Shown here piece after piece: positions 1-64,000 of a stretch of DNA of 64,000 nt. Source of the stretch: Sutcliffiella horikoshii DSM 8719 (GTDB lineage Bacteria; Bacillota; Bacilli; Bacillales; Bacillaceae_I); the NCBI GenBank assembly GCA_001648575.1, contig LQXN01000051.1, positions 1-64,000 on the forward strand. Reading direction: 5' to 3'. The translations under genes were made by a program, and so were the position numbers. Positions within the stretch are counted from its first letter, which is position 1. Every line of letters starts with the position of its first letter. A model generated the notes under the pieces. It did not search any database and was not told where the DNA came from. It was given only the letters and a program-made list of their open reading frames with translations.

Positions 1-313
<313 letters not shown>

Positions 314-488
314 GAGTCTGAGCTTTTGCTCAAAATTTGCTAGCTTGTGTTACTTAAATCATGTTGTCAATCCCGTAGGATCAACGTTTTGACGCTGTTG
401 TTTTGTTTAGTTTTCAAAGATCATTTCAATCAGTTTGTCGCTCAGAGGCGACTTTTCTAATTTAACATATCGAGCAAGTTGTTGTCAA
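314..488 (-). promoter_or_regulatory. rRNA promoter and boxA antitermination leader
   Basis: On the complement there is TTGACA (483-488), a 17-bp spacer and TTAAAT (460-465), a good sigma-A promoter pointing at the 16S gene. Downstream lies CTTTGAAAACTAAACAAAAC (about 401-420), the boxA-type element of Bacillus rRNA leaders that loads the NusB/NusE antitermination complex. A second TTGACA at 364-369 has no convincing -10 at the right distance. The assignment rests on consensus matches. Confidence 0.8.
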
Positions 489-626
489 CATGTTTTTTAT
501 TTTCTTCGTGCAAGCTGTTGTTCATCTCGCAGCGACGAATAATAATATACCATGTATTTTCTCTTTGCGTCAACAGTTTTTCTCAATTATTTTTCAATTG
601 GTTTTTCAGGCTTCTCTCAAGCAAAC

Positions 627-653
627 AAAAAGCCGCAGAGACTGCGGCTTTTT
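627..653. terminator. bidirectional intrinsic terminator
   Basis: Perfect 8-bp stem AGCCGCAG / CTGCGGCT (631-638 and 642-649) with a 3-base loop, preceded by AAAA and followed by TTTTT. It can end transcription in both directions. On the minus strand it closes the small gene at 663-899 just before the rRNA promoter. Confidence 0.85.
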
Positions 654-662
654 ACTCTATAT

Positions 663-899
663 CTATAATGATTCCCTTTCTCTGAAGACGGCTTTCGATC
701 GCATATATTTCATACATTCCGTCGGCGGGGCAACTCGGGCGAACATTTTATAGAGAATTTGATAGCGTTCTTCCATAGCGTGTTTTACCACTCTATCGAT
801 ACGGTTATCTTCGAAGTCATGTAAAAGTTCTTCTAATTCTCGTTTAAGCAGGTATTCCATTTCTTTTACTTCTTTATTGTTAAATAGCATCCCTAACAT
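663..899 (-). CDS. small conserved-type protein of unknown function
   Basis: 78 residues, highly charged and predicted helical, with basic and acidic stretches and no signal peptide or membrane segment. The start is supported by GAGGTGA five bases before the ATG. It is a single gene, divergent from pdaB and closed by the bidirectional hairpin before the rRNA promoter. I do not recognise a family. Confidence 0.7.
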   Translation of the reverse strand: MLGMLFNNKEVKEMEYLLKRELEELLHDFEDNRIDRVVKHAMEERYQILYKMFARVAPPTECMKYMRSKAVFRERESL

Positions 900-1039
900 T
901 TCTTCACCTCAAAATAATACTTTATAGTTATTTTTTCCACCAAATCGGTTTTTATGAAACATTTTCCTAGATTTTTTTGCATAAGATTTGTCCTACTGAA
1001 TATTTATGAGAGTAGAGACTGTGGACAAGGGGGGAAAGC

Positions 1040-1804
1040 ATGAATATCTTTTATGTGATTAACGGGAGAAAGCTCAAGCAATTATCTATTATCATATTGG
1101 CGGCATTCTTCACTGCAGGGATTTTATATATAGAGAATTTTTCTAATCTGCCCGTATTTTCAACAAAAGATGGACCAAAGGCCATCTATAAGGGAGAAGG
1201 TAAAAATAAAGAAGTGGCTTTGTCCTTCGATATTAGCTGGGGTGATGAGAAGGCGTTGCCGATTCTTGATCTATTGAAGCAGAATAGCGTGACAGGGGTG
1301 ACCTTCTTTCTATCGGCTGCGTGGGCGGAACGCCATCCCGATATCGTAAAACGGATCATGGATGATGGGCATGAAATCGGGAGTATGGGATATGCCTATG
1401 AAAACTACCGCGATCTGGAGGATTTAAAAGTGAAGCGCGATATTTTAAAATCACTCGAAGTCTTGGAGAAACTTGGGGTGAAGAAGGTCAATCTACTTCG
1501 TCCCCCTAAAGGTGCGTTTGATAAGCGGGTGCTTGAGATTGCCAACTCTCTTGGCTTTACGGTCGTGCATTGGAGTGTGGATTCCCATGACTTGATTAAT
1601 CCAGGCAAGGAAATTATCGTGGATAATGTGACAAAGAATCTTTCTAACGGGGATATTGTTTTGTTGCATGCTTCTGATTCCGCCAAGCAAACCGAAGATG
1701 CTTTGCCTGAGATCATTCAGTATATCAAAAACAAAGGGTATGATATAAGCAGTGTCACGGAGCTTATTAATAATACGAAGGCAAATAGCAAGGAAGTACA
1801 ATAA
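1040..1804 (+). CDS. pdaB: PdaB-type polysaccharide deacetylase (sporulation)
   Basis: 254 residues with a single N-terminal membrane anchor (about residues 14-32) and a NodB-type deacetylase domain. Visible motifs are SFDISWGD (61-68), [14 protein letters not shown] (88-101), HEIGSMGY (111-118), LRPPKG (about 153) and LLHASDS near the C-terminus. As in B. subtilis PdaB, the second metal-ligand histidine of the usual HxxxH motif is absent. In B. subtilis the protein is made in sporulation and is needed to keep the spore cortex. A strong GGGGGG ribosome site precedes the ATG. Position between kbaA and an rrn operon is the conserved order. The name is confident; the precise reaction of this family is less certain. 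Confidence 0.93.
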
Positions 1805-1806
1805 AT

Positions 1807-1843
1807 AAAATGGCGCCACTCCCTATGGAGTATGCTCCACTTT
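1807..1843. repeat. left copy of duplicated terminator hairpin
   Basis: 37 bases matching 2037-2073 with a single mismatch (T for G at the stem base). It contains the stem ACTCC...GGAGT between GGCGC and the degraded GCTCC arm, so this copy is weakened. It directly follows the pdaB stop codon. The two copies bracket 193 bp that hold the dispersed repeat at 1869-1991. Confidence 0.85.
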
Positions 1844-1868
1844 CACTGTGTATTAATGATTTCCCGAT

Positions 1869-1991
1869 GTTGATTGTAGTGGAAGGCGCGCAGACTCCCG
1901 CGGGAGGAAGGGACTGGTAAGACCCCGCAACGGAGTGAGGAGGCTTACGGACCGCCCGCAGGAAAGCGAAGCGTCTGGAACGGAGATCAAC
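1869..1991 (+). repeat. dispersed intergenic repeat, copy 1
   Basis: 123 bp with terminal inverted repeats GTTGAT...ATCAAC. It starts GTTGATTGTAGTGGAAGGCGC and ends GCGTCTGGAACGGAGATCAAC, is GC-rich compared with its surroundings, and holds the block GAGGAGGCTTACGGACCGCC. A second copy in opposite orientation is at 6131-6255. From memory, elements of this kind are scattered through several Bacillaceae genomes. No open frame of note is present. A small non-autonomous element or structured RNA are both possible. Confidence 0.8.
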
Positions 1992-2036
1992 AAGTAAATG
2001 CAAAATTGTAATGTAAACAAGGTTTCTAAACAATCT

Positions 2037-2082
2037 AAAAATGGCGCCACTCCCTATGGAGTATGCGCCACTTTTTATTTTG
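2037..2082. terminator. convergent terminator of pdaB and kbaA
   Basis: GGCGCCACTCC / GGAGTATGCGCC forms a good stem-loop followed by CTTTTTATTTT on the + strand; the minus side ends in ATTTTT. It sits between the convergent ends of pdaB and kbaA and touches the kbaA stop. It is the intact copy of the 37-bp direct repeat at 1807-1843. Confidence 0.8.
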
Positions 2083-2674
2083 CCGGTTCTTTGTTCAGCC
2101 TGTGTAATAATAACAGCTGATAGGAGTTGCATGCCAATAGTGGGAACAACATGAATAATAACCATCCAGGTTCGTTCTCCCTTAAAGCAGGGAACCACTC
2201 AATCGTCGTTACCACCACCATGAAAAAGATGGCTGGGACAAATGCGTGTTTATTGGTCTGTGCACTTTTCACATATGCTACAAGCAGGCTGTATACAAGT
2301 AAGAAAATCGGGAAGGCCAAGTATGTAAGCAAGGAATCCCCTTCATTCGCAAATGCTATATAGCGGAAATACACCAAATCAAACAAAACGAAAAGGATTA
2401 AAACTATCTGGACTGCCTTCCAAAAGGACTTGAAGATCCCCAGTCCGAAACGGTGAATGGTCAGATAGGCAAAGAAGCCCATCTGGCTGATGATGCTAAA
2501 AATAAGTCCCACGCCGATATACCAGGCAATGATGGATAGGAATTGAAGATATTCCCCATTAGCAAATTGTTGTGTATGTTGATCCCAACGGACTATGAAC
2601 GCAACAATGACGGTAGTTGCCGCTCCTACTAGTAACGTGGAAAGAAATAATCGAACCCAATTACGACTGTTCAC
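2075..2674 (-). CDS. kbaA: KbaA, KinB-signalling pathway activator
   Basis: 199 residues with about six hydrophobic segments; an integral membrane protein. KbaA is needed for activity of the sporulation kinase KinB in B. subtilis. I place the start at GTG 2674 (reads MNSRNWVRLFL), because GGAGG lies nine bases upstream on the complement. An ATG 36 bases further out has no ribosome site. It is divergent from gerD and convergent with pdaB, the usual order. The name follows from sequence character plus conserved neighbourhood. Confidence 0.88.
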   Translation of the reverse strand: MNSRNWVRLFLSTLLVGAATTVIVAFIVRWDQHTQQFANGEYLQFLSIIAWYIGVGLIFSIISQMGFFAYLTIHRFGLGIFKSFWKAVQIVLILFVLFDLVYFRYIAFANEGDSLLTYLAFPIFLLVYSLLVAYVKSAQTNKHAFVPAIFFMVVVTTIEWFPALRENEPGWLLFMLFPLLACNSYQLLLLHRLNKEPAK

Positions 2675-2832
2675 TTTTCTTTTCCTCCATATAATACAGA
2701 TTAAAGACACTAGTTATCATTTTACCAATCCAACCAATAAAAATCTATATTGCCTTCCTTTCAAATTTGTATATTTCATTAACTTTGTCACATATTAAGC
2801 ATATGAAAAAGCTGATGGAAGGAGTTTTCTTC

Positions 2833-3474
2833 ATGAAAAACTACCTTTTGCCGTCTCTCCTTCTTTTCCTATTGCTTTCAGGATGTGCACAGGGTGAAAA
2901 AGGCGGCCAAATGGATTATGACGAAACCAAAAAAATGGTTGTGGATATATTAAAGACTGATGATGGAAAGAAAGCAATTGAAGAAATCATGGCGGATGAC
3001 AAGATGAAGGCTAACTTCGTGCTTGATCAGGAGGTTGTCACAAAGTCTATAGAGCAAACTTTGGATAGTGAAAAAGGCACGGAATTTTGGAAGAAAGCCT
3101 TTGAGGATCCAAAGTTTGCAGAGACCTTCGCAAAAAGCATGAAAACGGAGCAGGAAAAGCTTATCAAGGACTTGATGAAGGATCCAGAATATCAAGGCAT
3201 GATGGTTCAGATCTTGCAGGATCCCGAGATGGAAAAGCAGATGATCACGGTCATGAGTGGTCAGGAATTTAAAAAGCATCTGCAACAGGTTATCACCGAG
3301 ACATTTGAGAGTCCATTATTTAAAGCTAAAATACAGGACCTCTTGTTAAAAGCAGCTTCTGAAATGCAAGGTGGACAAGGAGGCGGCCAGGAGGGACAAT
3401 CTGGCGGCTCTGAAGGCGGCCAAGAATCTTCCGATGGCGGAGGCGGTCAGGGTTCTTCCGGTGGTGGCGGGTAA
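2833..3474 (+). CDS. gerD: GerD spore germination lipoprotein
   Basis: 213 residues. Signal peptide MKNYLLPSLLLFLLLSGC with lipobox LLSGC, so the mature protein would be lipidated at Cys18. A helical charged body follows, then a flexible C-terminal tail rich in Gly, Ser and Gln (about the last 40 residues). GerD clusters germinant receptors in the inner spore membrane. AAGGAG precedes ATG 2833 by a normal distance; an upstream in-frame ATG at 2767 would spoil the signal peptide. It lies between kbaA and salA as in B. subtilis. Confidence 0.92.
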   Translation: MKNYLLPSLLLFLLLSGCAQGEKGGQMDYDETKKMVVDILKTDDGKKAIEEIMADDKMKANFVLDQEVVTKSIEQTLDSEKGTEFWKKAFEDPKFAETFAKSMKTEQEKLIKDLMKDPEYQGMMVQILQDPEMEKQMITVMSGQEFKKHLQQVITETFESPLFKAKIQDLLLKAASEMQGGQGGGQEGQSGGSEGGQESSDGGGGQGSSGGGG

Positions 3475-3488
3475 AGCACTTTATATAG

Positions 3489-3526
3489 AAAGAAGCAGAC
3501 CCAAAGTATAAGGGTCTGCTTCTTTT
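3489..3526. terminator. terminator between gerD and salA
   Basis: AAGAAGCAGACCC / GGGTCTGCTTCTT (3490-3502 and 3512-3524), a 13-bp perfect stem followed by TT. It sits between the convergent gerD and salA genes and can serve both. Confidence 0.85.
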
Positions 3527-3531
3527 CAGTA

Positions 3532-4581
3532 TTATGTCAGCTCCACCACTTTGGAGGCAATGTTCAGATAGATTTTCCCAAGGTCATGGTCTTGCTGGTA
3601 AATGGAAGGAGCAAAATCATCATCGTTCCAATCTGGCTGTTGAAGAGGAAGCTGCCCAAGTAACGGCGCCTGCAATTCTTCTGCAAGCTTATCTCCCCCG
3701 CCTTTTCCAAATACATATTCCTTTTCGCCTGTTTTCTTGCTTTCGAAATAGGCCATGTTTTCAATGACCCCGATCACCTCATGATCCGTCTTTATGGCCA
3801 TTGCACCCGCTCTGGCAGCGACAAAAGCAGCTGTCGGGTGAGGTGTGGTAACGATTAGCTCTTTACAGGACGGTAGCATGGAATGTACATCAAGTGCCAC
3901 ATCGCCTGTGCCCGGCGGCAAATCCAATAGAAGATAATCTAGGTCGCCCCATTCCACTTCGTTAAAAAAGCTGTTCAGCATTTTTCCAAGCATCGGTCCT
4001 CTCCAGATGACAGGGGAGTTATCTTCCACAAAAAAGCCCATGGAAATCACCTGCACCCCAAAACGCTCAACCGGGATGATCTTTTCCCCACGCACGACCG
4101 GACGTTTGGTGATACCCATCATATCCGGTACACTGAAACCGTAGATATCCGCATCAATCAATCCTACCTTTTTCCCTAAACGCGCAAGGGATACAGCCAA
4201 GTTGACGGATACAGTCGATTTTCCTACGCCTCCTTTTCCGGAAGCAATAGCAAGGAATGTTGTTTTATTACTATTTAACAGTGTCTCTTCTTCTTTAGGT
4301 GCAGCAGCCCCGAAGCGTTCTACCACTTCTTGAGGCAGTTCCATGAAACGCAGACCCACCGTTGATGCTCCAGCTTCTTTCAAAAGGTTGACGATGGTGC
4401 CTTGCAGCTGCATCTGTTCTGCGGTACCCGTTTTGGCAAGTGCCACTTTCACGCTTACATGGTTCTTTTCCTCTTTAATGGAGATTTCTTGGATTGCATT
4501 TGTTTCTTCGAATGTTTTATGTAAAAACGGATCTTGTAGATCTTTCAATAATTGTACAACTTTAGCTTCTGTTAGCAACAT
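3532..4581 (-). CDS. salA: SalA, Mrp/NBP35-family P-loop ATPase
   Basis: 349 residues. An N-terminal MIP18/DUF59-like domain (about 1-90) precedes an Mrp ATPase domain with deviant Walker A motif GKGGVGKS (115-122), LIDADIYG, and LLLDLPPGTGD. Mrp proteins carry Fe-S clusters in many organisms. In B. subtilis SalA (YbaL) also acts as a regulator that represses scoC. I see no CxxC pair near the C-terminus, the usual cluster ligand of Mrp scaffolds, which agrees with the SalA branch. It is flanked by gerD and cwlD as expected. Confidence 0.9.
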   Translation of the reverse strand: MLLTEAKVVQLLKDLQDPFLHKTFEETNAIQEISIKEEKNHVSVKVALAKTGTAEQMQLQGTIVNLLKEAGASTVGLRFMELPQEVVERFGAAAPKEEETLLNSNKTTFLAIASGKGGVGKSTVSVNLAVSLARLGKKVGLIDADIYGFSVPDMMGITKRPVVRGEKIIPVERFGVQVISMGFFVEDNSPVIWRGPMLGKMLNSFFNEVEWGDLDYLLLDLPPGTGDVALDVHSMLPSCKELIVTTPHPTAAFVAARAGAMAIKTDHEVIGVIENMAYFESKKTGEKEYVFGKGGGDKLAEELQAPLLGQLPLQQPDWNDDDFAPSIYQQDHDLGKIYLNIASKVVELT

Positions 4582-4708
4582 GACCCCACCCTTATGTGAT
4601 AATAGTCTATTTTCAGAATTGAATTCGTTTACAATACGAGTATAACATAAGGCAGTTTTGTTATAAATTATTGAATCCTCAAACCTTATATAGTTTTATC
4701 GTTACAAT

Positions 4709-4737
4709 AAAAATCCCCCTATGTCATTGTGGGGGAT
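4709..4737 (-). terminator. cwlD terminator overlapping the stop codon
   Basis: ATCCCCC / GGGGGAT stem on either side of TATGTCATTGT, followed on the minus strand by TTTTTATTG. The 5' arm of the hairpin lies in the last codons of cwlD, so the terminator and the coding end share bases. Confidence 0.8.
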
Positions 4738-5446
4738 CGGGTAGTTCTTTTTCATCGGTATAATGCCTCATGACTCCATTATATATGGAAGCGGCGAGTG
4801 ACTTTTGGTATTCTTCTGTATTCAACAGAGCCCGCTCTGATGGGTTGGAGAGGAATCCGACCTCAACAAGGGCACCTGGTATTTTGGCATTTTTCAATAT
4901 GAAAAGGGTATTCATCGACTTGGCATAACGGTCAGTATTTTCAAGGTTGATCCGGAATTCTTCTTGTATAAACTTAGCAAGACGTTCATTCTCTTCATGC
5001 TTTGTTCCATGGTAGAAGGTTTGGGCACCTCTCCATCGCGGAGATGGGATGGCATTCAAATGGATGCTTAGAAAGAGGTCCCCCTCGGATTCATTGATCA
5101 TCTCAATCCGTTTCCGCAAGTCCTCCCCTTTTCTGCGGCTATAGCCTTTTGTGTCCGGGTCGGCAAGATCGACATCCTCTTCCCGTGTCATCAGCACCAA
5201 TGCCCCCTGCTCTTGCAGATAATCTTTTACATAGTGAGACACCTGTAGCGCAACATCCTTCTCCAAGATCTCCCCCCCAACAGCACCGCCATCAGGGCCC
5301 CCATGGCCAGGATCCAAAATGATGATTTTTCCGCTCAGCGGGAGGTTCCATTGTTCCCACGTATCTTCAGAAAACACCTGATATTGAAAAACGGCTGTCA
5401 CCGCTAAGATTGCTGTTAGAAACGCCCAGAACTTCCACCTTCGCAT
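4724..5446 (-). CDS. cwlD: CwlD germination-specific muramoyl amidase
   Basis: 240 residues. N-terminal membrane/signal segment (about 5-22), then an Amidase_3 zinc N-acetylmuramoyl-L-alanine amidase domain: ILDPGHGGPDGGAVGG (43-58, metal-binding His48), SIHLNAI with the second His, and GALVEVGFLSNP with the catalytic Glu. CwlD trims peptides from cortex muramic acid, a step towards the muramic-delta-lactam recognised by germination lytic enzymes. It sits between salA and ybaK as in B. subtilis. Confidence 0.93.
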   Translation of the reverse strand: MRRWKFWAFLTAILAVTAVFQYQVFSEDTWEQWNLPLSGKIIILDPGHGGPDGGAVGGEILEKDVALQVSHYVKDYLQEQGALVLMTREEDVDLADPDTKGYSRRKGEDLRKRIEMINESEGDLFLSIHLNAIPSPRWRGAQTFYHGTKHEENERLAKFIQEEFRINLENTDRYAKSMNTLFILKNAKIPGALVEVGFLSNPSERALLNTEEYQKSLAASIYNGVMRHYTDEKELPDPPQ

Positions 5447-5508
5447 ATGTATCCCTCCCGCATGTCCGCTCTATAAACTATATGGGACAAGGGGAAAGAT
5501 TATGATAA

Positions 5509-5949
5509 TTAGTGTAACCTTAAACGATACCTTTTTTCGCCTTTATGGAAGCCTTCGCGCCACCAATAATCGACGAAGGCATCACATGTCATATAAAAGG
5601 ATTCATGTACCATATCGTTGTCACCAATTGAACCCCAGTATAAAAAATAATCATACAAAGTATCAATCAAATATTTCTCTTCTGCATGACAGCGCGTTTT
5701 CACCTTCTCCGCACTCTCACCGTAATAACCAAACTTGCTATAGGATGCCCCCAGCAAATAAGCTTCTATTGCTACATCCAGGCATCCCTCTTCAATGGCA
5801 GTTACCTGCTTTTTATTTTTTAAGTATGGTGAGAAAAAATCCTTCACCTTCGTACGTAAGACCTCTAATGATATTTCACGCAGCATTTTTCGCTCATACT
5901 TCATCTGCTTTTCCCTGCGTTTTTCCTTGAAGGTTGTAACTACAGCCAT
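5509..5949 (-). CDS. ybaK: YbaK, DUF2521-type protein
   Basis: 146 residues, soluble, rich in aromatic and charged residues. The N-terminus MAVVTTFKEKRREKQMKYER resembles B. subtilis YbaK; function unknown. I use ATG 5949 because AAGGGTG lies eight bases before it. A GTG nine bases upstream would place the ribosome site inside the gene. The position next to cwlD is the conserved order. In B. subtilis rpsI is close by; here exported-protein genes, an arsI-like gene and the prophage lie between. Confidence 0.8.
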   Translation of the reverse strand: MAVVTTFKEKRREKQMKYERKMLREISLEVLRTKVKDFFSPYLKNKKQVTAIEEGCLDVAIEAYLLGASYSKFGYYGESAEKVKTRCHAEEKYLIDTLYDYFLYWGSIGDNDMVHESFYMTCDAFVDYWWREGFHKGEKRYRLRLH

Positions 5950-6056
5950 TTCTTTCACACCCTTTCCCGATTAGTTTCCTAATGGGCGGGGGCTTTCATG
6001 CGTACAAAGAATGAGTACGTTTTTCCAAGTATGGAATTACTCCAAAAGCATATAGA

Positions 6057-6081
6057 AAAGCCTGCATATTTAGATACAGGC
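6057..6081. repeat. left copy of second duplicated hairpin
   Basis: 25 bases matching 6301-6325 at 21 positions. Outer arms GCCTG / CAGGC survive but the inner stem is imperfect. Together the copies bracket 219 bp containing repeat copy 2, the same layout seen around copy 1. Confidence 0.7.
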
Positions 6082-6130
6082 ATCCAGACTATTGTAAAAC
6101 TAAAAATCAGTTATGATATCCGTTGGAGCA

Positions 6131-6255
6131 GTTGATCTTCGTTCCAGGCGCTTCGCTTATCCGAGGGCGGTCCGTAAGCCTCCTCGGCTACGCCTGCGGG
6201 GTCTTACAAGTCCCTTCCTCCCGCAGGAGTCTGCGCGCCTTCCACTACGATCAAC
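6131..6255 (-). repeat. dispersed intergenic repeat, copy 2
   Basis: 125 bp, inverted relative to the copy at 1869-1991. It runs from GTTGAT to ATCAAC and shares blocks such as GGCGGTCCGTAAGCCTCCTC, GCGGGGTCTTAC and AGTCTGCGCGCCTTCCACTA with the complement of copy 1. It lies between the ybaK start and the 3' end of the 6332-6775 gene. No coding potential is visible. Confidence 0.8.
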
Positions 6256-6300
6256 AAGGAAACTATAATTCGAAAATAACTTTGTCTACACACTAAAGCT

Positions 6301-6325
6301 AAAGCCTGCACATTTAAGTGCAGGC
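6301..6325. terminator. terminator hairpin of the exported-protein operon
   Basis: Perfect 8-bp stem GCCTGCAC / GTGCAGGC (6304-6311 and 6318-6325) just after the stop of the 6332-6775 gene. On the minus strand it is followed by TTTAGC, a weak U-tract. It is the intact partner of the imperfect hairpin at 6057-6081. Confidence 0.65.
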
Positions 6326-6331
6326 ACAAGC

Positions 6332-6775
6332 TCATTCTGTATTTTCCATAGATTCCGCTTGGGCTTTTTCGAGTTTTGTATAAGCTTCTTCCATAATCCG
6401 TTCCACTTCAATTAAAAATTGCTCTTGTTGGCCCTCTACATCAAACTCCATCGACTGTATGAGAAGGTTCGTATACTCCTTAAGCTCTTCCTTGCTCTTT
6501 TCCGCTTCCTGTGCGGTAAAGTCGGCAAGCTCTTGATTAGCCTGTGCAAGAGTGGCTGATATTTCTTTCTTCAATATTGCCATTTGAGCTTCCTTCTCCT
6601 TCGTGATTTCCTTTTCCAGAGAAAGGATGGATTCCTGCTTTTCCTCTTCGAACCAACTGGTTAATAATGCTTGAATGTTAGAGCTGGCATATGCAGTTTT
6701 CCATTCTGCCGTAAAAAGAAGTGCCATGATTAATACCGCAACAACGAATAGCTTTTTATTCTTCACTGTCCCCAA
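6332..6775 (-). CDS. exported coiled-coil protein, unknown (third of operon)
   Basis: 147 residues. Signal peptide or anchor (about 7-25, ending ALLFTAEWKTAYA) followed by an almost uninterrupted charged helix rich in Glu, Lys and Gln, typical of coiled coil. The start is TTG 6775, six bases after GAGGTG; a GTG nine bases inside is an alternative. It is last in a three-gene leftward operon whose members share layout (signal, short W-containing stretch, long helix) and perhaps ancestry. Family not recognised. Confidence 0.7.
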   Translation of the reverse strand: MGTVKNKKLFVVAVLIMALLFTAEWKTAYASSNIQALLTSWFEEEKQESILSLEKEITKEKEAQMAILKKEISATLAQANQELADFTAQEAEKSKEELKEYTNLLIQSMEFDVEGQQEQFLIEVERIMEEAYTKLEKAQAESMENTE

Positions 6776-6802
6776 TCACTTCACCTCTTTAAAAATATCC
6801 CT

Positions 6803-7573
6803 TTAGTCATTAATACTGTTCATCACTTCATCGAGGCTTGCTTTCGCATCCTCTTCAAGCTCCAGAGCCTTGGCAGTTATGATGTTCTGCTGTTCCCTAA
6901 CCAACCCGTTGACGATGGATGTCAACGCATCGCGCAAGTCATTCAGTTTAAATGTGATCTGTCGCTCCAAATTATATCTACTTACCTGCTCTTCCATCGC
7001 AAGCTGTGCGGATAGTTCTGATTTAGCTTGTTCAATCGCACTTTCAAGCTCTGAAACAGCCGAATTCTTTGCTGAAGTCAATTCTTGCGTCATTTCATTA
7101 ACGGCAGCCTGCCCAGTTTCACTTGTATAATCCCGGAAGCTCTCCCTTACAGCACCCAGCGCTGCATCTCCTTGATTTTGTATGACAAAATATCCTTCAA
7201 GGAATATATGTTGATACACTTGATAGTTCATGTTTTCAAGCAATTCCAATTTGTCCTCATCCAAAGAAGCCAGATGGGATTCTTTTACGCTCATGATTTC
7301 CGCACCTGCCCTTGTTAACTCCGCAGACATCGTTTCATTGATTTTTAAACCTGCACCTGCCTTAAGCTGCTCCGTGTTTGCCGCCCAGTTTTCAAAAGCT
7401 GCCGTGGCATTTGCATCATTATCCGCCAAAATAGATTGCTGTGTATTGCCAAAAAGCCCATTGTACCATTGTCTAAGCGGGGAATCTTCACTTGCACTTG
7501 CAAAAGTCAGCCCCACACCTGATATCAAACCTACCGCTACCGTACCTGCTACCAATTTCTTTTTCCATGACAT
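6803..7573 (-). CDS. exported helical protein, unknown (second of operon)
   Basis: 256 residues. Clear signal peptide (about 1-28, cleavage near FASASEDS), then a predicted all-helical Ala/Glu-rich body with repeated heptad-like stretches. AAGGGGCG lies six bases before ATG. After the signal it carries LRQWYNGLFG, which resembles LLTSWFEEEKQ and LKDWMAERWKG in the two neighbours, so the three proteins may be paralogous and might form one cell-surface or spore-associated complex. That is inference from layout only. Confidence 0.7.
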   Translation of the reverse strand: MSWKKKLVAGTVAVGLISGVGLTFASASEDSPLRQWYNGLFGNTQQSILADNDANATAAFENWAANTEQLKAGAGLKINETMSAELTRAGAEIMSVKESHLASLDEDKLELLENMNYQVYQHIFLEGYFVIQNQGDAALGAVRESFRDYTSETGQAAVNEMTQELTSAKNSAVSELESAIEQAKSELSAQLAMEEQVSRYNLERQITFKLNDLRDALTSIVNGLVREQQNIITAKALELEEDAKASLDEVMNSIND

Positions 7574-7592
7574 AAAAATCGCCCCTTATCGT

Positions 7593-7994
7593 TTAATTTT
7601 CGCCTAATAATTCAGCAAGAAATTGTTCTAGTTCCTGAGTCAGTTCTTTATCTATGTCTTCTCGACGTTTTTCTTCATAATTGCCAAGTGGACTATGATT
7701 CAGTTGATTTTTCGCTTGTTTTAATTGTTGAAGGTATTGTTGTTGATGGGTTTCAATATTACTCTTTGATGAGGTTGTGGTGGACTTGAAGAATTCTTCT
7801 AGTTCTAAGGAGTAGATGGAGTTATCTGTTTCATGGAGTTGTTCTGAAAAGATGTCTTTTTGAATATAATCCTGGTCTTGATTGTAGCCCTTCCATCTTT
7901 CGGCCATCCAATCTTTAAGGCTTGACCAGCTGCCGCCTGCCTGCGCTTGACTGCCGGCAATAAAAAAGCAGGCCATTGCCAAGCATATGATCAT
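7593..7994 (-). CDS. exported helical protein, unknown (first of operon)
   Basis: 133 residues from the ATG. Hydrophobic segment MIICLAMACFFIAGSQAQA looks like a signal peptide but lacks a basic n-region. In-frame codons just upstream read AIKNKR, which would supply one, but no normal start codon occurs there and the nearest ribosome site (AAGGG) fits an ATA codon better than the ATG. The start is therefore open. A charged helical body follows. It heads the operon with 6803-7573 and 6332-6775. Confidence 0.6.
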   Translation of the reverse strand: MIICLAMACFFIAGSQAQAGGSWSSLKDWMAERWKGYNQDQDYIQKDIFSEQLHETDNSIYSLELEEFFKSTTTSSKSNIETHQQQYLQQLKQAKNQLNHSPLGNYEEKRREDIDKELTQELEQFLAELLGEN

Positions 7995-8501
7995 CCGTTT
8001 ATTTTTTATGGCCCTTCATCCCCCTCTCCAGTAATTATTTCTCTATTAAGAACTAATGATATAGCATGTCCCAAATAAATTTAAGTTGCATATTGCCTAT
8101 TTTATTCATTATATAGAACGACGTCGTTTGGTTGTTATTGCCTATTTTTATTACTTTTTCCAAATAAACTGTGAAATACTACTTAGGTAGTTAGGTACAG
8201 TCAGCAGAACAACAATCCCTAGCAGCATTTTGCCGCTGTAAAGTCAGGATGAATGTACCAGCCTTTTCAAATAACCAAGGTTACACACTTACTTAATAAT
8301 ATTTGAAAAATAATACTTGCAAAATGCAATTAAATAACTTATTGTAATTATAAGGTAATAAACTATTAGTGACTCCCACCAGCAGATATGGTGATTTTTT
8401 TCAAGTTTATACTTGCAAAATACAAGTAATTTAAACAAAGGGGGTGATTCTTTAATTACTCGCATTTCAGCTTTCATGACCTATTAAAAGGAGGAAATAA
8501 A
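7995..8501. promoter_or_regulatory. intergenic region with palindromic operator-like sites
   Basis: No gene is supported in these 507 bases. TACTTG-7-CAAGTA at 8410-8428 is a perfect 6-bp-arm palindrome, and its left half with the same spacer recurs at 8314-8329 (TACTTGCAAAATGCAA). Both precede the arsI-like gene, so a repressor may bind here. The strong GGGGGTG at about 8440 is not followed by a usable start. The leftward operon promoter should lie near 8000-8150, but I cannot fix it. Confidence 0.45.
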
Positions 8502-8924
8502 ATGTTGTATGTTCATGTTGGATTAAACGTAACAAATCTAGAAGAGAGTATGGAGTTCTATACTAAAATATTTGGTAAGCAACCGGTAAAGGTAAAAGAG
8601 GGATATGCAAAGTTTTTATTAGAACAACCAGGGCTAAATTTCACTTTAAACCAGAGCGACAAGGTGGAAGGTAATCAAGTAGGGCATTTTGGGTTTCAAT
8701 TAGCATCATCAGAAGATGTGATAAAGCATAAAGAAAGACTAGAAAGAGAAGGCTTTTTTGCAAGGGATGAAATGGATACAACTTGTTGTTATGCCGTACA
8801 AGATAAATTTTGGGTTACAGATCCTAACGGAAATGAGTGGGAATTCTTCTATACAAAAGCTGATACGGATAACCACTCCAATAAAGGACCAAATTCAGAA
8901 ACAGTGACATGCTGCATAAATTAA
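8502..8924 (+). CDS. arsI: ArsI-like organoarsenical C-As lyase (VOC fold)
   Basis: 140 residues of the vicinal-oxygen-chelate family. Seen: His5 (YVHVGLNV), His62 (GHFGFQL), Glu114 (NEWEFFY), matching the Fe(II) triad of ArsI, and the vicinal cysteines Cys95-Cys96 in DTTCCYAVQDKFWVTDP, the trivalent-arsenic site that separates ArsI from ordinary glyoxalases. The C-terminus ends with a CC pair. ArsI cleaves the C-As bond of trivalent methyl- and aryl-arsenicals. AGGAGG precedes the ATG. No arsR or arsenite pump is next to it; a palindromic operator-like site lies upstream. CadI-like proteins are an alternative name. Confidence 0.8.
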   Translation: MLYVHVGLNVTNLEESMEFYTKIFGKQPVKVKEGYAKFLLEQPGLNFTLNQSDKVEGNQVGHFGFQLASSEDVIKHKERLEREGFFARDEMDTTCCYAVQDKFWVTDPNGNEWEFFYTKADTDNHSNKGPNSETVTCCIN

Positions 8925-8971
8925 TCTTCCAAAGTGGAATGTTCAAGTACTGATACTTAACTTTTACGCAA

Positions 8972-9007
8972 AAAAAGCCCTTCAAACACAACTGTTTGAG
9001 GGGCTTT
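8972..9007 (-). terminator. original host rpsI terminator, displaced by the prophage
   Basis: AAAGCCC, TTCAAAC / GTTTGAG, GGGCTTT hairpin. On the minus strand it ends in GGGCTTTTTTTGCG. It follows the orphan rpsI tail in attL and is now 52.6 kb from the functional gene. A near-identical hairpin is at 61616-61653. Confidence 0.8.
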
Positions 9008-9019
9008 AAGCATAGATAG

Positions 9020-9087
9020 ATTAACGTTTTGAGAACTGAGGTGCACGACGAGCGCCCTTAAGTCCGTATTTTTTACGCTCTTTCATA
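9020..9087 (-). repeat. attL core, orphan copy of the rpsI 3' end
   Basis: The complement encodes [20 protein letters not shown], Arg and stop, the final codons of S9. It matches attR (61665-61732) at 67 of 68 positions; the difference at 9054 is a synonymous GGC/GGT change. Similarity continues less exactly leftward through the terminator to about 8970. This is the bacterial end of the gene after integration. Confidence 0.93.
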
Positions 9088-9190
9088 TCACCCCTATATA
9101 CAGTTTCACCGATGTTTACTATATTGGTCTATTACTGCATTTAGAAGGATAATTTTTTCACCCAATTCTACTCCACAATATTTGAAAGTT

Positions 9191-9209
9191 GGTCAAAAAT
9201 AGGTCAATT
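9191..9209. promoter_or_regulatory. integrase arm-type sites, left
   Basis: GGTCAAAA at 9191 and GGTCAATT at 9202, 11 bp apart. The same pair, GGTCAAAA at 61582 and 61593, again 11 bp apart, lies at the other prophage end. Paired direct repeats flanking both cores are what tyrosine integrases with an N-terminal arm-binding domain use. Confidence 0.6.
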
Positions 9210-9614
9210 TTAAATTGCACTACCAATTTCTCTTAATAATGTAAGGAACATAGGCATTAACAGAATAAGAACATATCCGAGCACTGCATTTTGTTTTCCA
9301 GTCCATCCCCTCTCACTTTTACCATAAAGAAAAAACAGGTTCCAACATAATAACTGAACAAATAGGAAAACTTAAAGCTACCATTAAATCTACAAGAGGA
9401 TCTAATGCATGTGCAATAATTCCCCTATATAAAGCGTAGCACCTACTGTAATTACTTCTGGTGAATCTGCGAAAACAGGTTTTGTTGCAACTAATGGAAT
9501 AGCTAAAGTTGTGGCTACTCTTCGCATACCCCTCCAATCTGGATAATTCACTTTTTTCTTTCGCTTATAACTACCCGACATAAACGAGTTAAACGAAATC
9601 GTCACAGTTCTCAT
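9210..9614 (-). pseudogene. broken small membrane protein gene, two frameshifts
   Basis: A start with GGGAGG opens MRTVTISFNSFMSG, runs through a signal-like segment (VATTLAIPLVATKPVFA), then breaks. The frame resumes as IIAHALDPLVDLMVALSFP, breaks again at a T-run, and ends as GWTGKQNAVLGYVLILLMP to a stop at 9210. Joined, the product would be about 130 residues with two or three membrane segments. Decayed cargo at the attL end of the prophage. Confidence 0.65.
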
Positions 9615-9727
9615 TTTAAGTCCTCCCAAAGATAGACTTTCCCCTTCAAGCCCTGACAAATAGTAAAACGTGTGAAAATTATTGAATGTCTTAAAATTTT
9701 CATAGAATATATAAATTAGATGTGTAT

Positions 9728-9908
9728 ATGGATACTAAATTGAAGAAGATGCATAAAGAAACTGAAATAAAACAAGGACTTGAAGCAAAATGGTGCTTAT
9801 AGAATTGTTAGAGGATCATTACCTTCATTAACTTCTGCAATCCGTATAGCGAAAATTTTAAATACTAAATACTACAATTGAAGATTTATGGGGAGATCAA
9901 ATAAAATA
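9728..9908 (+). pseudogene. broken XRE-type HTH regulator
   Basis: Begins MDTKLKKMHKETEIKQGLEAK, shifts frame, and continues as YRIVRGSLPSLTSAIRIAKI then, after a short TACTAAA-type duplication, TTIEDLWGDQIK stop. The last part is the typical second half of a Cro/CI helix-turn-helix. At least two frame changes make it non-functional. Confidence 0.6.
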
Positions 9909-9918
9909 AGCTGCCCTC

Positions 9919-9972
9919 ATTAGGGAGGAGCGCTTTCGACATTTAGTATGTCGATAAATTTTACTTTATGAG
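9919..9972 (-). pseudogene. duplicated 3' end of a yolD gene
   Basis: Encodes THKVKFIDILNVESAPP stop, against THKVKFIDILKVESAPR of the full gene at 11946-12209. With the terminator behind it, 9901-9972 matches 11929-11999 at most positions. No 5' part exists. The two copies bracket the DUF3800 cargo. Confidence 0.8.
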
Positions 9973-10163
9973 TATATAATTTCTATGAATATGTCTGGAA
10001 AAAGAGGGTATAATGTTAATACATAATTTTGTAACAATTTTCAAACCAAATGTTACATCGTTTATTGACATACATTACTAGTTACATTATATTTAATTTA
10101 GATAACATCTCATCTGCCACGTGTAGAAGGAGACTCCGGCTTTCGCATAGCGATTGCCGGTTT
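9973..10163. other. AT-rich gap with a strong hairpin
   Basis: No gene seen. CCGGC...GCCGG (about 10135-10158) with an inner TCGC/GCGA stem is followed by TTTTT on the + strand and touches the stop of the 10164-10805 gene, so it probably serves as that operon's end signal, although its U-tract is better placed for rightward transcription. Confidence 0.5.
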
Positions 10164-10805
10164 TTAATTGCCTATAATTGAAATTTCTGTTGTTTTATTT
10201 TGATACTCCCTAAATTTTTTATCAAATTCTCTTTTTTTATTTATATAAAAAACAGGAAATGCTGATAAAAGTCTATATTGAATTAACTCTTTTCTTCTCC
10301 ATTTTTCTTCAAATATGACTACATAGTCCCCAGATTGGTGTCTGAATCTAAGGAACAATTTAAATTTCCCTTGCCCCAAATTTTCTCTCCACGTCTGAAC
10401 ATTTTCATCCTTTTCATTTGCCATTCTTACTACATCGATAAACCAATTAATTCTCCTACCTCGATAAATACAAATATTTCTTTTTTCACCATTTGAAAGC
10501 ATTACTTCAATTGTTGGTTCCAAACAATTTTGAGGGCATATACTAGAAGATTTACAATTACTACATGGAAGAACATTGAATTTTTCCCTTTTCTTTAAAC
10601 TCGTTAGATGCCAAAAAACTTCATTCTTTCCTCTGATCCATTTACCTTTGCCACAGTCTATGAATATATCTTTTCCAAATAACTTTATTCTTTTATCTCT
10701 ATCCAATATATTATCTTTAAAAAAAAGATAAAGTTCATCTAAAGTATCACTTATATTTTTAGGGGTTGATATCTCTAGAGGAATAGATAGTTTGTTGGAA
10801 TACAT
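10164..10805 (-). CDS. unknown protein coupled to DUF3800 gene
   Basis: 213 residues, basic, no signal. A cysteine cluster CSNCKSSSICPQNC (about 81-94; C-x2-C-x5-C-x3-C) suggests a metal knuckle. The C-terminal third is rich in Arg, Lys and aromatic residues and could bind nucleic acid. ATG overlaps the stop of the DUF3800 gene (TAATG), with AAGGGGG upstream, so translation is coupled and the pair is probably one functional unit. Family not recognised. Confidence 0.7.
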   Translation of the reverse strand: MYSNKLSIPLEISTPKNISDTLDELYLFFKDNILDRDKRIKLFGKDIFIDCGKGKWIRGKNEVFWHLTSLKKREKFNVLPCSNCKSSSICPQNCLEPTIEVMLSNGEKRNICIYRGRRINWFIDVVRMANEKDENVQTWRENLGQGKFKLFLRFRHQSGDYVVIFEEKWRRKELIQYRLLSAFPVFYINKKREFDKKFREYQNKTTEISIIGN

Positions 10806-11518
10806 TAATACGTCCCCCTTGGCTTCCAGATAAAGATGTTAAACTTCGACTCTGAGAATGGTGTGCTATTTAACATTCCTATTCCGTATACTTTTGTTAT
10901 TTCATCCAATAGCTCTCTTTTAGACGAACTTTTGGACTCGTCATAATAGTAACCTCTATGGAAATAAGAAAGTGCTCCAATTATTAGGTCACATACTTGT
11001 AAAATTTCAGATTCATTTGATTGAATTTGTTTAACATCTTTTAATATTTCATTTTGTTTATCATTTTTTTTATTTCCTAATATTCTATGTAGCTCTTTTA
11101 TTCTAGCCCCACCTCTTGTATCTTTAATATCAATAAAAATACGATAACTACTTTCTGGATTAAGAAGGGGGTATAACATTTGATAATACATTTTGTAATA
11201 CCAAGTATCGTAGTCTCCATCATTATACTTATAATGATCTAATTTTGATTTTCCAGTTGCTACTATTGCTCTGAATGAAAGGTAATCGTTTTGGAAGAAA
11301 TAATTTATTAAATCCTTATATAAATTTAAATTCCCAGCAGAAACTTTTGTCCATTTAACTTCTAGCCTTGTGTTAACACCATTCAACTTTTTTATTTCCC
11401 TAATGTCATTATATATTTTTTCCTTTTTATTAGATGGACAGACTAGAGAACCCAGAACCATAATGTCACTTTTATCACTTTGTAAATGACAGCTTTCATC
11501 ACAATATATATTATACAT
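10805..11518 (-). CDS. DUF3800 family protein, RNase H-like fold
   Basis: 237 residues. The N-terminus MYNIYCDESCH carries the family's Y-x-DES motif; EVKWTKV (53-59), FIDIKDTRG (Asp130) and QVCDLIIGA (Asp177) follow. Asp7, Asp130 and Asp177 look like a metal-binding triad of an RNase H-like nuclease fold, in keeping with what is suggested for DUF3800. GGAGG five bases before ATG 11518 fixes the start; an upstream in-frame ATG at 11617 lies in a methyltransferase remnant. First gene of a two-gene operon. A defence or anti-superinfection role is inference from phage accessory location. Confidence 0.8.
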   Translation of the reverse strand: MYNIYCDESCHLQSDKSDIMVLGSLVCPSNKKEKIYNDIREIKKLNGVNTRLEVKWTKVSAGNLNLYKDLINYFFQNDYLSFRAIVATGKSKLDHYKYNDGDYDTWYYKMYYQMLYPLLNPESSYRIFIDIKDTRGGARIKELHRILGNKKNDKQNEILKDVKQIQSNESEILQVCDLIIGALSYFHRGYYYDESKSSSKRELLDEITKVYGIGMLNSTPFSESKFNIFIWKPRGTY

Positions 11519-11528
11519 ATTTACCTCC

Positions 11529-11567
11529 GTGGATATGTGGATAAGTATTCTGTGGATATAGTGGATA
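11529..11567. repeat. four GTGGATA motifs before the DUF3800 gene
   Basis: GTGGATA at 11529, 11537, 11552 and 11561; one copy extends to TGTGGATAA, a perfect DnaA box (TTATCCACA on the complement). They lie directly upstream of the ribosome site of 10805-11518. They may be an operator or a DnaA-binding cluster. Confidence 0.5.
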
Positions 11568-11617
11568 ATTTCCATTATATCACGCTCATAGTCTTTATAC
11601 CTACAAAATTCCGACAT

Positions 11618-11689
11618 TAATTTACAGTCTATTAATCTGTTACTTAGACCTCCTGCACCTGAAAAAGTTCCAAGACAACTTTATTCATA
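11618..11689 (-). pseudogene. remnant of a C5 cytosine methyltransferase N-terminus
   Basis: ATG 11689 opens MNKVVLELF; adding one T to the T-run restores SGAGGLSNRLIDCK. This is motif I (F-SGAGG) of DNA cytosine-5 methyltransferases. The rest of the gene is missing and the frame runs straight into the DUF3800 leader. Just upstream, 11682-11788 ends a short frame (CHTGMRIKYTLKSGEIAIN to a TAA overlapping the ATG) with no start of its own, likely the tail of the former neighbour. Confidence 0.65.
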
Positions 11690-11945
11690 ACCAATTTTAT
11701 TAGAGTTTATAGCAATCTCTCCACTTTTCAAAGTATATTTAATGCGCATTCCAGTATGACAGTCAGTTTCAACACAATAAACGACCCGTTAACTCTTTCC
11801 TCCTTGCTTTATTTTGTAATAGATAATTTATATTTTATGGAATATTTTAACTAAAATTTTTCTTCTTGTTACAAATTTCCTTATTCTTCTCTCTACTTTT
11901 TTTGGTAAAGACCTTAATGTAATTTAAATAAAATAAGCGCCCTCA
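11690..11945. other. decayed stretch between yolD and the DUF3800 operon
   Basis: Apart from the short open remnant 11682-11788 (about 33 codons, no start) and the hairpin AGCGCCCTC / GAGGTGCGCT at 11935-11961 that ends yolD, I see nothing coding. A GGAGG at about 11809 points to a lost start. Confidence 0.5.
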
Positions 11946-12209
11946 TTAACGAGGTGCGCTCTCCACTTTTAGTATGTCGATAAATTTTACTTTATGAGTT
12001 TCATATTCACTCAAAATGTGGACAGTCTTTGTTTCCCCATCCAGCTTTGTAATTTTTCCTTTAAGTGGTTCACGTTGCCAGATAGTCACAATCACTTCGA
12101 TTTTCTCCCGGTAAGCTTCTTCAATTGCATTCCCCAACTCTTCCATTTCAAATTCATCTCTTGTAGGTCTGGATGATTTTTTTACTTTTTTGGGCTTAGA
12201 TAACATCAT
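11946..12209 (-). CDS. YolD-like family protein
   Basis: 87 residues, the size and character of the YolD family: polar N-terminus, then IEVIVTIWQREPLKGKITKL and a C-terminal HKVKFIDILKVE strand pair. yolD genes normally sit beside a Y-family DNA polymerase of the UvrX/DinB type and are SOS-regulated. AGGTG precedes the start. It is the second gene behind two LexA boxes; no polymerase follows. Confidence 0.8.
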   Translation of the reverse strand: MMLSKPKKVKKSSRPTRDEFEMEELGNAIEEAYREKIEVIVTIWQREPLKGKITKLDGETKTVHILSEYETHKVKFIDILKVESAPR

Positions 12210-12211
12210 TT

Positions 12212-12421
12212 TTATGCACCTCTCCTAACGCTCCGAACTGGTCTTATCGATAAAACATTTATCATTTTAAAAGTACGCTGTTGTTTTCTAACAAAACAAT
12301 AGGCTCGAAATGCATCTTCCTGTACACTTAGAACTTTTACTCTTCTTTTGCTTAATTCTCCTTTATTGCTCATATATATCATTTCCATTACTTCGTTTAT
12401 TCTGTTATGTAAATTTACCAT
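12212..12421 (-). CDS. small WYL-like protein, SOS operon
   Basis: 69 residues. AGGAGG eight bases before ATG 12421 fixes the start (MVNLHNRINEVMEM). The body reads SKRRVKVLSVQEDAFRAYCF and RTFKMINVLSIRPV, resembling the ligand-binding WYL fold at minimal length. It is followed after two bases by yolD. I infer that the two are co-regulated by LexA. Confidence 0.65.
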   Translation of the reverse strand: MVNLHNRINEVMEMIYMSNKGELSKRRVKVLSVQEDAFRAYCFVRKQQRTFKMINVLSIRPVRSVRRGA

Positions 12422-12451
12422 CGATAAGACCTCCTTATCACTAATAATAAA

Positions 12452-12495
12452 CGAACAAACGTTCCTTTTCAAGCGAAAAAACGAACAAACGTTCT
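12452..12495 (-). promoter_or_regulatory. two LexA (SOS) boxes
   Basis: CGAACAAACGTTCC at 12452-12465 and CGAACAAACGTTCT at 12482-12495, 30 bp apart. Both match the Bacillus LexA/DinR consensus CGAAC-N4-GTTCG in its core GAAC-N4-GTTC. They lie just upstream of the WYL/yolD pair, so these genes should be induced by DNA damage. Confidence 0.85.
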
Positions 12496-12651
12496 ATTAT
12501 TTAGAGGCGCAATACATTGACAGTGTATACAAATTATTCTTAGAAGAATTTCATTTCTGGGTGTATATCACTAAAACATTCCATAATATTACCGAAATAT
12601 TACAAGTAAGTAGTAAATTAGATACGAATATTTTATTAAAGGGGAAATTTT

Positions 12652-13719
12652 ATGTTTAAAGTATTTATCAAAACCATTATTTTTTTAGGATTAATCTCAC
12701 TTCTTGCAGCTTGTAATTCAAAAGCGGATTTATCAGATTACCTTGATGTCCAATTTAGTGGGTATGATTCCATTGGAACTGCTGATTACACCATAGATGA
12801 GAGTAAATTAGTAAAAGACGTGTTCGATGTCTCAGAGAATAGCTTTTTTAATATAGATGCTAAGACTTTTACTGAAATTGAAGATATGCTCTCATCTATA
12901 TCTGTGAATATGAGTAAGGACGAAAATCTTTCGAATGGTGAAGAAATTACTCTGAGTTTAAAAATTGATAAAGAGAAGACAAATAAACTCAAGACTAAGG
13001 ACAATATAAAGGTTACTGTCTCCGGATTGGAAAAGCCAAAAGAATTAAGTGACGATGAAATTGAGAAGAGAGTAGTGGTTAACTATACAGGTGCGAGTGG
13101 AAAAGGAAACGCACAAATTGAAACTACTTTCGATGGGGATCTCCGTAACCTTTCATTTGTAACAAATCAAGATGGTGGAATTAAAAATGGAGATACAATT
13201 ACTGTAAAGATGTCCGATGAATCAAAAGACGAATTGGCTAACCTTGGTTATATACTCTCAGGTAAAGGCCAAGCAACTTTTGTTGCTTCTAATCTAACGG
13301 CTGTTGCTGAAAAACATTCCGATATTATAAACCTTAAAGATATAGAAAGATTAATATCTGAAGGAATCAATAGGGAATACCAGGATTCTGATTGGGGATT
13401 TTATAAATATGAGGTTATAAAAGAACATTCTTTTTATAGACAGTTCAAACGAGATGATGACGAACCTAGTGATTGGTTTACCAGCTCACCTAGTAATGGA
13501 ACGTTAGTAAACCTTTACACCATTAAAAAGTATGATGATAAAGGTTCACTAGAAGATAAATTCACTACCGTATTTGGCTTTACAGATATCATTCTTGATG
13601 AGAATAATAAGGCTAGTTTGGTCGATTTAAATCATTACTCTTACACTTATGATGATACCTATTCCCTTGAGTCGATTGTGAAACTTATGGAAGGCTACGG
13701 ATATCATTCAGCTGAATAA
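12652..13719 (+). CDS. phage-encoded lipoprotein, unknown
   Basis: 355 residues. Signal with lipobox LLAAC (mature Cys21), then two regions with similar pattern (FSGYDSIGTADY near 36 and VNYTGASGKGNAQ near 143), each followed by an NGDTITV-like or NGEEITLSL stretch, suggesting duplicated Ig-like or beta-rich domains. AAGGGG precedes ATG 12652. A monocistronic gene with its own terminator, typical of lysogenic conversion genes. A superinfection-exclusion role is possible but not shown. Confidence 0.75.
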   Translation: MFKVFIKTIIFLGLISLLAACNSKADLSDYLDVQFSGYDSIGTADYTIDESKLVKDVFDVSENSFFNIDAKTFTEIEDMLSSISVNMSKDENLSNGEEITLSLKIDKEKTNKLKTKDNIKVTVSGLEKPKELSDDEIEKRVVVNYTGASGKGNAQIETTFDGDLRNLSFVTNQDGGIKNGDTITVKMSDESKDELANLGYILSGKGQATFVASNLTAVAEKHSDIINLKDIERLISEGINREYQDSDWGFYKYEVIKEHSFYRQFKRDDDEPSDWFTSSPSNGTLVNLYTIKKYDDKGSLEDKFTTVFGFTDIILDENNKASLVDLNHYSYTYDDTYSLESIVKLMEGYGYHSAE

Positions 13720-13749
13720 ATTAATTAAATATTCTTCATGTTAAAAGTT

Positions 13750-13780
13750 AAAAGACCTTCCAAATAGAGGAGGGTCTTTT
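13750..13780 (+). terminator. terminator of the lipoprotein gene
   Basis: AAAAGACCTTC / GAGGGTCTTTT stem-loop 30 bases after the stop, followed by ACTATT. The remaining 213 bases to 13993 hold no gene that I can see. Confidence 0.75.
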
Positions 13781-13993
13781 ACTATTAGTTTCAGTATATT
13801 CTTAAAAATTGTCCCATTTGTATCCACATCTTAAGAATAGAAGGTCCTTTTTCCTTTAAATTCCTATAAAAATGATATAGGCTCTCTCTTGCAACCATCA
13901 CGGCCACCCAAGTTAAGTTTGTTATCAGGAATCTACTTTAAAAACATGCACCCAAATTACAAATCACTGATATTAAGACAGCTAATAAGTTGC

Positions 13994-14416
13994 CTATTCA
14001 TTCGCTTTTTCTAAGGGACCAGTAAACGACATAATTTGCCTTTTTTCAGCATCAAATACTGCAGTCTTCATATCACCTTTTTGAGAAACCGAAATGAATA
14101 CATATACTTGTCGATTAGGATGGACTCCATTTCCTGATTCTCTAGATTTTTGATACTTATCTGCTCTATATTTAACTTTATTAATTTCTTTAAACGTAGT
14201 TTTTTCTCTGATATTTAATTTAGCATTAGGATATTCTCTATATAGCTTTTTATCAAGACCTTGATAAAAAGAATCAACATCCTCTAACTTTAATTGGGAA
14301 TTATCAGGGTATTTACTCCAAGGTTTATCTGTATTATTTTGAGCATTGGCAGTACTAACGACCATAAAGAGTATAAAAATAATCAAATACAAATTTGTTT
14401 TTAGTAACTTTTGCAT
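13994..14416 (-). CDS. small exported protein, unknown
   Basis: 140 residues with a clean signal peptide (about 1-25, cleavage near ANAQNN). The mature part is short and basic with DVDSFYQGLDKKLYREYPNA and a C-terminal VYVFISVSQKGDMKTAVFDA strand-rich end. GGAGG seven bases before ATG. Single accessory gene of the prophage; no family recognised. Confidence 0.7.
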   Translation of the reverse strand: MQKLLKTNLYLIIFILFMVVSTANAQNNTDKPWSKYPDNSQLKLEDVDSFYQGLDKKLYREYPNAKLNIREKTTFKEINKVKYRADKYQKSRESGNGVHPNRQVYVFISVSQKGDMKTAVFDAEKRQIMSFTGPLEKANE

Positions 14417-14526
14417 TTTTCAAACCTCCTTTTTGAGATTATTATCCCAATACAGAAGGTAAATATCCCCTCCTCAGGAGTTTTTATACTAAGCAACGTT
14501 TACATAATATTTGGTATTTCCTAATA

Positions 14527-14820
14527 TTAGAAAACTATGTTATAACCAAAGATTCTAATAGACCTATTGAAACGAATATGGATAAAGTTCGAATGCTAAA
14601 GTCACTATCCAGGAGATTAATTGTAATGGGAAATCAACAAATTGAAGCAGGGACATGATTTAATTCTGAAAGATGGGTTAATTGGAGTTTTAAAGAAAAT
14701 ACAAATAAGGAGAATTACTATGTAGCGGTTTATCATGAATATGCTGACAAGTGGCAAGCTGCCGGTGGAACTTTGAGGGACTATCAGAAATGGGATTTGT
14801 ATAAAAAAGCAGAATCTTAA
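14527..14820 (+). pseudogene. interrupted gene, one in-frame TGA
   Basis: 98 codons stay open in one frame apart from TGA at 14656-14658. Before it: YVITKDSNRPIETNMDKVRM and so on; after it: ERWVNWSFKE and YHEYADKWQAAGGTLRDYQK to TAA at 14818. A single substitution seems to have split a gene whose 5' end is unclear. Family not recognised. Unless TGA is read through, the product is lost. Confidence 0.6.
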
Positions 14821-14917
14821 GATGCCCTAGATATAGAACCCTTTGGAATTTCTTTGGAATTATAAAAGGAATTATTTGTTATATTGTCGAAATATAGTAA
14901 ATAGAGGGGGGATGTTA

Positions 14918-15250
14918 ATGTGGTCAAATAATCTAAAAGTGGAAGTGCCGAAAGAAATGCTAAAGGGAATGCAGATTGAAGGGACAACGGTAAGTCCTTC
15001 ACATCCTGAGGTGGGGGTACTAATTTTATCAAAAGGGTTTAACCAATTCTCTACAGAAATTGTATTTAGGCTCTATAGAATCCAGAAAGATCCTACAACA
15101 GATAGTTATTACATAGTTTTAGAGCTAGAGGCATTTATGTTTAAGAGATTCAAGGAAGCGAAAGACTTTTTAGAGAAATTGCCAAATATGACGGGATTGG
15201 AAATGCTGCTATTGTTAAATCCAGTGCATCCAGTGTCTAATCTACAATAG
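14918..15250 (+). CDS. small phage protein, unknown
   Basis: 110 residues from ATG 14918 (MWSNNLKVEVPKEM). GAGGGGGG lies seven bases upstream; the ATG six bases earlier abuts the ribosome site. Mixed alpha/beta, soluble, ending LLNPVHPVSNLQ. A terminator follows directly, so it is a stand-alone accessory gene. Confidence 0.65.
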   Translation: MWSNNLKVEVPKEMLKGMQIEGTTVSPSHPEVGVLILSKGFNQFSTEIVFRLYRIQKDPTTDSYYIVLELEAFMFKRFKEAKDFLEKLPNMTGLEMLLLLNPVHPVSNLQ

Positions 15251-15254
15251 ACGG

Positions 15255-15290
15255 AAAAGCCCCTACAGCTAAGTAAGAAAGGGCTTTTAA
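15255..15290 (+). terminator. intrinsic terminator
   Basis: AAAAGCCC / GGGCTTTT around a 17-base loop, followed by AATTAT, 5 bases after the stop of 14918-15250. Confidence 0.7.
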
Positions 15291-15395
15291 TTATAATGAG
15301 CTAGATCGACTAATTGAACGTATTTAGGTCAAGTCGATAAAAGTCTATAAGATTCATAGTTATTAAAAGATTATTTGAATTAAGGGGGAAAAAAG

Positions 15396-16295
15396 TTGTA
15401 TCAATATGATGTCGAAAAATTAAAATGGCATGAAAGAAAGTGGTTCTTAGTTACATATTTTTGTATTTGGTTATTCTGGGGGCTTTCATTATTAGGAAGT
15501 CAAGACATTGCCACTTTGATTGTATTTGTATTTCTTTCTCTTTTCCTAACAAAAATATACAAGGGACGTAAATCAGGATTGAAAAGAATACAAGAACATC
15601 AAAATAATGATAAAAATATTAAAGCTGAACATATAAATAACAACATCCATAAGGATGCAATAAAAACACAAATACATATGTATTCACAGAAAAAGTCTTC
15701 TCAAATGAGTAAAAATGTTAAAAAGAATCAAACTGTTCCAGTTAACTTCACCTATTCAAAAATAAGAAAGCTAGTTTCTGATTTTACGGTTATAGACTTC
15801 GAGACAACTGGTTTTTCTCCAATGGATGACCAGATAATTCAAGTGGCTGCAGTAAAGTATCGTAACCTAAATAAAATAAGTGAATTCACTATGCATGTAG
15901 ATCCTCAAGTAAAAATACCACAAAGAATTACTGAAATTACCGGTATAACTAACGAAGATGTTGAAGGGAAGCTTACTATCGGAGAGGTATTGCCACCATT
16001 TTTAGACTACTTAGAAGACGATGTATTAATTGCTCATAACGCTCCATTTGATTTAAAATTCTTGTTGGCCAAAATGAACTCTAATGGAATTGATTATCGT
16101 AAATTCAGAGTAATTGACACTCTTTCTTTATCTCGTAAACACATTGATTTTACTAAGAACCACAAACTTGAAACAATGAAAAGTTTCCTAAAATTAAACC
16201 ATTTATCTTCACATGAAGCATTACATGATTGTTATGTAACTGGTGAATTATATAAATATTGTTATGAAGAAAGTAAAGTAGTTCAAAGAGCTTAA
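15396..16295 (+). CDS. membrane-anchored DEDDh exonuclease (DnaQ-like)
   Basis: 299 residues from TTG 15396, preceded by AAGGGGG. Two hydrophobic segments (about 17-35 and 38-55) and a basic Asn/Lys/Gln-rich linker to about 115 precede a DnaQ/epsilon-type 3'-5' exonuclease: Exo I IDFETTG (about 133-139), Exo II HNAPFDLKF (about 214-222) and Exo III-epsilon HEALHDCYVT (about 274-283). All five catalytic DEDDh residues are present. Exonucleases of this class are usually soluble; a membrane anchor on a prophage accessory gene hints at action on incoming DNA or RNA at the membrane, which is inference. Confidence 0.8.
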   Translation: MYQYDVEKLKWHERKWFLVTYFCIWLFWGLSLLGSQDIATLIVFVFLSLFLTKIYKGRKSGLKRIQEHQNNDKNIKAEHINNNIHKDAIKTQIHMYSQKKSSQMSKNVKKNQTVPVNFTYSKIRKLVSDFTVIDFETTGFSPMDDQIIQVAAVKYRNLNKISEFTMHVDPQVKIPQRITEITGITNEDVEGKLTIGEVLPPFLDYLEDDVLIAHNAPFDLKFLLAKMNSNGIDYRKFRVIDTLSLSRKHIDFTKNHKLETMKSFLKLNHLSSHEALHDCYVTGELYKYCYEESKVVQRA

Positions 16296-16301
16296 ATTAT
16301 C

Positions 16302-16331
16302 AGAGGCTGGGGTTATACCTCAGCCTCTTTT
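16302..16331. terminator. convergent terminator, exonuclease and endolysin
   Basis: AGAGGCTG, GGG / CCT, CAGCCTCT stem followed by TTTTTATTATT. Placed between the convergent exonuclease and endolysin genes. Confidence 0.85.
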
Positions 16332-16333
16332 TA

Positions 16334-17233
16334 TTATTTCCGTAACTTATTCAGTAACTGTGTATTTTGTGCTGATGTACCACTGTAGTTATTAATACCA
16401 TGTTGCTTGGCCAGCCTAGCGCGATTAGCATAGGAGGAATCTTGTTTAATGGAATTCAGGTAATCCACAATACTTGTTGTTTTAATATCTCCTTTAGGTG
16501 CTGGTTTACCCACATTAGATGAACTTGTAGAAGAGCTTGGCCCACCCGCAACCAATAGGACCTGGCCAACTACAATCGTATAGTTAGCATCTAGGTTGTT
16601 CCAGCTTCTGATTTGTTGGATGGTGCTGCCGTATCGTTGACTCAATCCATAGACCGTATCTCCCGCAACAACAGTATGATAGATACCTGATGTCTTTCTT
16701 GTAAGCCCAAAGCAGCGAACAATACCATTTACATGACCGCGGGCAATGTTCTCAATGAAAGAAGGTGATTTAAGCTTTGCTGCATCCTCTGCATTATCGA
16801 TGAAACCATTTTCAGTCAACAATGCCGGCATGCGTGATTCACGAAGCATATGGAAGTTAGCTGACTTCTTCCCACGATCTCGGAAGTTTACTAGCTTCAT
16901 TATCTCTTCATGGATTAGATTTTGATAAGTGGTTGTAGGAGCTCCCACTCCTGGGTAAATGAAATCCTCATAGCCGGTACCCCCACCTGCATTAATGTGG
17001 ACGGACAGAAGGAAATCTGCTCCCCATGAATTCGCAGCGTTTGTCCGTTGAGTAAGTGTAAGTGATTGATCTCCAGTTCTGCTCATAAGTACGGATACAT
17101 CATTGTACTCGTTTACTAGCATGTCTCTAATTCGTGTAGAAATCTGCAAAGTAAGGTTCTTTTCTTGTAATCCGTTACCTACTGCACCTGGATCTGTTCC
17201 ACCATGACCTGGATCGATAAATACTTTTACCAT
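16334..17233 (-). CDS. phage endolysin, N-acetylmuramoyl-L-alanine amidase
   Basis: 299 residues in three parts. Amidase_3 domain 1-175 with FIDPGHGGTDPGAVG, SVHINAGGG and LLTENGFIDN (zinc His and catalytic Glu). LysM domain about 185-230 (YHTVVAGDTVYGLSQRYGS). After a Ser-rich linker comes a C-terminal module with SIVDYLNSIKQDSSYANRAR and NYSGTSAQNTQLLNKL, seen at the end of other Bacillus phage lysins. No signal peptide, so release depends on the holin. It is the last gene of the leftward late operon. Confidence 0.92.
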   Translation of the reverse strand: MVKVFIDPGHGGTDPGAVGNGLQEKNLTLQISTRIRDMLVNEYNDVSVLMSRTGDQSLTLTQRTNAANSWGADFLLSVHINAGGGTGYEDFIYPGVGAPTTTYQNLIHEEIMKLVNFRDRGKKSANFHMLRESRMPALLTENGFIDNAEDAAKLKSPSFIENIARGHVNGIVRCFGLTRKTSGIYHTVVAGDTVYGLSQRYGSTIQQIRSWNNLDANYTIVVGQVLLVAGGPSSSTSSSNVGKPAPKGDIKTTSIVDYLNSIKQDSSYANRARLAKQHGINNYSGTSAQNTQLLNKLRK

Positions 17234-17326
17234 TTTACATCACCTCATGTTATTTTTATGAATCTCTTAAATACATTGCTTGTACGGTTGTCCTAAAAGA
17301 TTACAAACTCCTCACCTCCCCAAAAG

Positions 17327-17350
17327 AAAAAGCCACCACGAATGGTAGCT
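17327..17350 (-). terminator. hairpin after the holin gene
   Basis: AGCTACC / GGTGGCT on the minus strand, followed by TTTTTCTTTT. It touches the holin stop codon and lies before the endolysin gene, so it may reduce read-through to the endolysin. Confidence 0.7.
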
Positions 17351-17602
17351 CTATTCCTTTATTAACCCTTGCTTTAGTAATGCTTCTTTCTGTACCTTGG
17401 CCTGCTTACTCACATGGGTGTTCTTCCAAATTCCCCAGATGTTCCAGGCAAGGAATGCTGTCATCATGACAGCTGCTACAAATGGGCCAACATACTTCTC
17501 TAGATCCCATCCAAATACTGCAGTTAAAAATAAAGCTACCGCAGATCCCCAAGCGCTTAGTAAAATGCCCCAGTCTTTCCATGTTTGTGGTTTTGTGTAC
17601 AT
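17351..17602 (-). CDS. phage holin
   Basis: 83 residues from ATG 17602, nine bases after GGAGG. Two membrane helices (about 9-27 and 38-57) with a short turn containing DLEKYVG and a charged C-terminus. Length, topology and position between XhlA and endolysin are those of a small holin that permeabilises the membrane for the amidase. Confidence 0.85.
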   Translation of the reverse strand: MYTKPQTWKDWGILLSAWGSAVALFLTAVFGWDLEKYVGPFVAAVMMTAFLAWNIWGIWKNTHVSKQAKVQKEALLKQGLIKE

Positions 17603-17615
17603 GAACGTTTCCTCC

Positions 17616-17867
17616 TTAATTTTGTAATACGGTATAAAAAATAGCGATGGCACCCAGAATAATTCCGGATATTATCGCTGTAATAATGGCTCCCGTTATC
17701 GTTCGTTTAATCCATTTCGTATTTTCGTTAATGCTGTCCAATGTATTGTTAATGGAGTTAATTTGTTCATCGTGTCTAATTGTTTTTTCGTTTAGCGTGT
17801 CGTACTTTGTTTCTAATACTTTGATGTCGCCTTTCATTTCGGCAATTATTTCATCATATTTGTTCAT
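17616..17867 (-). CDS. xhlA: XhlA-type hemolysin/holin-associated protein
   Basis: 83 residues from ATG 17867; GGAGG lies eight bases upstream inside an earlier alternative start. N-terminal coiled coil (KYDEIIAEMKGDIKVLETKY) and one C-terminal membrane segment (IITAIISGIILGAIAIFY). This layout is that of XhlA from PBSX, which acts with the holin in lysis. It lies 13 bp before the holin start. Confidence 0.85.
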   Translation of the reverse strand: MNKYDEIIAEMKGDIKVLETKYDTLNEKTIRHDEQINSINNTLDSINENTKWIKRTITGAIITAIISGIILGAIAIFYTVLQN

Positions 17868-17899
17868 TGGCTGTGCCTCCATTGACTTGACCCCCTAAC

Positions 17900-17931
17900 A
17901 AGAAGGAGGCATCTCAGCCCCCTCTTTCTCT
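17900..17931 (-). terminator. hairpin before xhlA
   Basis: AGAGGGGGC / GCCTCCTTCT imperfect stem in the gap between the small tail-region gene and xhlA. Moderate; it may attenuate expression of the lysis genes. Confidence 0.55.
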
Positions 17932-17934
17932 CTA

Positions 17935-18159
17935 TTATTCTGCTAAACGCGCTGCTAAGTTTTGTTTGACTAAGTTTGTCATGCTGGCAATGGATTCATT
18001 CCCATTGTACTCTTCTGCAGTCAATGGGATATACCCATTAATGTTGATTGTTCGATTTTGATCATGCCCAGAGAAATGGACTTGGACAGATTCCACTTCG
18101 CCTGTTTCTTGATTGTATTTTACGCTTGTTTGTGAAATACGGATTGTCATACCATTCAT
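17935..18159 (-). CDS. small tail-region phage protein
   Basis: 74 residues, soluble, beta-rich N-terminus (MTIRISQTSVKYNQETGEVE). GGAGGTG precedes the start and the ATG overlaps the previous stop (TAATG). Genes of this size commonly lie between tail fibre and lysis genes in Bacillus phages. Function unknown. Confidence 0.75.
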   Translation of the reverse strand: MNGMTIRISQTSVKYNQETGEVESVQVHFSGHDQNRTININGYIPLTAEEYNGNESIASMTNLVKQNLAARLAE

Positions 18160-18575
18160 TATTTTTCACCTCCTTCAAGTTGTTCGCAAATATAGTTGTA
18201 GGTGACAGCTTCCTGTCCACTCCATTCCATTTCGCAATTATCAAGGACATCTTTCACGGTCTTTAACATGCCGTGGTTATCTGCCCCCTCAATAACCATT
18301 TCTTCTTCGTACAGCTCCGTTTTGTCCTTGATAAACGCATCAATATCTTTGACGTCCCATCTTTTTCCCTCATCTTTAAGCTTCGGTTCGCCTTTTTCAT
18401 CTAGGTGGCAGTGTTCTTTTCGGAGTTGGTGTTCCTGTTCTGCCACTTCTTTTAACCTTGCTTCGAGTGCAAGTTGTAACCTAGTCCGATGGCGAGATTT
18501 CTTCCCCTTTAATGGCAAACTAAAAAGCAGGTCAATGACCTGCCCTAATCTTCCGTTTTCTATTGCTAATTTCAT
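18159..18575 (-). CDS. DUF1617 family phage protein
   Basis: 138 residues starting MKLAIENGRLGQVIDLLFSL, the pattern of the DUF1617 family found after tail fibre genes of Firmicutes phages. Overlaps the tail protein stop by four bases (ATGA). Function unknown. Confidence 0.8.
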   Translation of the reverse strand: MKLAIENGRLGQVIDLLFSLPLKGKKSRHRTRLQLALEARLKEVAEQEHQLRKEHCHLDEKGEPKLKDEGKRWDVKDIDAFIKDKTELYEEEMVIEGADNHGMLKTVKDVLDNCEMEWSGQEAVTYNYICEQLEGGEK

Positions 18576-21500
18576 GCTGCTTCCTCCTCGATACTATTCA
18601 TATAGTCGTATTCGTACCCTCTTCGAAGTCCGTAGACCTCAAAGACCACTTCTGCATAGGGTTCAGTGGTTTCAACCATTATCCAAAAGCCTTTTGCTTT
18701 TCGTTCAATTATGCGAACACTACAAGGATTCTGTTCATAGACCTTGACGAAAAACTCTTCTGCAATGGTCTCTTGAAACATCGGGTTCAATTCGATGAAC
18801 CATTTCCCGGCTTCCAGTTTTCGTTCCATCATATCAAAGAACCAGTTTTGTGTTCCCTCATAAGCATACATAGCTCGTTTTCCATAATTCTCTGTTTGCA
18901 CCACGGCTGATTTAGATCCAGCCGCAAAGAAGTTCCCGGCAGGATCTATCCGGAAGGCCGTTGTCCATGATCCATTATTACGCGTGTAAAACGTAAAACC
19001 TACATGACGTCTGGATTCTACATCAAACCAACCAGTACCACCCGTATTGTAGTTTTCCAAGGCTATACTCGCTACCACGCTTGTTAGCTGGCCTGCTTGA
19101 TTGGTATAGCGATAGTCATGGGCGATAATTCGGCTTCTTGATACGGATAAATCGGACGCATTGCCAAATTGCATGATGGGAGTGGCATAAAATACCGACT
19201 CTTTCAAAACGGCTAAGCTGGCGTCGACATTTATACCTGCGTTGCTTTTAAGGGTATATCTCTGGCCATCTAAATGTTCATGGATTAATTGGTGTGGAGC
19301 ATATTGGGTAAGCTCCCTGGTGCCAGCTGACCGTGCCATAAAGAAGCCATCTTGCATGTAAGCTCTCGGATGCGCCGTTATGTTATTGATATCCGCCACA
19401 TTCAGAACGTATCCATCCTGAATTACCACGGTGGTGCTTCCTTGTGTAGTGGCAAAACGGCCACCGTTTATTTCCGATCCATTAATCACTACACCATTTA
19501 TCGTACCAGCTGTCATATCACCTAAATTTCCAGTTATGTCACTTAAGACTGTAACCGCACCGACTAATTCGATTCGGGCCGCTTGTAGCTTAATCGCTTC
19601 TGGGGACATGTTAAAGGCAGCTATAATCCCATCCTTTTCAACCTTGGCATTTAGTTGACCTGGTAAGAGGTTAAGTGTAGACTCGGCTGTGCTCACGCGC
19701 CCGGTTAAATCACTAACCTCTATTTGAGATGCTTTGGCACTTAGTTGTCCTGGTAAAAGGTTAAGTGTAGTCTCAGCTGTGGTTATTCTGCCAGCAAGTG
19801 AGGACCCCTCCACCGAGGAATAGGCTCCGACTTCTGCAGCAGTTGTGGGGGATGCTTTTACCCAAGCGCTGCCTGTGCTCCTCATTAAAACATTTGGTGT
19901 CTTGGAGGTGTCTAGCCATAACCTGCCATTGGAATGCGATGGTGCTGTGTTCTGCTTCACGACGGCATTCTCTTTGGAAGCAATGCCAGCGTTATAAGTG
20001 GTAGTTGTAACCCGTTGATTGATAGCAGTTGCCTGGACGTCCAATTCTGCTTCGGCAGTTGAAATCCTACCTGTAAGCGAAGTTAAATCTGTTCGAACCT
20101 CACTAACATTTGCATTGATTCCATCAGCCTTAACATCCAGAATAGCAATCTGACTAAGAGCGCTGCCAATCTCACCAGTTAAGCTATCTATAGATGTTTC
20201 CGTGTTCGTCACACGGTTGGTGATTCCTGTGATAGAGATATCCAACTCTGCCATTTTGTTGTTGTACGTAGTGTTTGCTACACGGCCATTGACCGCTGAG
20301 TCTACCTGGCTTTTTGTGTAGACATCAAGAGCATTAGCCTTTAAGTTGATGCTTGTGGTGTGCTGAGTTATCGTTGTCTCGGCATCAGTTAGTCTAGTTC
20401 CTTGGTTATTAACTGTTTGAGTCAACCCTGTGACACTGCTCTGGATGCTGTCTGCTTTTTGATTAATACTAGAAGCGAATTGTTCCACAGTACCGATTGC
20501 TGAATCAATATCTTCGGGCGCTGGTGTCCAGTCGGTTGCTTTGTTTCCTTTTTCCAGTTGAAACCTAGTAAATTTTATGCGAGCATTTCCGGCACTTGCA
20601 TGACCATTGAGAAAATAGATAGAGAAGTTTTCGATGTCACTATCTAAAGTAAAAGTCCTACTAAACTTTTTCCAATCCTCTGTTAGTTGATTGCTCGAAA
20701 ACTCATAATTATTCCCACTCATACTAAAACGTACTTTTGATTCGGAATTAGTCCCCTCTTTTGCAAGTACCGAAATAGTGTAAGTTCCAGCTTTTAATAA
20801 AGGGATGATTTGACGAGTACTCCAGCCATAATTTTGTTCTACATAAGGGTAAATATCGTCGGTTCTTTTAACAGGCAAATTACTCCAGGCACCCAACCCG
20901 ATGTGAGTTAGCGCAGTATCTCTCAGTATATTACGTCCGCCAATTTCCAACCCATTAAAGTCATTCCTCAAGCTTGTCACAGTTGAATTTAACCCAGTAT
21001 GTGAGATTTGAAGAGTAGTAAGGTCATTCCTCACCCCTGTCACCTTGCCATCCACCGTGGTCAACTCTCCACGCTCTGCCTTTGCTTCTATCAAGCCTGC
21101 CTGAACAGATAAAAGCCCCTCTGTAGTAGTTAACCTACTTCCCACAGAAGAGACTTCAGTCTCTATGGAAGTTGCTCTCCCTTGGATTCCTGAAATACTC
21201 ACATCCAACTGAGACATCTTATTAGAATAAACTGTGGTGTCTACTTTCTTGCCAAGCTCGGTATTCACTTGGAATTTGGTATAAACATCCTCCGCATTTG
21301 CCTTTAACGATACTTGTCCAGCAATAGTGCTAATGCTTCCCTCTGCAGTGGAGACTCTGCCTGTTAAGGTATCGACCGATGTTTGGCTTGCTTTGGCCAC
21401 AATCAACCCTGCATGAGCTTGGAGGGACAGTGTATGGTCTGAAACCACTCCATCCAGATTACTTAATTGATTGATAGTCAGGCTCATTTGTCCACTCAAT

Positions 21501-23149
21501 GTATCTATATTATTTTCTACGGACACCACTCTTCCGGAAACATTTAACAAGTCGAACTCCTGCTCGTTTACACGCTGCAGCAGGCTATCTGCCCTGTTGT
21601 GTAGGGCGTTCACATCTACCTGGATAGAATCACTTAAACTAATCAAACTGGATTCTACATTTGCTAGTGTGTCCTCCATTTCAGTCGCAGCGAGAAATAG
21701 GTCTTCCACTTGGTTGTTCAATCCATCTAGTTGCTGGTCCAGAACGCCTTTAGCATTTTCTAACCTTTCATTCGCAAGCCTTAATGCTTCCCCGACTTTT
21801 ACATCGGCATGTTCCTTGGATCGGTTCTCTGCTTCCTGTGCTTTTTCCTCTGCGTGTTCCTTCGCCTTGTTTTCCGCGTTATTTGCTTTTTCGGTGGCAT
21901 CTTCTGCAGCTGTCTCGATGGCATCTTCTTTGGCTGTGTTAGAGACTACATCTGAATAATGCGTGCCATCACGGTACACACTTTCATCTTTAGCATCAAC
22001 TTCAGGTTTCGTGTAGGTTACTTCTAACACGTCGGTCATGCTTGCTTTTCGGTTAATTTGTGCCTGCAGGGATTTCCATAGGGCATTCACTTGTTCCTCG
22101 GTGTACTCGATGTAATCGCCAAGTTCCACCGTTTTTACCGATTTATCCGTGATGGAGCGAATCAAAGTGTGGACCCTGGCTTCCAAGTAAAGAGGAGGAG
22201 AAAATTTCGTATCCTTTAACTTTATGGTATCGCCAAATCGGATTTTTTTGTTTTGCATCCCTGGTACATGTTCGAGATCGGCGATATCTCCCCTGTACTC
22301 CACCATAGCATTCACTCTTTTGTTTAACTCCATTTGCGTGAGTTGCGTCAAGCGTTCCATGGTCATTTCTAGATCAGATATCTCAGGCTCATAGGTCTCA
22401 ATGAAATGTTGGCCACGCCTTCCCCATCTTGCTAAGGCATCCTTATCCTCTACAAATACCTCTAGCCTTGTTCCATCTTCCCTTTCAGGTCCTAACCCAA
22501 CCAAGGCGGTGACTAAGTTATTGGTGTTTTCTAATCGTTCAATACCGATTAAGTCTTTTCCAAACTCTGCTTCTCTGCCACTCCATTGGCCGACTCTTGG
22601 AAGTAAGTCCACAAATCTACCGATGATTTTGTTTCCGTCAATCACAATACGGAATCGCAATTCTAGGTCAAATTCATTCGCGATCCTTTTTAGGAAGACA
22701 TATGGGTTGGTATGTGCCTCGATATGGATAGTTCGAACACCAGCAAAAGTAATCACTCCCGGCTGCCACTCTGTACCACTAACCGTGAATGCAACCAGGG
22801 TAGAGGCGGTTTGTCCAGGCAATGTTTGTGGGGAAATAACCTTCGCCTTTCTCAGCAGTAGATAGCTTGCTGATGTATAAATATCTGCTTTCAACACTCC
22901 ATCATTATCCCGATACTTCCCGGCTCTTTCAATGACAAGCTCCCGATAGGTGCCATCTTCTTCTGGGATTACGACACGATTATGCTTACCCAGGTGTGCA
23001 GAAAACTTTTTATCGGCGAACGTTTCAAAGTCGAATGTTTCCAAGGTGTCCTTTAATGATTTTCTGTGTGTATTGTGCAGGATATCCCATTTATTTATCA
23101 CATCGAGTATTTCGTCACTTTGTCCGTCTGTAATGTGTATCAGTGACAT
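18572..23149 (-). CDS. tail-associated minor structural protein (Tal/fibre)
   Basis: 1525 residues. The N-terminal 350 residues (LIHITDGQSDEILDVINKWD onward) are the phage minor structural protein domain that plugs the tail tip. Residues 380-700 and 850-1150 are long helical stretches with repeated units such as TGRVSTAE, SQVDSAVNGRV and NKMAELDISITGI. Between them a jelly-roll-like module begins GLEIGGRNILRDTAL and ends ATDWTPAPEDID, as in carbohydrate-binding fibre domains. The end holds a beta-rich region. AAGGAGGTG fixes the start at 23149; an in-frame ATG 60 bases earlier lies in the Dit gene end. Host receptor binding is the likely role. Confidence 0.88.
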   Translation of the reverse strand: MSLIHITDGQSDEILDVINKWDILHNTHRKSLKDTLETFDFETFADKKFSAHLGKHNRVVIPEEDGTYRELVIERAGKYRDNDGVLKADIYTSASYLLLRKAKVISPQTLPGQTASTLVAFTVSGTEWQPGVITFAGVRTIHIEAHTNPYVFLKRIANEFDLELRFRIVIDGNKIIGRFVDLLPRVGQWSGREAEFGKDLIGIERLENTNNLVTALVGLGPEREDGTRLEVFVEDKDALARWGRRGQHFIETYEPEISDLEMTMERLTQLTQMELNKRVNAMVEYRGDIADLEHVPGMQNKKIRFGDTIKLKDTKFSPPLYLEARVHTLIRSITDKSVKTVELGDYIEYTEEQVNALWKSLQAQINRKASMTDVLEVTYTKPEVDAKDESVYRDGTHYSDVVSNTAKEDAIETAAEDATEKANNAENKAKEHAEEKAQEAENRSKEHADVKVGEALRLANERLENAKGVLDQQLDGLNNQVEDLFLAATEMEDTLANVESSLISLSDSIQVDVNALHNRADSLLQRVNEQEFDLLNVSGRVVSVENNIDTLSGQMSLTINQLSNLDGVVSDHTLSLQAHAGLIVAKASQTSVDTLTGRVSTAEGSISTIAGQVSLKANAEDVYTKFQVNTELGKKVDTTVYSNKMSQLDVSISGIQGRATSIETEVSSVGSRLTTTEGLLSVQAGLIEAKAERGELTTVDGKVTGVRNDLTTLQISHTGLNSTVTSLRNDFNGLEIGGRNILRDTALTHIGLGAWSNLPVKRTDDIYPYVEQNYGWSTRQIIPLLKAGTYTISVLAKEGTNSESKVRFSMSGNNYEFSSNQLTEDWKKFSRTFTLDSDIENFSIYFLNGHASAGNARIKFTRFQLEKGNKATDWTPAPEDIDSAIGTVEQFASSINQKADSIQSSVTGLTQTVNNQGTRLTDAETTITQHTTSINLKANALDVYTKSQVDSAVNGRVANTTYNNKMAELDISITGITNRVTNTETSIDSLTGEIGSALSQIAILDVKADGINANVSEVRTDLTSLTGRISTAEAELDVQATAINQRVTTTTYNAGIASKENAVVKQNTAPSHSNGRLWLDTSKTPNVLMRSTGSAWVKASPTTAAEVGAYSSVEGSSLAGRITTAETTLNLLPGQLSAKASQIEVSDLTGRVSTAESTLNLLPGQLNAKVEKDGIIAAFNMSPEAIKLQAARIELVGAVTVLSDITGNLGDMTAGTINGVVINGSEINGGRFATTQGSTTVVIQDGYVLNVADINNITAHPRAYMQDGFFMARSAGTRELTQYAPHQLIHEHLDGQRYTLKSNAGINVDASLAVLKESVFYATPIMQFGNASDLSVSRSRIIAHDYRYTNQAGQLTSVVASIALENYNTGGTGWFDVESRRHVGFTFYTRNNGSWTTAFRIDPAGNFFAAGSKSAVVQTENYGKRAMYAYEGTQNWFFDMMERKLEAGKWFIELNPMFQETIAEEFFVKVYEQNPCSVRIIERKAKGFWIMVETTEPYAEVVFEVYGLRRGYEYDYMNSIEEEAA

Positions 23150-23162
23150 TCTTTTCACCTCC

Positions 23163-24587
23163 TTACCTAAAACGTTCCCGGTACTTGGTACTAGTTTGAA
23201 AGCTATCACTTGGTTCCACTATTAATTGATTGGCTCCGGGTAACAGTTGAAAATACTCAGCCCCAAATGCTTTTAGACCGGTACGATCTTCCCCATTGAT
23301 CAATATCTCGTCCTCGTCTTGTTTATGATTAAAGGTTATTTTATCGCCTGGATACGCGATGTATGGTATATCGAAATCTCCTGGATGATTAATCTTCCAT
23401 ACCTTCAAATCATCAATGGCCATTTGTCCATGCTTAAAACCGCCGAATTTTGATATATGGACCTGTATTTGCGCAACACGATCCATGTATCTATTGGCGG
23501 TATCGGTGAATCTTCTGGTTTCCCTTGCATGATGTGTGCCATCTGGTCGTATTTTAGCAATATAGGATAACCACTGATTGCCGACTCTCTCTAATCGAAG
23601 CATCCCCTTAAAATCATTCCAAGCACCCTCGTAATGTTGATCTAAAAGATAATGCCCATTGGCGCCTCCTGCTTTCGCCTCTCCTCGGTTGCGCCTAAAC
23701 GTTTGCCAAGCATCCTTTAAGGTAATCCGGCCAATAATCTCGTTGTTGATATCTAATAGATACACTTCTACTTTCCCGACTTCTTCTTTTCCGTTTAGAT
23801 TCTCTATGAGTGCTTCTACTCGAAAATCTTGTAATGGCTCTGAAAGGGAAGTTTTAAGAGCTGGCCCGTGCCATTTTGCTTCCGACTCATTGCCAAAGCT
23901 CTGAACCAGAAAGCGACTTCCATTCGATATCATTGAGCCTTCCACAGACCCATTATCTACCTGACTTCCAGCTGTCCATCCGTTTGTAGTGGCCATGGTG
24001 CTATGAAGTATTAATTGCTCCGCAACGAAAGGCGGCGAGTCTACGTCAACCGGACGACCAATCATTTGATACTGGTCAAGGTGATTTTGTATCAAAGCAA
24101 AGGTTATCGGTTGTAGTACCTCTAGTTCAAAAATGGGCCCTGTTTCAACAGTACCAGCATAGTTCAAAGTTACTGCATCACTTGGAAAGTCCGCTTCCTT
24201 CTCTGGTCCATATTTATATGGATCCGGACAGATAAATATAATGGTCCCTTTCCCACGTTCGATAAGTTCATCTAAATCCAGACTACCTTCAACCATCGCA
24301 TACAGGATTCTATCTGGTTCGTCATCAAACACAAGCTCACACGCGGTTTCCGTAATCAACCAGGCTGCCAAATCCTCTTTCAATCTCTCAAAACTATCAA
24401 AACCATGGTTTTTAATCTCTACTGGAACCCTCTCAACTCTTACATCGTATTTTGTACTTACATGGTGCCCGCCCGCCATACCTGGCGGTTGGAGGACATT
24501 CCGAATTACAGGAGTCCAGGGGGAACGACTAAACCCTTGCAGAATACGAAGGTATTCTCTTTTCTTGCGGTTAAAGGAAAATCCCAC
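23163..24587 (-). CDS. distal tail protein (Dit) with inserted domain
   Basis: 474 residues. The N-terminal 160 residues fit siphovirus Dit (ILQGFSRSPWTPVIRNVLQP, YKYGPEKEADF). Normal Dit is about 250 residues; here a beta-sandwich-like block (about 190-400, with SFGNESEAKW and MAIDDLKVWKINHPGD) is inserted before the C-terminal Dit part (DEILINGEDRTG). Such enlarged Dits carry carbohydrate-binding modules. It overlaps the tape measure stop by one base. Confidence 0.85.
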   Translation of the reverse strand: MGFSFNRKKREYLRILQGFSRSPWTPVIRNVLQPPGMAGGHHVSTKYDVRVERVPVEIKNHGFDSFERLKEDLAAWLITETACELVFDDEPDRILYAMVEGSLDLDELIERGKGTIIFICPDPYKYGPEKEADFPSDAVTLNYAGTVETGPIFELEVLQPITFALIQNHLDQYQMIGRPVDVDSPPFVAEQLILHSTMATTNGWTAGSQVDNGSVEGSMISNGSRFLVQSFGNESEAKWHGPALKTSLSEPLQDFRVEALIENLNGKEEVGKVEVYLLDINNEIIGRITLKDAWQTFRRNRGEAKAGGANGHYLLDQHYEGAWNDFKGMLRLERVGNQWLSYIAKIRPDGTHHARETRRFTDTANRYMDRVAQIQVHISKFGGFKHGQMAIDDLKVWKINHPGDFDIPYIAYPGDKITFNHKQDEDEILINGEDRTGLKAFGAEYFQLLPGANQLIVEPSDSFQTSTKYRERFR

Positions 24588-27500
24588 TAGTACGTCCCTC
24601 CCCTAAAAATATTTTCTCTGCCCCTAAAAAACTCTTGTTCTTTCGTCATGAGTTCACGTGTTGCTTTGATAATTTCTCTACCTTCCACGGCAACAGAAAT
24701 AGGTCTGGAAGCAAGCTTCTCAATGGCCGTTATAAGACCCGTTAAGTTAGACCCTGTATTTTGATTGGCTTGTGCAGGAGTTGGATGGTTCCCGGTCCAT
24801 GCATTCGCTAAATAACCACCAGTGCTTGCATAGGCCATTCTCGTCGTACCTAATGCTTGCTCCGGTGTAGAGGTTAACACCATGTTTTTAGAAAGGATGT
24901 CTAACTCTTTGTAAACAGACTTGGCATTTTCCTTTATCCCAACCGCGATCCCTTCTGGTATGAAACGACCTATATCGTCACGCATTAACCTAGAAGGTGA
25001 ATGGATCCTTAAAGCGCTTTTCATCGTGCTGGCGACTTGGTTGGCTATGTTCCTTGCCGTAGATAGAACCATTGATCTACCGGCATTAAGTCCAGAATTT
25101 AAGCCCGACATAGAATTCAACCCGATGGAATAAAATTGTGACGGCGTGTTACTGAAAGGATTTAACAAACCTTTAGCCAAGTCTCTCATTGTTTCTTTTT
25201 GGCGATTTGCACCTTCTCTTACTCTATCAAGCATATTTTTCATACCTGTCTGAGTAACACTCTTCAAACTATTAAAAGATTTCTCAATCTCTTTTACTGA
25301 TGAATCCTGATTTTTCGAAATGAGTTTGAAGTTATTCTCTGATTCTTTTTGAATTGCTTGAAGCATTTTCCTGGTAGCTTCAATAACAGCTGAAGTGCCA
25401 TCATTAATTCCAAGCACTAAACCTTCGGTGATGTTTGTCCCATAACCTTTAAAGCGTCGAGAAGGACTGTTGATATCCATGTAGGTTTTAAATGCATCAG
25501 AAGTTCCTTTCGCCATTTCAGAGGATGCTTTGATAACACCTTTAGTTCCATCTGCAACGCCTTTTTCAACTCCCTCAGGTATGGCAATACCAATTGACTT
25601 GAAGTCAGCTGACTTTATTTGATCCTTTAGCGTTTTAGATCCGTCATCTACAAAGTTGATCATTACATCTACCACTTCATCGAATCCTTCACCAAGGGAA
25701 TCCTTTAAAGATTGAGATGCGACAGTGCCCCCTTCATTCATTAATTGAATGAATCTATTCAACTCTGAATCTGACATGTCAGAAACAACGGCCAATTCAG
25801 CTGCTGACTCCGGCCCCATAGACTCTAGCCACTGGATAAACCCTTCATTACCTTCTTTACCAGCTCGCTCATAAAGGTTTGCGACATTCTTTCCCCATTC
25901 TTCCGTCATTCTCTGGTTGTGTTCAAGGTTAGCAATCATTTCTTCTGCACTTACCTTGGACTCTTCGGACATTCTATCAAAAGCGTTAGTAGCGTTTTCT
26001 ACTAGAGAGTCATAGGAAGATTTCATGCTATCGAATGCCTCTTTGGTAGCGCCTTCTAACTGCTCATAAGAGGTTATCTGCCTTAGGTTACCTTCTTCTA
26101 TAGCTGCGGCCGCATTTGCAGATGCTTCGTTGATTTGTCCTTCAGTGATACCATATTGTTCACCTAAGATAGCAATGGTTTCTCTGAGTTTGTTCTCTTG
26201 CTCGATTAATTCCTCAGACCTTTCTTTGGATTGTCCTTTAGTTAAATTACTATCTTCTTCGACTTCCTTTCTCTTGGCTATTACTTCCGCTAGTTGTTCC
26301 TCAACTGCAGCTTGTTCTTGTACAATTTCAGATAACCTTTCTTGGGCTGCCATACCCGCTTCCGTCTCTTTCATCAAGTCCAATCTCGCCTGTAGTTCCT
26401 TAGATGACATATTAAGCGCTCCGGCTTCTTCATCATATGCAAGGTTTAAGTCTTCAATAGAACTGTTCAAACGTTGTATATAATCATTTAACAACTGCTT
26501 TTCGGCTGCCGATTTATTTTCTTTATTGGCTAAGTCTTCAACTTTGGAAGCTAAATTCTCATTATCCTTAGCTGCAGCCTGAATTTCTCTTTGGTTATTT
26601 TTATAGGCTTCTCCGCTATTTTTCACTGAATTAGTTAAGGATTCTGTTTTGCTGGCGAGTTCTTCCGTTTCCGCTTTCAACTTTTCAGCTTCCTCACTTG
26701 ACCTGTTAAACCATTTAACTATTCCAACCACAGCACCTACCAAAGCACCTAGTGCTAGTGTTGCCCATCCAATGGGTCCTAAAAGCACCTTGATTGCTAC
26801 GTTTAGTATGTGAACTGCTCCACTTAGTCCGACTGCAGCAATAGCGGTGAGACTCATTCCGGATGCCATCATAGCTTGGGCAGCTGTGGTTAAATAGACT
26901 ATCTTGTTATAGGCTAAAAGTGCAGTGCTTGAGACCTTCATTTGGACAGCACTTAGGGCAAGAGCAAGCGCTAATCTATTCGTTGAAACCGCATAGATAT
27001 TTTTAGCAGTAGTTGCAACCGCAACAGCAGCAGTATTTGTCATAAGTGCTGATGTGGTCAAGGTAATAACTTTGTGGATGGTGTATGCGCTGGCCATACC
27101 AATCAAAGCCGGGGTGAGTGCATTTACAACAGGCATTGCATCCCTTATGGCTGATGAGAACCCTTTAACAAATGGCGTGGTACTCTCAATCACTGATCCC
27201 ATAACTTTAAATGACTCATTCACAATAACTTTTAGACTATCTATGTTCTCGGCAATTTCTTTGCCAGTAGCTTCTTTTGATAAATTATTAAATGAATCAA
27301 GCATCCCAGCTACTCCCCGGGCAGCCGCATTACGTAAGTTCCCTAACGATGTAGCGATACCTAAACTATTTTCCTTTGCTAATTGAGCCATGATGCCAGT
27401 TCCAGTACCTACATCAATTAATTTTTCATTAAATTGGTCGAGGGTGATAGTCCCGTCTTGCAACGCCTTATAAAGTTCATCCTTGGCACTCTTTCCAGCA

Positions 27501-28381
27501 AATCCGAAGCTTTCGGCAATCTTAACTAGCCCTACATCCATCGTTTCTGATAGTGTGTTCCAAGTGTTCATATCAAACGTGCCGGTTTGAAGTGCTTTAA
27601 TATATTGTTCTATTCCACGCTTAGCCTGTTCGGCGCTAGATCCCGACCCTAACAATGCGTTATTCAATGCGATGGCGGTGTCGGCCGCTTCATCCATATT
27701 TCCAAAAGAGGTATACATCCTTTGAGCGCTTCCTGCAATATCGTTCAAAGTTGTCGGAAGTCCATCAATACCCTCGGATAACCGACTCATTGCCCGCTCT
27801 GATTCTTCCGCCGAAACTCCTAGTGCTTGTAACACCTTTGGAAACTGGTTGAGTGTATCAAAACGGCTGATAGCACTATCCATTGACGATTTCAATACCG
27901 CGAAAGCAGCAGATGCGATGGCAACAAGTCCAAGGGCTAGCGCAAATTTCTTCGTGTTTCCTGTAGCCTTATCCGTTTCTTCACTCAGGCTTGCAGCTTC
28001 TTCTTTTGCTTTTTTAGTACTATTAGCTGCTCCAGTTGCATTGTCAGACATGCTATTTAAGCTATCTGAGACACCTTTGACACTTGAAGAAGCATCAGCA
28101 CTACTGTCAGCTAGATTATCAATAGCACCATCTACACCCCTCAAACCTTTACTTGTCTTGGCCCCACTATCACCTAGGTTATCTACCGCATCACTAGCAC
28201 CTTTTACGCTTTTACCAGCTTTGGCACTAATATCAGCCAGGCTTTCCATGCTACTCTCTGCCGATTTGATACCCTTTCCGGACTTTTTACCAGATTCCTC
28301 TAGTTTATCTAGCTCCTTTGATGCTAAAGTGACGGGTTTTCCATCCACTTCAATTGCAATCTTAATAGTCCCATCTGCCAT
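24587..28381 (-). CDS. tape measure protein
   Basis: 1264 residues, the longest tail gene after the fibre. Starts MADGTIKIAIEVDGKPVTLA, followed by repeats rich in DS/SG (SMESLADISAKAGKSVKG, SLNSMSDNATGAANS), an N-terminal tape-measure domain with LGVSAEESERAMSRLSEGID, a hydrophobic middle (about 420-560), a coiled coil (about 570-760) and a C-terminal INSPSRRF / IHSPSRLM pair. At about 0.15 nm per residue it predicts a tail near 190 nm. It directly follows the chaperone genes. Confidence 0.92.
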   Translation of the reverse strand: MADGTIKIAIEVDGKPVTLASKELDKLEESGKKSGKGIKSAESSMESLADISAKAGKSVKGASDAVDNLGDSGAKTSKGLRGVDGAIDNLADSSADASSSVKGVSDSLNSMSDNATGAANSTKKAKEEAASLSEETDKATGNTKKFALALGLVAIASAAFAVLKSSMDSAISRFDTLNQFPKVLQALGVSAEESERAMSRLSEGIDGLPTTLNDIAGSAQRMYTSFGNMDEAADTAIALNNALLGSGSSAEQAKRGIEQYIKALQTGTFDMNTWNTLSETMDVGLVKIAESFGFAGKSAKDELYKALQDGTITLDQFNEKLIDVGTGTGIMAQLAKENSLGIATSLGNLRNAAARGVAGMLDSFNNLSKEATGKEIAENIDSLKVIVNESFKVMGSVIESTTPFVKGFSSAIRDAMPVVNALTPALIGMASAYTIHKVITLTTSALMTNTAAVAVATTAKNIYAVSTNRLALALALSAVQMKVSSTALLAYNKIVYLTTAAQAMMASGMSLTAIAAVGLSGAVHILNVAIKVLLGPIGWATLALGALVGAVVGIVKWFNRSSEEAEKLKAETEELASKTESLTNSVKNSGEAYKNNQREIQAAAKDNENLASKVEDLANKENKSAAEKQLLNDYIQRLNSSIEDLNLAYDEEAGALNMSSKELQARLDLMKETEAGMAAQERLSEIVQEQAAVEEQLAEVIAKRKEVEEDSNLTKGQSKERSEELIEQENKLRETIAILGEQYGITEGQINEASANAAAAIEEGNLRQITSYEQLEGATKEAFDSMKSSYDSLVENATNAFDRMSEESKVSAEEMIANLEHNQRMTEEWGKNVANLYERAGKEGNEGFIQWLESMGPESAAELAVVSDMSDSELNRFIQLMNEGGTVASQSLKDSLGEGFDEVVDVMINFVDDGSKTLKDQIKSADFKSIGIAIPEGVEKGVADGTKGVIKASSEMAKGTSDAFKTYMDINSPSRRFKGYGTNITEGLVLGINDGTSAVIEATRKMLQAIQKESENNFKLISKNQDSSVKEIEKSFNSLKSVTQTGMKNMLDRVREGANRQKETMRDLAKGLLNPFSNTPSQFYSIGLNSMSGLNSGLNAGRSMVLSTARNIANQVASTMKSALRIHSPSRLMRDDIGRFIPEGIAVGIKENAKSVYKELDILSKNMVLTSTPEQALGTTRMAYASTGGYLANAWTGNHPTPAQANQNTGSNLTGLITAIEKLASRPISVAVEGREIIKATRELMTKEQEFFRGRENIFRGGTY

Positions 28382-28954
28382 CTAATCCACCTCCTCTGCA
28401 CTTTCGACATCCAACGAATAAATTTTCTGTATTTCTCTCATTGCCTGCTTATATTCACTTGACTCACCTTTTGACGGTTCCCACATTCGTATTTGAATAA
28501 TACGCTGCATAATTGTTTCACTAGGCAGCCCATTTAATAAGGATTGAAATTCATGCCAGTGCAGCTTCCCTTGCTCTCTATGTAGATTTATCTGGTAAGC
28601 TTGTTGGAAAGAAGCAAAGATATAAGGTGCATCTTTTTCTAAATCAATTAACTTTCTATCATCCTCTTTTTTTACTGGCATTGGATTTCCTTGCCGGTCA
28701 TATTCAAGTGGTTGTTTGCTTTCAATATGGATAAAAGTTTTATAAATATAATTCCACAACTCTACTGTTAAAGATTGATCAGTCGGACTATATCCAAGTA
28801 ACAATTCAAGGCAGATTTCAGCCTTCTCTTGATTCCTAAGACTTTTATCGCCTAGTACATCAAATACATCTAGAACATTGTCAAAAGCCAAGTCAATGGA
28901 ATACTCTTCCCCTCTATATGAAAAAGAGGTAACTAGAGGGTCGTTCAACCTCAT
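28382..28954 (-). CDS. Gp15-like tail assembly protein
   Basis: 190 residues from ATG 28954 (MRLNDPLVTSFSYRGEEYSI), nine bases after the stop of the previous gene with AGGTGA between. It matches the bacteriophage Gp15 family that lies before the tape measure gene, the position of the second tail chaperone. An in-frame GTG nine bases upstream is possible but would remove the ribosome site. Confidence 0.82.
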   Translation of the reverse strand: MRLNDPLVTSFSYRGEEYSIDLAFDNVLDVFDVLGDKSLRNQEKAEICLELLLGYSPTDQSLTVELWNYIYKTFIHIESKQPLEYDRQGNPMPVKKEDDRKLIDLEKDAPYIFASFQQAYQINLHREQGKLHWHEFQSLLNGLPSETIMQRIIQIRMWEPSKGESSEYKQAMREIQKIYSLDVESAEEVD

Positions 28955-28963
28955 GCTAGTCAC

Positions 28964-29413
28964 CTACTTCTTCTTTGCTTTTTTGTTTAAGTATTCCATC
29001 TTTTTAGCTTCTGTCTTTTCAGACCTTTCAACTTCTAATTCTTCAATTCTTTTTGCAATAGCAATCCCAATTACGTCCAGGGCTTGTTCTAAAGCCAAGA
29101 TATCAGGGTAAGTTTTGTAAACTTTTTTAAATGTGTTATCACCGAAAATAATATCGTATTGGGCCGCGATGAATTCTTTATTAACATCAAACGCTGCATC
29201 AACCGTAGAAACATCTAAATTTTCAATTTCCACTTCATCCGGAAAATGTATATGTTTAGCCTTTTCTTGAGCTTCCTTTAACTTTTCTTGTGCAATTTCA
29301 TCCACATTAAAGAAACGCCTTAAGTTCTCTAAAGAACTATCAAACCACAGCTCAATAGAACCGACTTTTACCGGAAACCCCGTTCGCTGTATGTCAATCT
29401 GCACTTCAGACAT
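28964..29413 (-). CDS. putative tail assembly chaperone
   Basis: 149 residues, acidic with a lysine-rich end. Position between major tail protein and Gp15 corresponds to the gpG-type chaperone. No productive ribosomal slip into the next frame is visible: the A-run near the stop leads to stops in both other frames. Ribosome site GGAGG is present. Confidence 0.75.
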   Translation of the reverse strand: MSEVQIDIQRTGFPVKVGSIELWFDSSLENLRRFFNVDEIAQEKLKEAQEKAKHIHFPDEVEIENLDVSTVDAAFDVNKEFIAAQYDIIFGDNTFKKVYKTYPDILALEQALDVIGIAIAKRIEELEVERSEKTEAKKMEYLNKKAKKK

Positions 29414-29437
29414 TAGTCATCCTCCTTAATAAGTTAA

Positions 29438-29457
29438 AGAGAGGCGTATGCCTCTCT
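29438..29457 (-). terminator. hairpin behind the major tail gene
   Basis: GAGAGGC, ATAC, GCCTCTC perfect 7-bp stem, followed on the minus strand by TTTAACTT. It overlaps the stop of the shifted reading frame of the tail protein. It may limit expression of the chaperones relative to the abundant tail protein, or stabilise mRNA ends. Confidence 0.6.
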
Positions 29458-29510
29458 CATTCTTCTGATATCTCTTCTTCAACCCCTCCATCTTCTGGAG
29501 GGTCGTTAGG
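29457..29510 (-). other. +1 frameshift extension of the major tail protein
   Basis: The zero frame ends ACT CCC TAA. In the +1 frame CCT AAC continues for 16 further codons, NDPPEDGGVEEEISEE, to TGA at 29457. A ribosome slipping from CCC to CCT at the slow stop would make a 164-residue form. Listeria phage PSA is known to use +1 shifting at proline codons near the ends of its capsid and tail genes. Here the extension is short and acidic. Confidence 0.55.
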
Positions 29511-29952
29511 GAGTAAGAACCTTTTCAGCTGGAATGCTATCAAAACGTATGTTACAACTAAATGTTTCATATGCACTAGCGTCCCCTGCCCCTGCAACAA
29601 TAGAAGTTACAGTTGCACGTCCTACCCATTCTTTTTTACCATCTGCAGATACTACACGGTGCCAAATTTTACGACCATCACCCGTTTTGTACTTCAGTCC
29701 TGCAATCAGTGCTTGTGCAGGATCTTCGGGATCGAATGTACCCTCAGGAGTATACGCCCCTGCAACAGAAACCACTTCCGTTTCTGGCGTACCGTCTCCA
29801 TCGTAATAAGCGGTATCTTCAGTTGTTTCCTGCGTATCGTCTCCAATAGTGGAGATCCATTTAGCAAGCTCTAACCATGCGGTTCCTACTTCTTCACCTG
29901 GTACATATGCCTGGACAAAATGCCCGCGAAGGGCGTTCTTTTTTCTAGCCAT
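29506..29952 (-). CDS. major tail (tube) protein
   Basis: 148 residues, MARKKNALRGHFVQAYVPGE to DSIPAEKVLTP. Size, acidic beta-rich sequence with TTEDTAYYDGDGTPETEVVS and position between tail terminator genes and chaperones identify the tail tube subunit of the phi13-like kind. The zero-frame stop TAA follows CCC, forming a shifty site that may yield a longer minor form. Confidence 0.85.
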   Translation of the reverse strand: MARKKNALRGHFVQAYVPGEEVGTAWLELAKWISTIGDDTQETTEDTAYYDGDGTPETEVVSVAGAYTPEGTFDPEDPAQALIAGLKYKTGDGRKIWHRVVSADGKKEWVGRATVTSIVAGAGDASAYETFSCNIRFDSIPAEKVLTP

Positions 29953-29954
29953 CC

Positions 29955-30350
29955 TTATTCCTCCTTAATAACGGTTATATTTGCTTGCACATCTAATAAA
30001 AAAACAAACCAACCTTGTTCATCTGCATTATTGATGAAAGGTTTGTTTGTTATGATTAATTCTTCAAACTCAAAGCTATCATCTTGGCTTTTAAGTACTT
30101 TTAACTTCTCCAACTCTTTTTGAACAAGCCACAAAGTTGCATGTATTTTACTTTGTAGTTTTGACTTCATGGCAAACTCATAATTCAATTGCTGGTCCTT
30201 GGTACCATCCATATACTCTTGAACTGTCCGTGATCCGGGTAGAGGATACACCACAAAAGATTCATCTGTTCCTAAATAACCCAGCTTACAATCTATAGGG
30301 AGACCAGCCATTTTATTTACTCGATCGCATAACCTTTCAATAAAATCCAT
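29955..30350 (-). CDS. minor capsid/tail terminator-like protein
   Basis: 131 residues. MDFIERLCDRVNKMAGLPID and the FAMKSKLQSKIHATLWLVQK helix fit the minor capsid protein family 3 of A118-like phages, which occupies the tail-terminator position. Starts one base inside the previous stop. Confidence 0.78.
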   Translation of the reverse strand: MDFIERLCDRVNKMAGLPIDCKLGYLGTDESFVVYPLPGSRTVQEYMDGTKDQQLNYEFAMKSKLQSKIHATLWLVQKELEKLKVLKSQDDSFEFEELIITNKPFINNADEQGWFVFLLDVQANITVIKEE

Positions 30351-30676
30351 TACCAGTCAGCACCTTCCACAAATGCTTTTAACCAATCCGACATGAACAT
30401 TCTCTTTGCTTTTATATCCCATCTCGGACCGGTACCAGGAGTGGTGTAATTGTACATTGGCATATAAAACAATCTAGCAGCATAAGGCATCTCCCAAAGT
30501 AATGCTGTTCCGCCTTTATTTGAATGACCAGTTTGCCTCAGAATATTTTCATCCATCGGAACAAATTGATTCATGTCAGCGACCATTTGATTGGCAGCTA
30601 TCATTCGTCCTCGATTAACACTAGCTTGACTGATCCTTTTTTTGACCTTAGTTAAGTTGATATTTACTTGTACCAT
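30350..30676 (-). CDS. minor capsid protein 2-like (head-tail joining)
   Basis: 108 residues from ATG 30676, overlapping the previous stop (TGATG) with GGAGG seven bases upstream. FVPMDENILRQTGHSNKGG and YYTTPGTGPRWDIKAKRMF-like segments are typical of the HK97 gp10-like/minor capsid 2 group. Confidence 0.78.
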   Translation of the reverse strand: MVQVNINLTKVKKRISQASVNRGRMIAANQMVADMNQFVPMDENILRQTGHSNKGGTALLWEMPYAARLFYMPMYNYTTPGTGPRWDIKAKRMFMSDWLKAFVEGADW

Positions 30677-31017
30677 CACACCACCTCCAATTCGTAGGAA
30701 TAGATAGTTTTCTTGTATGCCTCATAGATCGGTACGACTTTAGTCAACACATGATCTTTTCCATCAAAACGGAGTACAGATTGAACTTTAAAAATTGGTA
30801 GTGGTACTGTTATTCCTTCATAGCAAAAAACAACTGCGTTGTAGATCAATTGCTTTCCAGATGAAGTTGAAGTATATTCCGCACCACGATCGATACGACA
30901 ATTTTCAATTAGCACCGGGTTTGCATATACAGGTTCGGACCAATTATTCTCCCCCGTGTATTCCTTGTACTCAAAAGAATCAATACAAAACTTTTTTGGT
31001 GGCTTTGGCATTACCAT
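30676..31017 (-). CDS. minor capsid protein 1-like (head-tail adaptor)
   Basis: 113 residues. CRIDRGAEYTSTSSGKQLIY is the conserved block of the minor capsid 1 family. GGGGTG precedes ATG 31017; a second ATG at 31011 would give a TAATG junction. Position after the connector gene supports a stopper or adaptor role. Confidence 0.78.
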   Translation of the reverse strand: MVMPKPPKKFCIDSFEYKEYTGENNWSEPVYANPVLIENCRIDRGAEYTSTSSGKQLIYNAVVFCYEGITVPLPIFKVQSVLRFDGKDHVLTKVVPIYEAYKKTIYSYELEVV

Positions 31018-31415
31018 GCGTTCACCCCACTATACAAAAGACCGGTCCCATCCAGGTATACATATACATCTTTGGATAGCAACGGTTTACTTTCGTTAGC
31101 TCCATTTGGGTTATATCTACTAGCATTTGAAACACTAGTACGCCCCGCTTGAAACGTTTGAGGAGTATTATTGATTTCTTCAAATGTGGTTGCCCCAAGG
31201 GAATGGAAATATTGAATTTGTGTACATAAAGCTAACTTGAATTGGTTTCTACGCCAATCATGGTCTTTCTCCAGGTTATTTCTTTTATAGAAGTATGAAG
31301 TAGCGCTATCTAGTACCGCTGAGGATTTAGGGAGTAGCTGAGTGAACTCTTCTTTTGTAATTTCAAATGTTCCTTCAGTTAGTACCTCAAATTCCGTATA
31401 GGTAATGTAGTGCAC
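31011..31415 (-). CDS. head-tail connector protein
   Basis: 134 residues, helical N-terminal half (EEFTQLLPKSSAVLDSATSY) and FHSLGATTFEEINN, resembling the YqbG/gp6-like connectors that bind the portal. Overlaps the next start. Three bases follow the stop of the previous small gene. Confidence 0.75.
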   Translation of the reverse strand: MHYITYTEFEVLTEGTFEITKEEFTQLLPKSSAVLDSATSYFYKRNNLEKDHDWRRNQFKLALCTQIQYFHSLGATTFEEINNTPQTFQAGRTSVSNASRYNPNGANESKPLLSKDVYVYLDGTGLLYSGVNAW

Positions 31416-31417
31416 GA

Positions 31418-31711
31418 CTATTCACTCTTCTTCTCATCCAACGACTTTTTAAGTTTTGCATTTTCAGACTTTAGACTCTTAATTTCCTTCTTGGCTTCCT
31501 CTAAATTTCTTTCTGCAGAATCAGAGTTCTTTAAGTTTTCAAGCTCAGCCAATATCTTGTTGTGTTCCTGAAGTGATATAGAACGTCCCCCTGTTGCCCG
31601 CTTAACAATTTTTCCTGCATCGTCAACCTGATCATAACCTTGTTTAAGATACGCATCCACACGACCTGCATCAATATCTAAAATACGATTTCCTTTTTTC
31701 ATCTTTGGCAT
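31418..31711 (-). CDS. small coiled-coil phage protein
   Basis: 97 residues. N-terminal MPKMKKGNRILDIDAGRVDA folds like a short beta/helix motif found after capsid genes; the C-terminal half is a charged coiled coil (LENLKNSDSAERNLEEAKKE). Function unknown; a role in capsid completion is suggested by position. Confidence 0.72.
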   Translation of the reverse strand: MPKMKKGNRILDIDAGRVDAYLKQGYDQVDDAGKIVKRATGGRSISLQEHNKILAELENLKNSDSAERNLEEAKKEIKSLKSENAKLKKSLDEKKSE

Positions 31712-31728
31712 ATAATCACTCCTATGTT

Positions 31729-31748
31729 ATAAGGAGAGCTGAAGCCCT
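31729..31748 (-). terminator. hairpin after the major capsid gene
   Basis: GGAGGGC, TTCA, GCTCTCC stem (one G-U pair) followed by TTATAAC, 7 bases past the capsid stop. Probably a partial terminator or 3' stabiliser. Confidence 0.5.
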
Positions 31749-31755
31749 CCAATTT

Positions 31756-32652
31756 TTATTCAGCTGCTGAAACGTTGAATTTAACACCTTTAACTTTTTG
31801 CTCAATTAAGAATGCATCCCAGTATTTACGCTCGTAATAAAGATGTTTACCACCAGTTTTGGCGCTAGGCTCATCCAAAGAAACAAACTCATACTTCTGA
31901 GGAGAAATAACTGTTAACGGGTGAATTAAGATCATATTGATTTGACGTGCAGCTGCATCAGGAACAGCTCCATCAGTAAAGTTGTACAAAGTTTTCATTC
32001 GGCTAGAAGGAACGGAAACGATTGTCACCTCATCAAGTGAGCGAACATTACGATTTACTGCACTAGCTTCTCCTTTTATATCCAGAGTACGTTGAATTTT
32101 TTCAGCATTTTTAAGGACCTTTTTAACTGCTGGAGTTACATATAGGATACGGCCTTCTTGTGGCACTTCAGCCTCATCCATTTCCTCCATCATGTCATCA
32201 AAGATAGATAATGCTGATGCTTCCGTAATCTGTTCTGTGTTTGCCGTTTCACCAAACCCTGTGTACTCCGTGTATAATTTGGATGCCATGTATTTGTCCA
32301 TTTCAGGAATCTTGTGCTCATCGTTAAATACACGTGTGATGTTTGCAATTGTCAAAGCTAGATTTGTTTCATCGATGTCTTGAGGGTCAACAAGAGTCTT
32401 GAACTCTCGATCATGCTCAAGTGTTTTCGGAATCCAAGAGTTATCTACTCGGCGGGTATAGTTACCCATTACATCCCGGTCAACGTCAGTGAATCCTCCA
32501 GTCGTGATGTTAGGAATCTGGATTGTTTTAGCATTCACCCACTTGATGTATGCATTGTTCGGTGAAGAATAAAGAGCGTTGAACGCTAGTCCTTGTGTGA
32601 ATTTTTGTTGTAATGCTTGTTGATACTGTTCAGCATAGTTTACTACTGCCAT
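31756..32652 (-). CDS. major capsid protein
   Basis: 298 residues starting MAVVNYAEQYQQALQQKF, with GFTDVDRDVMGNYTRR and KYMASKLYTEYT. Size, order after the scaffold gene and HK97-type pattern identify the main head subunit. No propeptide is apparent, consistent with a separate scaffold. GGAGTG lies before the ATG. Confidence 0.9.
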   Translation of the reverse strand: MAVVNYAEQYQQALQQKFTQGLAFNALYSSPNNAYIKWVNAKTIQIPNITTGGFTDVDRDVMGNYTRRVDNSWIPKTLEHDREFKTLVDPQDIDETNLALTIANITRVFNDEHKIPEMDKYMASKLYTEYTGFGETANTEQITEASALSIFDDMMEEMDEAEVPQEGRILYVTPAVKKVLKNAEKIQRTLDIKGEASAVNRNVRSLDEVTIVSVPSSRMKTLYNFTDGAVPDAAARQINMILIHPLTVISPQKYEFVSLDEPSAKTGGKHLYYERKYWDAFLIEQKVKGVKFNVSAAE

Positions 32653-32674
32653 TATGAATCACTCCTAATTAATT

Positions 32675-33364
32675 TTATTTAAATGCGTTTAACCATTTCT
32701 CCGTATCGGATTCTGGTTTCTTCTGGTGCTGACCTGTGGAGAAAGATGGTTTCTTCTCCTCCTGTTGTTCTTCTACCTTTTGGGCAAAATGAGGATACTT
32801 CTCTACTATTTTCGCAATAGCTCCATCCATGTCCAATTCCTCACTAACCATGGTTTTAGCAAGAGTGACAACATCCTCCACGGACTCAGCTTTTACATTT
32901 GCTTTTAATGCGGATAGTTGAGCTTTAAGAGAGGTATTTTCTTCACTGGCAGAAGAATAGTTTTTCTCCAAATCTTTTAATCTGTCAGCTTGTTTCTGTT
33001 GCTCTGTTTTTTGGCTTTCGCTCCAATCCTTAAATGCTTTCATTCCTTCTTTAGCATTCTCGAAATCTAGCCCTAACTCTTTGAAAATCTTTTCTTGGGC
33101 CTTTTTAGCTTCTTTTGCCGCGATATTGTTTAGTTCATCCTGTGTAAATGTCTTTTGTGGGTCGGCTAGTGGCGGATCGTTATTAGGAGGTTCATTTCCT
33201 CCCTGTGGATCTGCTGGCGGTGGATCTCCTTCCCCGCTATCGGCAAAGAATTGTAATTGTAACGGTAATAACTTTCCTTCAGTTCTTTTAGGTGACTGAT
33301 CAACCTTTTGACCAAACAAAAACGTCCAAAGCAATACAACCTGCATCATCAATTTGTTAAACAA
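32675..33364 (-). CDS. scaffolding protein, DUF4355-type
   Basis: 229 residues from TTG 33364 with GGGAGG seven bases before. A Pro/Asp/Gly-rich linker (GDPPPADPQGGNEPPNNDPP) is followed by a long charged coiled coil, the layout of DUF4355 phage scaffolds. Directly precedes the capsid gene. The first 20 residues are hydrophobic; an internal ATG pair 15 bases on is an alternative start. Confidence 0.85.
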   Translation of the reverse strand: MFNKLMMQVVLLWTFLFGQKVDQSPKRTEGKLLPLQLQFFADSGEGDPPPADPQGGNEPPNNDPPLADPQKTFTQDELNNIAAKEAKKAQEKIFKELGLDFENAKEGMKAFKDWSESQKTEQQKQADRLKDLEKNYSSASEENTSLKAQLSALKANVKAESVEDVVTLAKTMVSEELDMDGAIAKIVEKYPHFAQKVEEQQEEKKPSFSTGQHQKKPESDTEKWLNAFK

Positions 33365-33455
33365 GATTATTCCTCCCTATTGGGTATTTTCCTTTCGTTT
33401 CTTTATTGCGTCTAACGAATAAAAGACAAGAAAAAAACACCCTTGCGGATGTTTT

Positions 33456-33833
33456 TTAAAAATTTGTTAAGTAGTTGTAGTATCTTTTAATATAGAAGCT
33501 TACTTTAATTAAAACCTGTCGGATATTTTTAATATTATTAATGTTTATCCTATTAACTCCAATGTTTACTAGGAAATTTTGTGAGATACAGAGGGCGGGT
33601 AAAAGATAATCTTGAATATAAAGATTATTATCATCCTGAGTAAATATCTTAACGTACATGGAAATCAATTCTTTAAATTCTTTAAAGTCTACTTTTAGTT
33701 GCAGGAGAATCGACTCTCGAAAACCTACTTTCTCTTCTAATTCATTACAACTGGAATATAAATTATTCAATTTTTCATTTATAGTTCCTAGGATGTCTAT
33801 AGCGTCAAGGTAGCTCACAGTGTTCATACCCAT
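33456..33833 (-). CDS. AT-rich insert gene in the head module, unknown
   Basis: 125 residues, helical, Ile/Asn/Leu-rich (NRININNIKNIRQVLIK), with codon use clearly more AT-rich than the structural genes on both sides. It sits between the minor capsid and scaffold genes, where related phages usually have none that I recall. Probable moron. AAAGGA precedes ATG 33833; an ATG six bases later is possible. Family not recognised. Confidence 0.6.
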   Translation of the reverse strand: MGMNTVSYLDAIDILGTINEKLNNLYSSCNELEEKVGFRESILLQLKVDFKEFKELISMYVKIFTQDDNNLYIQDYLLPALCISQNFLVNIGVNRININNIKNIRQVLIKVSFYIKRYYNYLTNF

Positions 33834-33938
33834 CCAATCCTTTTATCATGGTTTATGAGACTATATTACTACAAAGAACACTTTTAAACTCTTATTATTC
33901 CTATAAGAATAACCTTCTAATCTCCAAGAAATTTCTCC

Positions 33939-35111
33939 CTATTTATCATCAAAGGAAAACCCCTCCATTAGTATTTTTAATGGAGTATATACTTTCTCGC
34001 GCTTATAGTTACGTCTTAGATAGCTCCCATGATCATTAAGGTGTAACCTCATAGCAGCTTGCCTCCGCCGAACCATCTCTCTCCAATGATTAGCCTTTTC
34101 GCTTCCCAACTCCTCGGCAACCATGAGGTTTTTCTTATACTTCACTATTTCACGCTCAATTCTTCGCTGAGTATCACGTGCTTTAAGTATCTTCTGGTTT
34201 AATGCAGGATCAATCAGAAGTTGATTGTTTGTATTTACTCCCGGTATAAACGGTATGTGCAGATGTTTACAGTTGGCCCCCCGGTGACCACCCGCTTCGC
34301 CATATTTAGCTGACCAAGATTCATCATAAATTGATTTAAATTCACTACCTTCCGGCAACTCAGCAACAGGCCTTAAATCAACCACATTTCCCTGAATATG
34401 GGAACAAGCCTCACGTGCCCCTACATGACTTGTTACAAGTACGGTATGAACTCCATATTCAGCCATACGCTCCGTTCTAAGCTGGTTATATGTGTTACTT
34501 AATGTAGACTTTAAAACAGTCCGTACATACCCTTCAAGACTCCAGGAGTTGCCTCCTTTATCTTTTAATGTTGTCCGGATACCTCTTTGTACTAAATCGG
34601 TGATTGATCTCTCCAAAGCCTGCTCAAAGGTTTCTATTCCGGAATTAAATAAAGCAGAGGTTTGATTTAATATACTTTGATACGCGACCTGGGCTGAACC
34701 TATACCATACTGAGTTGTAATCAAAGACTGATTGACATAATTATCGATATCTTTCCAGGCTTGATTACTGTAAGCACGCATTACATCATCCAGATTCGTT
34801 GGCACCGGCTTGGTGGAATAAGGCATAGATTTATCGATGTTATCAATAATACCTTTACCAGCTTCTTCAAACATTCGAGAAACTTCCGACTCCGCAACAC
34901 TAGTAACTCTAGATATTAGCTTTGCTACTTCACTATTAAACAATCGCAATTCCAATAGCTTTTGAGCTTGCCAGTTAGTTATATCGTTTGAACCTTTGCT
35001 TAAGCGCCTGATGATGATGCGGATGATTTCACCCTCAAGTGAATTGTACAGTTCTGACATATTGCTGGACCATAAGTCTAGTTGATGTGGTGTAACTTTT
35101 GGCCGTGGCAT
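33939..35111 (-). CDS. phage minor capsid protein 2 (MuF-like)
   Basis: 390 residues. MPRPKVTPHQLDLWSSNMSE and the C-terminal C-x-H block (REACSHIQGNVVDL, GGHRGANCKHLHIPFIPG) match the min_cap2 family, a head-morphogenesis protein found after portal genes. The final 40 residues are basic. Follows the portal gene by four bases. Confidence 0.85.
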   Translation of the reverse strand: MPRPKVTPHQLDLWSSNMSELYNSLEGEIIRIIIRRLSKGSNDITNWQAQKLLELRLFNSEVAKLISRVTSVAESEVSRMFEEAGKGIIDNIDKSMPYSTKPVPTNLDDVMRAYSNQAWKDIDNYVNQSLITTQYGIGSAQVAYQSILNQTSALFNSGIETFEQALERSITDLVQRGIRTTLKDKGGNSWSLEGYVRTVLKSTLSNTYNQLRTERMAEYGVHTVLVTSHVGAREACSHIQGNVVDLRPVAELPEGSEFKSIYDESWSAKYGEAGGHRGANCKHLHIPFIPGVNTNNQLLIDPALNQKILKARDTQRRIEREIVKYKKNLMVAEELGSEKANHWREMVRRRQAAMRLHLNDHGSYLRRNYKREKVYTPLKILMEGFSFDDK

Positions 35112-35115
35112 TTAA

Positions 35116-36612
35116 TCACTCTCCATCACCAAACAATTGCTTTTCTGCTTGATTATCTAACATTGATAGGTCCAGTTCTAACCTGTCTGCCGTAATCTCT
35201 TTTAGCATCTGCCAAGCTTCTTCCTCAGTCAATCCATGAATCTTCATGATTGCTCTTTTCCTGCTTTGTAAACCACCGGCAACCATTTTTATTTGCTTAT
35301 TGATTTCTGCTTCCTTATCCTCCGCTACAGAGTCATCAAACCAGACCGTTACTTCCCAACCGTCTTTCGGTCCTTCAAATAGTTCGTATAACTCGGCCAG
35401 TTGCACGATAACCTCAATGAGTTCTGCAATCCCTTCCTCAATCACATTTTCATGTGATTGCTTTGTGCGGAATGTTTTACTGTTCTCAGAGACGACTTCA
35501 GTGGCAGTCTTAACGCTCTTTCCATCAAAGCTAAAGGACCCACTACTATAACCAGTTTGCATAGATAGTAAATTTAATAAAGAGTTGATAGCTGCAATAT
35601 GTTCCTCGACTCTAAGTTCGACGCTGTTATCATGAATTTTGGAATCGTCCATGTCTCCCAGCTGCATAGCCTGATACACTTCATCATCTGCATCAAAATA
35701 TCGTTGCATATTCCCATTCTCATCAACTACAACTTTTATAGCTGATGTAGGAACCAAAATGCGCTTCTTTCCTAGCCTAAACTCCCTCTGATAACTATCA
35801 AAAGCAATATCGAGGGTTTTTAATGTATCAAGGGCATTAGAGAAAATGGATACGCCTAAAGGACTGGACATATCAATGTGATTAGCGATGTTTGGCTTGA
35901 AGTAAACAAAACAGGAACGCTTAAAATCTTGGATTCTTACTTCTTCTTCTAGTTCTTCATAGAGAGTATTTAAAGGCACCTTTTTACCTAGATCAGCTAC
36001 CCCTTTTTCAGCAACAAATAGTTCGTTCTTAATTACATACTCACTGCCTTCCCAGAGGTGCCATTCAAGATGAGTGTATTTCTTATCACCTTTCCGTATC
36101 TCGTTTGGGAAAACAGCTTCATGTATGCCTTGGTTATCCCATCCTATAGGTATGAAACAATCTGCAGTAACATAGGAGAGCTTGATTTTTCCGTCAGATA
36201 CATAAGGCTTGATAACCATCCCACCAAGAGCAAACTGAAATTCCAGGTAATCTTGAAACCTCTTAACGAACTTGTTATCTTTGAAAACCTCTTTAATATT
36301 TTCCGAAAGGTTTTTTTCAGAAATATTTATTTCACAGCGTTCATTAAAAATTAATGTAGCCATTTCCTGTGATAATACTTTAGGCATGTTCAGTGTAGCC
36401 ATACGGCGTTTTTTCTCGCCGTTGATAGTTTGATACTTAATATCATGCCATTCGCTAAAATAGCCCTGGTACAGAGCTTTCCATTGGTCGATTTGTTTGT
36501 AATATTGGTCATCAATCGTAATGCTTTTCACATCCGATATGGACCGGATACCCTTAATTAGCCCCATTTTTTGCAGCACCCCCTTTACCTTCCCTATAAG
36601 TGATTTGAACAT
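35116..36612 (-). CDS. portal protein
   Basis: 498 residues, A118/SPP1-type portal: long helical N-terminus, LSQEMATLIFNERCEINIS, FVYFKPNIANHIDMSSPLGV, LRVEEHIAAINSLLNLLSMQ and an acidic C-terminal helix. Forms the dodecameric DNA channel. It lies between terminase and minor capsid genes as in other siphoviruses. Confidence 0.9.
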   Translation of the reverse strand: MFKSLIGKVKGVLQKMGLIKGIRSISDVKSITIDDQYYKQIDQWKALYQGYFSEWHDIKYQTINGEKKRRMATLNMPKVLSQEMATLIFNERCEINISEKNLSENIKEVFKDNKFVKRFQDYLEFQFALGGMVIKPYVSDGKIKLSYVTADCFIPIGWDNQGIHEAVFPNEIRKGDKKYTHLEWHLWEGSEYVIKNELFVAEKGVADLGKKVPLNTLYEELEEEVRIQDFKRSCFVYFKPNIANHIDMSSPLGVSIFSNALDTLKTLDIAFDSYQREFRLGKKRILVPTSAIKVVVDENGNMQRYFDADDEVYQAMQLGDMDDSKIHDNSVELRVEEHIAAINSLLNLLSMQTGYSSGSFSFDGKSVKTATEVVSENSKTFRTKQSHENVIEEGIAELIEVIVQLAELYELFEGPKDGWEVTVWFDDSVAEDKEAEINKQIKMVAGGLQSRKRAIMKIHGLTEEEAWQMLKEITADRLELDLSMLDNQAEKQLFGDGE

Positions 36613-36629
36613 TGTGTATCACCGCCATT

Positions 36630-37916
36630 CTAAAGGACAAATTTCTTGTAAAAGTAATTATTGCTGTATCTGCATTCATCCATGCTGTGGTTAAAGTCAT
36701 CGACTGGCTTGCCGTCTTTATCCCTCGTATACATTCCAATCTCTTTCAAGAAATTGTAGTGATCATATTCATTTGTCTCAATCAAAACAAACTGCTCGTT
36801 TGTCATTGATGATTGTAGGCGCTCTATTCCTACTTCAATACCAACTGACGAGCCTTTTACATCGTTTGAGTTATTATTTGCTGGAGAAGTATCAACACCT
36901 AATAAATGCAACTCTTCCCGAAGGGATTTACATGCTGGATCCACAAACACTTCTGAGCGTCTCATATTGAATGTTTTCTGACACCACAAGATGAATTTCT
37001 TGATTTCACGAGCATACACACTCATGGCCTTGGTTTCTCCAGTGTCTTTCCCACTGTGATAGTAATGGGCAACACGATTCAGACGGAAATAAGGTTTTCC
37101 TTTGTCCCTATGCTTCGTCACTATGTTACAACTACAACTTGTCGCATCACTCTGACCGCCATCCGCAGAGAAGTAAAGCTCAATCTTCTGACCTTCTAGT
37201 TGAGGTTTGATATTATTTTTCATGCTAAACATGCTATAGATAACACCAGCAGGAATAACCCTCTTTCCGTACCAGTCACGCTGGAGTAGATAAGGGTTTT
37301 TTGAAAGAATATCGAAAATTTCTTTTTTACGTTCTTCAGTAATAATTGGGTTATCCTGAATGGTCCAATGTGTCCATCTTGTATTTTGAACTTCGAAAAC
37401 TTCTTTTATTACCGGATGGTGAGGGGCCGGAGGATTCAAGTCAGCCAGATGGTACCGGTCTTGTGCTGCAAATGTCCGCCTGAAGCATTCCTGGATCATA
37501 GCCATGTGGAGCAAGTTGATTTCTCCGAATGCTACACTACCTAAAGACATACCAGTTATTGCTCCAACACTATTACTTTTACCTCCACCCTTGTAATAAA
37601 TCTTTTTTACTCCATTCGGTGTATGCAATTCCATGTGTGAGCCATGTTCATCGTGTTTCAAGTCATAAAGTCCATCAAAGATGTGCATTAGGCCCGTGCC
37701 ATCGCCATCCATAAATAAGCGGTAAGCTTGTTCCTGGTTATAAGCGACCAGTAGATGGTTTGTATCTCGACTCCATGAGTAATAGTCTGCTAATCGGAAA
37801 TGCGCTGCAGTAGTTTTCCCGCTTCTCGGCGTTCCCTCCAACACATCGAACGTGTAGTCAAACGGACGATAGATAACTTCTAATTGCTTGGGGCTGAAAA
37901 CAATATTCTTAGTCAT
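36630..37916 (-). CDS. terminase large subunit
   Basis: About 428 residues. Walker A-like EGTPRSGKTT near the N-terminus, the ATPase coupling segment FRRTFAAQDRYHLADLNPPA, and nuclease-type aspartates in ELYFSADGGQSDATS and EVFVDPACKSL. PBSX/YqaT type, likely headful packaging. ATG 37916 overlaps the small-subunit end; a GTG nine bases upstream is an alternative. Confidence 0.92.
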   Translation of the reverse strand: MTKNIVFSPKQLEVIYRPFDYTFDVLEGTPRSGKTTAAHFRLADYYSWSRDTNHLLVAYNQEQAYRLFMDGDGTGLMHIFDGLYDLKHDEHGSHMELHTPNGVKKIYYKGGGKSNSVGAITGMSLGSVAFGEINLLHMAMIQECFRRTFAAQDRYHLADLNPPAPHHPVIKEVFEVQNTRWTHWTIQDNPIITEERKKEIFDILSKNPYLLQRDWYGKRVIPAGVIYSMFSMKNNIKPQLEGQKIELYFSADGGQSDATSCSCNIVTKHRDKGKPYFRLNRVAHYYHSGKDTGETKAMSVYAREIKKFILWCQKTFNMRRSEVFVDPACKSLREELHLLGVDTSPANNNSNDVKGSSVGIEVGIERLQSSMTNEQFVLIETNEYDHYNFLKEIGMYTRDKDGKPVDDFNHSMDECRYSNNYFYKKFVL

Positions 37917-38844
37917 CACTCTCACGTTCCCTTAATTCCTCATATTGCTTCCTACCTTTAATAAGAGCATCAAGCATAGATGTGTTTTTCTTATCGCCAC
38001 GAAGTTTAGAAGCTCGCATTTTAGCAAACTCTGTTTCAGCTTCAGTTTTAACAATATCCCTTTTAACTTTTTGTATAGTGGTCTTAAGTAATTCTTCTTT
38101 TAAAGGCTGTTCTCCATATGATTTTTCAATATCATGTTTTTGTTTAATCGCCTTTACCAATTGATTAGTAATACGCGTCAAAGCCTCTTCTACGTTTAGT
38201 AGATCGTCAATTTTTCGATACTGGGTCTCTTCAATCTGAGTAACAACTAAAGCTGAGGTTTTTACAGGAACCCTCAATTCCACCCCATTTTTTTCTATAA
38301 CTTGAATATCTTTAGAATTTTTTAATTCTTGGAGTACTCTTCGCTCTTTTTCTGTCAGCCCATCTTCAAGCCTTTTAATTCGCATCATCATTCTTCTCTG
38401 ACGAATAGATAGTTCCCTAATCGTAATATCTATTTGATACAAGGGATCTGTCTCTATTTCTTCAAATAACGCTCTCTCTTCGTCGTCCAAATAGTCCCAC
38501 ATAAGAGTTTCATATTCTCCTGTTACTACCGCATTCCTATTCCCTGTAGGCGCAGAACCTCCTGGATTCCCTTTTGCATTCTTGTTACCTGGTGGGGCTT
38601 TACCACCCTTATTACCCTTTGCATTTTGACTTCCCTTAGGGGCACCACGTTTAGGAGCGCTCCTTTTCGATTTAGGAGCGCTCCCTTTCAATTCTGATTC
38701 CCAATTATCTTGTGATTTCCATTTTCGGATGGTTGAACTTGTCACTCCCAAATGTTCAGCAATCTCAACTAATTTCTTTTCTCCGTTGGATTGAATCCAT
38801 ATCTGTTTTGCTTCATCTCTTTTCGGGTCTCTTGGTCTAGCCAT
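37909..38844 (-). CDS. terminase small subunit (YqaS-like)
   Basis: 311 residues. N-terminal HTH (KKLVEIAEHLGVTSSTIRKW), then a low-complexity linker with GAPKGSQNAKGN, PPGNKNAKGN and PTGNRNAVVTGEYE units and a helical body. The arrangement matches the YqaS/XtmA group that recognises the packaging site. Stop overlaps the large-subunit start. Confidence 0.87.
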   Translation of the reverse strand: MARPRDPKRDEAKQIWIQSNGEKKLVEIAEHLGVTSSTIRKWKSQDNWESELKGSAPKSKRSAPKRGAPKGSQNAKGNKGGKAPPGNKNAKGNPGGSAPTGNRNAVVTGEYETLMWDYLDDEERALFEEIETDPLYQIDITIRELSIRQRRMMMRIKRLEDGLTEKERRVLQELKNSKDIQVIEKNGVELRVPVKTSALVVTQIEETQYRKIDDLLNVEEALTRITNQLVKAIKQKHDIEKSYGEQPLKEELLKTTIQKVKRDIVKTEAETEFAKMRASKLRGDKKNTSMLDALIKGRKQYEELRERESDD

Positions 38845-38892
38845 GCTACATCACCTTCCACCTCCGAAGGTATTTAAGTTTGAGTTTGTTTC

Positions 38893-39120
38893 CTAAAAAT
38901 CATCTTTTTGTAGCTCTAAATCTATTTCAATAAGTTTCTTCAAATCATCGACACTTTTAATCTCTATTCTGCCTTCTTGAAAGTCTTTTACCCATCGAGC
39001 TATGCCCGCCTGTATGATTTTTCTATATTTCTCTTTTGATTCAAGGACTCCACTCACTAAGGCGACTTCATGTTCAATCAATAACTCATCTGAATTAGAA
39101 CATTTGTTCTCTTTTTTCAT
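38893..39120 (-). CDS. small phage protein, unknown
   Basis: 75 residues from ATG 39120, with GGGAGG close before it (spacing short). A longer form from 39171 has no ribosome site. Helical, acidic, ending LKKLIEIDLELQKDDF. It lies just before the terminase genes; function unknown. Confidence 0.6.
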   Translation of the reverse strand: MKKENKCSNSDELLIEHEVALVSGVLESKEKYRKIIQAGIARWVKDFQEGRIEIKSVDDLKKLIEIDLELQKDDF

Positions 39121-39220
39121 TGCCTCCCACCGACCTTTCAAATATAATGAAAGTGAGATAGTGGCTTTCATACAACTGTGGCCACAGCTTTTCCACTATC
39201 TCTGCCGATGTTTCGGCTCT

Positions 39221-39253
39221 CTTTAAGGGAGGTGTTCCAGCACCTCTCTTTTT
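39221..39253. terminator. hairpin upstream of terminase region
   Basis: GGGAGGTG, TTCCAG, CACCTCTC stem followed by TTTTTTATTTTG on the + strand, beside the stop of the ParB-methyltransferase gene. The better U-tract faces rightward. Confidence 0.6.
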
Positions 39254-39261
39254 TATTTTGA

Positions 39262-40542
39262 TTAGATCAAGCCTGGCTCTATTCCCGTATGTTCATAGAA
39301 TCGCTTTTTAATAACATCACAAAAAACAGGATCTAATTCTAACGTTCTACATGTCCTTTCAGTTTGTTCACATGTCATTAGAGTAGAACCACTTCCACCA
39401 AACAGATCCACTACAAGATCACTTTTCTTGCTGCTGTTTTTCAATGGAATAGCAATTAACTCTAAAGGCTTTTGAGTAGGGTGTACATACTTGTTTATAT
39501 TTCCTCTACTCACTTCCCAAACTGTTGATGGATCCTGAATTTCTTCTGGCAAACCAGCTTTCCAAACAGTAGATTGTTTTCTATTTCCGTGCCAAGTTGG
39601 TGATTTTCCTTTTTTAAATGCATAGAAAACAGGTTCATGTTGCCATTTGTATTGACTCCAACCGAATGAAGGATAATTTTTCACCCAAATGCATTGTGCA
39701 CGAACTATAATATTGTGCTTATTCATAGCATTCTCAAATTCCCTTTGATAAGAGGAGCCATGAAATACATATATGGCTGCTGTATCTTTCATAAGATGCG
39801 AATAACTTTGAAATACGCCATCTAGAAAGCTGTCAAACTCTTCTGCAGACATATCGTCATTCAAAATCGAATCACGACCAGATTTACTTAACTCTTTGGA
39901 ATCACTTTTAATAGCAACGTTGTAAGGAGGGTCCGTTATAACTAAATCTGCTTTCTCACCATCCATAAGCTTTTCAATATCCTTTATTTTTGTAGCATCA
40001 CCGCAAACTAGCACATGCCTGCCTAGCTTCCAGACATCCCCGTATCTCGTTTCTGGTTCTACAATACTTTCGACAGCTGCTTCAACATCAAAGTTATCTT
40101 CTTCTACTGGTGCATCTATCTCAGAATCAATTGGTAAGCTATCAATTAACTCATTCCATTCAATCTGATCAAAACCAGTAACCTCAAAACCTAATGAGGA
40201 CTCCGATAATTCTTGAAGGATTTCTGCTAACTTATCTAAATCCCAATCACCGCTTATCTTATTTAAAGCGATATTGAGTGCTTTTTCTTTCGTGATATCC
40301 ATATCTACTACAGAGACATCTACTTCTCTAAAGCCATCATTCACTAAAACTTTAAAACGCTGATGACCTCCTACAAGGTTTCCCGTTTGCTTATTCCATA
40401 CCAACGGCTCTACATAACCAAATTCGATTATGGATTTTTTGAGTTTTTCATACTCTGCATCACCAGGTTGCAAATCTTTCCGCGGATTATACGGAGCAGG
40501 ATTTATTTTCTCAATCTTTATTTTTTCTATAATCAAACTCAA
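39262..40542 (-). CDS. ParB-domain fused N6-adenine DNA methyltransferase
   Basis: 426 residues. Residues 1-100 form a ParB/sulfiredoxin-like N-domain (NPAPYNPRKDL, GGHQRFKVLVNDG). Residues 165-420 form an N6/N4 methyltransferase: catalytic DPPY in LVITDPPYNVAI, then AdoMet motif VDLFGGSGSTL near the C-terminus, so beta-type order. HPTQKPLELI precedes motif I. Such fusions are frequent in Firmicutes phages and may mark phage DNA against restriction. Confidence 0.88.
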   Translation of the reverse strand: MSLIIEKIKIEKINPAPYNPRKDLQPGDAEYEKLKKSIIEFGYVEPLVWNKQTGNLVGGHQRFKVLVNDGFREVDVSVVDMDITKEKALNIALNKISGDWDLDKLAEILQELSESSLGFEVTGFDQIEWNELIDSLPIDSEIDAPVEEDNFDVEAAVESIVEPETRYGDVWKLGRHVLVCGDATKIKDIEKLMDGEKADLVITDPPYNVAIKSDSKELSKSGRDSILNDDMSAEEFDSFLDGVFQSYSHLMKDTAAIYVFHGSSYQREFENAMNKHNIIVRAQCIWVKNYPSFGWSQYKWQHEPVFYAFKKGKSPTWHGNRKQSTVWKAGLPEEIQDPSTVWEVSRGNINKYVHPTQKPLELIAIPLKNSSKKSDLVVDLFGGSGSTLMTCEQTERTCRTLELDPVFCDVIKKRFYEHTGIEPGLI

Positions 40543-40548
40543 TACCTC

Positions 40549-40573
40549 CCTAAAAAAACGCCACCGAAGGTGA
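40549..40573 (-). terminator. terminator after the late regulator gene
   Basis: CGTCACCTTCGGTGGCG stem-loop followed by TTTTTTTAG on the minus strand, in the 94-base gap before the methyltransferase gene. Confidence 0.7.
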
Positions 40574-40636
40574 CGTCCGTTCCCGATATATTGTGGAGAG
40601 CCTCAATTAATCTGCCTCCCCGTCCTGCCTTCCATT

Positions 40637-41089
40637 TTACACAGCTTTTTTTTCTAAATTCAACAATGTAACAAAGTGGCTATTTTGGCTCAATTGGTTC
40701 AGAATGGCATCTTTGGTCTTTTTGGCTTGGTTCCGAGAAAAACCCACATGGTATGCAATAGCTCGGTAACTCATTCTGTCTAATAGGCAATCATACACAA
40801 CTCGTTCCAATTCATCTTCCAGGAGCTCCCCCGCCATTTCAAGGGCATAAACCATTTGTTGATATTTATCTAATCGGTTAAGCAAACGCTCTTCTCTTAT
40901 ATCTGCATCCTTTAATTCTGCCTGGCTTTTCCCTTTACTTCCTGAAGGCAAAGACGCTTCATCTCCATATTGAGCTACACCCCAATTTCTCATAGGTATA
41001 GTTTCTCCGTGAATGATCTTTTCAAGTCTTCTCACTTCATTTTTCATCCAGCTGTAGTCACGTATTAACTCCTCAATTTGTCCGACCAT
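40637..41089 (-). CDS. ArpU/RinA-type late transcription regulator
   Basis: 150 residues with a C-terminal sigma-like HTH (YRAIAYHVGFSRNQAKKTKD). Located at the end of the middle genes and before terminase, the usual place of ArpU/RinA activators that switch on late transcription. An N-terminal coiled coil is present. Confidence 0.78.
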   Translation of the reverse strand: MVGQIEELIRDYSWMKNEVRRLEKIIHGETIPMRNWGVAQYGDEASLPSGSKGKSQAELKDADIREERLLNRLDKYQQMVYALEMAGELLEDELERVVYDCLLDRMSYRAIAYHVGFSRNQAKKTKDAILNQLSQNSHFVTLLNLEKKAV

Positions 41090-41101
41090 TCTATTTCCCC
41101 C

Positions 41102-41284
41102 TTATCGTTGTATATAAGCTCCACCCTTTTTACGTACATACCTAGGCCCATTTGTCCCCATGAGCTCTCTTATATCCTGTTCACTCAATTGCTCAGTTTT
41201 TTTTCTTTTTTTCTTTTGGGGCTGCTCTTTGGGTGTATGCTTCTTTTTCCAATTATTTAATTGCTCAGCTAGGCTTCCATTCAT
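41102..41284 (-). CDS. small basic phage protein
   Basis: 60 residues with a Lys-rich middle (PKEQPQKKKRKKTEQ) and SEQDIRELMGTNGPRYVRKK. 12 bases before the regulator gene. Such short genes occur commonly at this spot in Bacillus phages; function unknown. Confidence 0.65.
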   Translation of the reverse strand: MNGSLAEQLNNWKKKHTPKEQPQKKKRKKTEQLSEQDIRELMGTNGPRYVRKKGGAYIQR

Positions 41285-41315
41285 CCTTCTATCCCCTTAT
41301 GAGAAAATAAATACA

Positions 41316-41372
41316 AAAAGAGGACACCAAACAAACAGTAATAACTGCTTGTCTAGTGTCCTCCAGTTGGCT
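41316..41372. terminator. long hairpin, left border of cargo block
   Basis: GAGGACACCAAACAAACAG / CTGCTTGTCTAGTGTCCTC is a long, nearly complete stem. It shares AAACAAAC, TTGTCTAGTG and CCTCCAGTT with the hairpin at 43598-43645. The two bracket DUF3954, the membrane protein and the DUF5677-like gene. Confidence 0.7.
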
Positions 41373-41379
41373 GGTAGAA

Positions 41380-42411
41380 CTATATATAAAAGTTCCTCAT
41401 TGTTTTTTTCACTTCATCTAATTGCTTATCTTTTTTGTAATGTTCGAGAACTGCTACTATCGCGTAAGATAAATATTGAAATGCTATAGATCTAGCTTCT
41501 TCACTTTCTTTTACAATATTATTGAGTACTACCTCACCATCTTTAACAGTTAATTGATTAGTAGCGTTTAAAGTATGCACTTCTTGTGACAGATTTCCAT
41601 AAATGCTATATTCATCTTCGCGACCAATACTTACAGCTAAAGCATAAATACTATTAATCCCTGTTTCTAATGAATACCAAGTAATTTTTTTTACATTTTG
41701 TTTTCTTAATGCTTTTATTTCACTTCTAACCTCTTTAAATGTACTTTGGGAAGATAATCTCGACAATTCGTTTTTAAGCTTTTGCTTAGCATTATTGATT
41801 TCTAAGATTTGATCTCTTTTTTCTGTAATACTCTTTCTCAATCTTTCAATTTCAGTATTATTTGAAATGATGTCATTATGATATTCATCAATCCTATCTT
41901 CGTAACCTTGTATAAATAAATTGGCTTTTTCAGTATCCTTCAAACTACTACAATTTAATCGGGCAAGATCTCTTCTGTTAATATTTTTATTTTTCATCAA
42001 TTCAAAAAACTTATTCTTACTTTGGTAATGTTCTATATTTTCTTCGAATTTATCAATATTCTTTTGTAGCACTTTGATAAAATAATCAAATTGCTTTAAT
42101 TGGCTAACGGCACTTTCTTTTCTATCAAAATAATAATACGCTATCGATCTAAAATCAGAATTGCACTCTATCATAAACATTAAATACCAACAATTTTCAA
42201 TAACACTTCTTGCTAAACTCAGTGTAGGTTCTCCACATTTGTTATTATGCAAGATTTCTATTGCTTTATTTTTCTCGGCTATTTTCCTAAATAAGAGTAA
42301 TGGCATTATCTTTGAAATCAACGGCTCTTTATTGCGTTCCAAAGGGATTTCTCCAAAAATTTCAGCTATAATCTCTTCTGATTTATTAATTAAGTATGCT
42401 TCTGCACTCAA
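41380..42411 (-). CDS. DUF5677-like protein, cargo gene 2
   Basis: 343 residues from TTG 42411; the start overlaps the TGA of a duplicated DUF3954 tail, with GAGGGGG as ribosome site. LARSVIENCWYLMFMIECNS and ISRE-like ends with SIYGNLSQEVHTLNATN resemble DUF5677 proteins. A coiled coil (about 150-235) joins the two parts. Members of this group occur in phage and defence contexts, function unproven. The terminator hairpin follows the stop, so this closes the cargo block. Confidence 0.7.
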   Translation of the reverse strand: MSAEAYLINKSEEIIAEIFGEIPLERNKEPLISKIMPLLLFRKIAEKNKAIEILHNNKCGEPTLSLARSVIENCWYLMFMIECNSDFRSIAYYYFDRKESAVSQLKQFDYFIKVLQKNIDKFEENIEHYQSKNKFFELMKNKNINRRDLARLNCSSLKDTEKANLFIQGYEDRIDEYHNDIISNNTEIERLRKSITEKRDQILEINNAKQKLKNELSRLSSQSTFKEVRSEIKALRKQNVKKITWYSLETGINSIYALAVSIGREDEYSIYGNLSQEVHTLNATNQLTVKDGEVVLNNIVKESEEARSIAFQYLSYAIVAVLEHYKKDKQLDEVKKTMRNFYI

Positions 42412-42455
42412 AATTCTTCCCCCTCATCAAACTTCACCCTATTTACCCTACCCTG
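42408..42455 (-). repeat. duplicated tail of the DUF3954 gene
   Basis: Encodes QGRVNRVKFDEGEEF stop, against QGKVKRVKFDEGEEF at the end of the complete gene (43371-43418). Many differences are silent, so the copies have diverged under coding constraint or come from different phages. The stop of cargo gene 1 (42448-42450) lies inside it, and the start of cargo gene 2 overlaps its TGA. Confidence 0.85.
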
Positions 42456-43374
42456 ATTTATTTCCCTCCACTCCAACAGAAGCCTTGATTTCTCTTTCTC
42501 TTTCTTTTTCCTTTTCCTCTATAATTACATTGAGTATCATTCTAATAAATTGGATTCTTCGTTTCTCTTTAGTAAATTCATGATACACAAAATACACAAG
42601 TGCCAAGAACGGGAAAATATAACCGATTATTTCAATAAGGTCACTTGTATTTTTAAATTGTCCTGAACTTTCTTCCATAAAAATTCTTTCAATGATTGTA
42701 TTAATATTAGTTGGAGTTGTAAATCGATTTGTTACTAAGGACGATGAAAAAAATGTTAGTGATGCAAACAAATATAAACCTGTTTTACTTAGTAAATTAT
42801 TTTTTTCATAAAGACTTAAGTATCCATTGATTAGTTTTAAATCTGCTTCTGAATTAACCCTTTGGAAAATTTTATTTTTTATTTCTTTCAAGTTATTTAA
42901 AACGTCAATTTCGTTTGTATCTTTTAATATTTCATAAAAAAATTTATTATCTACATTTAGATTAGTCATCCAAAAGAATAAAGTATTTTTTGAATTAGTA
43001 GTTGACTTTAGATTCTTTTCGTAACTTTTAATATCTAAACGTTCATAACTCCAAGTAAAAAAATTTAAAATTAGTAATGATATATAAGTTGTAATAATAA
43101 TGGCAGAAATTTTAAAGAAAATAATTGTATATGAATTGAAAAATATTGATAATACACCAGATAATACAAATAGTGATATAGCTATTAAAAGAAATTTTAA
43201 TACAACTCCAATTATTATCCTGACGATATCCCATATACTTTCCTTTAACTTTAAAAATATAACTTTTATATTATCTCCTATGAAGGTGGTGCACCTATGA
43301 ATTGAAATTGAAAAAGAAATTAGTGTTATTACTAGTAATGAAAAAATACTATTAAAATTTTTAACTGCCTTCAG
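42448..43374 (-). CDS. five-segment membrane protein, cargo gene 1, CTG start
   Basis: 308 residues if started at CTG 43374. That codon overlaps the DUF3954 TGA (TTCTGA) and follows GAGGGGG by a normal distance. The frame is open from 43374 to 42448; no ATG, GTG or TTG occurs in it until 42969, which would cut away 135 residues including three membrane segments (NFNSIFSLLVITLISFSISI; KFLLIAISLFVLSGVLSIFF; KISAIIITTYISLLILNFF). Two more follow (LLSKTGLYLFASLTFFSSSL; IIGYIFPFLALVYFVYHEF), then a charged C-terminus. Very AT-rich. Unknown family; superinfection exclusion is a plausible guess. Confidence 0.7.
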   Translation of the reverse strand: MKAVKNFNSIFSLLVITLISFSISIHRCTTFIGDNIKVIFLKLKESIWDIVRIIIGVVLKFLLIAISLFVLSGVLSIFFNSYTIIFFKISAIIITTYISLLILNFFTWSYERLDIKSYEKNLKSTTNSKNTLFFWMTNLNVDNKFFYEILKDTNEIDVLNNLKEIKNKIFQRVNSEADLKLINGYLSLYEKNNLLSKTGLYLFASLTFFSSSLVTNRFTTPTNINTIIERIFMEESSGQFKNTSDLIEIIGYIFPFLALVYFVYHEFTKEKRRIQFIRMILNVIIEEKEKEREREIKASVGVEGNKSG

Positions 43375-43571
43375 AACTCTTCCCCCTCGTCAAACTTTAC
43401 TCTTTTCACCTTACCTTGGTGCGTAACAATCTTTGTTTCACCATGAATAGGTAAATTTGTAATTTTAGCTACGCCATCACAAACAACAATGGCAAAGCTT
43501 CCTTTTAGTTCCATTATATCAATTTCTAGTCTATTTGTACTTCTATTAATTTCTACGTTTTCTAATCTCAT
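43371..43571 (-). CDS. DUF3954-like small phage protein
   Basis: 66 residues, IMELKGSFAIVVCDGVAKIT and GKVKRVKFDEGEEF. The shape (short beta protein ending in KV-R-V plus acidic tail) is that of DUF3954. GGAGG precedes the ATG. A second, different DUF3954-like gene is at 45149-45328. Its last 15 codons recur at 42408-42455. Confidence 0.7.
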   Translation of the reverse strand: MRLENVEINRSTNRLEIDIMELKGSFAIVVCDGVAKITNLPIHGETKIVTHQGKVKRVKFDEGEEF

Positions 43572-43597
43572 TTAATTTCCTCCAGTAAATAAAATAA

Positions 43598-43645
43598 AGA
43601 GCACTAAACAAACGCTAAGCGTTGTCTAGTGCCCTCCAGTTCTTG
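43598..43645. terminator. long hairpin, right border of cargo block
   Basis: AGAGCACTAAACAAACGCT / AGCGTTGTCTAGTGCCCTC forms a long stem, with CCAGTT behind it. It is related to the hairpin at 41316-41372. On the leftward transcript it lies between 43681-44157 and the DUF3954 gene. Confidence 0.7.
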
Positions 43646-43680
43646 GTTAGGCTATTATTCGGTTTTTTTCGTTATGTGCA

Positions 43681-44157
43681 TTAATCCTCGTTATGTTCGT
43701 ATGCTTCTTGCACCATATCGAAATCGTCAGTAGGTAAAACATCTTTTGCAACTTGACACCAATATCCTAAATCTTGTACTGCTTCTACTAATTCACTGAT
43801 TGCGTGTTCTTGGTCAATTTCTACTCCATCCAGAGTCCAATGGTCATCTCTTCTTTCGAGCGTGTGAGCGCATTTCTTATGGAGACATACTTTGAAGTGT
43901 GGTTTTGCATTGTAAGAAAGTTTAGTGCCGTCATACCAGTTTGCAAACCCTTCTCCGCAAGCTAACGCTATAATGCAAAATGTTTTATCATCTCCGTATT
44001 TCAAAGCAGTTTCAATTGGTATTCCTGCTTCGGTTAACAAGTATCTGTTTTCTTCATTATTCTCAACCAAAGCATAAGCATTATCTCCCCCTTGACTTTC
44101 AAGAATCTCCATTTGATTCAGAAAATGTAACGCTCTTTCCTTTAAAACTACACTCAT
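43681..44157 (-). CDS. phage protein of unknown function
   Basis: 158 residues, acidic, soluble; CIIALACGEGFANWYDGTKL and CLHKKCAHTLERRDDHW are distinctive, with four cysteines, three of them in the central third. GGAGGAAT precedes ATG. No family recognised. Confidence 0.65.
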   Translation of the reverse strand: MSVVLKERALHFLNQMEILESQGGDNAYALVENNEENRYLLTEAGIPIETALKYGDDKTFCIIALACGEGFANWYDGTKLSYNAKPHFKVCLHKKCAHTLERRDDHWTLDGVEIDQEHAISELVEAVQDLGYWCQVAKDVLPTDDFDMVQEAYEHNED

Positions 44158-44188
44158 TTTTTATTCCTCCTTCTATTGCGCTATAAAT

Positions 44189-45030
44189 CTAATACGCAAC
44201 CGCGTTTTTATATCTTGATTCCTCTACGCAATATTCTAGTAAGTTCGCCCTTACTAAAGCATCTGCGAATGGTGGCGGTACTGCATTTCCGCATCTGGCG
44301 ACTTGCTGTGTCTTTGGATATGGTTTTTCTTCATAATCTCTATCGATGATATAATTAGAAGGAAATCCTTGACCTCACTTGCAGTTCTCCAAGGTTTTAA
44401 CTTACCAGCTTGAACCTCCAAACTTTGCGGATCACCATGAGTCGGTTTGGGCCACTCGATTTTCTTACCATCACACCTAGCAACCATAAAGAATCTTTTT
44501 CTTATCGTTGGTGCTCCAAAATCACAATCTTTCAGTTCTTTAAATTCCACCTTATATCCTAACGCTTCAAGAGTTTTCACGAAGGATTTAAAGGTTTTTC
44601 CTTTTTGTTTATCATCTGGATACCCTTCAGGTGTTAGTGGTCCCCATGTTTTGAATTCTTCTACGTTTTCAAGCATTATTACTCTTGGCTTTACCGCTAT
44701 TGCCCATTTAACTGCAATCCATGCCAGTCCTCGAATTTTCTTTTCGACAGGCTTGCCACCCTTGGCTTTACTAAAGTGTTTGCAGTCAGGCGAAAACCAG
44801 GCTAACCCTACCTTTCTGCCTTTTACCGCTTTTACTGGATCCACATCCCACACTGATTCACAATAATGCTCTGTATCCGGGTGGTTTGCTTTATGCATAG
44901 CAATTGCAGCTGGATCATGATTAATCGCGATATCAACTGATAATCCTGTAGCCATTTCAATGCCTGTACTAGCACCGCCACCACCAGCAAAATTATCGAC
45001 TATGATTTCTCTAAACAAGTCTAATTGCAT
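44189..45030 (-). pseudogene. C5 cytosine methyltransferase with deleted target domain
   Basis: Opens IIVDNFAGGGGASTGIEMAT (motif I), WFSPDCKHFSKAKGG (catalytic Pro-Cys), LENVEEFKTW (motif VI) and IRKRFFMVARC (motif VIII), then breaks after WRTASEV. The +frame downstream is the true C-terminus: KTQQVARCGNAVPPPFADAL (motif X), to TAG at 44189. The expected target recognition domain, some 150-200 residues, is missing and the join is out of frame, so the enzyme should be dead. The 258-residue frame to 44254 is only the shifted reading. Confidence 0.8.
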
Positions 45031-45089
45031 TTTTATCTCCTCTAGAAATGTTTTATTGTATAAGAAAATTTTTCATTGGAACAATAAAA

Positions 45090-45147
45090 GACAGAACAAG
45101 AGCAGCTAACCTCCAAGTCCTACAACACAGAAGCTGCCTTGTTCAAA
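45090..45147. terminator. long hairpin before the methyltransferase
   Basis: GAACAAGAGCAGCT / AGCTGCCTTGTTC with a long loop. It lies between 45149-45328 and the methyltransferase pseudogene. Confidence 0.6.
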
Positions 45148-45148
45148 T

Positions 45149-45328
45149 TTATATTTTCTTTTTTAACAAGGTTTCTAACCGATCAACCTTCCCGTCAAAG
45201 ACAACAACATTTATCTCGCCATAATCAGGAAGGTCATGCTCTATTAATTTACCGTCTTTCACGACATACATTTTTTTGTTGTTCATCAAATCAATTTCTG
45301 CGGTCATTTTTTCTATATCTAAGTGCAC
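45149..45328 (-). CDS. DUF3954-like small phage protein, second copy
   Basis: 59 residues, MHLDIEKMTAEIDLMNNKKM, VVKDGKLIEHDLPDYGEINV, VVFDGKVDRLETLLKKKI. GTG 45328 follows AGGAGGGG by five bases. The alternating beta pattern and MTAEID start suit DUF3954. Too short for usual length cut-offs but well supported. Confidence 0.75.
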   Translation of the reverse strand: MHLDIEKMTAEIDLMNNKKMYVVKDGKLIEHDLPDYGEINVVVFDGKVDRLETLLKKKI

Positions 45329-45408
45329 CAGGACCCCTCCTAATGGTATAATTAGTTGTCGGGTTAGGAGAGATTCTGGCCATGCCTCTGGGTTTTCTCA
45401 GAGGTTTT

Positions 45409-45570
45409 TTATTTTGGTTCCATTTCATCCAACATTCTGAGGATATATTTGATATCTTCCATCCATCTTTCAGGAGATTGTAGCTTCTCCCTTTCCTCTT
45501 CAACTTTCAAGCCCAAATCCACAACCTTTGATTTCAGGTGAACGATTTGTCCTTTAGTTGCTAAATCCAT
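45409..45570 (-). CDS. small phage protein, unknown
   Basis: 53 residues, MDLATKGQIVHLKSKVVDLG and ERWMEDIKYILRMLDEMEPK-like end. GAGGTGAAG lies just before ATG 45570. Helical, possibly coiled coil. The hairpin CCTCTGGGTTTTCTCAGAGG directly follows the stop. Confidence 0.65.
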   Translation of the reverse strand: MDLATKGQIVHLKSKVVDLGLKVEEEREKLQSPERWMEDIKYILRMLDEMEPK

Positions 45571-45648
45571 TTTCTTCACCTCAAGAGCATTATTCGCCTT
45601 AGAAGGGAATTAAATTCTGAAATCTCTCTGTTTGGTCGAATTGAGACA

Positions 45649-45858
45649 TTACACAAACGTGACTGCTTCTTCTTCATCTTCGTCATATACTGCGATCCAA
45701 GGAACTGTTACTAGTTTCTTTCCACAACTTCCACACTCTATTTTTTCGTAATGATAAAACGTTTTTTTGTTATCTATTGCATCCCTTAAATCGTAATCTG
45801 CATAATCAAATCCCATTGGGTTTCCACATTTTGGACATTTGAAGTTAATATTGGCAAA
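45649..45858 (-). CDS. small zinc-ribbon phage protein, start unclear
   Basis: About 69 residues in an open frame: FANINFKCPKCGNPMGFDYA, KIECGSCGKKLVTVPWIAVY and an acidic end EDEEEAVTFV. The two CxxCG knuckles form a zinc ribbon. GGAGG is present, but the codon at the expected place is TTT and no ATG/GTG/TTG follows until inside the ribbon. It may use a non-standard start or have lost it. Confidence 0.55.
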   Translation of the reverse strand, partial: FANINFKCPKCGNPMGFDYADYDLRDAIDNKKTFYHYEKIECGSCGKKLVTVPWIAVYDEDEEEAVTFV

Positions 45859-45889
45859 CTTATTCCTCCTTCACATTTTCGGTCAACAC

Positions 45890-46117
45890 TCACTTCCGCC
45901 CAAAAGTAGCCTTAATCACATTGCCATTCACTTCATAGAAAGGATCTCTTTCCTTCGGGGTGGAGTAATTCTTTTGAGCTTGCTTGTCACGCTTAAATTT
46001 CTCAAAATATCCATTACACATAGCTGTGATCTCTGTCTTTGAAAATCCTTCATTCTGAAACATGCCGACGGCCATGGCCATATACTGTTCAGCCTTCAAT
46101 TGCATTGTAGCTTTCAC
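45890..46117 (-). CDS. phage protein of unknown function
   Basis: 75 residues if started at GTG 46117, which overlaps the previous stop (GTGA) behind AAGGAG; an ATG at 46105 (MQLKAEQYMAMAVGMFQ) is the alternative. Contains EGFSKTEITAMCNGYFEKFK, a small helical domain, and a basic end. Function unknown. Confidence 0.6.
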   Translation of the reverse strand: MKATMQLKAEQYMAMAVGMFQNEGFSKTEITAMCNGYFEKFKRDKQAQKNYSTPKERDPFYEVNGNVIKATFGRK

Positions 46118-46464
46118 CAGCCAATCAACTCCTTCTGTAACCTTTCCGTAAGCTCCTGGAACCATTCTTTGTCATTAGAGTCTAATGCAATGTCTATTAG
46201 GGCCTGTAAGTCCTCTCCTTCTAAAGAAACAGGAAGTATAGATAAGTTTTCAAAGTTCATACATTCTAGTCGCATAATTTCTTTACCGCTGCCATGCTTC
46301 AAAAATAAAACACTTGCTGACTCTTCCTCTGAATGTACTACTGTGACAAATCCAATTGATCCTAGTGCAATAGGGTTTATATCTCTACTAATATGGGAAA
46401 TACTAACCCAATCTCCTTTTTTGAAATTCTTTTGATTTAAAAAGACTGCTTCACTTGCATTCAT
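46114..46464 (-). CDS. phage protein of unknown function
   Basis: 116 residues. KGDWVSISHISRDINPIALG and FVTVVHSEEESASVLFLKHG suggest an SH3-like beta barrel, followed by an acidic helical end. Directly follows the YopX-like gene by two bases. Family not recognised. Confidence 0.65.
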   Translation of the reverse strand: MNASEAVFLNQKNFKKGDWVSISHISRDINPIALGSIGFVTVVHSEEESASVLFLKHGSGKEIMRLECMNFENLSILPVSLEGEDLQALIDIALDSNDKEWFQELTERLQKELIGW

Positions 46465-46466
46465 GA

Positions 46467-46841
46467 CTACTCTCCTCCTGTTTCCAGCAAATGAGGATGC
46501 TCATGGATATTTCCAACTACGACAAATTCGTCACATTGAAATAGTTCATCCACAAAACGTATGTCGTTTATTACTTCAATGGACTCGATTTTCTCTCCGC
46601 TTTTAATGGTTGTAGTAACCGACCAAATTATATCTCCTTCGAATACCTTCTTTTCTTTCTTATCTTCCATTCTCGTAAACTGGCCGATCGTCTCTTTATC
46701 CACCAATGTTTGCGGAACATTATTACCGATAAAGTTTTGTGGAATGATGTAATGAGATCCCGTTCCAAGTTTAACGAGATTACCATAGACCCAATCACCA
46801 GTCATAACGTCCATTCCGCGAAACTCAACTACTCTTGGCAT
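46467..46841 (-). CDS. YopX-family phage protein
   Basis: 124 residues. EFRGMDVMTGDWVYGNLVKL, KVFEGDIIWSVTT and VVGNIHEHPHLL are the signature of the YopX family from SPbeta and many phages. Role unknown. GGGGGG lies before ATG. Confidence 0.87.
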   Translation of the reverse strand: MPRVVEFRGMDVMTGDWVYGNLVKLGTGSHYIIPQNFIGNNVPQTLVDKETIGQFTRMEDKKEKKVFEGDIIWSVTTTIKSGEKIESIEVINDIRFVDELFQCDEFVVVGNIHEHPHLLETGGE

Positions 46842-46881
46842 CGTTGGCCCCCCTCTTTCTCCATATTGATTTCAACTTAAG

Positions 46882-47334
46882 TTAGAAAAGGCTTAGTTGC
46901 TCCAAAATTTCTGGCTTATCTTCCTGATATTCAAACTCTGAAACATCTGCTTGTTCACTTTCAACTACACTTACTATTTCTTCAAAATCCTTAAACCATT
47001 CTTTTGGATAGCAACCCATTAACTTCTGTTGCTCTGCGTCCTTGTAAAAATAACAATGGGTTTTGCTGGGCCTGATAAAATATCTCTGGAAGAGTTTAGT
47101 TTTGTAGCCCGGCTCCGTGAAAATCAATTCAGCAGAATATAACTTGTCCTTATGTAGTTCCATCTCGTTGTGTTTTAATTGGAATCTCTCTGCGTGATAA
47201 CAGCCTTTGTGAGCGCCCTGATTAGGGTATCTCGATACATAGTAATGTTCTGGACCATTCGGAAAGAGATAGTAATTCTCTCCTTTAGACAGCACGTCAG
47301 CGCTATCAGCTTTTACGCAAATTCCTTGCAACAT
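46882..47334 (-). CDS. phage protein of unknown function
   Basis: 150 residues from ATG 47334 (MLQGICVKADSADVLSKGEN). The upstream 15 in-frame codons overlap another gene and lack a ribosome site of their own. Aromatic-rich, with HCYFYKDAEQQKLMGCYPKE and a C-terminal LEQLSLF, a beta-clamp-binding-like motif (QLSLF) often found at the C-terminus of proteins tied to replication. Confidence 0.65.
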   Translation of the reverse strand: MLQGICVKADSADVLSKGENYYLFPNGPEHYYVSRYPNQGAHKGCYHAERFQLKHNEMELHKDKLYSAELIFTEPGYKTKLFQRYFIRPSKTHCYFYKDAEQQKLMGCYPKEWFKDFEEIVSVVESEQADVSEFEYQEDKPEILEQLSLF

Positions 47335-47473
47335 CTCCTCGCCTTCTTTCTTGGCGTATCTTGGGTATTTCTGTACCACCTAGCCTCTTACAGTCCGTTC
47401 CATATCGGCTTGCACATTTTCTATATTGGGAGCAGCGTGTTTGACACGCCACATCCCTGTCTTCTTTCTTCAT
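47306..47473 (-). CDS. cysteine-rich small phage protein
   Basis: 55 residues, MKKEDRDVACQTRCSQYRKC, ASRYGTDCKRLGGTEIPKIR and a basic tail. Four cysteines (10, 14, 20, 28) suit one zinc site. It starts right after the stop of a 13-codon mini-frame (MKGVIVIADDRTE) whose ATG overlaps the stop of the upstream gene, so translation may be coupled. Its last codons overlap 46882-47334. Confidence 0.65.
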   Translation of the reverse strand: MKKEDRDVACQTRCSQYRKCASRYGTDCKRLGGTEIPKIRQERRRGDVARNLRKS

Positions 47474-47511
47474 TCATTCCGTACGATCATCAGCAATAAC
47501 AATTACACCTT

Positions 47512-48300
47512 TCATACAATTTCTTTTTCCTTCACCATGTTAGAAAGCTGGTTACTTGCATTTCGGATGGTATTTAGCGTTTCTAGAAAGTTAGGAGGAA
47601 CAGAAGTGTTCAATGCCTTATCCAATTCCACTTCAAAGTTCCACCTATAAGGGCTCATTCCATGCTTTCTCATAATTTCAATAACTTTTTTATTTTGCTC
47701 TAATGCTTCACTATTTTTCTTGGCTTCTCGTTCAAGCTTTTCAAGTCTAGAATGCATGTCATTCATTTCTTGAATGAGTTTAGATGAGACTCTACGACCT
47801 AGTTCACGTTTATCCGTTTTATCTTCCACATACTTTTCTAGGCACTCTCGTTTGCTGCTAAAGAAAGGATGCCTATCATTGTCCATCCGACTTAGGATGA
47901 TGTAATAAAACATATCTGTTGGCATTTCTATGTGGCGGAACTTACTCTTTTTTCTGGTATACAAAGTTTTTTTCTCAGGGTTGAACCAAATGAGCCCTAC
48001 ATCATCTGGCAGTTCATTTGGCTCAATTAACCCTTTGGGACAAGCAAAGTAGAAACGATGACAATATTCTTTGTAGATTGGCCATTTATCATCGTTAAGA
48101 AAATCTTGACGAGAAACTTTCACCTCGTACCCAGTTAAGCAAGGTTTAGACCAGCTTTTTTTTATAGCCAAAGCATCCATAATTGCTAAATTATCATTAC
48201 TCCATGTAGATCCATTCTTTACTTCAGTTAAAAAGAAATCACTTTGGTGTTTAATACCGAGAGCATGTTTGACTTCATGGGCAGAAACTTTCACGTTCAC
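47512..48300 (-). CDS. MmcB-like nuclease-fold protein
   Basis: 262 residues. CLTGYEVKVSRQDFLNDDKW then YCHRFYFACPKGLIEPNELP and DVGLIWF are the MmcB/DUF2034-like restriction endonuclease-fold pattern (E-x-K with following D). The C-terminal half is a coiled coil. Four-base overlap with the RusA gene. Probably acts in phage DNA repair or recombination. Confidence 0.72.
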   Translation of the reverse strand: MNVKVSAHEVKHALGIKHQSDFFLTEVKNGSTWSNDNLAIMDALAIKKSWSKPCLTGYEVKVSRQDFLNDDKWPIYKEYCHRFYFACPKGLIEPNELPDDVGLIWFNPEKKTLYTRKKSKFRHIEMPTDMFYYIILSRMDNDRHPFFSSKRECLEKYVEDKTDKRELGRRVSSKLIQEMNDMHSRLEKLEREAKKNSEALEQNKKVIEIMRKHGMSPYRWNFEVELDKALNTSVPPNFLETLNTIRNASNQLSNMVKEKEIV

Positions 48301-48704
48301 ACTCCCTTTAACTCGTGAATTTTCACTTCAATACCTGGTTTTTCGCCATATATTTTAATGGCCGTCACCTGTGAAACTTGATTGTCATCCTGCCATGCAA
48401 TCTTGTTAAGAGAGTCAAAAACACCCTTTACCAGATTGTCTGCATCAGGTTTTTTAGTATGATACTTTCCTACTGCTGTATCATGTTTTTTCTTACTCCA
48501 GCTTTGCGGTATTGGCATCGTAAACCTAATTTCAACTGCTAGTGGTCCATTCATTAGTGGATTGTTGTTTAATTTGCTTTTTGCATGCCATCGGAGAAAT
48601 TCTTTGTAAGCAAGGTACCTTTGTGCATTTGATTTAACAAACTTACCTCTTCCAGTCATTCTTACAGCTCCCATAGGGACAACAGGGATATCAAGCCTAA
48701 TCAT
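48297..48704 (-). CDS. RusA-family Holliday junction resolvase
   Basis: 135 residues. KPDADNLVKGVFDSLNKIAW followed by QDDNQV holds the acidic catalytic residues of RusA, and MPIPQSWSKKK precedes. Cuts Holliday junctions or branched phage DNA. Follows the DUF6011-like gene with adjoining stop and start. Confidence 0.92.
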   Translation of the reverse strand: MIRLDIPVVPMGAVRMTGRGKFVKSNAQRYLAYKEFLRWHAKSKLNNNPLMNGPLAVEIRFTMPIPQSWSKKKHDTAVGKYHTKKPDADNLVKGVFDSLNKIAWQDDNQVSQVTAIKIYGEKPGIEVKIHELKGV

Positions 48705-48860
48705 TTACTTAATCACCAACACAGTTTCTTCTTCAAAAGAGAGTTGCCCATCTGGAGGCTCATTTTCCCTATCCTTAAGCTTCTGAGCACAAACTGGACC
48801 AATACCCCTCTCAATACTCTTTTCGCTTTTCAGTGGTCTATTACAAACAGGACAATTCAC
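48705..48860 (-). CDS. small zinc-binding phage protein (DUF6011-like)
   Basis: 51 residues, MNCPVCNRPLKSEKSIERGI and GPVCAQKLKDRENEPPDG. Cys3, Cys6 and Cys24 plus the RPLK-x3-SI-x2-GIGP-x-C-A pattern mark this family. GTG 48860 follows AAGGAGG by about eight bases. Its stop abuts the RusA ATG. Confidence 0.78.
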   Translation of the reverse strand: MNCPVCNRPLKSEKSIERGIGPVCAQKLKDRENEPPDGQLSFEEETVLVIK

Positions 48861-49048
48861 TTATTTTCCTCCTTCGATGACTCCCTACCAAAATCGCATT
48901 TCACTTTGATATGAAGCCTTTCCAACTCTGATAGATTAATAGTTTTCAAGTCCGACCCGTCGTAGGATTTGGAAACGCCATGACGCTTTAGCTGGTGCAT
49001 CAAGTAATCCCTTCTCTCTTGGCGCTTTTTTCTAAGCAATGTACTCAT
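48857..49048 (-). CDS. small FbpA-like basic protein
   Basis: 63 residues from ATG 49048 with GGAGG five bases ahead. MSTLLRKKRQERRDYLMHQL, then SYDGSDLKTINLSELERLHI resembles Fur-regulated basic protein A. Overlaps the next start by four bases. In this operon an iron-related role is unlikely to be the whole story; name by similarity only. Confidence 0.68.
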   Translation of the reverse strand: MSTLLRKKRQERRDYLMHQLKRHGVSKSYDGSDLKTINLSELERLHIKVKCDFGRESSKEENK

Positions 49049-49061
49049 TTCTACCTCCTTT

Positions 49062-49919
49062 CTAGGCTGGGGCACCTGCTAATCTATGATTTAATTGCTT
49101 TCTATCACCTTTGATAATTACGGTGTAATCTCGACTCATTTGGAAGATTCGTGTTCCAAGCGCTTCATCGATATCACACAATTCATCGATGGTTTTTTCC
49201 GATGAAACCATGATAGGCAAGTGGTTTAGGTACCGATAATTTATAACCGCAAACATTTGCTCCAGTTGAAAGGGTGTAGGATACTCACGACCTTTGAACA
49301 AATCGTCTATGTAAAGGACGCCTACCCTTTTCATTTTTGTGAGCTTTTCCTCCAAAACATTAAAATCATCTTTCAGATCATTGAAACCCTCTACGAAGGG
49401 GAAATACAGAACACTTACTTGTTTTTTCTGAATCAAGTTATTTGCTAAAGCGGTGAGCAAATGTGTTTTTCCTACACCAGGTTGTCCAAGCAAGCTAATG
49501 CTGTTGCATCTCGCTTTGCGGATACCATCAAAATCCTTGTAATAATCAATGGCGCATTGGTAGGCTTCTTGAACTAATTCATGCTTGTCTTCAATCGAGA
49601 AGCCAGAGAAGGTCATGCCCTTGAACTCGTTAGTTATTTCGCTAAATTTCATCAGGTGAAGTGATTGCCTTTTCTTCGCACATACACAATCAACTAAGAT
49701 TTCCTGTTCTTTTGGTTCACCTGAAGGCCAATAAAGCTGTTTTCCATCGTCTGCATGCACAGGTTTAGTTACAAGATTGAAACCTTTATCTTTACACTGG
49801 GAACAGTTATACTGATTTGCGCTTTCCGATTCTTCCAAGCTGGCCACCTGTGATCGAATCAGGGCTTTCTTTTGTAGGTCTGACATCACCTCTGCGATAC
49901 TGGTGAACTTTCTTTCCAT
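49062..49919 (-). CDS. DnaC/DnaI-like helicase loader
   Basis: 285 residues. N-terminal zinc-type cysteines (CSQCKDKGFN, CVCAKK), then AAA+ ATPase with Walker A LLGQPGVGKTHLL, Walker B VGVLYIDDLFKG and a C-terminal SRDYTVIIKGDRKQLNHR sensor region. GGAGGGG places the start at 49919, inside the end of the replication gene, an overlap of 113 bases. Loads the host helicase DnaC at the phage origin. Confidence 0.88.
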   Translation of the reverse strand: MERKFTSIAEVMSDLQKKALIRSQVASLEESESANQYNCSQCKDKGFNLVTKPVHADDGKQLYWPSGEPKEQEILVDCVCAKKRQSLHLMKFSEITNEFKGMTFSGFSIEDKHELVQEAYQCAIDYYKDFDGIRKARCNSISLLGQPGVGKTHLLTALANNLIQKKQVSVLYFPFVEGFNDLKDDFNVLEEKLTKMKRVGVLYIDDLFKGREYPTPFQLEQMFAVINYRYLNHLPIMVSSEKTIDELCDIDEALGTRIFQMSRDYTVIIKGDRKQLNHRLAGAPA

Positions 49920-50823
49920 GATTTGCCCCTCCATTAGCTAATTTTTCATCAAATTTTTGATTATAGGCTTGTACTGCTTCCAAGCTGTAGAGCTCCATGT
50001 TGTGTAAATCTCTAAGGATTTTTGAAATATACTTTGCAGGGTTATTAGGGATTTGCTTTTTGGCTCTACGAATCACTTCGATGATGATTTCTTCTGGATC
50101 AGTAAATTGACTTTCGCTGCTATCTATCCAGAAAGAAAATTCTTCAATCAACAAAGCTGGTGGGTAACCAAAATTTTGTTCATATTCCGTGAAATAATTT
50201 GGCACTGTATCATCATCCTTATCATCATCTATCTCTTTTATCTTTAAATAAATATCTTTAATACTATCTTTAAGGACCTCTTCGTCCTTACTCTCCCAAT
50301 CGTTTTCGAGGTCTTGAAGTAAGTGTTTTACTAACTCCGAAGTTAGTGAATTACTAACTTTTACCCCTAAATTAGTTAGTGTTTTACTAATTAGGGCTTC
50401 AAGGTCAGTTAGTGTTTTACTTACTTTTTCATCTTTTTTAGTTAGTATTTCACTAACTTTTTTTCTCAAATTTTGGTGGATTATCTGATCGAATTTCTCC
50501 TTATCAAACCCCTTTGAAGGAGTTATTTGCCATTTGTCATAATCCTTATTTATGGAAAAAATCATGTCATTTTCATCCCAATTAATGACGCCGCATTCTC
50601 TCAAAAACTTTAATTCTTTCTTAATATCAACCTTGTTGATTCCAGCTACTTCAAAATAGTTATACTTCTCTATGAAACAATCTTTTCGATGGCAGCCATA
50701 TGAAAGGCGGATGATGAAGTGTATGATAGCCAACTGCCTCTTTGAAAAATCTCTCCTAATGACTTCGTTCATCAGTTCTGTTGCAAGCCTTATATAGCCT
50801 TTTTCTAGTTGTACATCAGCCAT
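49807..50823 (-). CDS. phage replication initiator (O-type N-terminus, DnaD-like)
   Basis: 338 residues. N-terminal winged-helix domain (KGYIRLATELMNEVIRRDFS, FIIRLSYGCHRKDC), the pattern of phage replication protein O. A middle region repeats 11-residue units KVSEILTKKDE, KVSKTLTDLEA, LISKTLTNLGV, KVSNSLTSELV, encoded by the iteron array; the C-terminal half contains a DnaD-like domain (FGYPPALLIEEFSFWID, NNPAKYISKILRDL). Binds origin iterons and recruits the loader. The basic C-terminus overlaps the loader gene. Confidence 0.85.
   Translation of the reverse strand: MADVQLEKGYIRLATELMNEVIRRDFSKRQLAIIHFIIRLSYGCHRKDCFIEKYNYFEVAGINKVDIKKELKFLRECGVINWDENDMIFSINKDYDKWQITPSKGFDKEKFDQIIHQNLRKKVSEILTKKDEKVSKTLTDLEALISKTLTNLGVKVSNSLTSELVKHLLQDLENDWESKDEEVLKDSIKDIYLKIKEIDDDKDDDTVPNYFTEYEQNFGYPPALLIEEFSFWIDSSESQFTDPEEIIIEVIRRAKKQIPNNPAKYISKILRDLHNMELYSLEAVQAYNQKFDEKLANGGANHGKKVHQYRRGDVRPTKESPDSITGGQLGRIGKRKSV
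50318..50458. repeat. phage replication origin, iterons inside the initiator gene
   Basis: Five copies of the 19-bp imperfect palindrome AGTTAGTGTTTTACTAACT begin at 50318, 50341, 50374, 50407 and 50440; the last four are exactly 33 bp apart, three helical turns, all on one face. The layout mirrors the lambda-type ori within gene O. Surrounding sequence is AT-rich. Confidence 0.8.
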
Positions 50824-50848
50824 CCATCATCATCCCTCCCTATGGATT

Positions 50849-51028
50849 TTAGTCTTCTAATGGCTTGAGGATCGCTGTCATACCTGATATCTTATCTAGT
50901 TCATAACTTGGATAATACAGAGCCATATAACCTTGTACATAACGTTTAAATAACTGCCCTCTATTGGGTAATCCCTCTGTCATCCATACATAACATGGTG
51001 GAATGGCAACTTGTAGGCTATGGGACAT
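50849..51028 (-). CDS. small phage protein, unknown
   Basis: 59 residues, MSHSLQVAIPPCYVWMTEGL, PNRGQLFKRYVQGYMALYYP, then SYELDKISGMTAILKPLED. ATG 51028 overlaps the end of the MBL-fold gene by eleven bases, with AGGACG upstream. Conserved-looking aromatic composition; function unknown. Confidence 0.65.
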   Translation of the reverse strand: MSHSLQVAIPPCYVWMTEGLPNRGQLFKRYVQGYMALYYPSYELDKISGMTAILKPLED

Positions 51029-51719
51029 ATACTCTACGTCCTGTGAGGGCCATAATTTCTTCCTTGAACTTCACTTCATCACTATTGGAATCGCTTAAGT
51101 GAAGCAGCCATATTTCTTGTACCTTGGATAGATCATTTGCATTTAGGAACTCTTTGACATTCTCTAGACTAAAATGAGACTGCAAAAGTCGTTTTTTCAT
51201 GACAGCTGGGACAGAACCGTCCAAGATATTCTGATTCAATATTTCCATCGAGTAGTTACACTCCACTAGGATGTGTGTAAGCCCTGTGAACTTGTATTTG
51301 ATGTAGTAGGTATCTGTAGCGAATAAAAGCTTTTCACCAGCGTTATTTACGAGCAGAAAGCCATATGGCTCACTCACATCGTGTTGAACATCAAAGGGTA
51401 AAATCGTCCAGGTACCGATAGTAAATGGCTGTTGGGCCTTTACGTGTTTTATACGGTGATGATTTAGTCCAATTGCGCCTGCAGTTCCAGTTGACATGTA
51501 GCAATCAATCCCTGCTTTTAGAACGTCTCTTATGGCTTTGCAGTGGTCGCCATGCTCATGTGTGATTAAGCACCCTGCGACCTCTGACATTTGAAAATTA
51601 AAGCCTTTTTGAATCTCTCGATAGTTGATGCCGCACTCCAGTAAAAGGGGTGTATGGCCGTCAGTAACCCGGTAACAGTTCCCCTTACTACTGGATGCAA
51701 GTGCTGTGATCTCAATCAT
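51018..51719 (-). CDS. MBL-fold metallohydrolase of the recombination module
   Basis: 233 residues from ATG 51719, overlapping the recT stop (TAATG). ALASSSKGNCYRVTDG opens a metallo-beta-lactamase fold with metal motif THEHGDHCKA, later LFATDTY and a C-terminal LLHLSDSNSDE. Of the YycJ/WalJ-like branch, members of which are 5'-3' exonucleases. Adjacent to RecT, so it may prepare single-stranded DNA. Confidence 0.82.
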   Translation of the reverse strand: MIEITALASSSKGNCYRVTDGHTPLLLECGINYREIQKGFNFQMSEVAGCLITHEHGDHCKAIRDVLKAGIDCYMSTGTAGAIGLNHHRIKHVKAQQPFTIGTWTILPFDVQHDVSEPYGFLLVNNAGEKLLFATDTYYIKYKFTGLTHILVECNYSMEILNQNILDGSVPAVMKKRLLQSHFSLENVKEFLNANDLSKVQEIWLLHLSDSNSDEVKFKEEIMALTGRRVYVP

Positions 51720-52621
51720 TACCAACCAGGTCCTTTAGGAGGGGTATCAAATAATTCCTCTTGATGATTTCCGTCATTTTCCGTTCGCCCATCAATTATT
51801 TCAGGTTGTTTTTCTAAAGGCTTCCTTCCCTTTACATCAAGGAGCTCTTTATTGGCGTTTTGGTCAATTTCCTTTTGTGCAGCGTATACCGGATTAACTT
51901 CCTTGCGATCGTCTTCATATTCATTTTCTGTCGATCGGTTGATGGCATCTACAAGTAAATCACTGTCATCAGATGTGTTTATGAAGGCTTTAGCAGCACG
52001 ATTAATGACTGTACGTTTCGCCATTTCCTGTGGGAATTTCTTGTGTACTCCTTGACTAGTCTTGGATTGCCCCCATGATTCATCGATCTCTTTACGAGTC
52101 ATAACTGTTAGTAACTCTTCATCGTCGTTGGTTTTAACCACCGCGTAAGCCCCTAAAATTTCGTTATCTCTATTCAGAAATTTTGTTTCATGCTTTAATA
52201 GTTTTTCACGACCACCTGCAACCTCGTAATCAAACACATCCCCTTCAAATATCACATTTGCCCAAATATCTTTTACATTCGATAATCGTTTAAGAACTGC
52301 TTGAGTGCCAAAATAGGACCGATTTAATTGCAATTGATTGCCGTAAACTATGAAATAGCATTGTGTTTTGGCAGGGCTTAAACCCTGTGTAACCATATCC
52401 AATAATGTGTTCGCGATTGATTCTCTTGTACAAACACTTAATGCTGGCTTACCTTCTCGATCTTTTACTTCTTGTAGTTTGAAAAAGGCACTCTTTAACG
52501 CATTACTAGCGTTGTAATTAGGAGGCAGGACCAATCCATCGTCCTGCAACCTAGTTAAGCTCTTGTTCACATCATCCGTGATGTCTTTTTGAATGATGGA
52601 TAGTTGATTTTGGCTACTCAT
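51719..52621 (-). CDS. recT: RecT-family single-strand annealing protein
   Basis: 300 residues from ATG 52621, overlapping the ATPase stop (TGATG). MVTQGLSPAKTQCYFIVYGN and LQLNRSYFGTQAVLKRLSNV are core RecT sequences; AKRTVINRAAKAFINTSDDS follows. The acidic, Pro-rich C-terminus ends PPKGPGW. Anneals complementary strands in phage recombination. Confidence 0.92.
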   Translation of the reverse strand: MSSQNQLSIIQKDITDDVNKSLTRLQDDGLVLPPNYNASNALKSAFFKLQEVKDREGKPALSVCTRESIANTLLDMVTQGLSPAKTQCYFIVYGNQLQLNRSYFGTQAVLKRLSNVKDIWANVIFEGDVFDYEVAGGREKLLKHETKFLNRDNEILGAYAVVKTNDDEELLTVMTRKEIDESWGQSKTSQGVHKKFPQEMAKRTVINRAAKAFINTSDDSDLLVDAINRSTENEYEDDRKEVNPVYAAQKEIDQNANKELLDVKGRKPLEKQPEIIDGRTENDGNHQEELFDTPPKGPGW

Positions 52622-54597
52622 CAAATTGCCTCCTTATGGTTCGGATACTCTACACGCAGCACCTTATCTTGCTCTGAGACTACCAACTGAATAACTTGGG
52701 AACCTACATCGATTAATCGTGTCACCGCTTCGCTGTTATCTACAAATATTGGTGCAGATACACCGTAATGCTCAGATAGAGTGTTGATGATATCTAAGCC
52801 AACGTTTATTCTTGCAGCATTATTTAACCCGCTTGAATACGGAACACCATTGTATGTTGTTTCGCATATTTCTTCTAAACCGCCATTGATGTTGGTTTTG
52901 AACAAATTGAATCGGGCATATTTGAATTTGGAGTTTATTTTCTCCTCCAGCAAGTTGACTTTAGAACGGATAAATTCTTCTGTAAGGAATAGTTCCTGTT
53001 CCAATTTTTCAAACTCTGTAGCTAATTGTTTTTCCAGATGCATTAATTCTTCTATCCGCTTATTTGACTGATCTACCGTTACAAACTTTGCTAGATCGCT
53101 TTGAATGGCAAGCCTTTGTTCTTTCAGACTCTGAACCTCTTTCTCTACTTCTCTAATGGAAGTTTGAGCATCTAGTCGAATTCTGTCTAATTCGCTTGTA
53201 CAGTCTAATTTCTCCTGTAATTTTGTCGCATAGGACTGGTTGTCCATGATGTCCACGACAGAACCTTCTAGTAATTTAAGTTGTTCGTTCAGTTGAAGAA
53301 GACTTTCCTCTTTTTCAGAAATGAGGGAACTATTATTCTCGTATTCTCCGGTTAGTTGCTCATTTTCGGATAACAAGGATTCTTTCTGGGTTTTGATGCG
53401 TCTACCAGATGTATCAATCTCTTCAAGTTGGTTACTCTTTTGAAGATTAAATTGTGCTAACGCTTTTTCCCTTGTGACTGAAACTTGTTCCTCTGGGAGA
53501 ACCTGACCACATGTTGGACATTCGCACTCATCGTTATGGACAAACTCTTTTTCGTTTAATTCCGTCCATTCTTGCCTCAGTTGTTGCAATTTCTTTTCCG
53601 TGGAAGTAATACTGTCATCATTGAATTTTTTCTTTTGTCTTAGATTAGATTGTTTGGACTCCAGCAGAGAGATAGCTGACTTTTCCTCTTGAATTTGCGC
53701 TTTCAGCTTGTATAATTCATCCTTCGTGCCCGCTTCATGTTGCTGTCTTATTTGTAGGAGCTCCAACTCGATTTCTTGAATTTCTCTCTGTTTCGTTGAA
53801 ATAGCATTTCCATTTCGGATGTTGCTGATAATGTCTTGTTTTTCATCAATTTGCGAAGTGATTGTTTCAATCTGTTCCTCTAATGATGACTTTTCCAAGC
53901 CATCAACCGAAGGAAGGTTATGCTCTATTTCATCAATTCGGACTGGTATTTTGTCTAACTCTTTGTTTATCTCTGCCCTACGTGCAACAATAACTTTTCG
54001 ATGATTCTCAATTGTGCGACCTTTTAGGATAGTCGGGAGTGAAGCAAGCTCTTTGTTAGAAGCAATTACATCTTCCTCTGTTACTTCCCCGCAAATTTCC
54101 AATAACGTGTTGCGTCGATCCTTCCAATGTAATTGATCATTGAAAAACGATGGGCTAGTTAACAATTTGAAAATATCCTCGTTCACGATGGACTCTACCT
54201 GGTCTAAGTAATCTTTCTTTTTAGAAGGCACACCATCAATGTAATAGTCAGTTGTATGACCTGAGAACTGTTTCTCTGCCCCTCCTCGCTTTTTGGTCCA
54301 TTTCTCCGAATAGACTTTCCGAAGAGTAAGCTTTTGATCAGCTACTGAAAATGTAGCCTCAACCTCATGTTCGAGTCCGTGCAACTCTTTCCCCTTATTC
54401 AATGTTTTGATAGAGAAGTCTTTTTTGTTCTGGCTATCCTTATCAAAGAGCAACCACACAAAGGCATCGAATAGAGTCGTCTTTCCAGTAGCATTGTCAC
54501 CGTATACTTTTACATTTTCACCGTGCACCTCAAGGGCGAATGACTTCACACCTTTGAAGTTTTTTAGCTCTAACCGATGAAGCGTAATGTTTTTCAT
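52621..54597 (-). CDS. SMC/SbcC-like ATPase of the recombination module
   Basis: 658 residues. Walker A VYGDNATGKTTLFDAFVWLL near the N-terminus, two long coiled-coil arms joined at a zinc-hook CECPTCGQVLP (about 366-376), and a C-terminal Walker B-like VSAPIFVDNSEAVT. The architecture is that of Rad50/SbcC but short. With RecT and the MBL protein it probably replaces a RecE-type nuclease module. Confidence 0.85.
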   Translation of the reverse strand: MKNITLHRLELKNFKGVKSFALEVHGENVKVYGDNATGKTTLFDAFVWLLFDKDSQNKKDFSIKTLNKGKELHGLEHEVEATFSVADQKLTLRKVYSEKWTKKRGGAEKQFSGHTTDYYIDGVPSKKKDYLDQVESIVNEDIFKLLTSPSFFNDQLHWKDRRNTLLEICGEVTEEDVIASNKELASLPTILKGRTIENHRKVIVARRAEINKELDKIPVRIDEIEHNLPSVDGLEKSSLEEQIETITSQIDEKQDIISNIRNGNAISTKQREIQEIELELLQIRQQHEAGTKDELYKLKAQIQEEKSAISLLESKQSNLRQKKKFNDDSITSTEKKLQQLRQEWTELNEKEFVHNDECECPTCGQVLPEEQVSVTREKALAQFNLQKSNQLEEIDTSGRRIKTQKESLLSENEQLTGEYENNSSLISEKEESLLQLNEQLKLLEGSVVDIMDNQSYATKLQEKLDCTSELDRIRLDAQTSIREVEKEVQSLKEQRLAIQSDLAKFVTVDQSNKRIEELMHLEKQLATEFEKLEQELFLTEEFIRSKVNLLEEKINSKFKYARFNLFKTNINGGLEEICETTYNGVPYSSGLNNAARINVGLDIINTLSEHYGVSAPIFVDNSEAVTRLIDVGSQVIQLVVSEQDKVLRVEYPNHKEAI

Positions 54598-54761
54598 TAA
54601 GCGCTAGCTCCCTTCTTCCCCAGTTGAACGTATTTCGTGAACTGGGCCTTGGTTTTAAATTGGAATACAGGCATGCCATTCTGCTTGATCGTGATTTGAC
54701 CACCGGACTTTGTTAGTCTTTGTTGGTCAAATTTGTTACCACTAAAAACCAATTCAATCAT
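54597..54761 (-). CDS. small phage protein before the ATPase
   Basis: 54 residues, MIELVFSGNKFDQQRLTKSG, GQITIKQNGMPVFQFKTKAQ and FTKYVQLGKKGASA. AGGAGG precedes ATG 54761 and the stop overlaps the ATPase start (TAATG). Beta-rich, unknown role. Confidence 0.7.
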   Translation of the reverse strand: MIELVFSGNKFDQQRLTKSGGQITIKQNGMPVFQFKTKAQFTKYVQLGKKGASA

Positions 54762-55030
54762 CTTTTAATCTCCTCCTAATTGAGTTTTTTCGGTAATTAG
54801 GATAGAATATATTCAACTGAATTTTTCTACCCACTTACCTTGACTCGTGGCCCCACCACGGGTCATTTTTAGTGCTTTGTCGCACTGTCATAACCAGGAA
54901 GAAGTTAGTTAAGGGGGAACCATCAACCCTCCTAGTCATGACGGCAGGACAAAGTCTTGCCGAACATACGTGTGTATGTTATGATGAAATTGTTCGTATT
55001 ACTAGTATGAAAAGCGGTAAGCTAACCCAC
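54762..55030. other. 269-base non-coding stretch with several hairpins
   Basis: Seen: GACTCGTGG, CCCCA, CCACGGGTC with TTTTTAG behind it (54840-54876); CATACGTGTGTATG (about 54965); and AAAAGC, AAGCT / AGCTT, GCTTTTTTT (55010-55047), which can stop transcription both ways. Short frames here have no good ribosome sites. A regulatory RNA or attenuator is possible. Confidence 0.5.
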
Positions 55031-55120
55031 TTAGCTTGCTGCTTTTTTTGTGCATTTTTTTAGTAATACATACTTCTCGAACTTAGTAAGTGCCAGCCAA
55101 TGCTTTGCTTGAATCCTCAT
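55031..55120 (-). CDS. 29-residue phage peptide gene
   Basis: MRIQAKHWLALTKFEKYVLL then KKCTKKAAS. AAGGAGG sits eight bases before ATG 55120, and the stop lies within the bidirectional hairpin. Basic with an amphipathic middle. Small but with clean signals. Confidence 0.55.
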   Translation of the reverse strand: MRIQAKHWLALTKFEKYVLLKKCTKKAAS

Positions 55121-55133
55121 TGCTCGTCCCTCC

Positions 55134-55409
55134 TTATGATATGGACCGTTTAATCAAGGTGATATCAATTCCTCGTTTTGCTAAGTCCTCCACTGTTTGA
55201 GTTAAACGATCGTAATGTTCTTTTCTTTTTAGTAATTTTTCCACTGCTGATATTGAATTTAGAAAGTCAACCGCTGTAAGTTTCACTTCCTGTAGATCTC
55301 CAGTTGTCAATTTCTCTTCCATTCTTGCAATACAAGTTTTAGCTGCATGATATTCCCGAAGTGCATTTTGTAAATCATGAGCATGAAATTGTTCTTTTTT
55401 TAAAACCAT
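55134..55409 (-). CDS. small phage protein, unknown
   Basis: 91 residues from ATG 55409 (MVLKKEQFHAHDLQNALREY), nine bases after GGAGG. Helical and charged. Overlaps the HTH gene upstream by ten bases. Longer readings start inside that gene without ribosome site. Confidence 0.65.
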   Translation of the reverse strand: MVLKKEQFHAHDLQNALREYHAAKTCIARMEEKLTTGDLQEVKLTAVDFLNSISAVEKLLKRKEHYDRLTQTVEDLAKRGIDITLIKRSIS

Positions 55410-55663
55410 GCAATAATCCCTCCTGCCAATATAGATAAAGCTTGAAGTAAAGTATTTATATCCACTCCACATAACATAGCTGCCACTGCCTCTGGCGCCC
55501 TTGTGGCTTGAAACCACCTAATTGCATCTGCTAATTTCAGTTCTAGATTGTCGTTTTCAAGCCTTGAGACCGCACTTCTAGATAAAAATATCTTTTCGGC
55601 CAATTCTTCTTGACTGTATCCAGCTTTCACCCTTAATTGACGGAGGATTTTTCCGAATGACAT
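55400..55663 (-). CDS. XRE-type HTH protein with hydrophobic tail
   Basis: 87 residues from ATG 55663 behind GGAGGTG. HTH LRVKAGYSQEELAEKIFLSR, SAVSRLENDNLELKLADAIR. The C-terminus (TLLQALSILAGGIIAWF) is hydrophobic enough for a membrane contact, which is unusual for a Cro-size regulator. Located early in the leftward operon. Confidence 0.78.
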   Translation of the reverse strand: MSFGKILRQLRVKAGYSQEELAEKIFLSRSAVSRLENDNLELKLADAIRWFQATRAPEAVAAMLCGVDINTLLQALSILAGGIIAWF

Positions 55664-55769
55664 CGAAATCACCTCCCTCCTGTGTGCAGATTTTGCACAT
55701 GTGCAGATTGTGGTCAGACAATACTTACCAAATCCATTAAAATTTATATATGAAGAAACTAGTAACTTA

Positions 55770-56471
55770 CTAAGATACCTTCTTAGGAATCCAATTTTCT
55801 ATGTATCTCAATGCTGTCTGGAGCTCCCTGCGTTTTAAATCTTTATAACTTGCAACACCGAAGCGATCTTTAATTTCTCTGTGGAGTTCCCGAAAGAATC
55901 TTGGCCGAATCTGAGGATCATCACAGAGATCGTAAACTTTTAATGCAATTCCTTTTTGAAGTCGTCGTTGCTCTCCAGAATCTAGCGTAATTTGTTCTTC
56001 CACTTTGTGATTTACATTATTAATGAGTTGTTTTAATTCTGCTTGTTCCTTGACAATGGATTCATGTCCTTCTACCAAGTCGGCTGTGGTCCTTAATACC
56101 GTGACAAGGGCTTGGTCCTTTGATAATGGGACCACATTACTTTTAACATGGTAGTATTCGTCAACAAGTTTTTCATAAGCGTCCCAAGCTAAATCAGTAT
56201 TCAATGACTTAGCGTGCAACCAGGCACCCTTTTCTGTCCAGAGGTACAAAACCGACGTGAACTTTAGGCTGTCGTCAATTTGACGTGACCCTTTATATGT
56301 CTTTAACTCTTCACCCGTTAAGGCGAAATAATGTTTACCTTGAACATATCGTTCTGAGTTCCGTTGGAAATTTCTATTGATGATTTTGGTGTCAGTTCCA
56401 AATGATTCTGCAAGCTGAGAAGTGTTTAAGACACGCTGACCATCTTTCTCACAAACACTTAAATGTTGCAT
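55770..56471 (-). CDS. phage antirepressor, ORF6N/ORF6C type
   Basis: 233 residues. VLNTSQLAESFGTDTKIINR and GKHYFALTGEELKTYKGSRQ form the ORF6N DNA-binding part; a linker helix leads to an ORF6C domain (FFRELHREIKDRFGVASYKD, ALRYIENWIPKK). Such proteins counter the phage repressor on induction. GGAGG upstream of ATG. Confidence 0.87.
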   Translation of the reverse strand: MQHLSVCEKDGQRVLNTSQLAESFGTDTKIINRNFQRNSERYVQGKHYFALTGEELKTYKGSRQIDDSLKFTSVLYLWTEKGAWLHAKSLNTDLAWDAYEKLVDEYYHVKSNVVPLSKDQALVTVLRTTADLVEGHESIVKEQAELKQLINNVNHKVEEQITLDSGEQRRLQKGIALKVYDLCDDPQIRPRFFRELHREIKDRFGVASYKDLKRRELQTALRYIENWIPKKVS

Positions 56472-56514
56472 CTTATCTACCTCCTGGTGGGTCGTTTATT
56501 TACAGGGAAAATGT

Positions 56515-56820
56515 TTACATGTATCGATATTTAATTGCTTCTATGCAGAGCCTTTTATTTTCATCATCCAGATAGTCCATATCACTCAAATTGACTTTGT
56601 TTCTCTCATTGAAAAGATGAAGAGCTAAAGCTAACACAAATTTCTCACTTTCAGACCATGGTGCAGCTACTCTCTTTAATGCAGTCACTCGAACATCACC
56701 CGATACTAAGTCAAAATACTTAGTGTTGAAGACTAAAATTAGTTTGTAGTGATTTTGAAACAAGTGAATGGTACCACGCCAGTAACGATCGCTAAGCAGC
56801 TGAGGTGGGATACTCTTCAT
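56515..56820 (-). CDS. DUF6075-like small phage protein
   Basis: 101 residues, YWRGTIHLFQNHYKLILVFN and a central HLFNERNKVNL. Four-base overlap with the previous gene. Probably the DUF6075 family found next to early regulators; function unknown. Confidence 0.65.
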   Translation of the reverse strand: MKSIPPQLLSDRYWRGTIHLFQNHYKLILVFNTKYFDLVSGDVRVTALKRVAAPWSESEKFVLALALHLFNERNKVNLSDMDYLDDENKRLCIEAIKYRYM

Positions 56821-57134
56821 CCAATCGCCTCCCTATTGAAATAATTGGTATTTTGTTCAATCCAGTTAGAGTTTTGTTCGATCCATTTATAAACTAGGTC
56901 CCTTGGGTATCTAGCTTTTACCGCTTTAGACCTTGGAAAAGTAGGATCAGAAGTCATCTTCATTACAGTAGAATTTGCAATTTGAAACATATCTGCCAGA
57001 TCTGAATTGGTCAGTAGCTCAGGGCGTGAGAATTTCTTCACTCCGTCTGATACACCCTGCTCGTATGCTTTCTGAATAACGGATTCCAAATGTAGTTCCA
57101 ACAGCTTATCTTCAATTTCACGGATACTGTGCAA
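56817..57134 (-). CDS. HTH/excisionase-like protein
   Basis: 105 residues from TTG 57134, seven bases after GGAGGTG. C-terminal winged HTH: LLTNSDLADMFQIANSTVMK, SDPTFPRSKAVKARYPRDLV, the AlpA/Xis pattern. Could be a directionality factor or early regulator. Confidence 0.7.
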   Translation of the reverse strand: MHSIREIEDKLLELHLESVIQKAYEQGVSDGVKKFSRPELLTNSDLADMFQIANSTVMKMTSDPTFPRSKAVKARYPRDLVYKWIEQNSNWIEQNTNYFNREAIG

Positions 57135-57204
57135 ATGTTTCACCTCCCTATATGGCTTGTTATCTCCCCTTATGTGATACTTTTCATAGAAAGGGGGTGT
57201 TGAA

Positions 57205-57579
57205 ATGAAATTGAACCCAGATTGTGTAAGAGATATTTTACTTACTATTGAAGATGTTGTTGATTTTGATAATGAATTTGAATACAACACTGGTGATTCA
57301 TTTGAAAGATTAAGTCCATATAGCGACAAAGAAATTAGATATCACATTAGTCAATGTTATAAATCTGGTTATATCACCGAGTTGAACATTTATGGGAATA
57401 ATCAAATTACTGTACAAGACCTTCATCCAAAAGGTCATGAGTTTTTAGCAAATATAAGAAACGATAATATTTGGAATAAAACTAAATCGAAAGCTAGTGA
57501 AGTCGGTTCCTTATCCCTGACCACGCTTGCTACAATTGCTGCAAACATCGTTAGTTCCATCTTGAGAGACAATCTTTGA
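57205..57579 (+). CDS. DUF2513 family protein
   Basis: 124 residues, MKLNPDCVRDILLTIEDVVD, DLHPKGHEFLANIRNDNIWN: the DUF2513 signature. AAAGGGGGTG precedes ATG. It runs against the leftward operon, inside it, so it has its own promoter; its 3' end overlaps 57511-57723 by 69 antisense bases. Common moron in Firmicutes phages; function unknown. Confidence 0.85.
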   Translation: MKLNPDCVRDILLTIEDVVDFDNEFEYNTGDSFERLSPYSDKEIRYHISQCYKSGYITELNIYGNNQITVQDLHPKGHEFLANIRNDNIWNKTKSKASEVGSLSLTTLATIAANIVSSILRDNL

Positions 57580-57723
57580 TAAATTTACATGCATTTTTAT
57601 TTCCAGCTCTGCGTATTTTTTTTGCGCAGAGTTTGAAATTCGAAAATCAACAACACCTTTTAATTTCAAATCATCGAGAAGCATTACTTTGTTATTGATT
57701 TCTAGGTTGTGTCGTATTGACAT
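57511..57723 (-). CDS. small phage protein, antisense-overlapping DUF2513
   Basis: 70 residues, MSIRHNLEINNKVMLLDDLK, with CSNCSKRGQG at the end (a possible metal site). AGGAGGTG lies six bases before ATG 57723. The last 23 codons overlap DUF2513 on the other strand. Confidence 0.6.
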   Translation of the reverse strand: MSIRHNLEINNKVMLLDDLKLKGVVDFRISNSAQKKYAELEIKMHVNLSKIVSQDGTNDVCSNCSKRGQG

Positions 57724-57755
57724 CGATTCACCTCCTAGGTTGAATTTTGGAATTA

Positions 57756-57983
57756 TTAAACCACTTCTCGCCCTTCGACTTCGCGTACCGCGTAGCGAGT
57801 GGGTAAAAAAATTTGATCTCTTTCAACGCCATATAAATTCGCAATTTGTGTAGCTCTATCTTCGCTTACTTGTCTCTGGCCATTTTCTATTTGAGATAAG
57901 TATCCACCTGAAATTCCTAATTTTTTCGCCGCGGATTCTATGGAATACTTAGCTTTTAATCTTGCTTGTTTTGGACCTCTCAT
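57756..57983 (-). CDS. Cro-like HTH regulator
   Basis: 75 residues from ATG 57983 (MRGPKQARLKAKYSIESAAK); HTH KLGISGGYLSQIENGQRQVS then IANLYGVERDQIFLP. AGGAGG is twelve bases upstream, long. Directly behind the strong leftward promoter and divergent from the repressor, so it is the Cro equivalent. Confidence 0.8.
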   Translation of the reverse strand: MRGPKQARLKAKYSIESAAKKLGISGGYLSQIENGQRQVSEDRATQIANLYGVERDQIFLPTRYAVREVEGREVV

Positions 57984-58004
57984 TATTGATAACCACCTCC
58001 TAAG

Positions 58005-58116
58005 CTTTGCATAATGCGTTGTTATCTTTATATTACAATGCGATTCGCAAAGTGTCAACGCATTTTGCGAAGTTTTTAGGAAATTTATTTATTCTTTGCA
58101 TTATGCGAAGTATAAT
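58005..58116. promoter_or_regulatory. genetic switch: operators and divergent promoters
   Basis: Four related sites around CTTTGCAT-ATGCGAAG: 58005-58021, 58037-58052, 58058-58072 and 58094-58110. The leftward promoter TTGACA (58053-58058), 17 bp, TAATAT (58030-58035) has an operator in its spacer. The rightward repressor gene has TATAAT at 58111-58116 with a poor -35, next to the fourth site. Binding of CI-like protein would shut off the lytic promoter. Confidence 0.82.
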
Positions 58117-58141
58117 TGTACTAAGAAGTGGGTGATTTTAT

Positions 58142-58522
58142 ATGGATAAAAAGAAATTTGGTTCTAGACTAAGAGAACTGAGAAAGAAACACACAAATTA
58201 CACCATGAAGGAATTTGGCGCCATCTTTAACTTGGCAGAATCAACGATATCCGGTTATGAGAATGGGGCAAGAACTCCTGATATAGAAATATTACATAAG
58301 TTTGCAGATTACTTCGATGTTGACCTCGACTTTTTAACAGCACGCACTGAGAAGCCTGTTAATCAGATCAAAAAAGCAAAAGAAATATTGGATGATCCTA
58401 ATACTCAGATAGCTGCTCGAGATGGAGACATGACAGAAGAGAAAGCACTTAAAGCTTTAGAATGGTTACTAGAAAAAGAGAAAGGGCGAAAGCCTGGGGA
58501 TAGGCAGCCAAAAAAGAGATAG
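58142..58522 (+). CDS. CI-like phage repressor
   Basis: 126 residues. N-terminal HTH (YTMKEFGAIFNLAESTISGY, ENGARTPDIEILHKFADYFD), short acidic C-terminal oligomerisation part, no peptidase domain. GTGGGTG precedes ATG. With an ImmA-type protease encoded 750 bases away, relief is probably by proteolysis as in ICEBs1 and phi105-like systems. Confidence 0.87.
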   Translation: MDKKKFGSRLRELRKKHTNYTMKEFGAIFNLAESTISGYENGARTPDIEILHKFADYFDVDLDFLTARTEKPVNQIKKAKEILDDPNTQIAARDGDMTEEKALKALEWLLEKEKGRKPGDRQPKKR

Positions 58523-58547
58523 AGTGTACTGTAAAAGGGGGATTAAA

Positions 58548-59138
58548 TTGAAAAAAAAATTTTTTTTAATAATGCTTATACTTTTTATCACAGGTTGTTC
58601 TAAAGAACCTAAGCAACTATCTTACGACAAAATAGAAGGTTTACCTTTAAATGAACAAGTTGATTCTATAATAAAAAACACTGATCTTATTGAACAATAC
58701 GAGATAGTAATAGATGAAAGTTCTGTTGCCATAGTCTATCCAGCTGAGTACATTTCCGACAGTAGATTAACACTTGATAATAGTAAAGAAAGCTTCCCTA
58801 ATGTAGCTATGACTTTTGTTGAACATTTAGAGATTCTAAATTTAGATGAAATAGTAATCACATCTTACGAGCCCTCTGATACTGAAATGACTGGATTAAC
58901 AAAGGTTTCTGCTTTTTTCACAAAAGAAACAATTGATGGGTTAGATTTTGAAAAATGGAAAGAAGAAAAAAAGGACTATCCACATAGATTTTATAGATAT
59001 TCAGACGGTTACTTAATTAGAGGGACTGTCTGGGACAAGCTAGATGAGGAAACTCAAGAAGTAATAGGGAATGCATCTAAAAATGCGGTTAATTCAGATA
59101 GTCAGTTTTGGGAATATTATGGGGATTACGTGGAGTAA
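58548..59138 (+). CDS. phage-encoded lipoprotein in the lysogeny operon
   Basis: 196 residues from TTG 58548, behind AAGGGGG. Signal MKKKFFLIMLILFITGC with lipobox FITGC. Acidic mature part without recognised domain. A lipoprotein expressed together with the repressor fits superinfection-exclusion lipoproteins of temperate Gram-positive phages; inference from location. Confidence 0.72.
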   Translation: MKKKFFLIMLILFITGCSKEPKQLSYDKIEGLPLNEQVDSIIKNTDLIEQYEIVIDESSVAIVYPAEYISDSRLTLDNSKESFPNVAMTFVEHLEILNLDEIVITSYEPSDTEMTGLTKVSAFFTKETIDGLDFEKWKEEKKDYPHRFYRYSDGYLIRGTVWDKLDEETQEVIGNASKNAVNSDSQFWEYYGDYVE

Positions 59139-59194
59139 TAGAAGAAAAACCGGTAAAAACGATTCTCTTTAGGTACATAATAATGAGTTTTTAT

Positions 59195-59222
59195 TAAAAA
59201 GTCCAATTAACACTGGGCTTTT
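59195..59222 (+). terminator. terminator between lipoprotein and metallopeptidase
   Basis: AAAAGTCC, AATTAACACT, GGGCTTTT then CATTT. It separates the repressor-lipoprotein unit from the ImmA-like gene. Confidence 0.65.
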
Positions 59223-59270
59223 CATTTAAAGGTTAAACCGAACATACATTCCCTTGTTAGGAGCGATATT

Positions 59271-59882
59271 ATGATTTACCAGATGACACCTCTAGAAGAA
59301 AAAATACGAGACATTTATTTGCAGGCAGGAATTGACTCTCCTTCTAACACCATTATGTATGACTTTGCTCAACACTATGAGATATGGATTCACACTTACC
59401 CTGGACCAAGTCGAGTATTAAAAAGAAATGGACTATATAGCATTTTATTGAACGACTCGATTTCAAAGGAAGAACAGTGGGAAGATTTCGGCCATGAGAT
59501 GGGTCATGTAATTAAACATGTAGGCAACCAACTTGTTTTCAATCAATCATTCAAAGAGCTTCAAGAATTTCAAGCAAATAGTTTTATGTACCACTTCTGT
59601 GTTCCTACATTTATGTTGCTAAAGGATGAAATAAAATTAGATTCAGTTTTCCATAATGAAATTGATTATATTAGTCAAACCTTTAACGTTACAAAGTCTT
59701 TTGCTAAAAAAAGGATGAGCCATTTTAGGAACCAATGCCTCCTAGCAAAATCAGATGCAGAACACCGGGCCTATATGGAATCTCGCCATCCAAAAGCAGG
59801 ACCTTACATGCCCGAAACTGTTGAAGCATTAAGGAAATTAGAAACAATTATTGAAAAAAGGAAGGAGAAAAATCATGCCTAA
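59271..59882 (+). CDS. ImmA/IrrE-type metallopeptidase
   Basis: 203 residues with zinc motif FGHEMGHVIKH (HExxH) near 80 and a downstream ELQEFQANSF (third ligand Glu). ImmA proteases cleave their cognate repressor after DNA damage. TTAGGAG upstream of ATG. Predicted partner is the 126-residue repressor at 58142. Confidence 0.88.
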   Translation: MIYQMTPLEEKIRDIYLQAGIDSPSNTIMYDFAQHYEIWIHTYPGPSRVLKRNGLYSILLNDSISKEEQWEDFGHEMGHVIKHVGNQLVFNQSFKELQEFQANSFMYHFCVPTFMLLKDEIKLDSVFHNEIDYISQTFNVTKSFAKKRMSHFRNQCLLAKSDAEHRAYMESRHPKAGPYMPETVEALRKLETIIEKRKEKNHA

Positions 59883-60261
59883 ACAAATCTTAGATTATCA
59901 ATATATAGATGGTGAATTAGCACCCCATTATTATATTCTTCAGTTATACCCTAATGAAATAAACTGGGATAAGAATGTTTTTTATTTCGACCTAAGCCCA
60001 CCTATATACTCCCAAGAGTACAGTGAACTTAATGAAACCTTATTAGGTTGCAGTGTGACTATTACCGATCTAATTGTAAACAATGAGTTTCCTAGTCGGT
60101 TAGGGATAAATTTAAGATCACTAAAGAGAAGACTTCTTCCGGACATAGATGAGCTAAGTTTTATCCAGCAATTTATTATTTACGCTCCAGATTTAGATTT
60201 TATTATTGCTAGAATACCTGAAGAACAATCTAAAACATTCTACGTACAAAGTTGTAAATAA
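59875..60261 (+). CDS. phage protein of unknown function
   Basis: 128 residues from ATG 59875 with AAGGAG seven bases before; overlaps the metallopeptidase end by eight bases. Contains HYYILQLYPNEINWDKNVFY and FIQQFIIYAPDLDFIIARIP. Between protease and integrase; unknown family. Confidence 0.65.
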   Translation: MPKQILDYQYIDGELAPHYYILQLYPNEINWDKNVFYFDLSPPIYSQEYSELNETLLGCSVTITDLIVNNEFPSRLGINLRSLKRRLLPDIDELSFIQQFIIYAPDLDFIIARIPEEQSKTFYVQSCK

Positions 60262-60262
60262 T

Positions 60263-60433
60263 ATGAATTTAAAAAGCGATTTAGAAAAGCTAATTGCGGT
60301 TTACTTTAACGGAGAAAACTACGTTTATGATGGGATAGAGTTTAATCGAGAAGAATCTAGAATAATTGTAAAAAGTTTGCTCCACACGCTAGAACTAATT
60401 GAACTTATAGAAGAAAGAAGTAAAAGGAAGTGA
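60263..60433 (+). CDS. small protein before the integrase
   Basis: 56 residues, MNLKSDLEKLIAVYFNGENY and ESRIIVKSLLHTLELIELIE. One base after the preceding stop, no clear ribosome site, so it depends on coupling. Helical; could be a small regulator of excision. Confidence 0.55.
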   Translation: MNLKSDLEKLIAVYFNGENYVYDGIEFNREESRIIVKSLLHTLELIELIEERSKRK

Positions 60434-60437
60434 TTAC

Positions 60438-61577
60438 TTGGCCTCTTATCAAAAATACAAGACAAAGCAAGGCGAAAAGTGGATGTTTAAATTGATTGTA
60501 GGTATAGATCCTGGTACTGGCAAAAAGATCATGACTACTCGAAGAGGTTTTAAAACTAAAAAGGAAGCTCAAGCTGCCTACCTTAATTTGAGACAAGAAA
60601 TAGAATCTGGACTCCATGTGAAACAATCATTAACTTATGAGGATGTGTTTAAAGAATGGTGGGGTATCCATTCCCGAACAATTAAGCCAAGTACTATATA
60701 CTCCAAACAGTCTAAGTTTAGAAAGCATATTTTACCTAGGTTTGGAAAGTTAAAAATCAAAGATATTTCTAAAGGGTATTGTCAGAGAATGATTAATGAC
60801 TTATCCAATGAAATTGACTCTGTAAATGATATAAAAATTCAAGCTAGCCTTGTATTTAAATATGCAATCAAAATGGATTACATTTTAAAAAATCCAATGG
60901 AATATGTAACAATTCCTAAAAAGGAAGAATCTTTCTTGGCAAAATCAGAAGAAAGAAATTATTGGACAAAGAATGAAATAAGAGAATTTCTGATTCTGGC
61001 AAAAAAGCATATGTCACAACAAAACTTCATCATGTACTATTTACTTATTTACACTGGGATGAGAAAAGGTGAACTTATTGCCTTGACCTGGGATGACATC
61101 GATTTAAATGAGCAAACAATTAATATAAATAAGACCATGTTTTTTGAAAAAGGAAAGGAAATTATTCAAACTGCAAAAAAATATGCTTCCAATAGAAAGA
61201 TAGACATCGATAGTCAAACCGCCAAACATCTTTTTAATTGGAGAACAAAGCAGAAAGAAGCACTTTTGGCAGATGGGATTGTCAGCAAGCCCCCCAACGT
61301 CCTCCTAAGAGCCAATATGCGCCCAATTAGACTTGCGTATCCAAATGAGCTTTTAAACAGTTTTATGACTGTATATGACCTTCACAGAATTACTATTCAT
61401 GGATTACGCCATACCCACGCATCTATGCTTTTTGAAGCAGGTGCAAGTATAAAAGAAGTACAAGTTAGATTAGGTCATAAAGATATACAAACAACCATGA
61501 ACATATATACTCACGTTACAAAAACAATGTCTAAGAAGACTGCTGAAAACTTCCTGAATTACATGCAATTAGAATAA
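60438..61577 (+). CDS. int: phage integrase, tyrosine recombinase
   Basis: 379 residues from TTG 60438 behind GGAAG. N-terminal AP2-like arm-binding domain (EKWMFKLIVGIDPGTGKKIM, RRGFKTKKEAQAAYLN), core-binding SAM-like domain, then catalytic domain: Arg in YTGMRKGELIAL, HGLRHTHASMLF (H-x-x-R), LGHKDIQTTMNIYTH with the nucleophile Tyr. Ends 88 bp before attR. Inserts into the 3' end of rpsI. Confidence 0.95.
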   Translation: MASYQKYKTKQGEKWMFKLIVGIDPGTGKKIMTTRRGFKTKKEAQAAYLNLRQEIESGLHVKQSLTYEDVFKEWWGIHSRTIKPSTIYSKQSKFRKHILPRFGKLKIKDISKGYCQRMINDLSNEIDSVNDIKIQASLVFKYAIKMDYILKNPMEYVTIPKKEESFLAKSEERNYWTKNEIREFLILAKKHMSQQNFIMYYLLIYTGMRKGELIALTWDDIDLNEQTININKTMFFEKGKEIIQTAKKYASNRKIDIDSQTAKHLFNWRTKQKEALLADGIVSKPPNVLLRANMRPIRLAYPNELLNSFMTVYDLHRITIHGLRHTHASMLFEAGASIKEVQVRLGHKDIQTTMNIYTHVTKTMSKKTAENFLNYMQLE

Positions 61578-61581
61578 AATA

Positions 61582-61600
61582 GGTCAAAATTTGGTCAAAA
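61582..61600. promoter_or_regulatory. integrase arm-type sites, right
   Basis: GGTCAAAA at 61582 and 61593, direct repeats 11 bp apart just after the int stop; mirrored by the pair at 9191 and 9202 on the left side. Confidence 0.6.
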
Positions 61601-61615
61601 CTTAATTTTCCCCAT

Positions 61616-61653
61616 AAAAAAGCCCTTCAAACATAACTGCTTGAAGGGCTTTA
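61616..61653 (-). terminator. phage-supplied rpsI terminator
   Basis: AAAGCCCTTCAA / TTGAAGGGCTTT hairpin with a U-tract TTTTTTAT on the minus strand. It closely matches the displaced host terminator at 8972-9007, so the phage brings a working terminator for the gene it interrupts. Confidence 0.8.
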
Positions 61654-61664
61654 AGTGTTGATCT

Positions 61665-61732
61665 ATTAACGTTTTGAGAACTGAGGTGCACGACGAGCAC
61701 CCTTAAGTCCGTATTTTTTACGCTCTTTCATA
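61665..61732 (-). repeat. attR core within the functional rpsI 3' end
   Basis: 67 of 68 bases equal attL (9020-9087). Here the core is joined to the host 5' part of rpsI, so the reading frame is unbroken. The one difference (61699) is silent. Confidence 0.93.
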
Positions 61733-62058
61733 CGCGCGTCACGAGTTAGGAACCCTGCACGCTTTAAAGTAGCACGGAACTCAGGATCAGCTTGCAATAA
61801 TGCACGAGCGATTCCGTGACGGATCGCACCAGCTTGACCAGTGTATCCTCCACCGTCAACGTTTACCAATACATCGTAGTTACCTTCTGTTTCAGTAACT
61901 GCCAATGGTTGTTTAACAACGTTACGTAGAGCTTCGAATGGGATGTAGTTTTCGATATCACGATCGTTGATCACGATTTGTCCGTTACCAGGAACTAGAC
62001 GTACACGAGCAACGGAGCTTTTACGACGACCTGTGCCGTAGTATTGTACTTGTGCCAA
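61666..62058 (-). CDS. rpsI: 30S ribosomal protein S9
   Basis: 130 residues, [20 protein letters not shown] to QFSKR, full length with the conserved GRRK-x-SVARV start and basic C-terminal tail that reaches the decoding centre. Its last 20 codons come from the prophage attP copy and give the same protein. Co-transcribed with rplM 20 bp upstream. Confidence 0.97.
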
Positions 62059-62078
62059 AGTTATACCCTCCTTATTAA

Positions 62079-62516
62079 TTAACCGCGAAGTTCGTAAACT
62101 TCAGGTTGTTGTGCTTGGTGTGGATGCTCGCTTCCAGCATACACATTCAATTTTTTAGCTTGCTGACGGCCAAGACTTCCTTTTGGAAGCATGCCTTTGA
62201 TTGCTAGTTCTAACATCTTTGTAGGATAGTTAGTACGCATTTCCAAAGCCGTTCTTTGTTTTAATCCACCTGGGTGCATTGTGTGACGGTAGTAGATCTT
62301 GCCGTTCAACTTGTTACCAGTTAAGTGGATTTTTTCTGCATTGATAATGATTACATGATCTCCAGTGTCTACGTTTGGAGTAAAAGTTGGTTTATGTTTA
62401 CCACGTAAAATGGATGCAACTTCACTTGCAAGACGACCCAAAGTTTGACCTTCAGCGTCAACCACGTACCATTTACGATTAATTTCGCTAGCTTTCGCCA
62501 TAAACGTTGTACGCAT
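62079..62516 (-). CDS. rplM: 50S ribosomal protein L13
   Basis: 145 residues, [20 protein letters not shown], full length. GGAGG is placed before ATG 62516. Early assembly protein of the large subunit. Leads the rplM-rpsI operon, with its own promoter and leader. Confidence 0.97.
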
Positions 62517-62662
62517 TAAATTTCCCTCCTAAAAAAAATAAAGCTTTTATTTTTCATTTCTTAATATATTTTATTCATCACGATGAAACTCTTCCGGGGC
62601 TTGATCGTGGGGTTAAAATACATACCATGTGATATCTTATCGCTTTTTTGCCAGATTGTCAA
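62517..62662 (-). promoter_or_regulatory. rplM-rpsI promoter and probable L13 leader
   Basis: TTGACA (62657-62662), 17 bp, TAAGAT (62634-62639) on the complement. The ~110-base leader contains CACGATCAAGCCCCGGAAGA and ATCGTG, forming a CACGAT/ATCGTG stem, in keeping with the L13 leader RNA known upstream of rplM in Bacilli, which L13 is thought to bind for feedback. The structure match is by eye. Confidence 0.7.
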
Positions 62663-62680
62663 GAAAATGTTACACCAGGA

Positions 62681-63427
62681 TTAGTTGTCATCATAATCCA
62701 CGTTCCAAAGGTATAAACCGTGTGCCGGAGCCGTTTTTCCCGCTTCTCCACGATCTCTTGCTTCAAGTATCGTATAAATATCCTTTGGTAATTTTTTACC
62801 CTGCCCAATTTCCAGTAAAGTTCCGACGATGATTCTCACCATGTTATACAAAAAACCGTTCCCGACTACACGGAACTCCAGCCCATCGCCTTCTTTCACG
62901 GCTTCAAGCGAGTATATCTTCCTCACCTTATCCTCCACTTCCGTCTTTGCCGAACAGAAGCTTGTAAAGTCGTGTTCACCAATAAAATGCCCGCATGCCT
63001 CCTGTACCGCTTCCAGATCTAGTGAGAATGGATAATGGAATACATGGTCCCGGTCAAACACATTAAAGTCTTTTGACAGGCTGACCTTATATCGATATTC
63101 CTTCTTCACTACATCAAAACGTGCATGAAAGGAGCCTGCGACCGACTCCACCTTCTTTACCCAAATATCCTTTGGAAGGTGAGCATTCAACGCCTTCTGC
63201 CAGGCTACCTCTGGAATATGGAGAGACGAATCAAAGTGCAGCACCTGACCCACTGCATGGACCCCTGCATCTGTGCGTCCAGACGCGGAGACCTTAACCT
63301 CTGCCCCCTTGTGGATGCGTGACAGGGCCCGCTGCACCTCAAGCTGGACGGTGCGCTTTTCTTTTTGTATTTGATAGCCTTCAAACAGTGCCCCATCATA
63401 GGAAATGGTGCATTTTAATCTATTCAT
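62681..63427 (-). CDS. truA: tRNA pseudouridine(38-40) synthase TruA
   Basis: 248 residues from ATG 63427 (MNRLKCTISYDGALFEGYQI), with GGAG nine bases upstream. Catalytic Asp in SASGRTDAGVHAVGQVLHFD; FTSFCSAK and NGFLYNMVRIIVGTLLEIG also typical. Modifies the anticodon stem-loop. Position between ecfT and rplM conserved. Confidence 0.95.
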   Translation of the reverse strand: MNRLKCTISYDGALFEGYQIQKEKRTVQLEVQRALSRIHKGAEVKVSASGRTDAGVHAVGQVLHFDSSLHIPEVAWQKALNAHLPKDIWVKKVESVAGSFHARFDVVKKEYRYKVSLSKDFNVFDRDHVFHYPFSLDLEAVQEACGHFIGEHDFTSFCSAKTEVEDKVRKIYSLEAVKEGDGLEFRVVGNGFLYNMVRIIVGTLLEIGQGKKLPKDIYTILEARDRGEAGKTAPAHGLYLWNVDYDDN

Positions 63428-63441
63428 CACATCTAACTCCA

Positions 63442-64000
63442 TTATGTTCGGATAAGAACCAAGATAAACGTCAAGACAGCCAAAGTCACCATCAGCATGG
63501 TATCCTTCATCTGCCACTCCAGCAAGCGGAATTTCGTCCTTCCTTCGCCGCCCTTATAGCCGCGTGCCTCCATCGCTGTGGCAAGCTCCTCAGCGCGTTT
63601 GAACGCACTGATGAACAAAGGGACAAGCAATGGCACCAAAGCCTTCACACGCTCCTTCAGAGGCCCTACAGTAAAATCTGCACCCCTTGCGCTTTGTGCC
63701 TTCATGATTTTATCCGTTTCCTGCATCAACGTCGGGATAAAACGCAAGGAAATCGACATCATTAGAGCAAGTTCGTGCACAGGAACCCCAATCTTTTTAA
63801 AAGGACCAAAAAGGGTCTCCATTCCATCTGTTACCTCAATCGGCGTAGTAGTGAGCGTCAGGATCGTCGTGATAGTAATCAAGAATAAGAATCTCAGGGA
63901 AATGAAAATTGCCTGCATGATCCCTTCCTCATATACCTGGACAAACCCCACTTCAAACAGAAGGGTCCCCTGCTTTGTCAAAAACACATGAAACAGCATG
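63442..64000 (-). CDS. ecfT: ECF transporter transmembrane protein EcfT, C-terminal part
   Basis: About 186 residues; the N-terminus lies beyond the window edge. Several membrane helices and the conserved cytoplasmic Ala-Arg-Gly signatures SARGADFTVGP and EARGYKGGEGRT, which contact the two EcfA ATPases. Part of the energy-coupling module for vitamin uptake. Fourteen bases before truA. Confidence 0.93.
   Translation of the reverse strand, partial: MLFHVFLTKQGTLLFEVGFVQVYEEGIMQAIFISLRFLFLITITTILTLTTTPIEVTDGMETLFGPFKKIGVPVHELALMMSISLRFIPTLMQETDKIMKAQSARGADFTVGPLKERVKALVPLLVPLFISAFKRAEELATAMEARGYKGGEGRTKFRLLEWQMKDTMLMVTLAVLTFILVLIRT

Follow-up and report, generated by a model that had tools for sequence, protein, structure and literature searches.

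A probable two-border cargo slot behind the xtrA gene in prophages of Bacillaceae and relatives, with a candidate start signal in the xtrA tail

Why should the last codons of a small prophage gene occur twice in close succession, with a different gene beginning on the stop codon of each copy? This arrangement is found in a 64,000-nt stretch of DNA from Sutcliffiella horikoshii, referred to here as the window. The original prediction explained it as a modular slot in which new genes enter behind a fixed tail that supplies translation signals. All elements of the slot lie on the minus strand, and the features of the locus are as follows.

43371..43571, minus strand: xtrA (PBSX_XtrA, PF17356, Pfam E 1.2e-24), a complete ORF of 66 aa whose 3' end forms the slot's left border
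43371..43388, minus strand: tail 1, with GAGGGGG, a 7-nt spacer and a CTG start overlapping the TGA stop (sequence; conserved in 142 loci)
42448..43374, minus strand: cargo A, 308 aa, predicted membrane protein, CTG start (ORF; four slot relatives)
42408..42455, minus strand: tail 2, a truncated second copy of the xtrA 3' end, with GAGGGGG (42419-42425) and TTGA (repeat comparison)
41380..42411, minus strand: cargo B, 343 aa, DUF5677 (PF18928, Pfam E 1.7e-16) plus coiled coil, TTG start on tail 2 (Pfam; ORF; homologue)
41310..41380, minus strand: right border, box GTTCTACCAGCCAACTGGAGGACAC plus a 20-pair terminator hairpin (sequence, alignments, terminator scoring)
about 43590..43650, minus strand: diverged box and hairpin upstream of xtrA (sequence, repeat search, terminator scoring)
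40637..41089, minus strand: sigma-factor-like regulator downstream of the slot (phrog_36, E 7e-12; phrog_1058), presumably Xpf-like
51719..52624, minus strand: RecT recombinase of the same prophage, a candidate for cargo exchange (PF03837, E 6.5e-42)
45149..45328, minus strand: DUF3954/XtrA-like gene (DUF3954, E 6.9e-5, just under the Pfam cut-off)

The gene at 43371-43571 had been described as a full DUF3954-like gene. It is indeed complete, but its family is PBSX_XtrA, which it matches with 86.3 bits (curated cut-off 29.7) over profile positions 1-64 of 64; the DUF3954-like gene is its neighbour at 45149-45328. DUF3954 (PF13128) as a name for 43371-43571 gave no match at E 0.01. The idea that DUF3954 is the slot adaptor had to be abandoned, with Shine-Dalgarno-like tails in 0/30 loci of DUF3954 proper and overlapping ORFs in 2/30. 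The other structural claims stood. The second tail copy at 42408-42455 comprises 54 nt with 80% identity (45 nt at 82% by ungapped extension), and this 54-nt repeat is the longest direct repeat reported in 38,000-48,000. The two copies encode nearly the same peptide, HQGKVKRVKFDEGEEF versus NQGRVNRVKFDEGEEF, with four silent sites over the last nine codons (compared by eye). Both cargo starts overlap the tail stop, as CTG of CTGA and TTG of TTGA, and each lies 7 nt behind a GAGGGGG that may act as ribosome site. The stop codon of cargo A falls inside the second tail copy, and position 41380 is shared by the cargo B stop codon, as its last base, and the box, as its first. Terminator scoring gave a 20-pair stem followed by a T run at 41319-41364, and the hairpin at about 43590-43650 is a diverged, weaker relative of it, so that related hairpins do bracket the block. 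The second cargo is DUF5677-like, as had been proposed.

The surrounding operon reads, along the minus strand, RecT, replication protein, DnaC-like ATPase, RusA, the 45149-45328 gene, a C5-methylase and the gene at 43681-44157, followed by the diverged box and hairpin, xtrA, cargo A, tail 2, cargo B, and the box with its terminator. Beyond the slot terminator are a small ORF, the sigma-like gene, a ParB/methyltransferase gene and terminase. The interval 43590-45328 (minus strand) holds the DUF3954-like gene, the C5-methylase, 43681-44157 and then the diverged box and hairpin, which may mark the end of a previous unit; the whole resembles an older unit of this type. Of the window genes covered by the scan, a part of the total, only one is an integrase, at 60438-61577. 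The genes beside it in 60438-62516 are, we assume, rpsI and rplM, and the prophage may therefore sit next to that operon. An Rfam search of 38,000-48,000 returned a sub-threshold miRNA match only. Promoter-like sites in 41000-45400, scanned at the window locus alone, numbered 19 versus 17.2 in shuffles. Because there is no excess, the cargo is probably read from the upstream operon; some readthrough of the weak diverged hairpin before xtrA is then assumed.

Loci for comparison were gathered by protein patterns, 70 from genomes and 79 from viral contigs. One of these patterns was the tail peptide, which biases this sample. A less biased sample consisted of 100 of about 150 PF17356 places in 397 genomes of the order, most of them among the strong and more complete matches, and XtrA was present in 97 of the 100 places fetched. 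The 203 tail-bearing sequences, window included, were reduced to 142 loci by collapsing those sharing 700 nt downstream; L071, whose XtrA is identical to that of the window, is inside the 142. The list of cargos fell from 107 to 105 after removal of the empty slots L109 and L237, and L058 was omitted from the control list.

The left border, GAGGGGGAAGAGTTTTGA, consists of the 18 nt at the end of xtrA and doubles as the coding sequence for the C-terminus of XtrA. In the 142 tail loci XtrA stops with TGA (94), TAA (33) or TAG (15). An ORF of at least 60 codons starts from a TTG or CTG overlapping the TGA in 78 of the 94 TGA loci, versus 1 and 2 in the other two frames. The HMM-drawn sample gave the same picture: the tail was found in 59/100, with TGA in 39, and 33 of these 39 show the overlapping ORF, with none in either of the other two frames. 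Neither the overlap nor GAGGGG occurs in the 41 HMM-drawn XtrAs without this tail (0/41 for both). Information content over the 78 overlapping loci is mostly 1.3-2 bits up to the TGA, outside variable codon positions, and drops at this point to at most 0.5 bits in the next 30 nt. Unrelated genes are joined at the same base behind the tail, as the original prediction held. We propose that the xtrA tail would supply a Shine-Dalgarno sequence with its spacer, together with a TTG start that shares bases with the XtrA stop; any in-frame ORF joined behind the TGA would then be translatable without signals of its own. The alignments of homologous cargos count against such a start. Both partners are aligned from residue 1 in only nine of 32, and in 15 of 32 the alignment sets in at residue 6 or beyond on either side. 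Self-contained cargo is admitted to the slot as well, which also counts against it. Thirty-one non-empty loci lack an ORF close to the tail, and 18 of these have a sense ORF of 80 codons or more that starts 46-191 nt behind the XtrA stop; more than one ORF of this kind is present in 12 of the 18, and 12 have TAA as the stop. In L062, L065, L066 and L068, xtrA is frameshifted with the tail intact, and the long cargo ORF is intact where examined.

Codon usage points to selection on the DNA of the tail. Glycine is encoded by GGG in 116/142 tails versus 183/569 of the other XtrA glycines, and the glutamate preceding this glycine by GAG in 123/140 versus 181/661 of the other XtrA glutamates. Where an ORF starts at the tail or close to it, GAGGGG is present in 87 of 105 loci, versus 18 of the 37 other loci (Fisher p 1.3e-4), and it occurs in none of the six empty slots, among which two pairs are near relatives. 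Against the tail as a cargo start, it is kept in 18 of the 31 non-empty loci without such an ORF. Calculated pairing with the anti-Shine-Dalgarno sequence gave mixed results. It also counts against such a start that the consensus ranks only 33rd of 64 synonymous codings, the strongest of which shift the pairing nearer to the TTG; with the next two codons held at GAA GAG, however, no Glu-Gly choice is better than that of the consensus. Conservation of the tail peptide extends to loci where no cargo overlaps and is thus partly explained by protein function; the tail is under two constraints.

The arrangement is also present in an isolated phage. Among 50,697 phage records, two matched, both of the same phage, Aeribacillus phage AP45. 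Its XtrA ends in GATGAGGGGGAAGAGTTTTGA and is followed by a 185-aa ORF from the overlapping TTG, then by box and terminator and by a sigma-factor gene. The deposited start of this cargo (L323:3695-4252) lies 78 nt inside the overlapping-TTG ORF and drops 26 residues, including a hydrophobic stretch. It serves as a warning for the annotation of slot cargos.

The right border was searched as GTTCTACCAGCCAACTGGAGGACAC with up to 6 substitutions, and was found behind 102 of the 105 cargos. Its commonest distance from the cargo stop is 0 or -1 nt, and in 30 loci it lies at least 60 nt away, which leaves room for further cargo. In 18 aligned loci the box folds as an invariant CCAG/CTGG hairpin with a terminator stem behind it; 5 of 20 pairs have changed on both sides. 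A strict box pattern gave 40 places in the 397 genomes (0 for the reversed control). When the lists are compared by eye, 38 of these places have an XtrA match no more than 7 kb away; at the other two the box also stands directly after a stop codon. Six empty slots (L029, L109, L194, L205, L237 and L254) consist of the XtrA stop, 3-18 nt and the box. With its intrinsic terminator, the box would keep the transcript from running on into the sigma-like and terminase genes. Of the 30 DUF3954 loci, 8 carry a similar hairpin after the stop codon of the gene. In these eight (among L293-L322) a short hairpin and a GGACACTRA-like, box-like terminator follow within 90 nt, with no cargo between. From this we infer that a small gene followed by a hairpin is the older arrangement.

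Between these conserved flanks, XtrA and box, related prophages carry unrelated genes, and in this respect the slot matches an accessory hotspot. Single-linkage BLASTP sorts the 105 cargos into 62 families (64 among 107 before the two empty slots were removed), with a mean G+C of 28.7% versus 37.4% upstream. The exchange is well seen in L132, L133 and L137. Their XtrAs are 97-98% identical, their cargos have no detectable similarity, and from the first base of the box they are again 91-94% identical over 306-1501 nt. When same-record copies alone were collapsed, the nearest XtrA neighbour carried a homologous cargo in 7 of 109 loci: 4/8 at XtrA identities of at least 95%, 2/23 at 90-95%, 1/28 at 85-90% and 0/50 below. 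The same statistic on the set deduplicated by downstream sequence was 1/105, a skewed value since this deduplication favours different cargo; 7/109 is the redone figure. The window's two-gene order is not fixed elsewhere, and the similarity at 42408-42455 persists in alignment.

Tandem tails recur in other loci as well. Searching with the 18-nt motif and up to 3 mismatches, we found 29 extra tails on the sense strand, in 28 of the 142 loci, and none antisense. They are concentrated in the slots: box-bearing loci have 23 in 168,482 slot bases, versus 6 in 856,754 flanking bases (2 in 434,106 upstream and 4 in 422,648 downstream). Tail duplication is thus more than chance. Of the slot tails, 22/23 open at least 60 codons, and some short ones may be convergent ribosome sites. 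Thirteen loci, window included, were inspected in detail; the stretch similar to the locus's own xtrA measures 18 to 178 nt. Nine of them (L021, L067, L111, L143, L193, L218, L270, L273 and the window) have a second or third tail whose TTG starts an ORF of 164-462 aa. L052 and L228 have a second tail with TAA at its end, and in L054 the ORF has just 61 aa. By eye, the order in L021 and L052 is cargo 1, decayed box, tail, cargo 2, box.

Taken as a whole, we consider it probable that these prophages of Bacillaceae and relatives have a two-border cargo slot, with the tail as start, homologous exchange and stacking. Cargos would be swapped whole by homologous, mismatch-tolerant (RecT-type) recombination in xtrA and in the box and downstream sequence. 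An imperfect crossover near the resident tail would place an incoming xtrA and cargo before a truncated resident tail, which would still work as a start site, and two cargos would then be stacked, as in the window. RecT-like enzymes have a reported tolerance for diverged DNA (PMC3945230), and with a RecT in the window prophage this makes such an exchange plausible.

Two other explanations must be weighed. Ordinary phage mosaicism would need nothing more than a variable end of the early operon, at which the joints preserving XtrA and the terminator survive and a TTGA overlap is tolerated. Overlapping stop and start codons are indeed common in phages, and loci with an empty slot or with self-contained cargo still encode the peptide DEGEEF. 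This explanation does not account well for a GAG GGG silent-site bias confined to the tail, nor for overlaps so unevenly divided between the frames (78/94 versus 1-2). XtrAs and DUF3954s with other tails are without the overlap, and the extra tails of about 18-45 nt are too short to encode XtrA, with ORFs opened by 22 of 23. We thus give mosaicism a small share of the probability.

A dedicated cassette exchange, in which a recombinase would act at the box hairpin (or at XtrA) in a somewhat integron-like manner, appears still more improbable, to the point of being very unlikely. It would suit the fast turnover, the sharp joints at both ends and the tail-cargo-box units in series, as well as a box that is more invariant than a terminator requires and is linked to XtrA in 38 of its 40 places. 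No recombinase gene was found beside the slot among the window genes scanned, and the sequence shared on both sides lets general recombination suffice. The point of truncation varies among the stacked tails, as would be expected of illegitimate joints rather than of a fixed site. An ambitious version of the slot reading would make XtrA and box a gene-capture platform, in which a coding universal start and a recombination-prone hairpin hold stackable single-ORF weapon cartridges traded by Bacillaceae phages; we regard this as speculative and rather unlikely.

Which genes, then, occupy the slot? Cargo A has no Pfam match. Of its four slot relatives, three are 18-20 residues shorter at the end and the fourth reaches nearly as far as cargo A, and the 3' end of cargo A was thus possibly replaced in the joint. 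A DUF5677 homologue of cargo B, 43% identical, likewise starts at TTG. It lies at L291:1495-2520 (minus strand) in a genome without XtrA match, and its TTG stands behind GGGGAAATTTTGA, possibly a tail remnant; the 18-nt tail was not found there with 3 mismatches. The search of viral contigs for homologues of cargos A and B returned a single contig, 100% identical and probably the window's own phage. AlphaFold models of cargos A and B had a mean pLDDT of 57 and 55, too poor for a fold search.

Among the 105 cargos, Pfam at E 1e-4 gave 26 member-family matches and left at least 79 cargos without any. Counted per family, so that families may overlap, the matches include putAbiC (4), UPF0489 (3), RelA_SpoT (2), MrcB_N (2), DUF5677 (2), HNH, PIN_8, PIN_12, Apea-HEPN, SIR2_2 and single others, to which PADLOC added AbiP (2), AbiC (2), ThsA, PDC-S25, PDC-S33, an RT-associated HEPN and weaker ones. 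About a dozen are matches to abortive-infection, SIR2, HEPN, PIN, RelA-like or McrB-like families. A strongly hydrophobic 19-residue segment is present in 75 of the 105 cargos, within the first 60 residues in 65. The 91 upstream control genes belong largely to replication, repair and modification, among the 25 of 40 families listed. PADLOC is swamped by methyltransferases in the control, among the 25 of 175 families listed, and therefore does not discriminate; the defence reading stays likely. With many cargos small-membrane-like and some abortive-infection-like, their likely use is in competition between phages.

The slot has features in common with several known systems. Morons are extra genes between conserved phage genes that are closed by a terminator, as here, but they bring their own promoter, whereas the start signals of the xtrA slot would lie in the resident gene and the window locus has no excess of promoter-like sites. 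Integron gene cassettes are likewise unrelated ORFs in one place, stackable and each with a conserved hairpin. Unlike them, the slot has a coding left border, and no integron integrase was found among the window genes scanned. Defence hotspots of prophages and satellites, as presented by Rousset et al. 2022 (PMC9122126), carry different, partly anti-phage genes in a fixed place of related prophages, for which homologous recombination was proposed. The Bacillus hotspot of that report is flanked by a regulator and a peptidase, close to the integrase, in other phages and another place than the xtrA slot. In contrast to these hotspots, the flanking gene of the xtrA slot appears to give the ribosome site and start, and the cargo is often a single ORF. 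A further parallel is found in boundary sequences, short conserved ends of exchanged modules in phage mosaicism, said in PMC3029335 to be missing at most joints. At the xtrA slot border sequences are present on both sides, and one of them is coding and may double as a start signal. In the open-access literature searched, with most subscription journals outside the search, we found no description of an xtrA/yqaO slot or of a start codon given by a flanking gene.

The slot thus offers a clear case of conserved linkers at both ends of a mosaic module, the kind of sequence said to be absent from most joints (PMC3029335). It also makes testable whether one protein-coding tail starts the translation of unrelated genes. 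Since the 18-nt left border and the 25-nt right border are both searchable, what lies between them can be taken as cargo, at least 79 of 105 times without a Pfam family, and the slot is a ready-made trap for unknown genes of phage competition.
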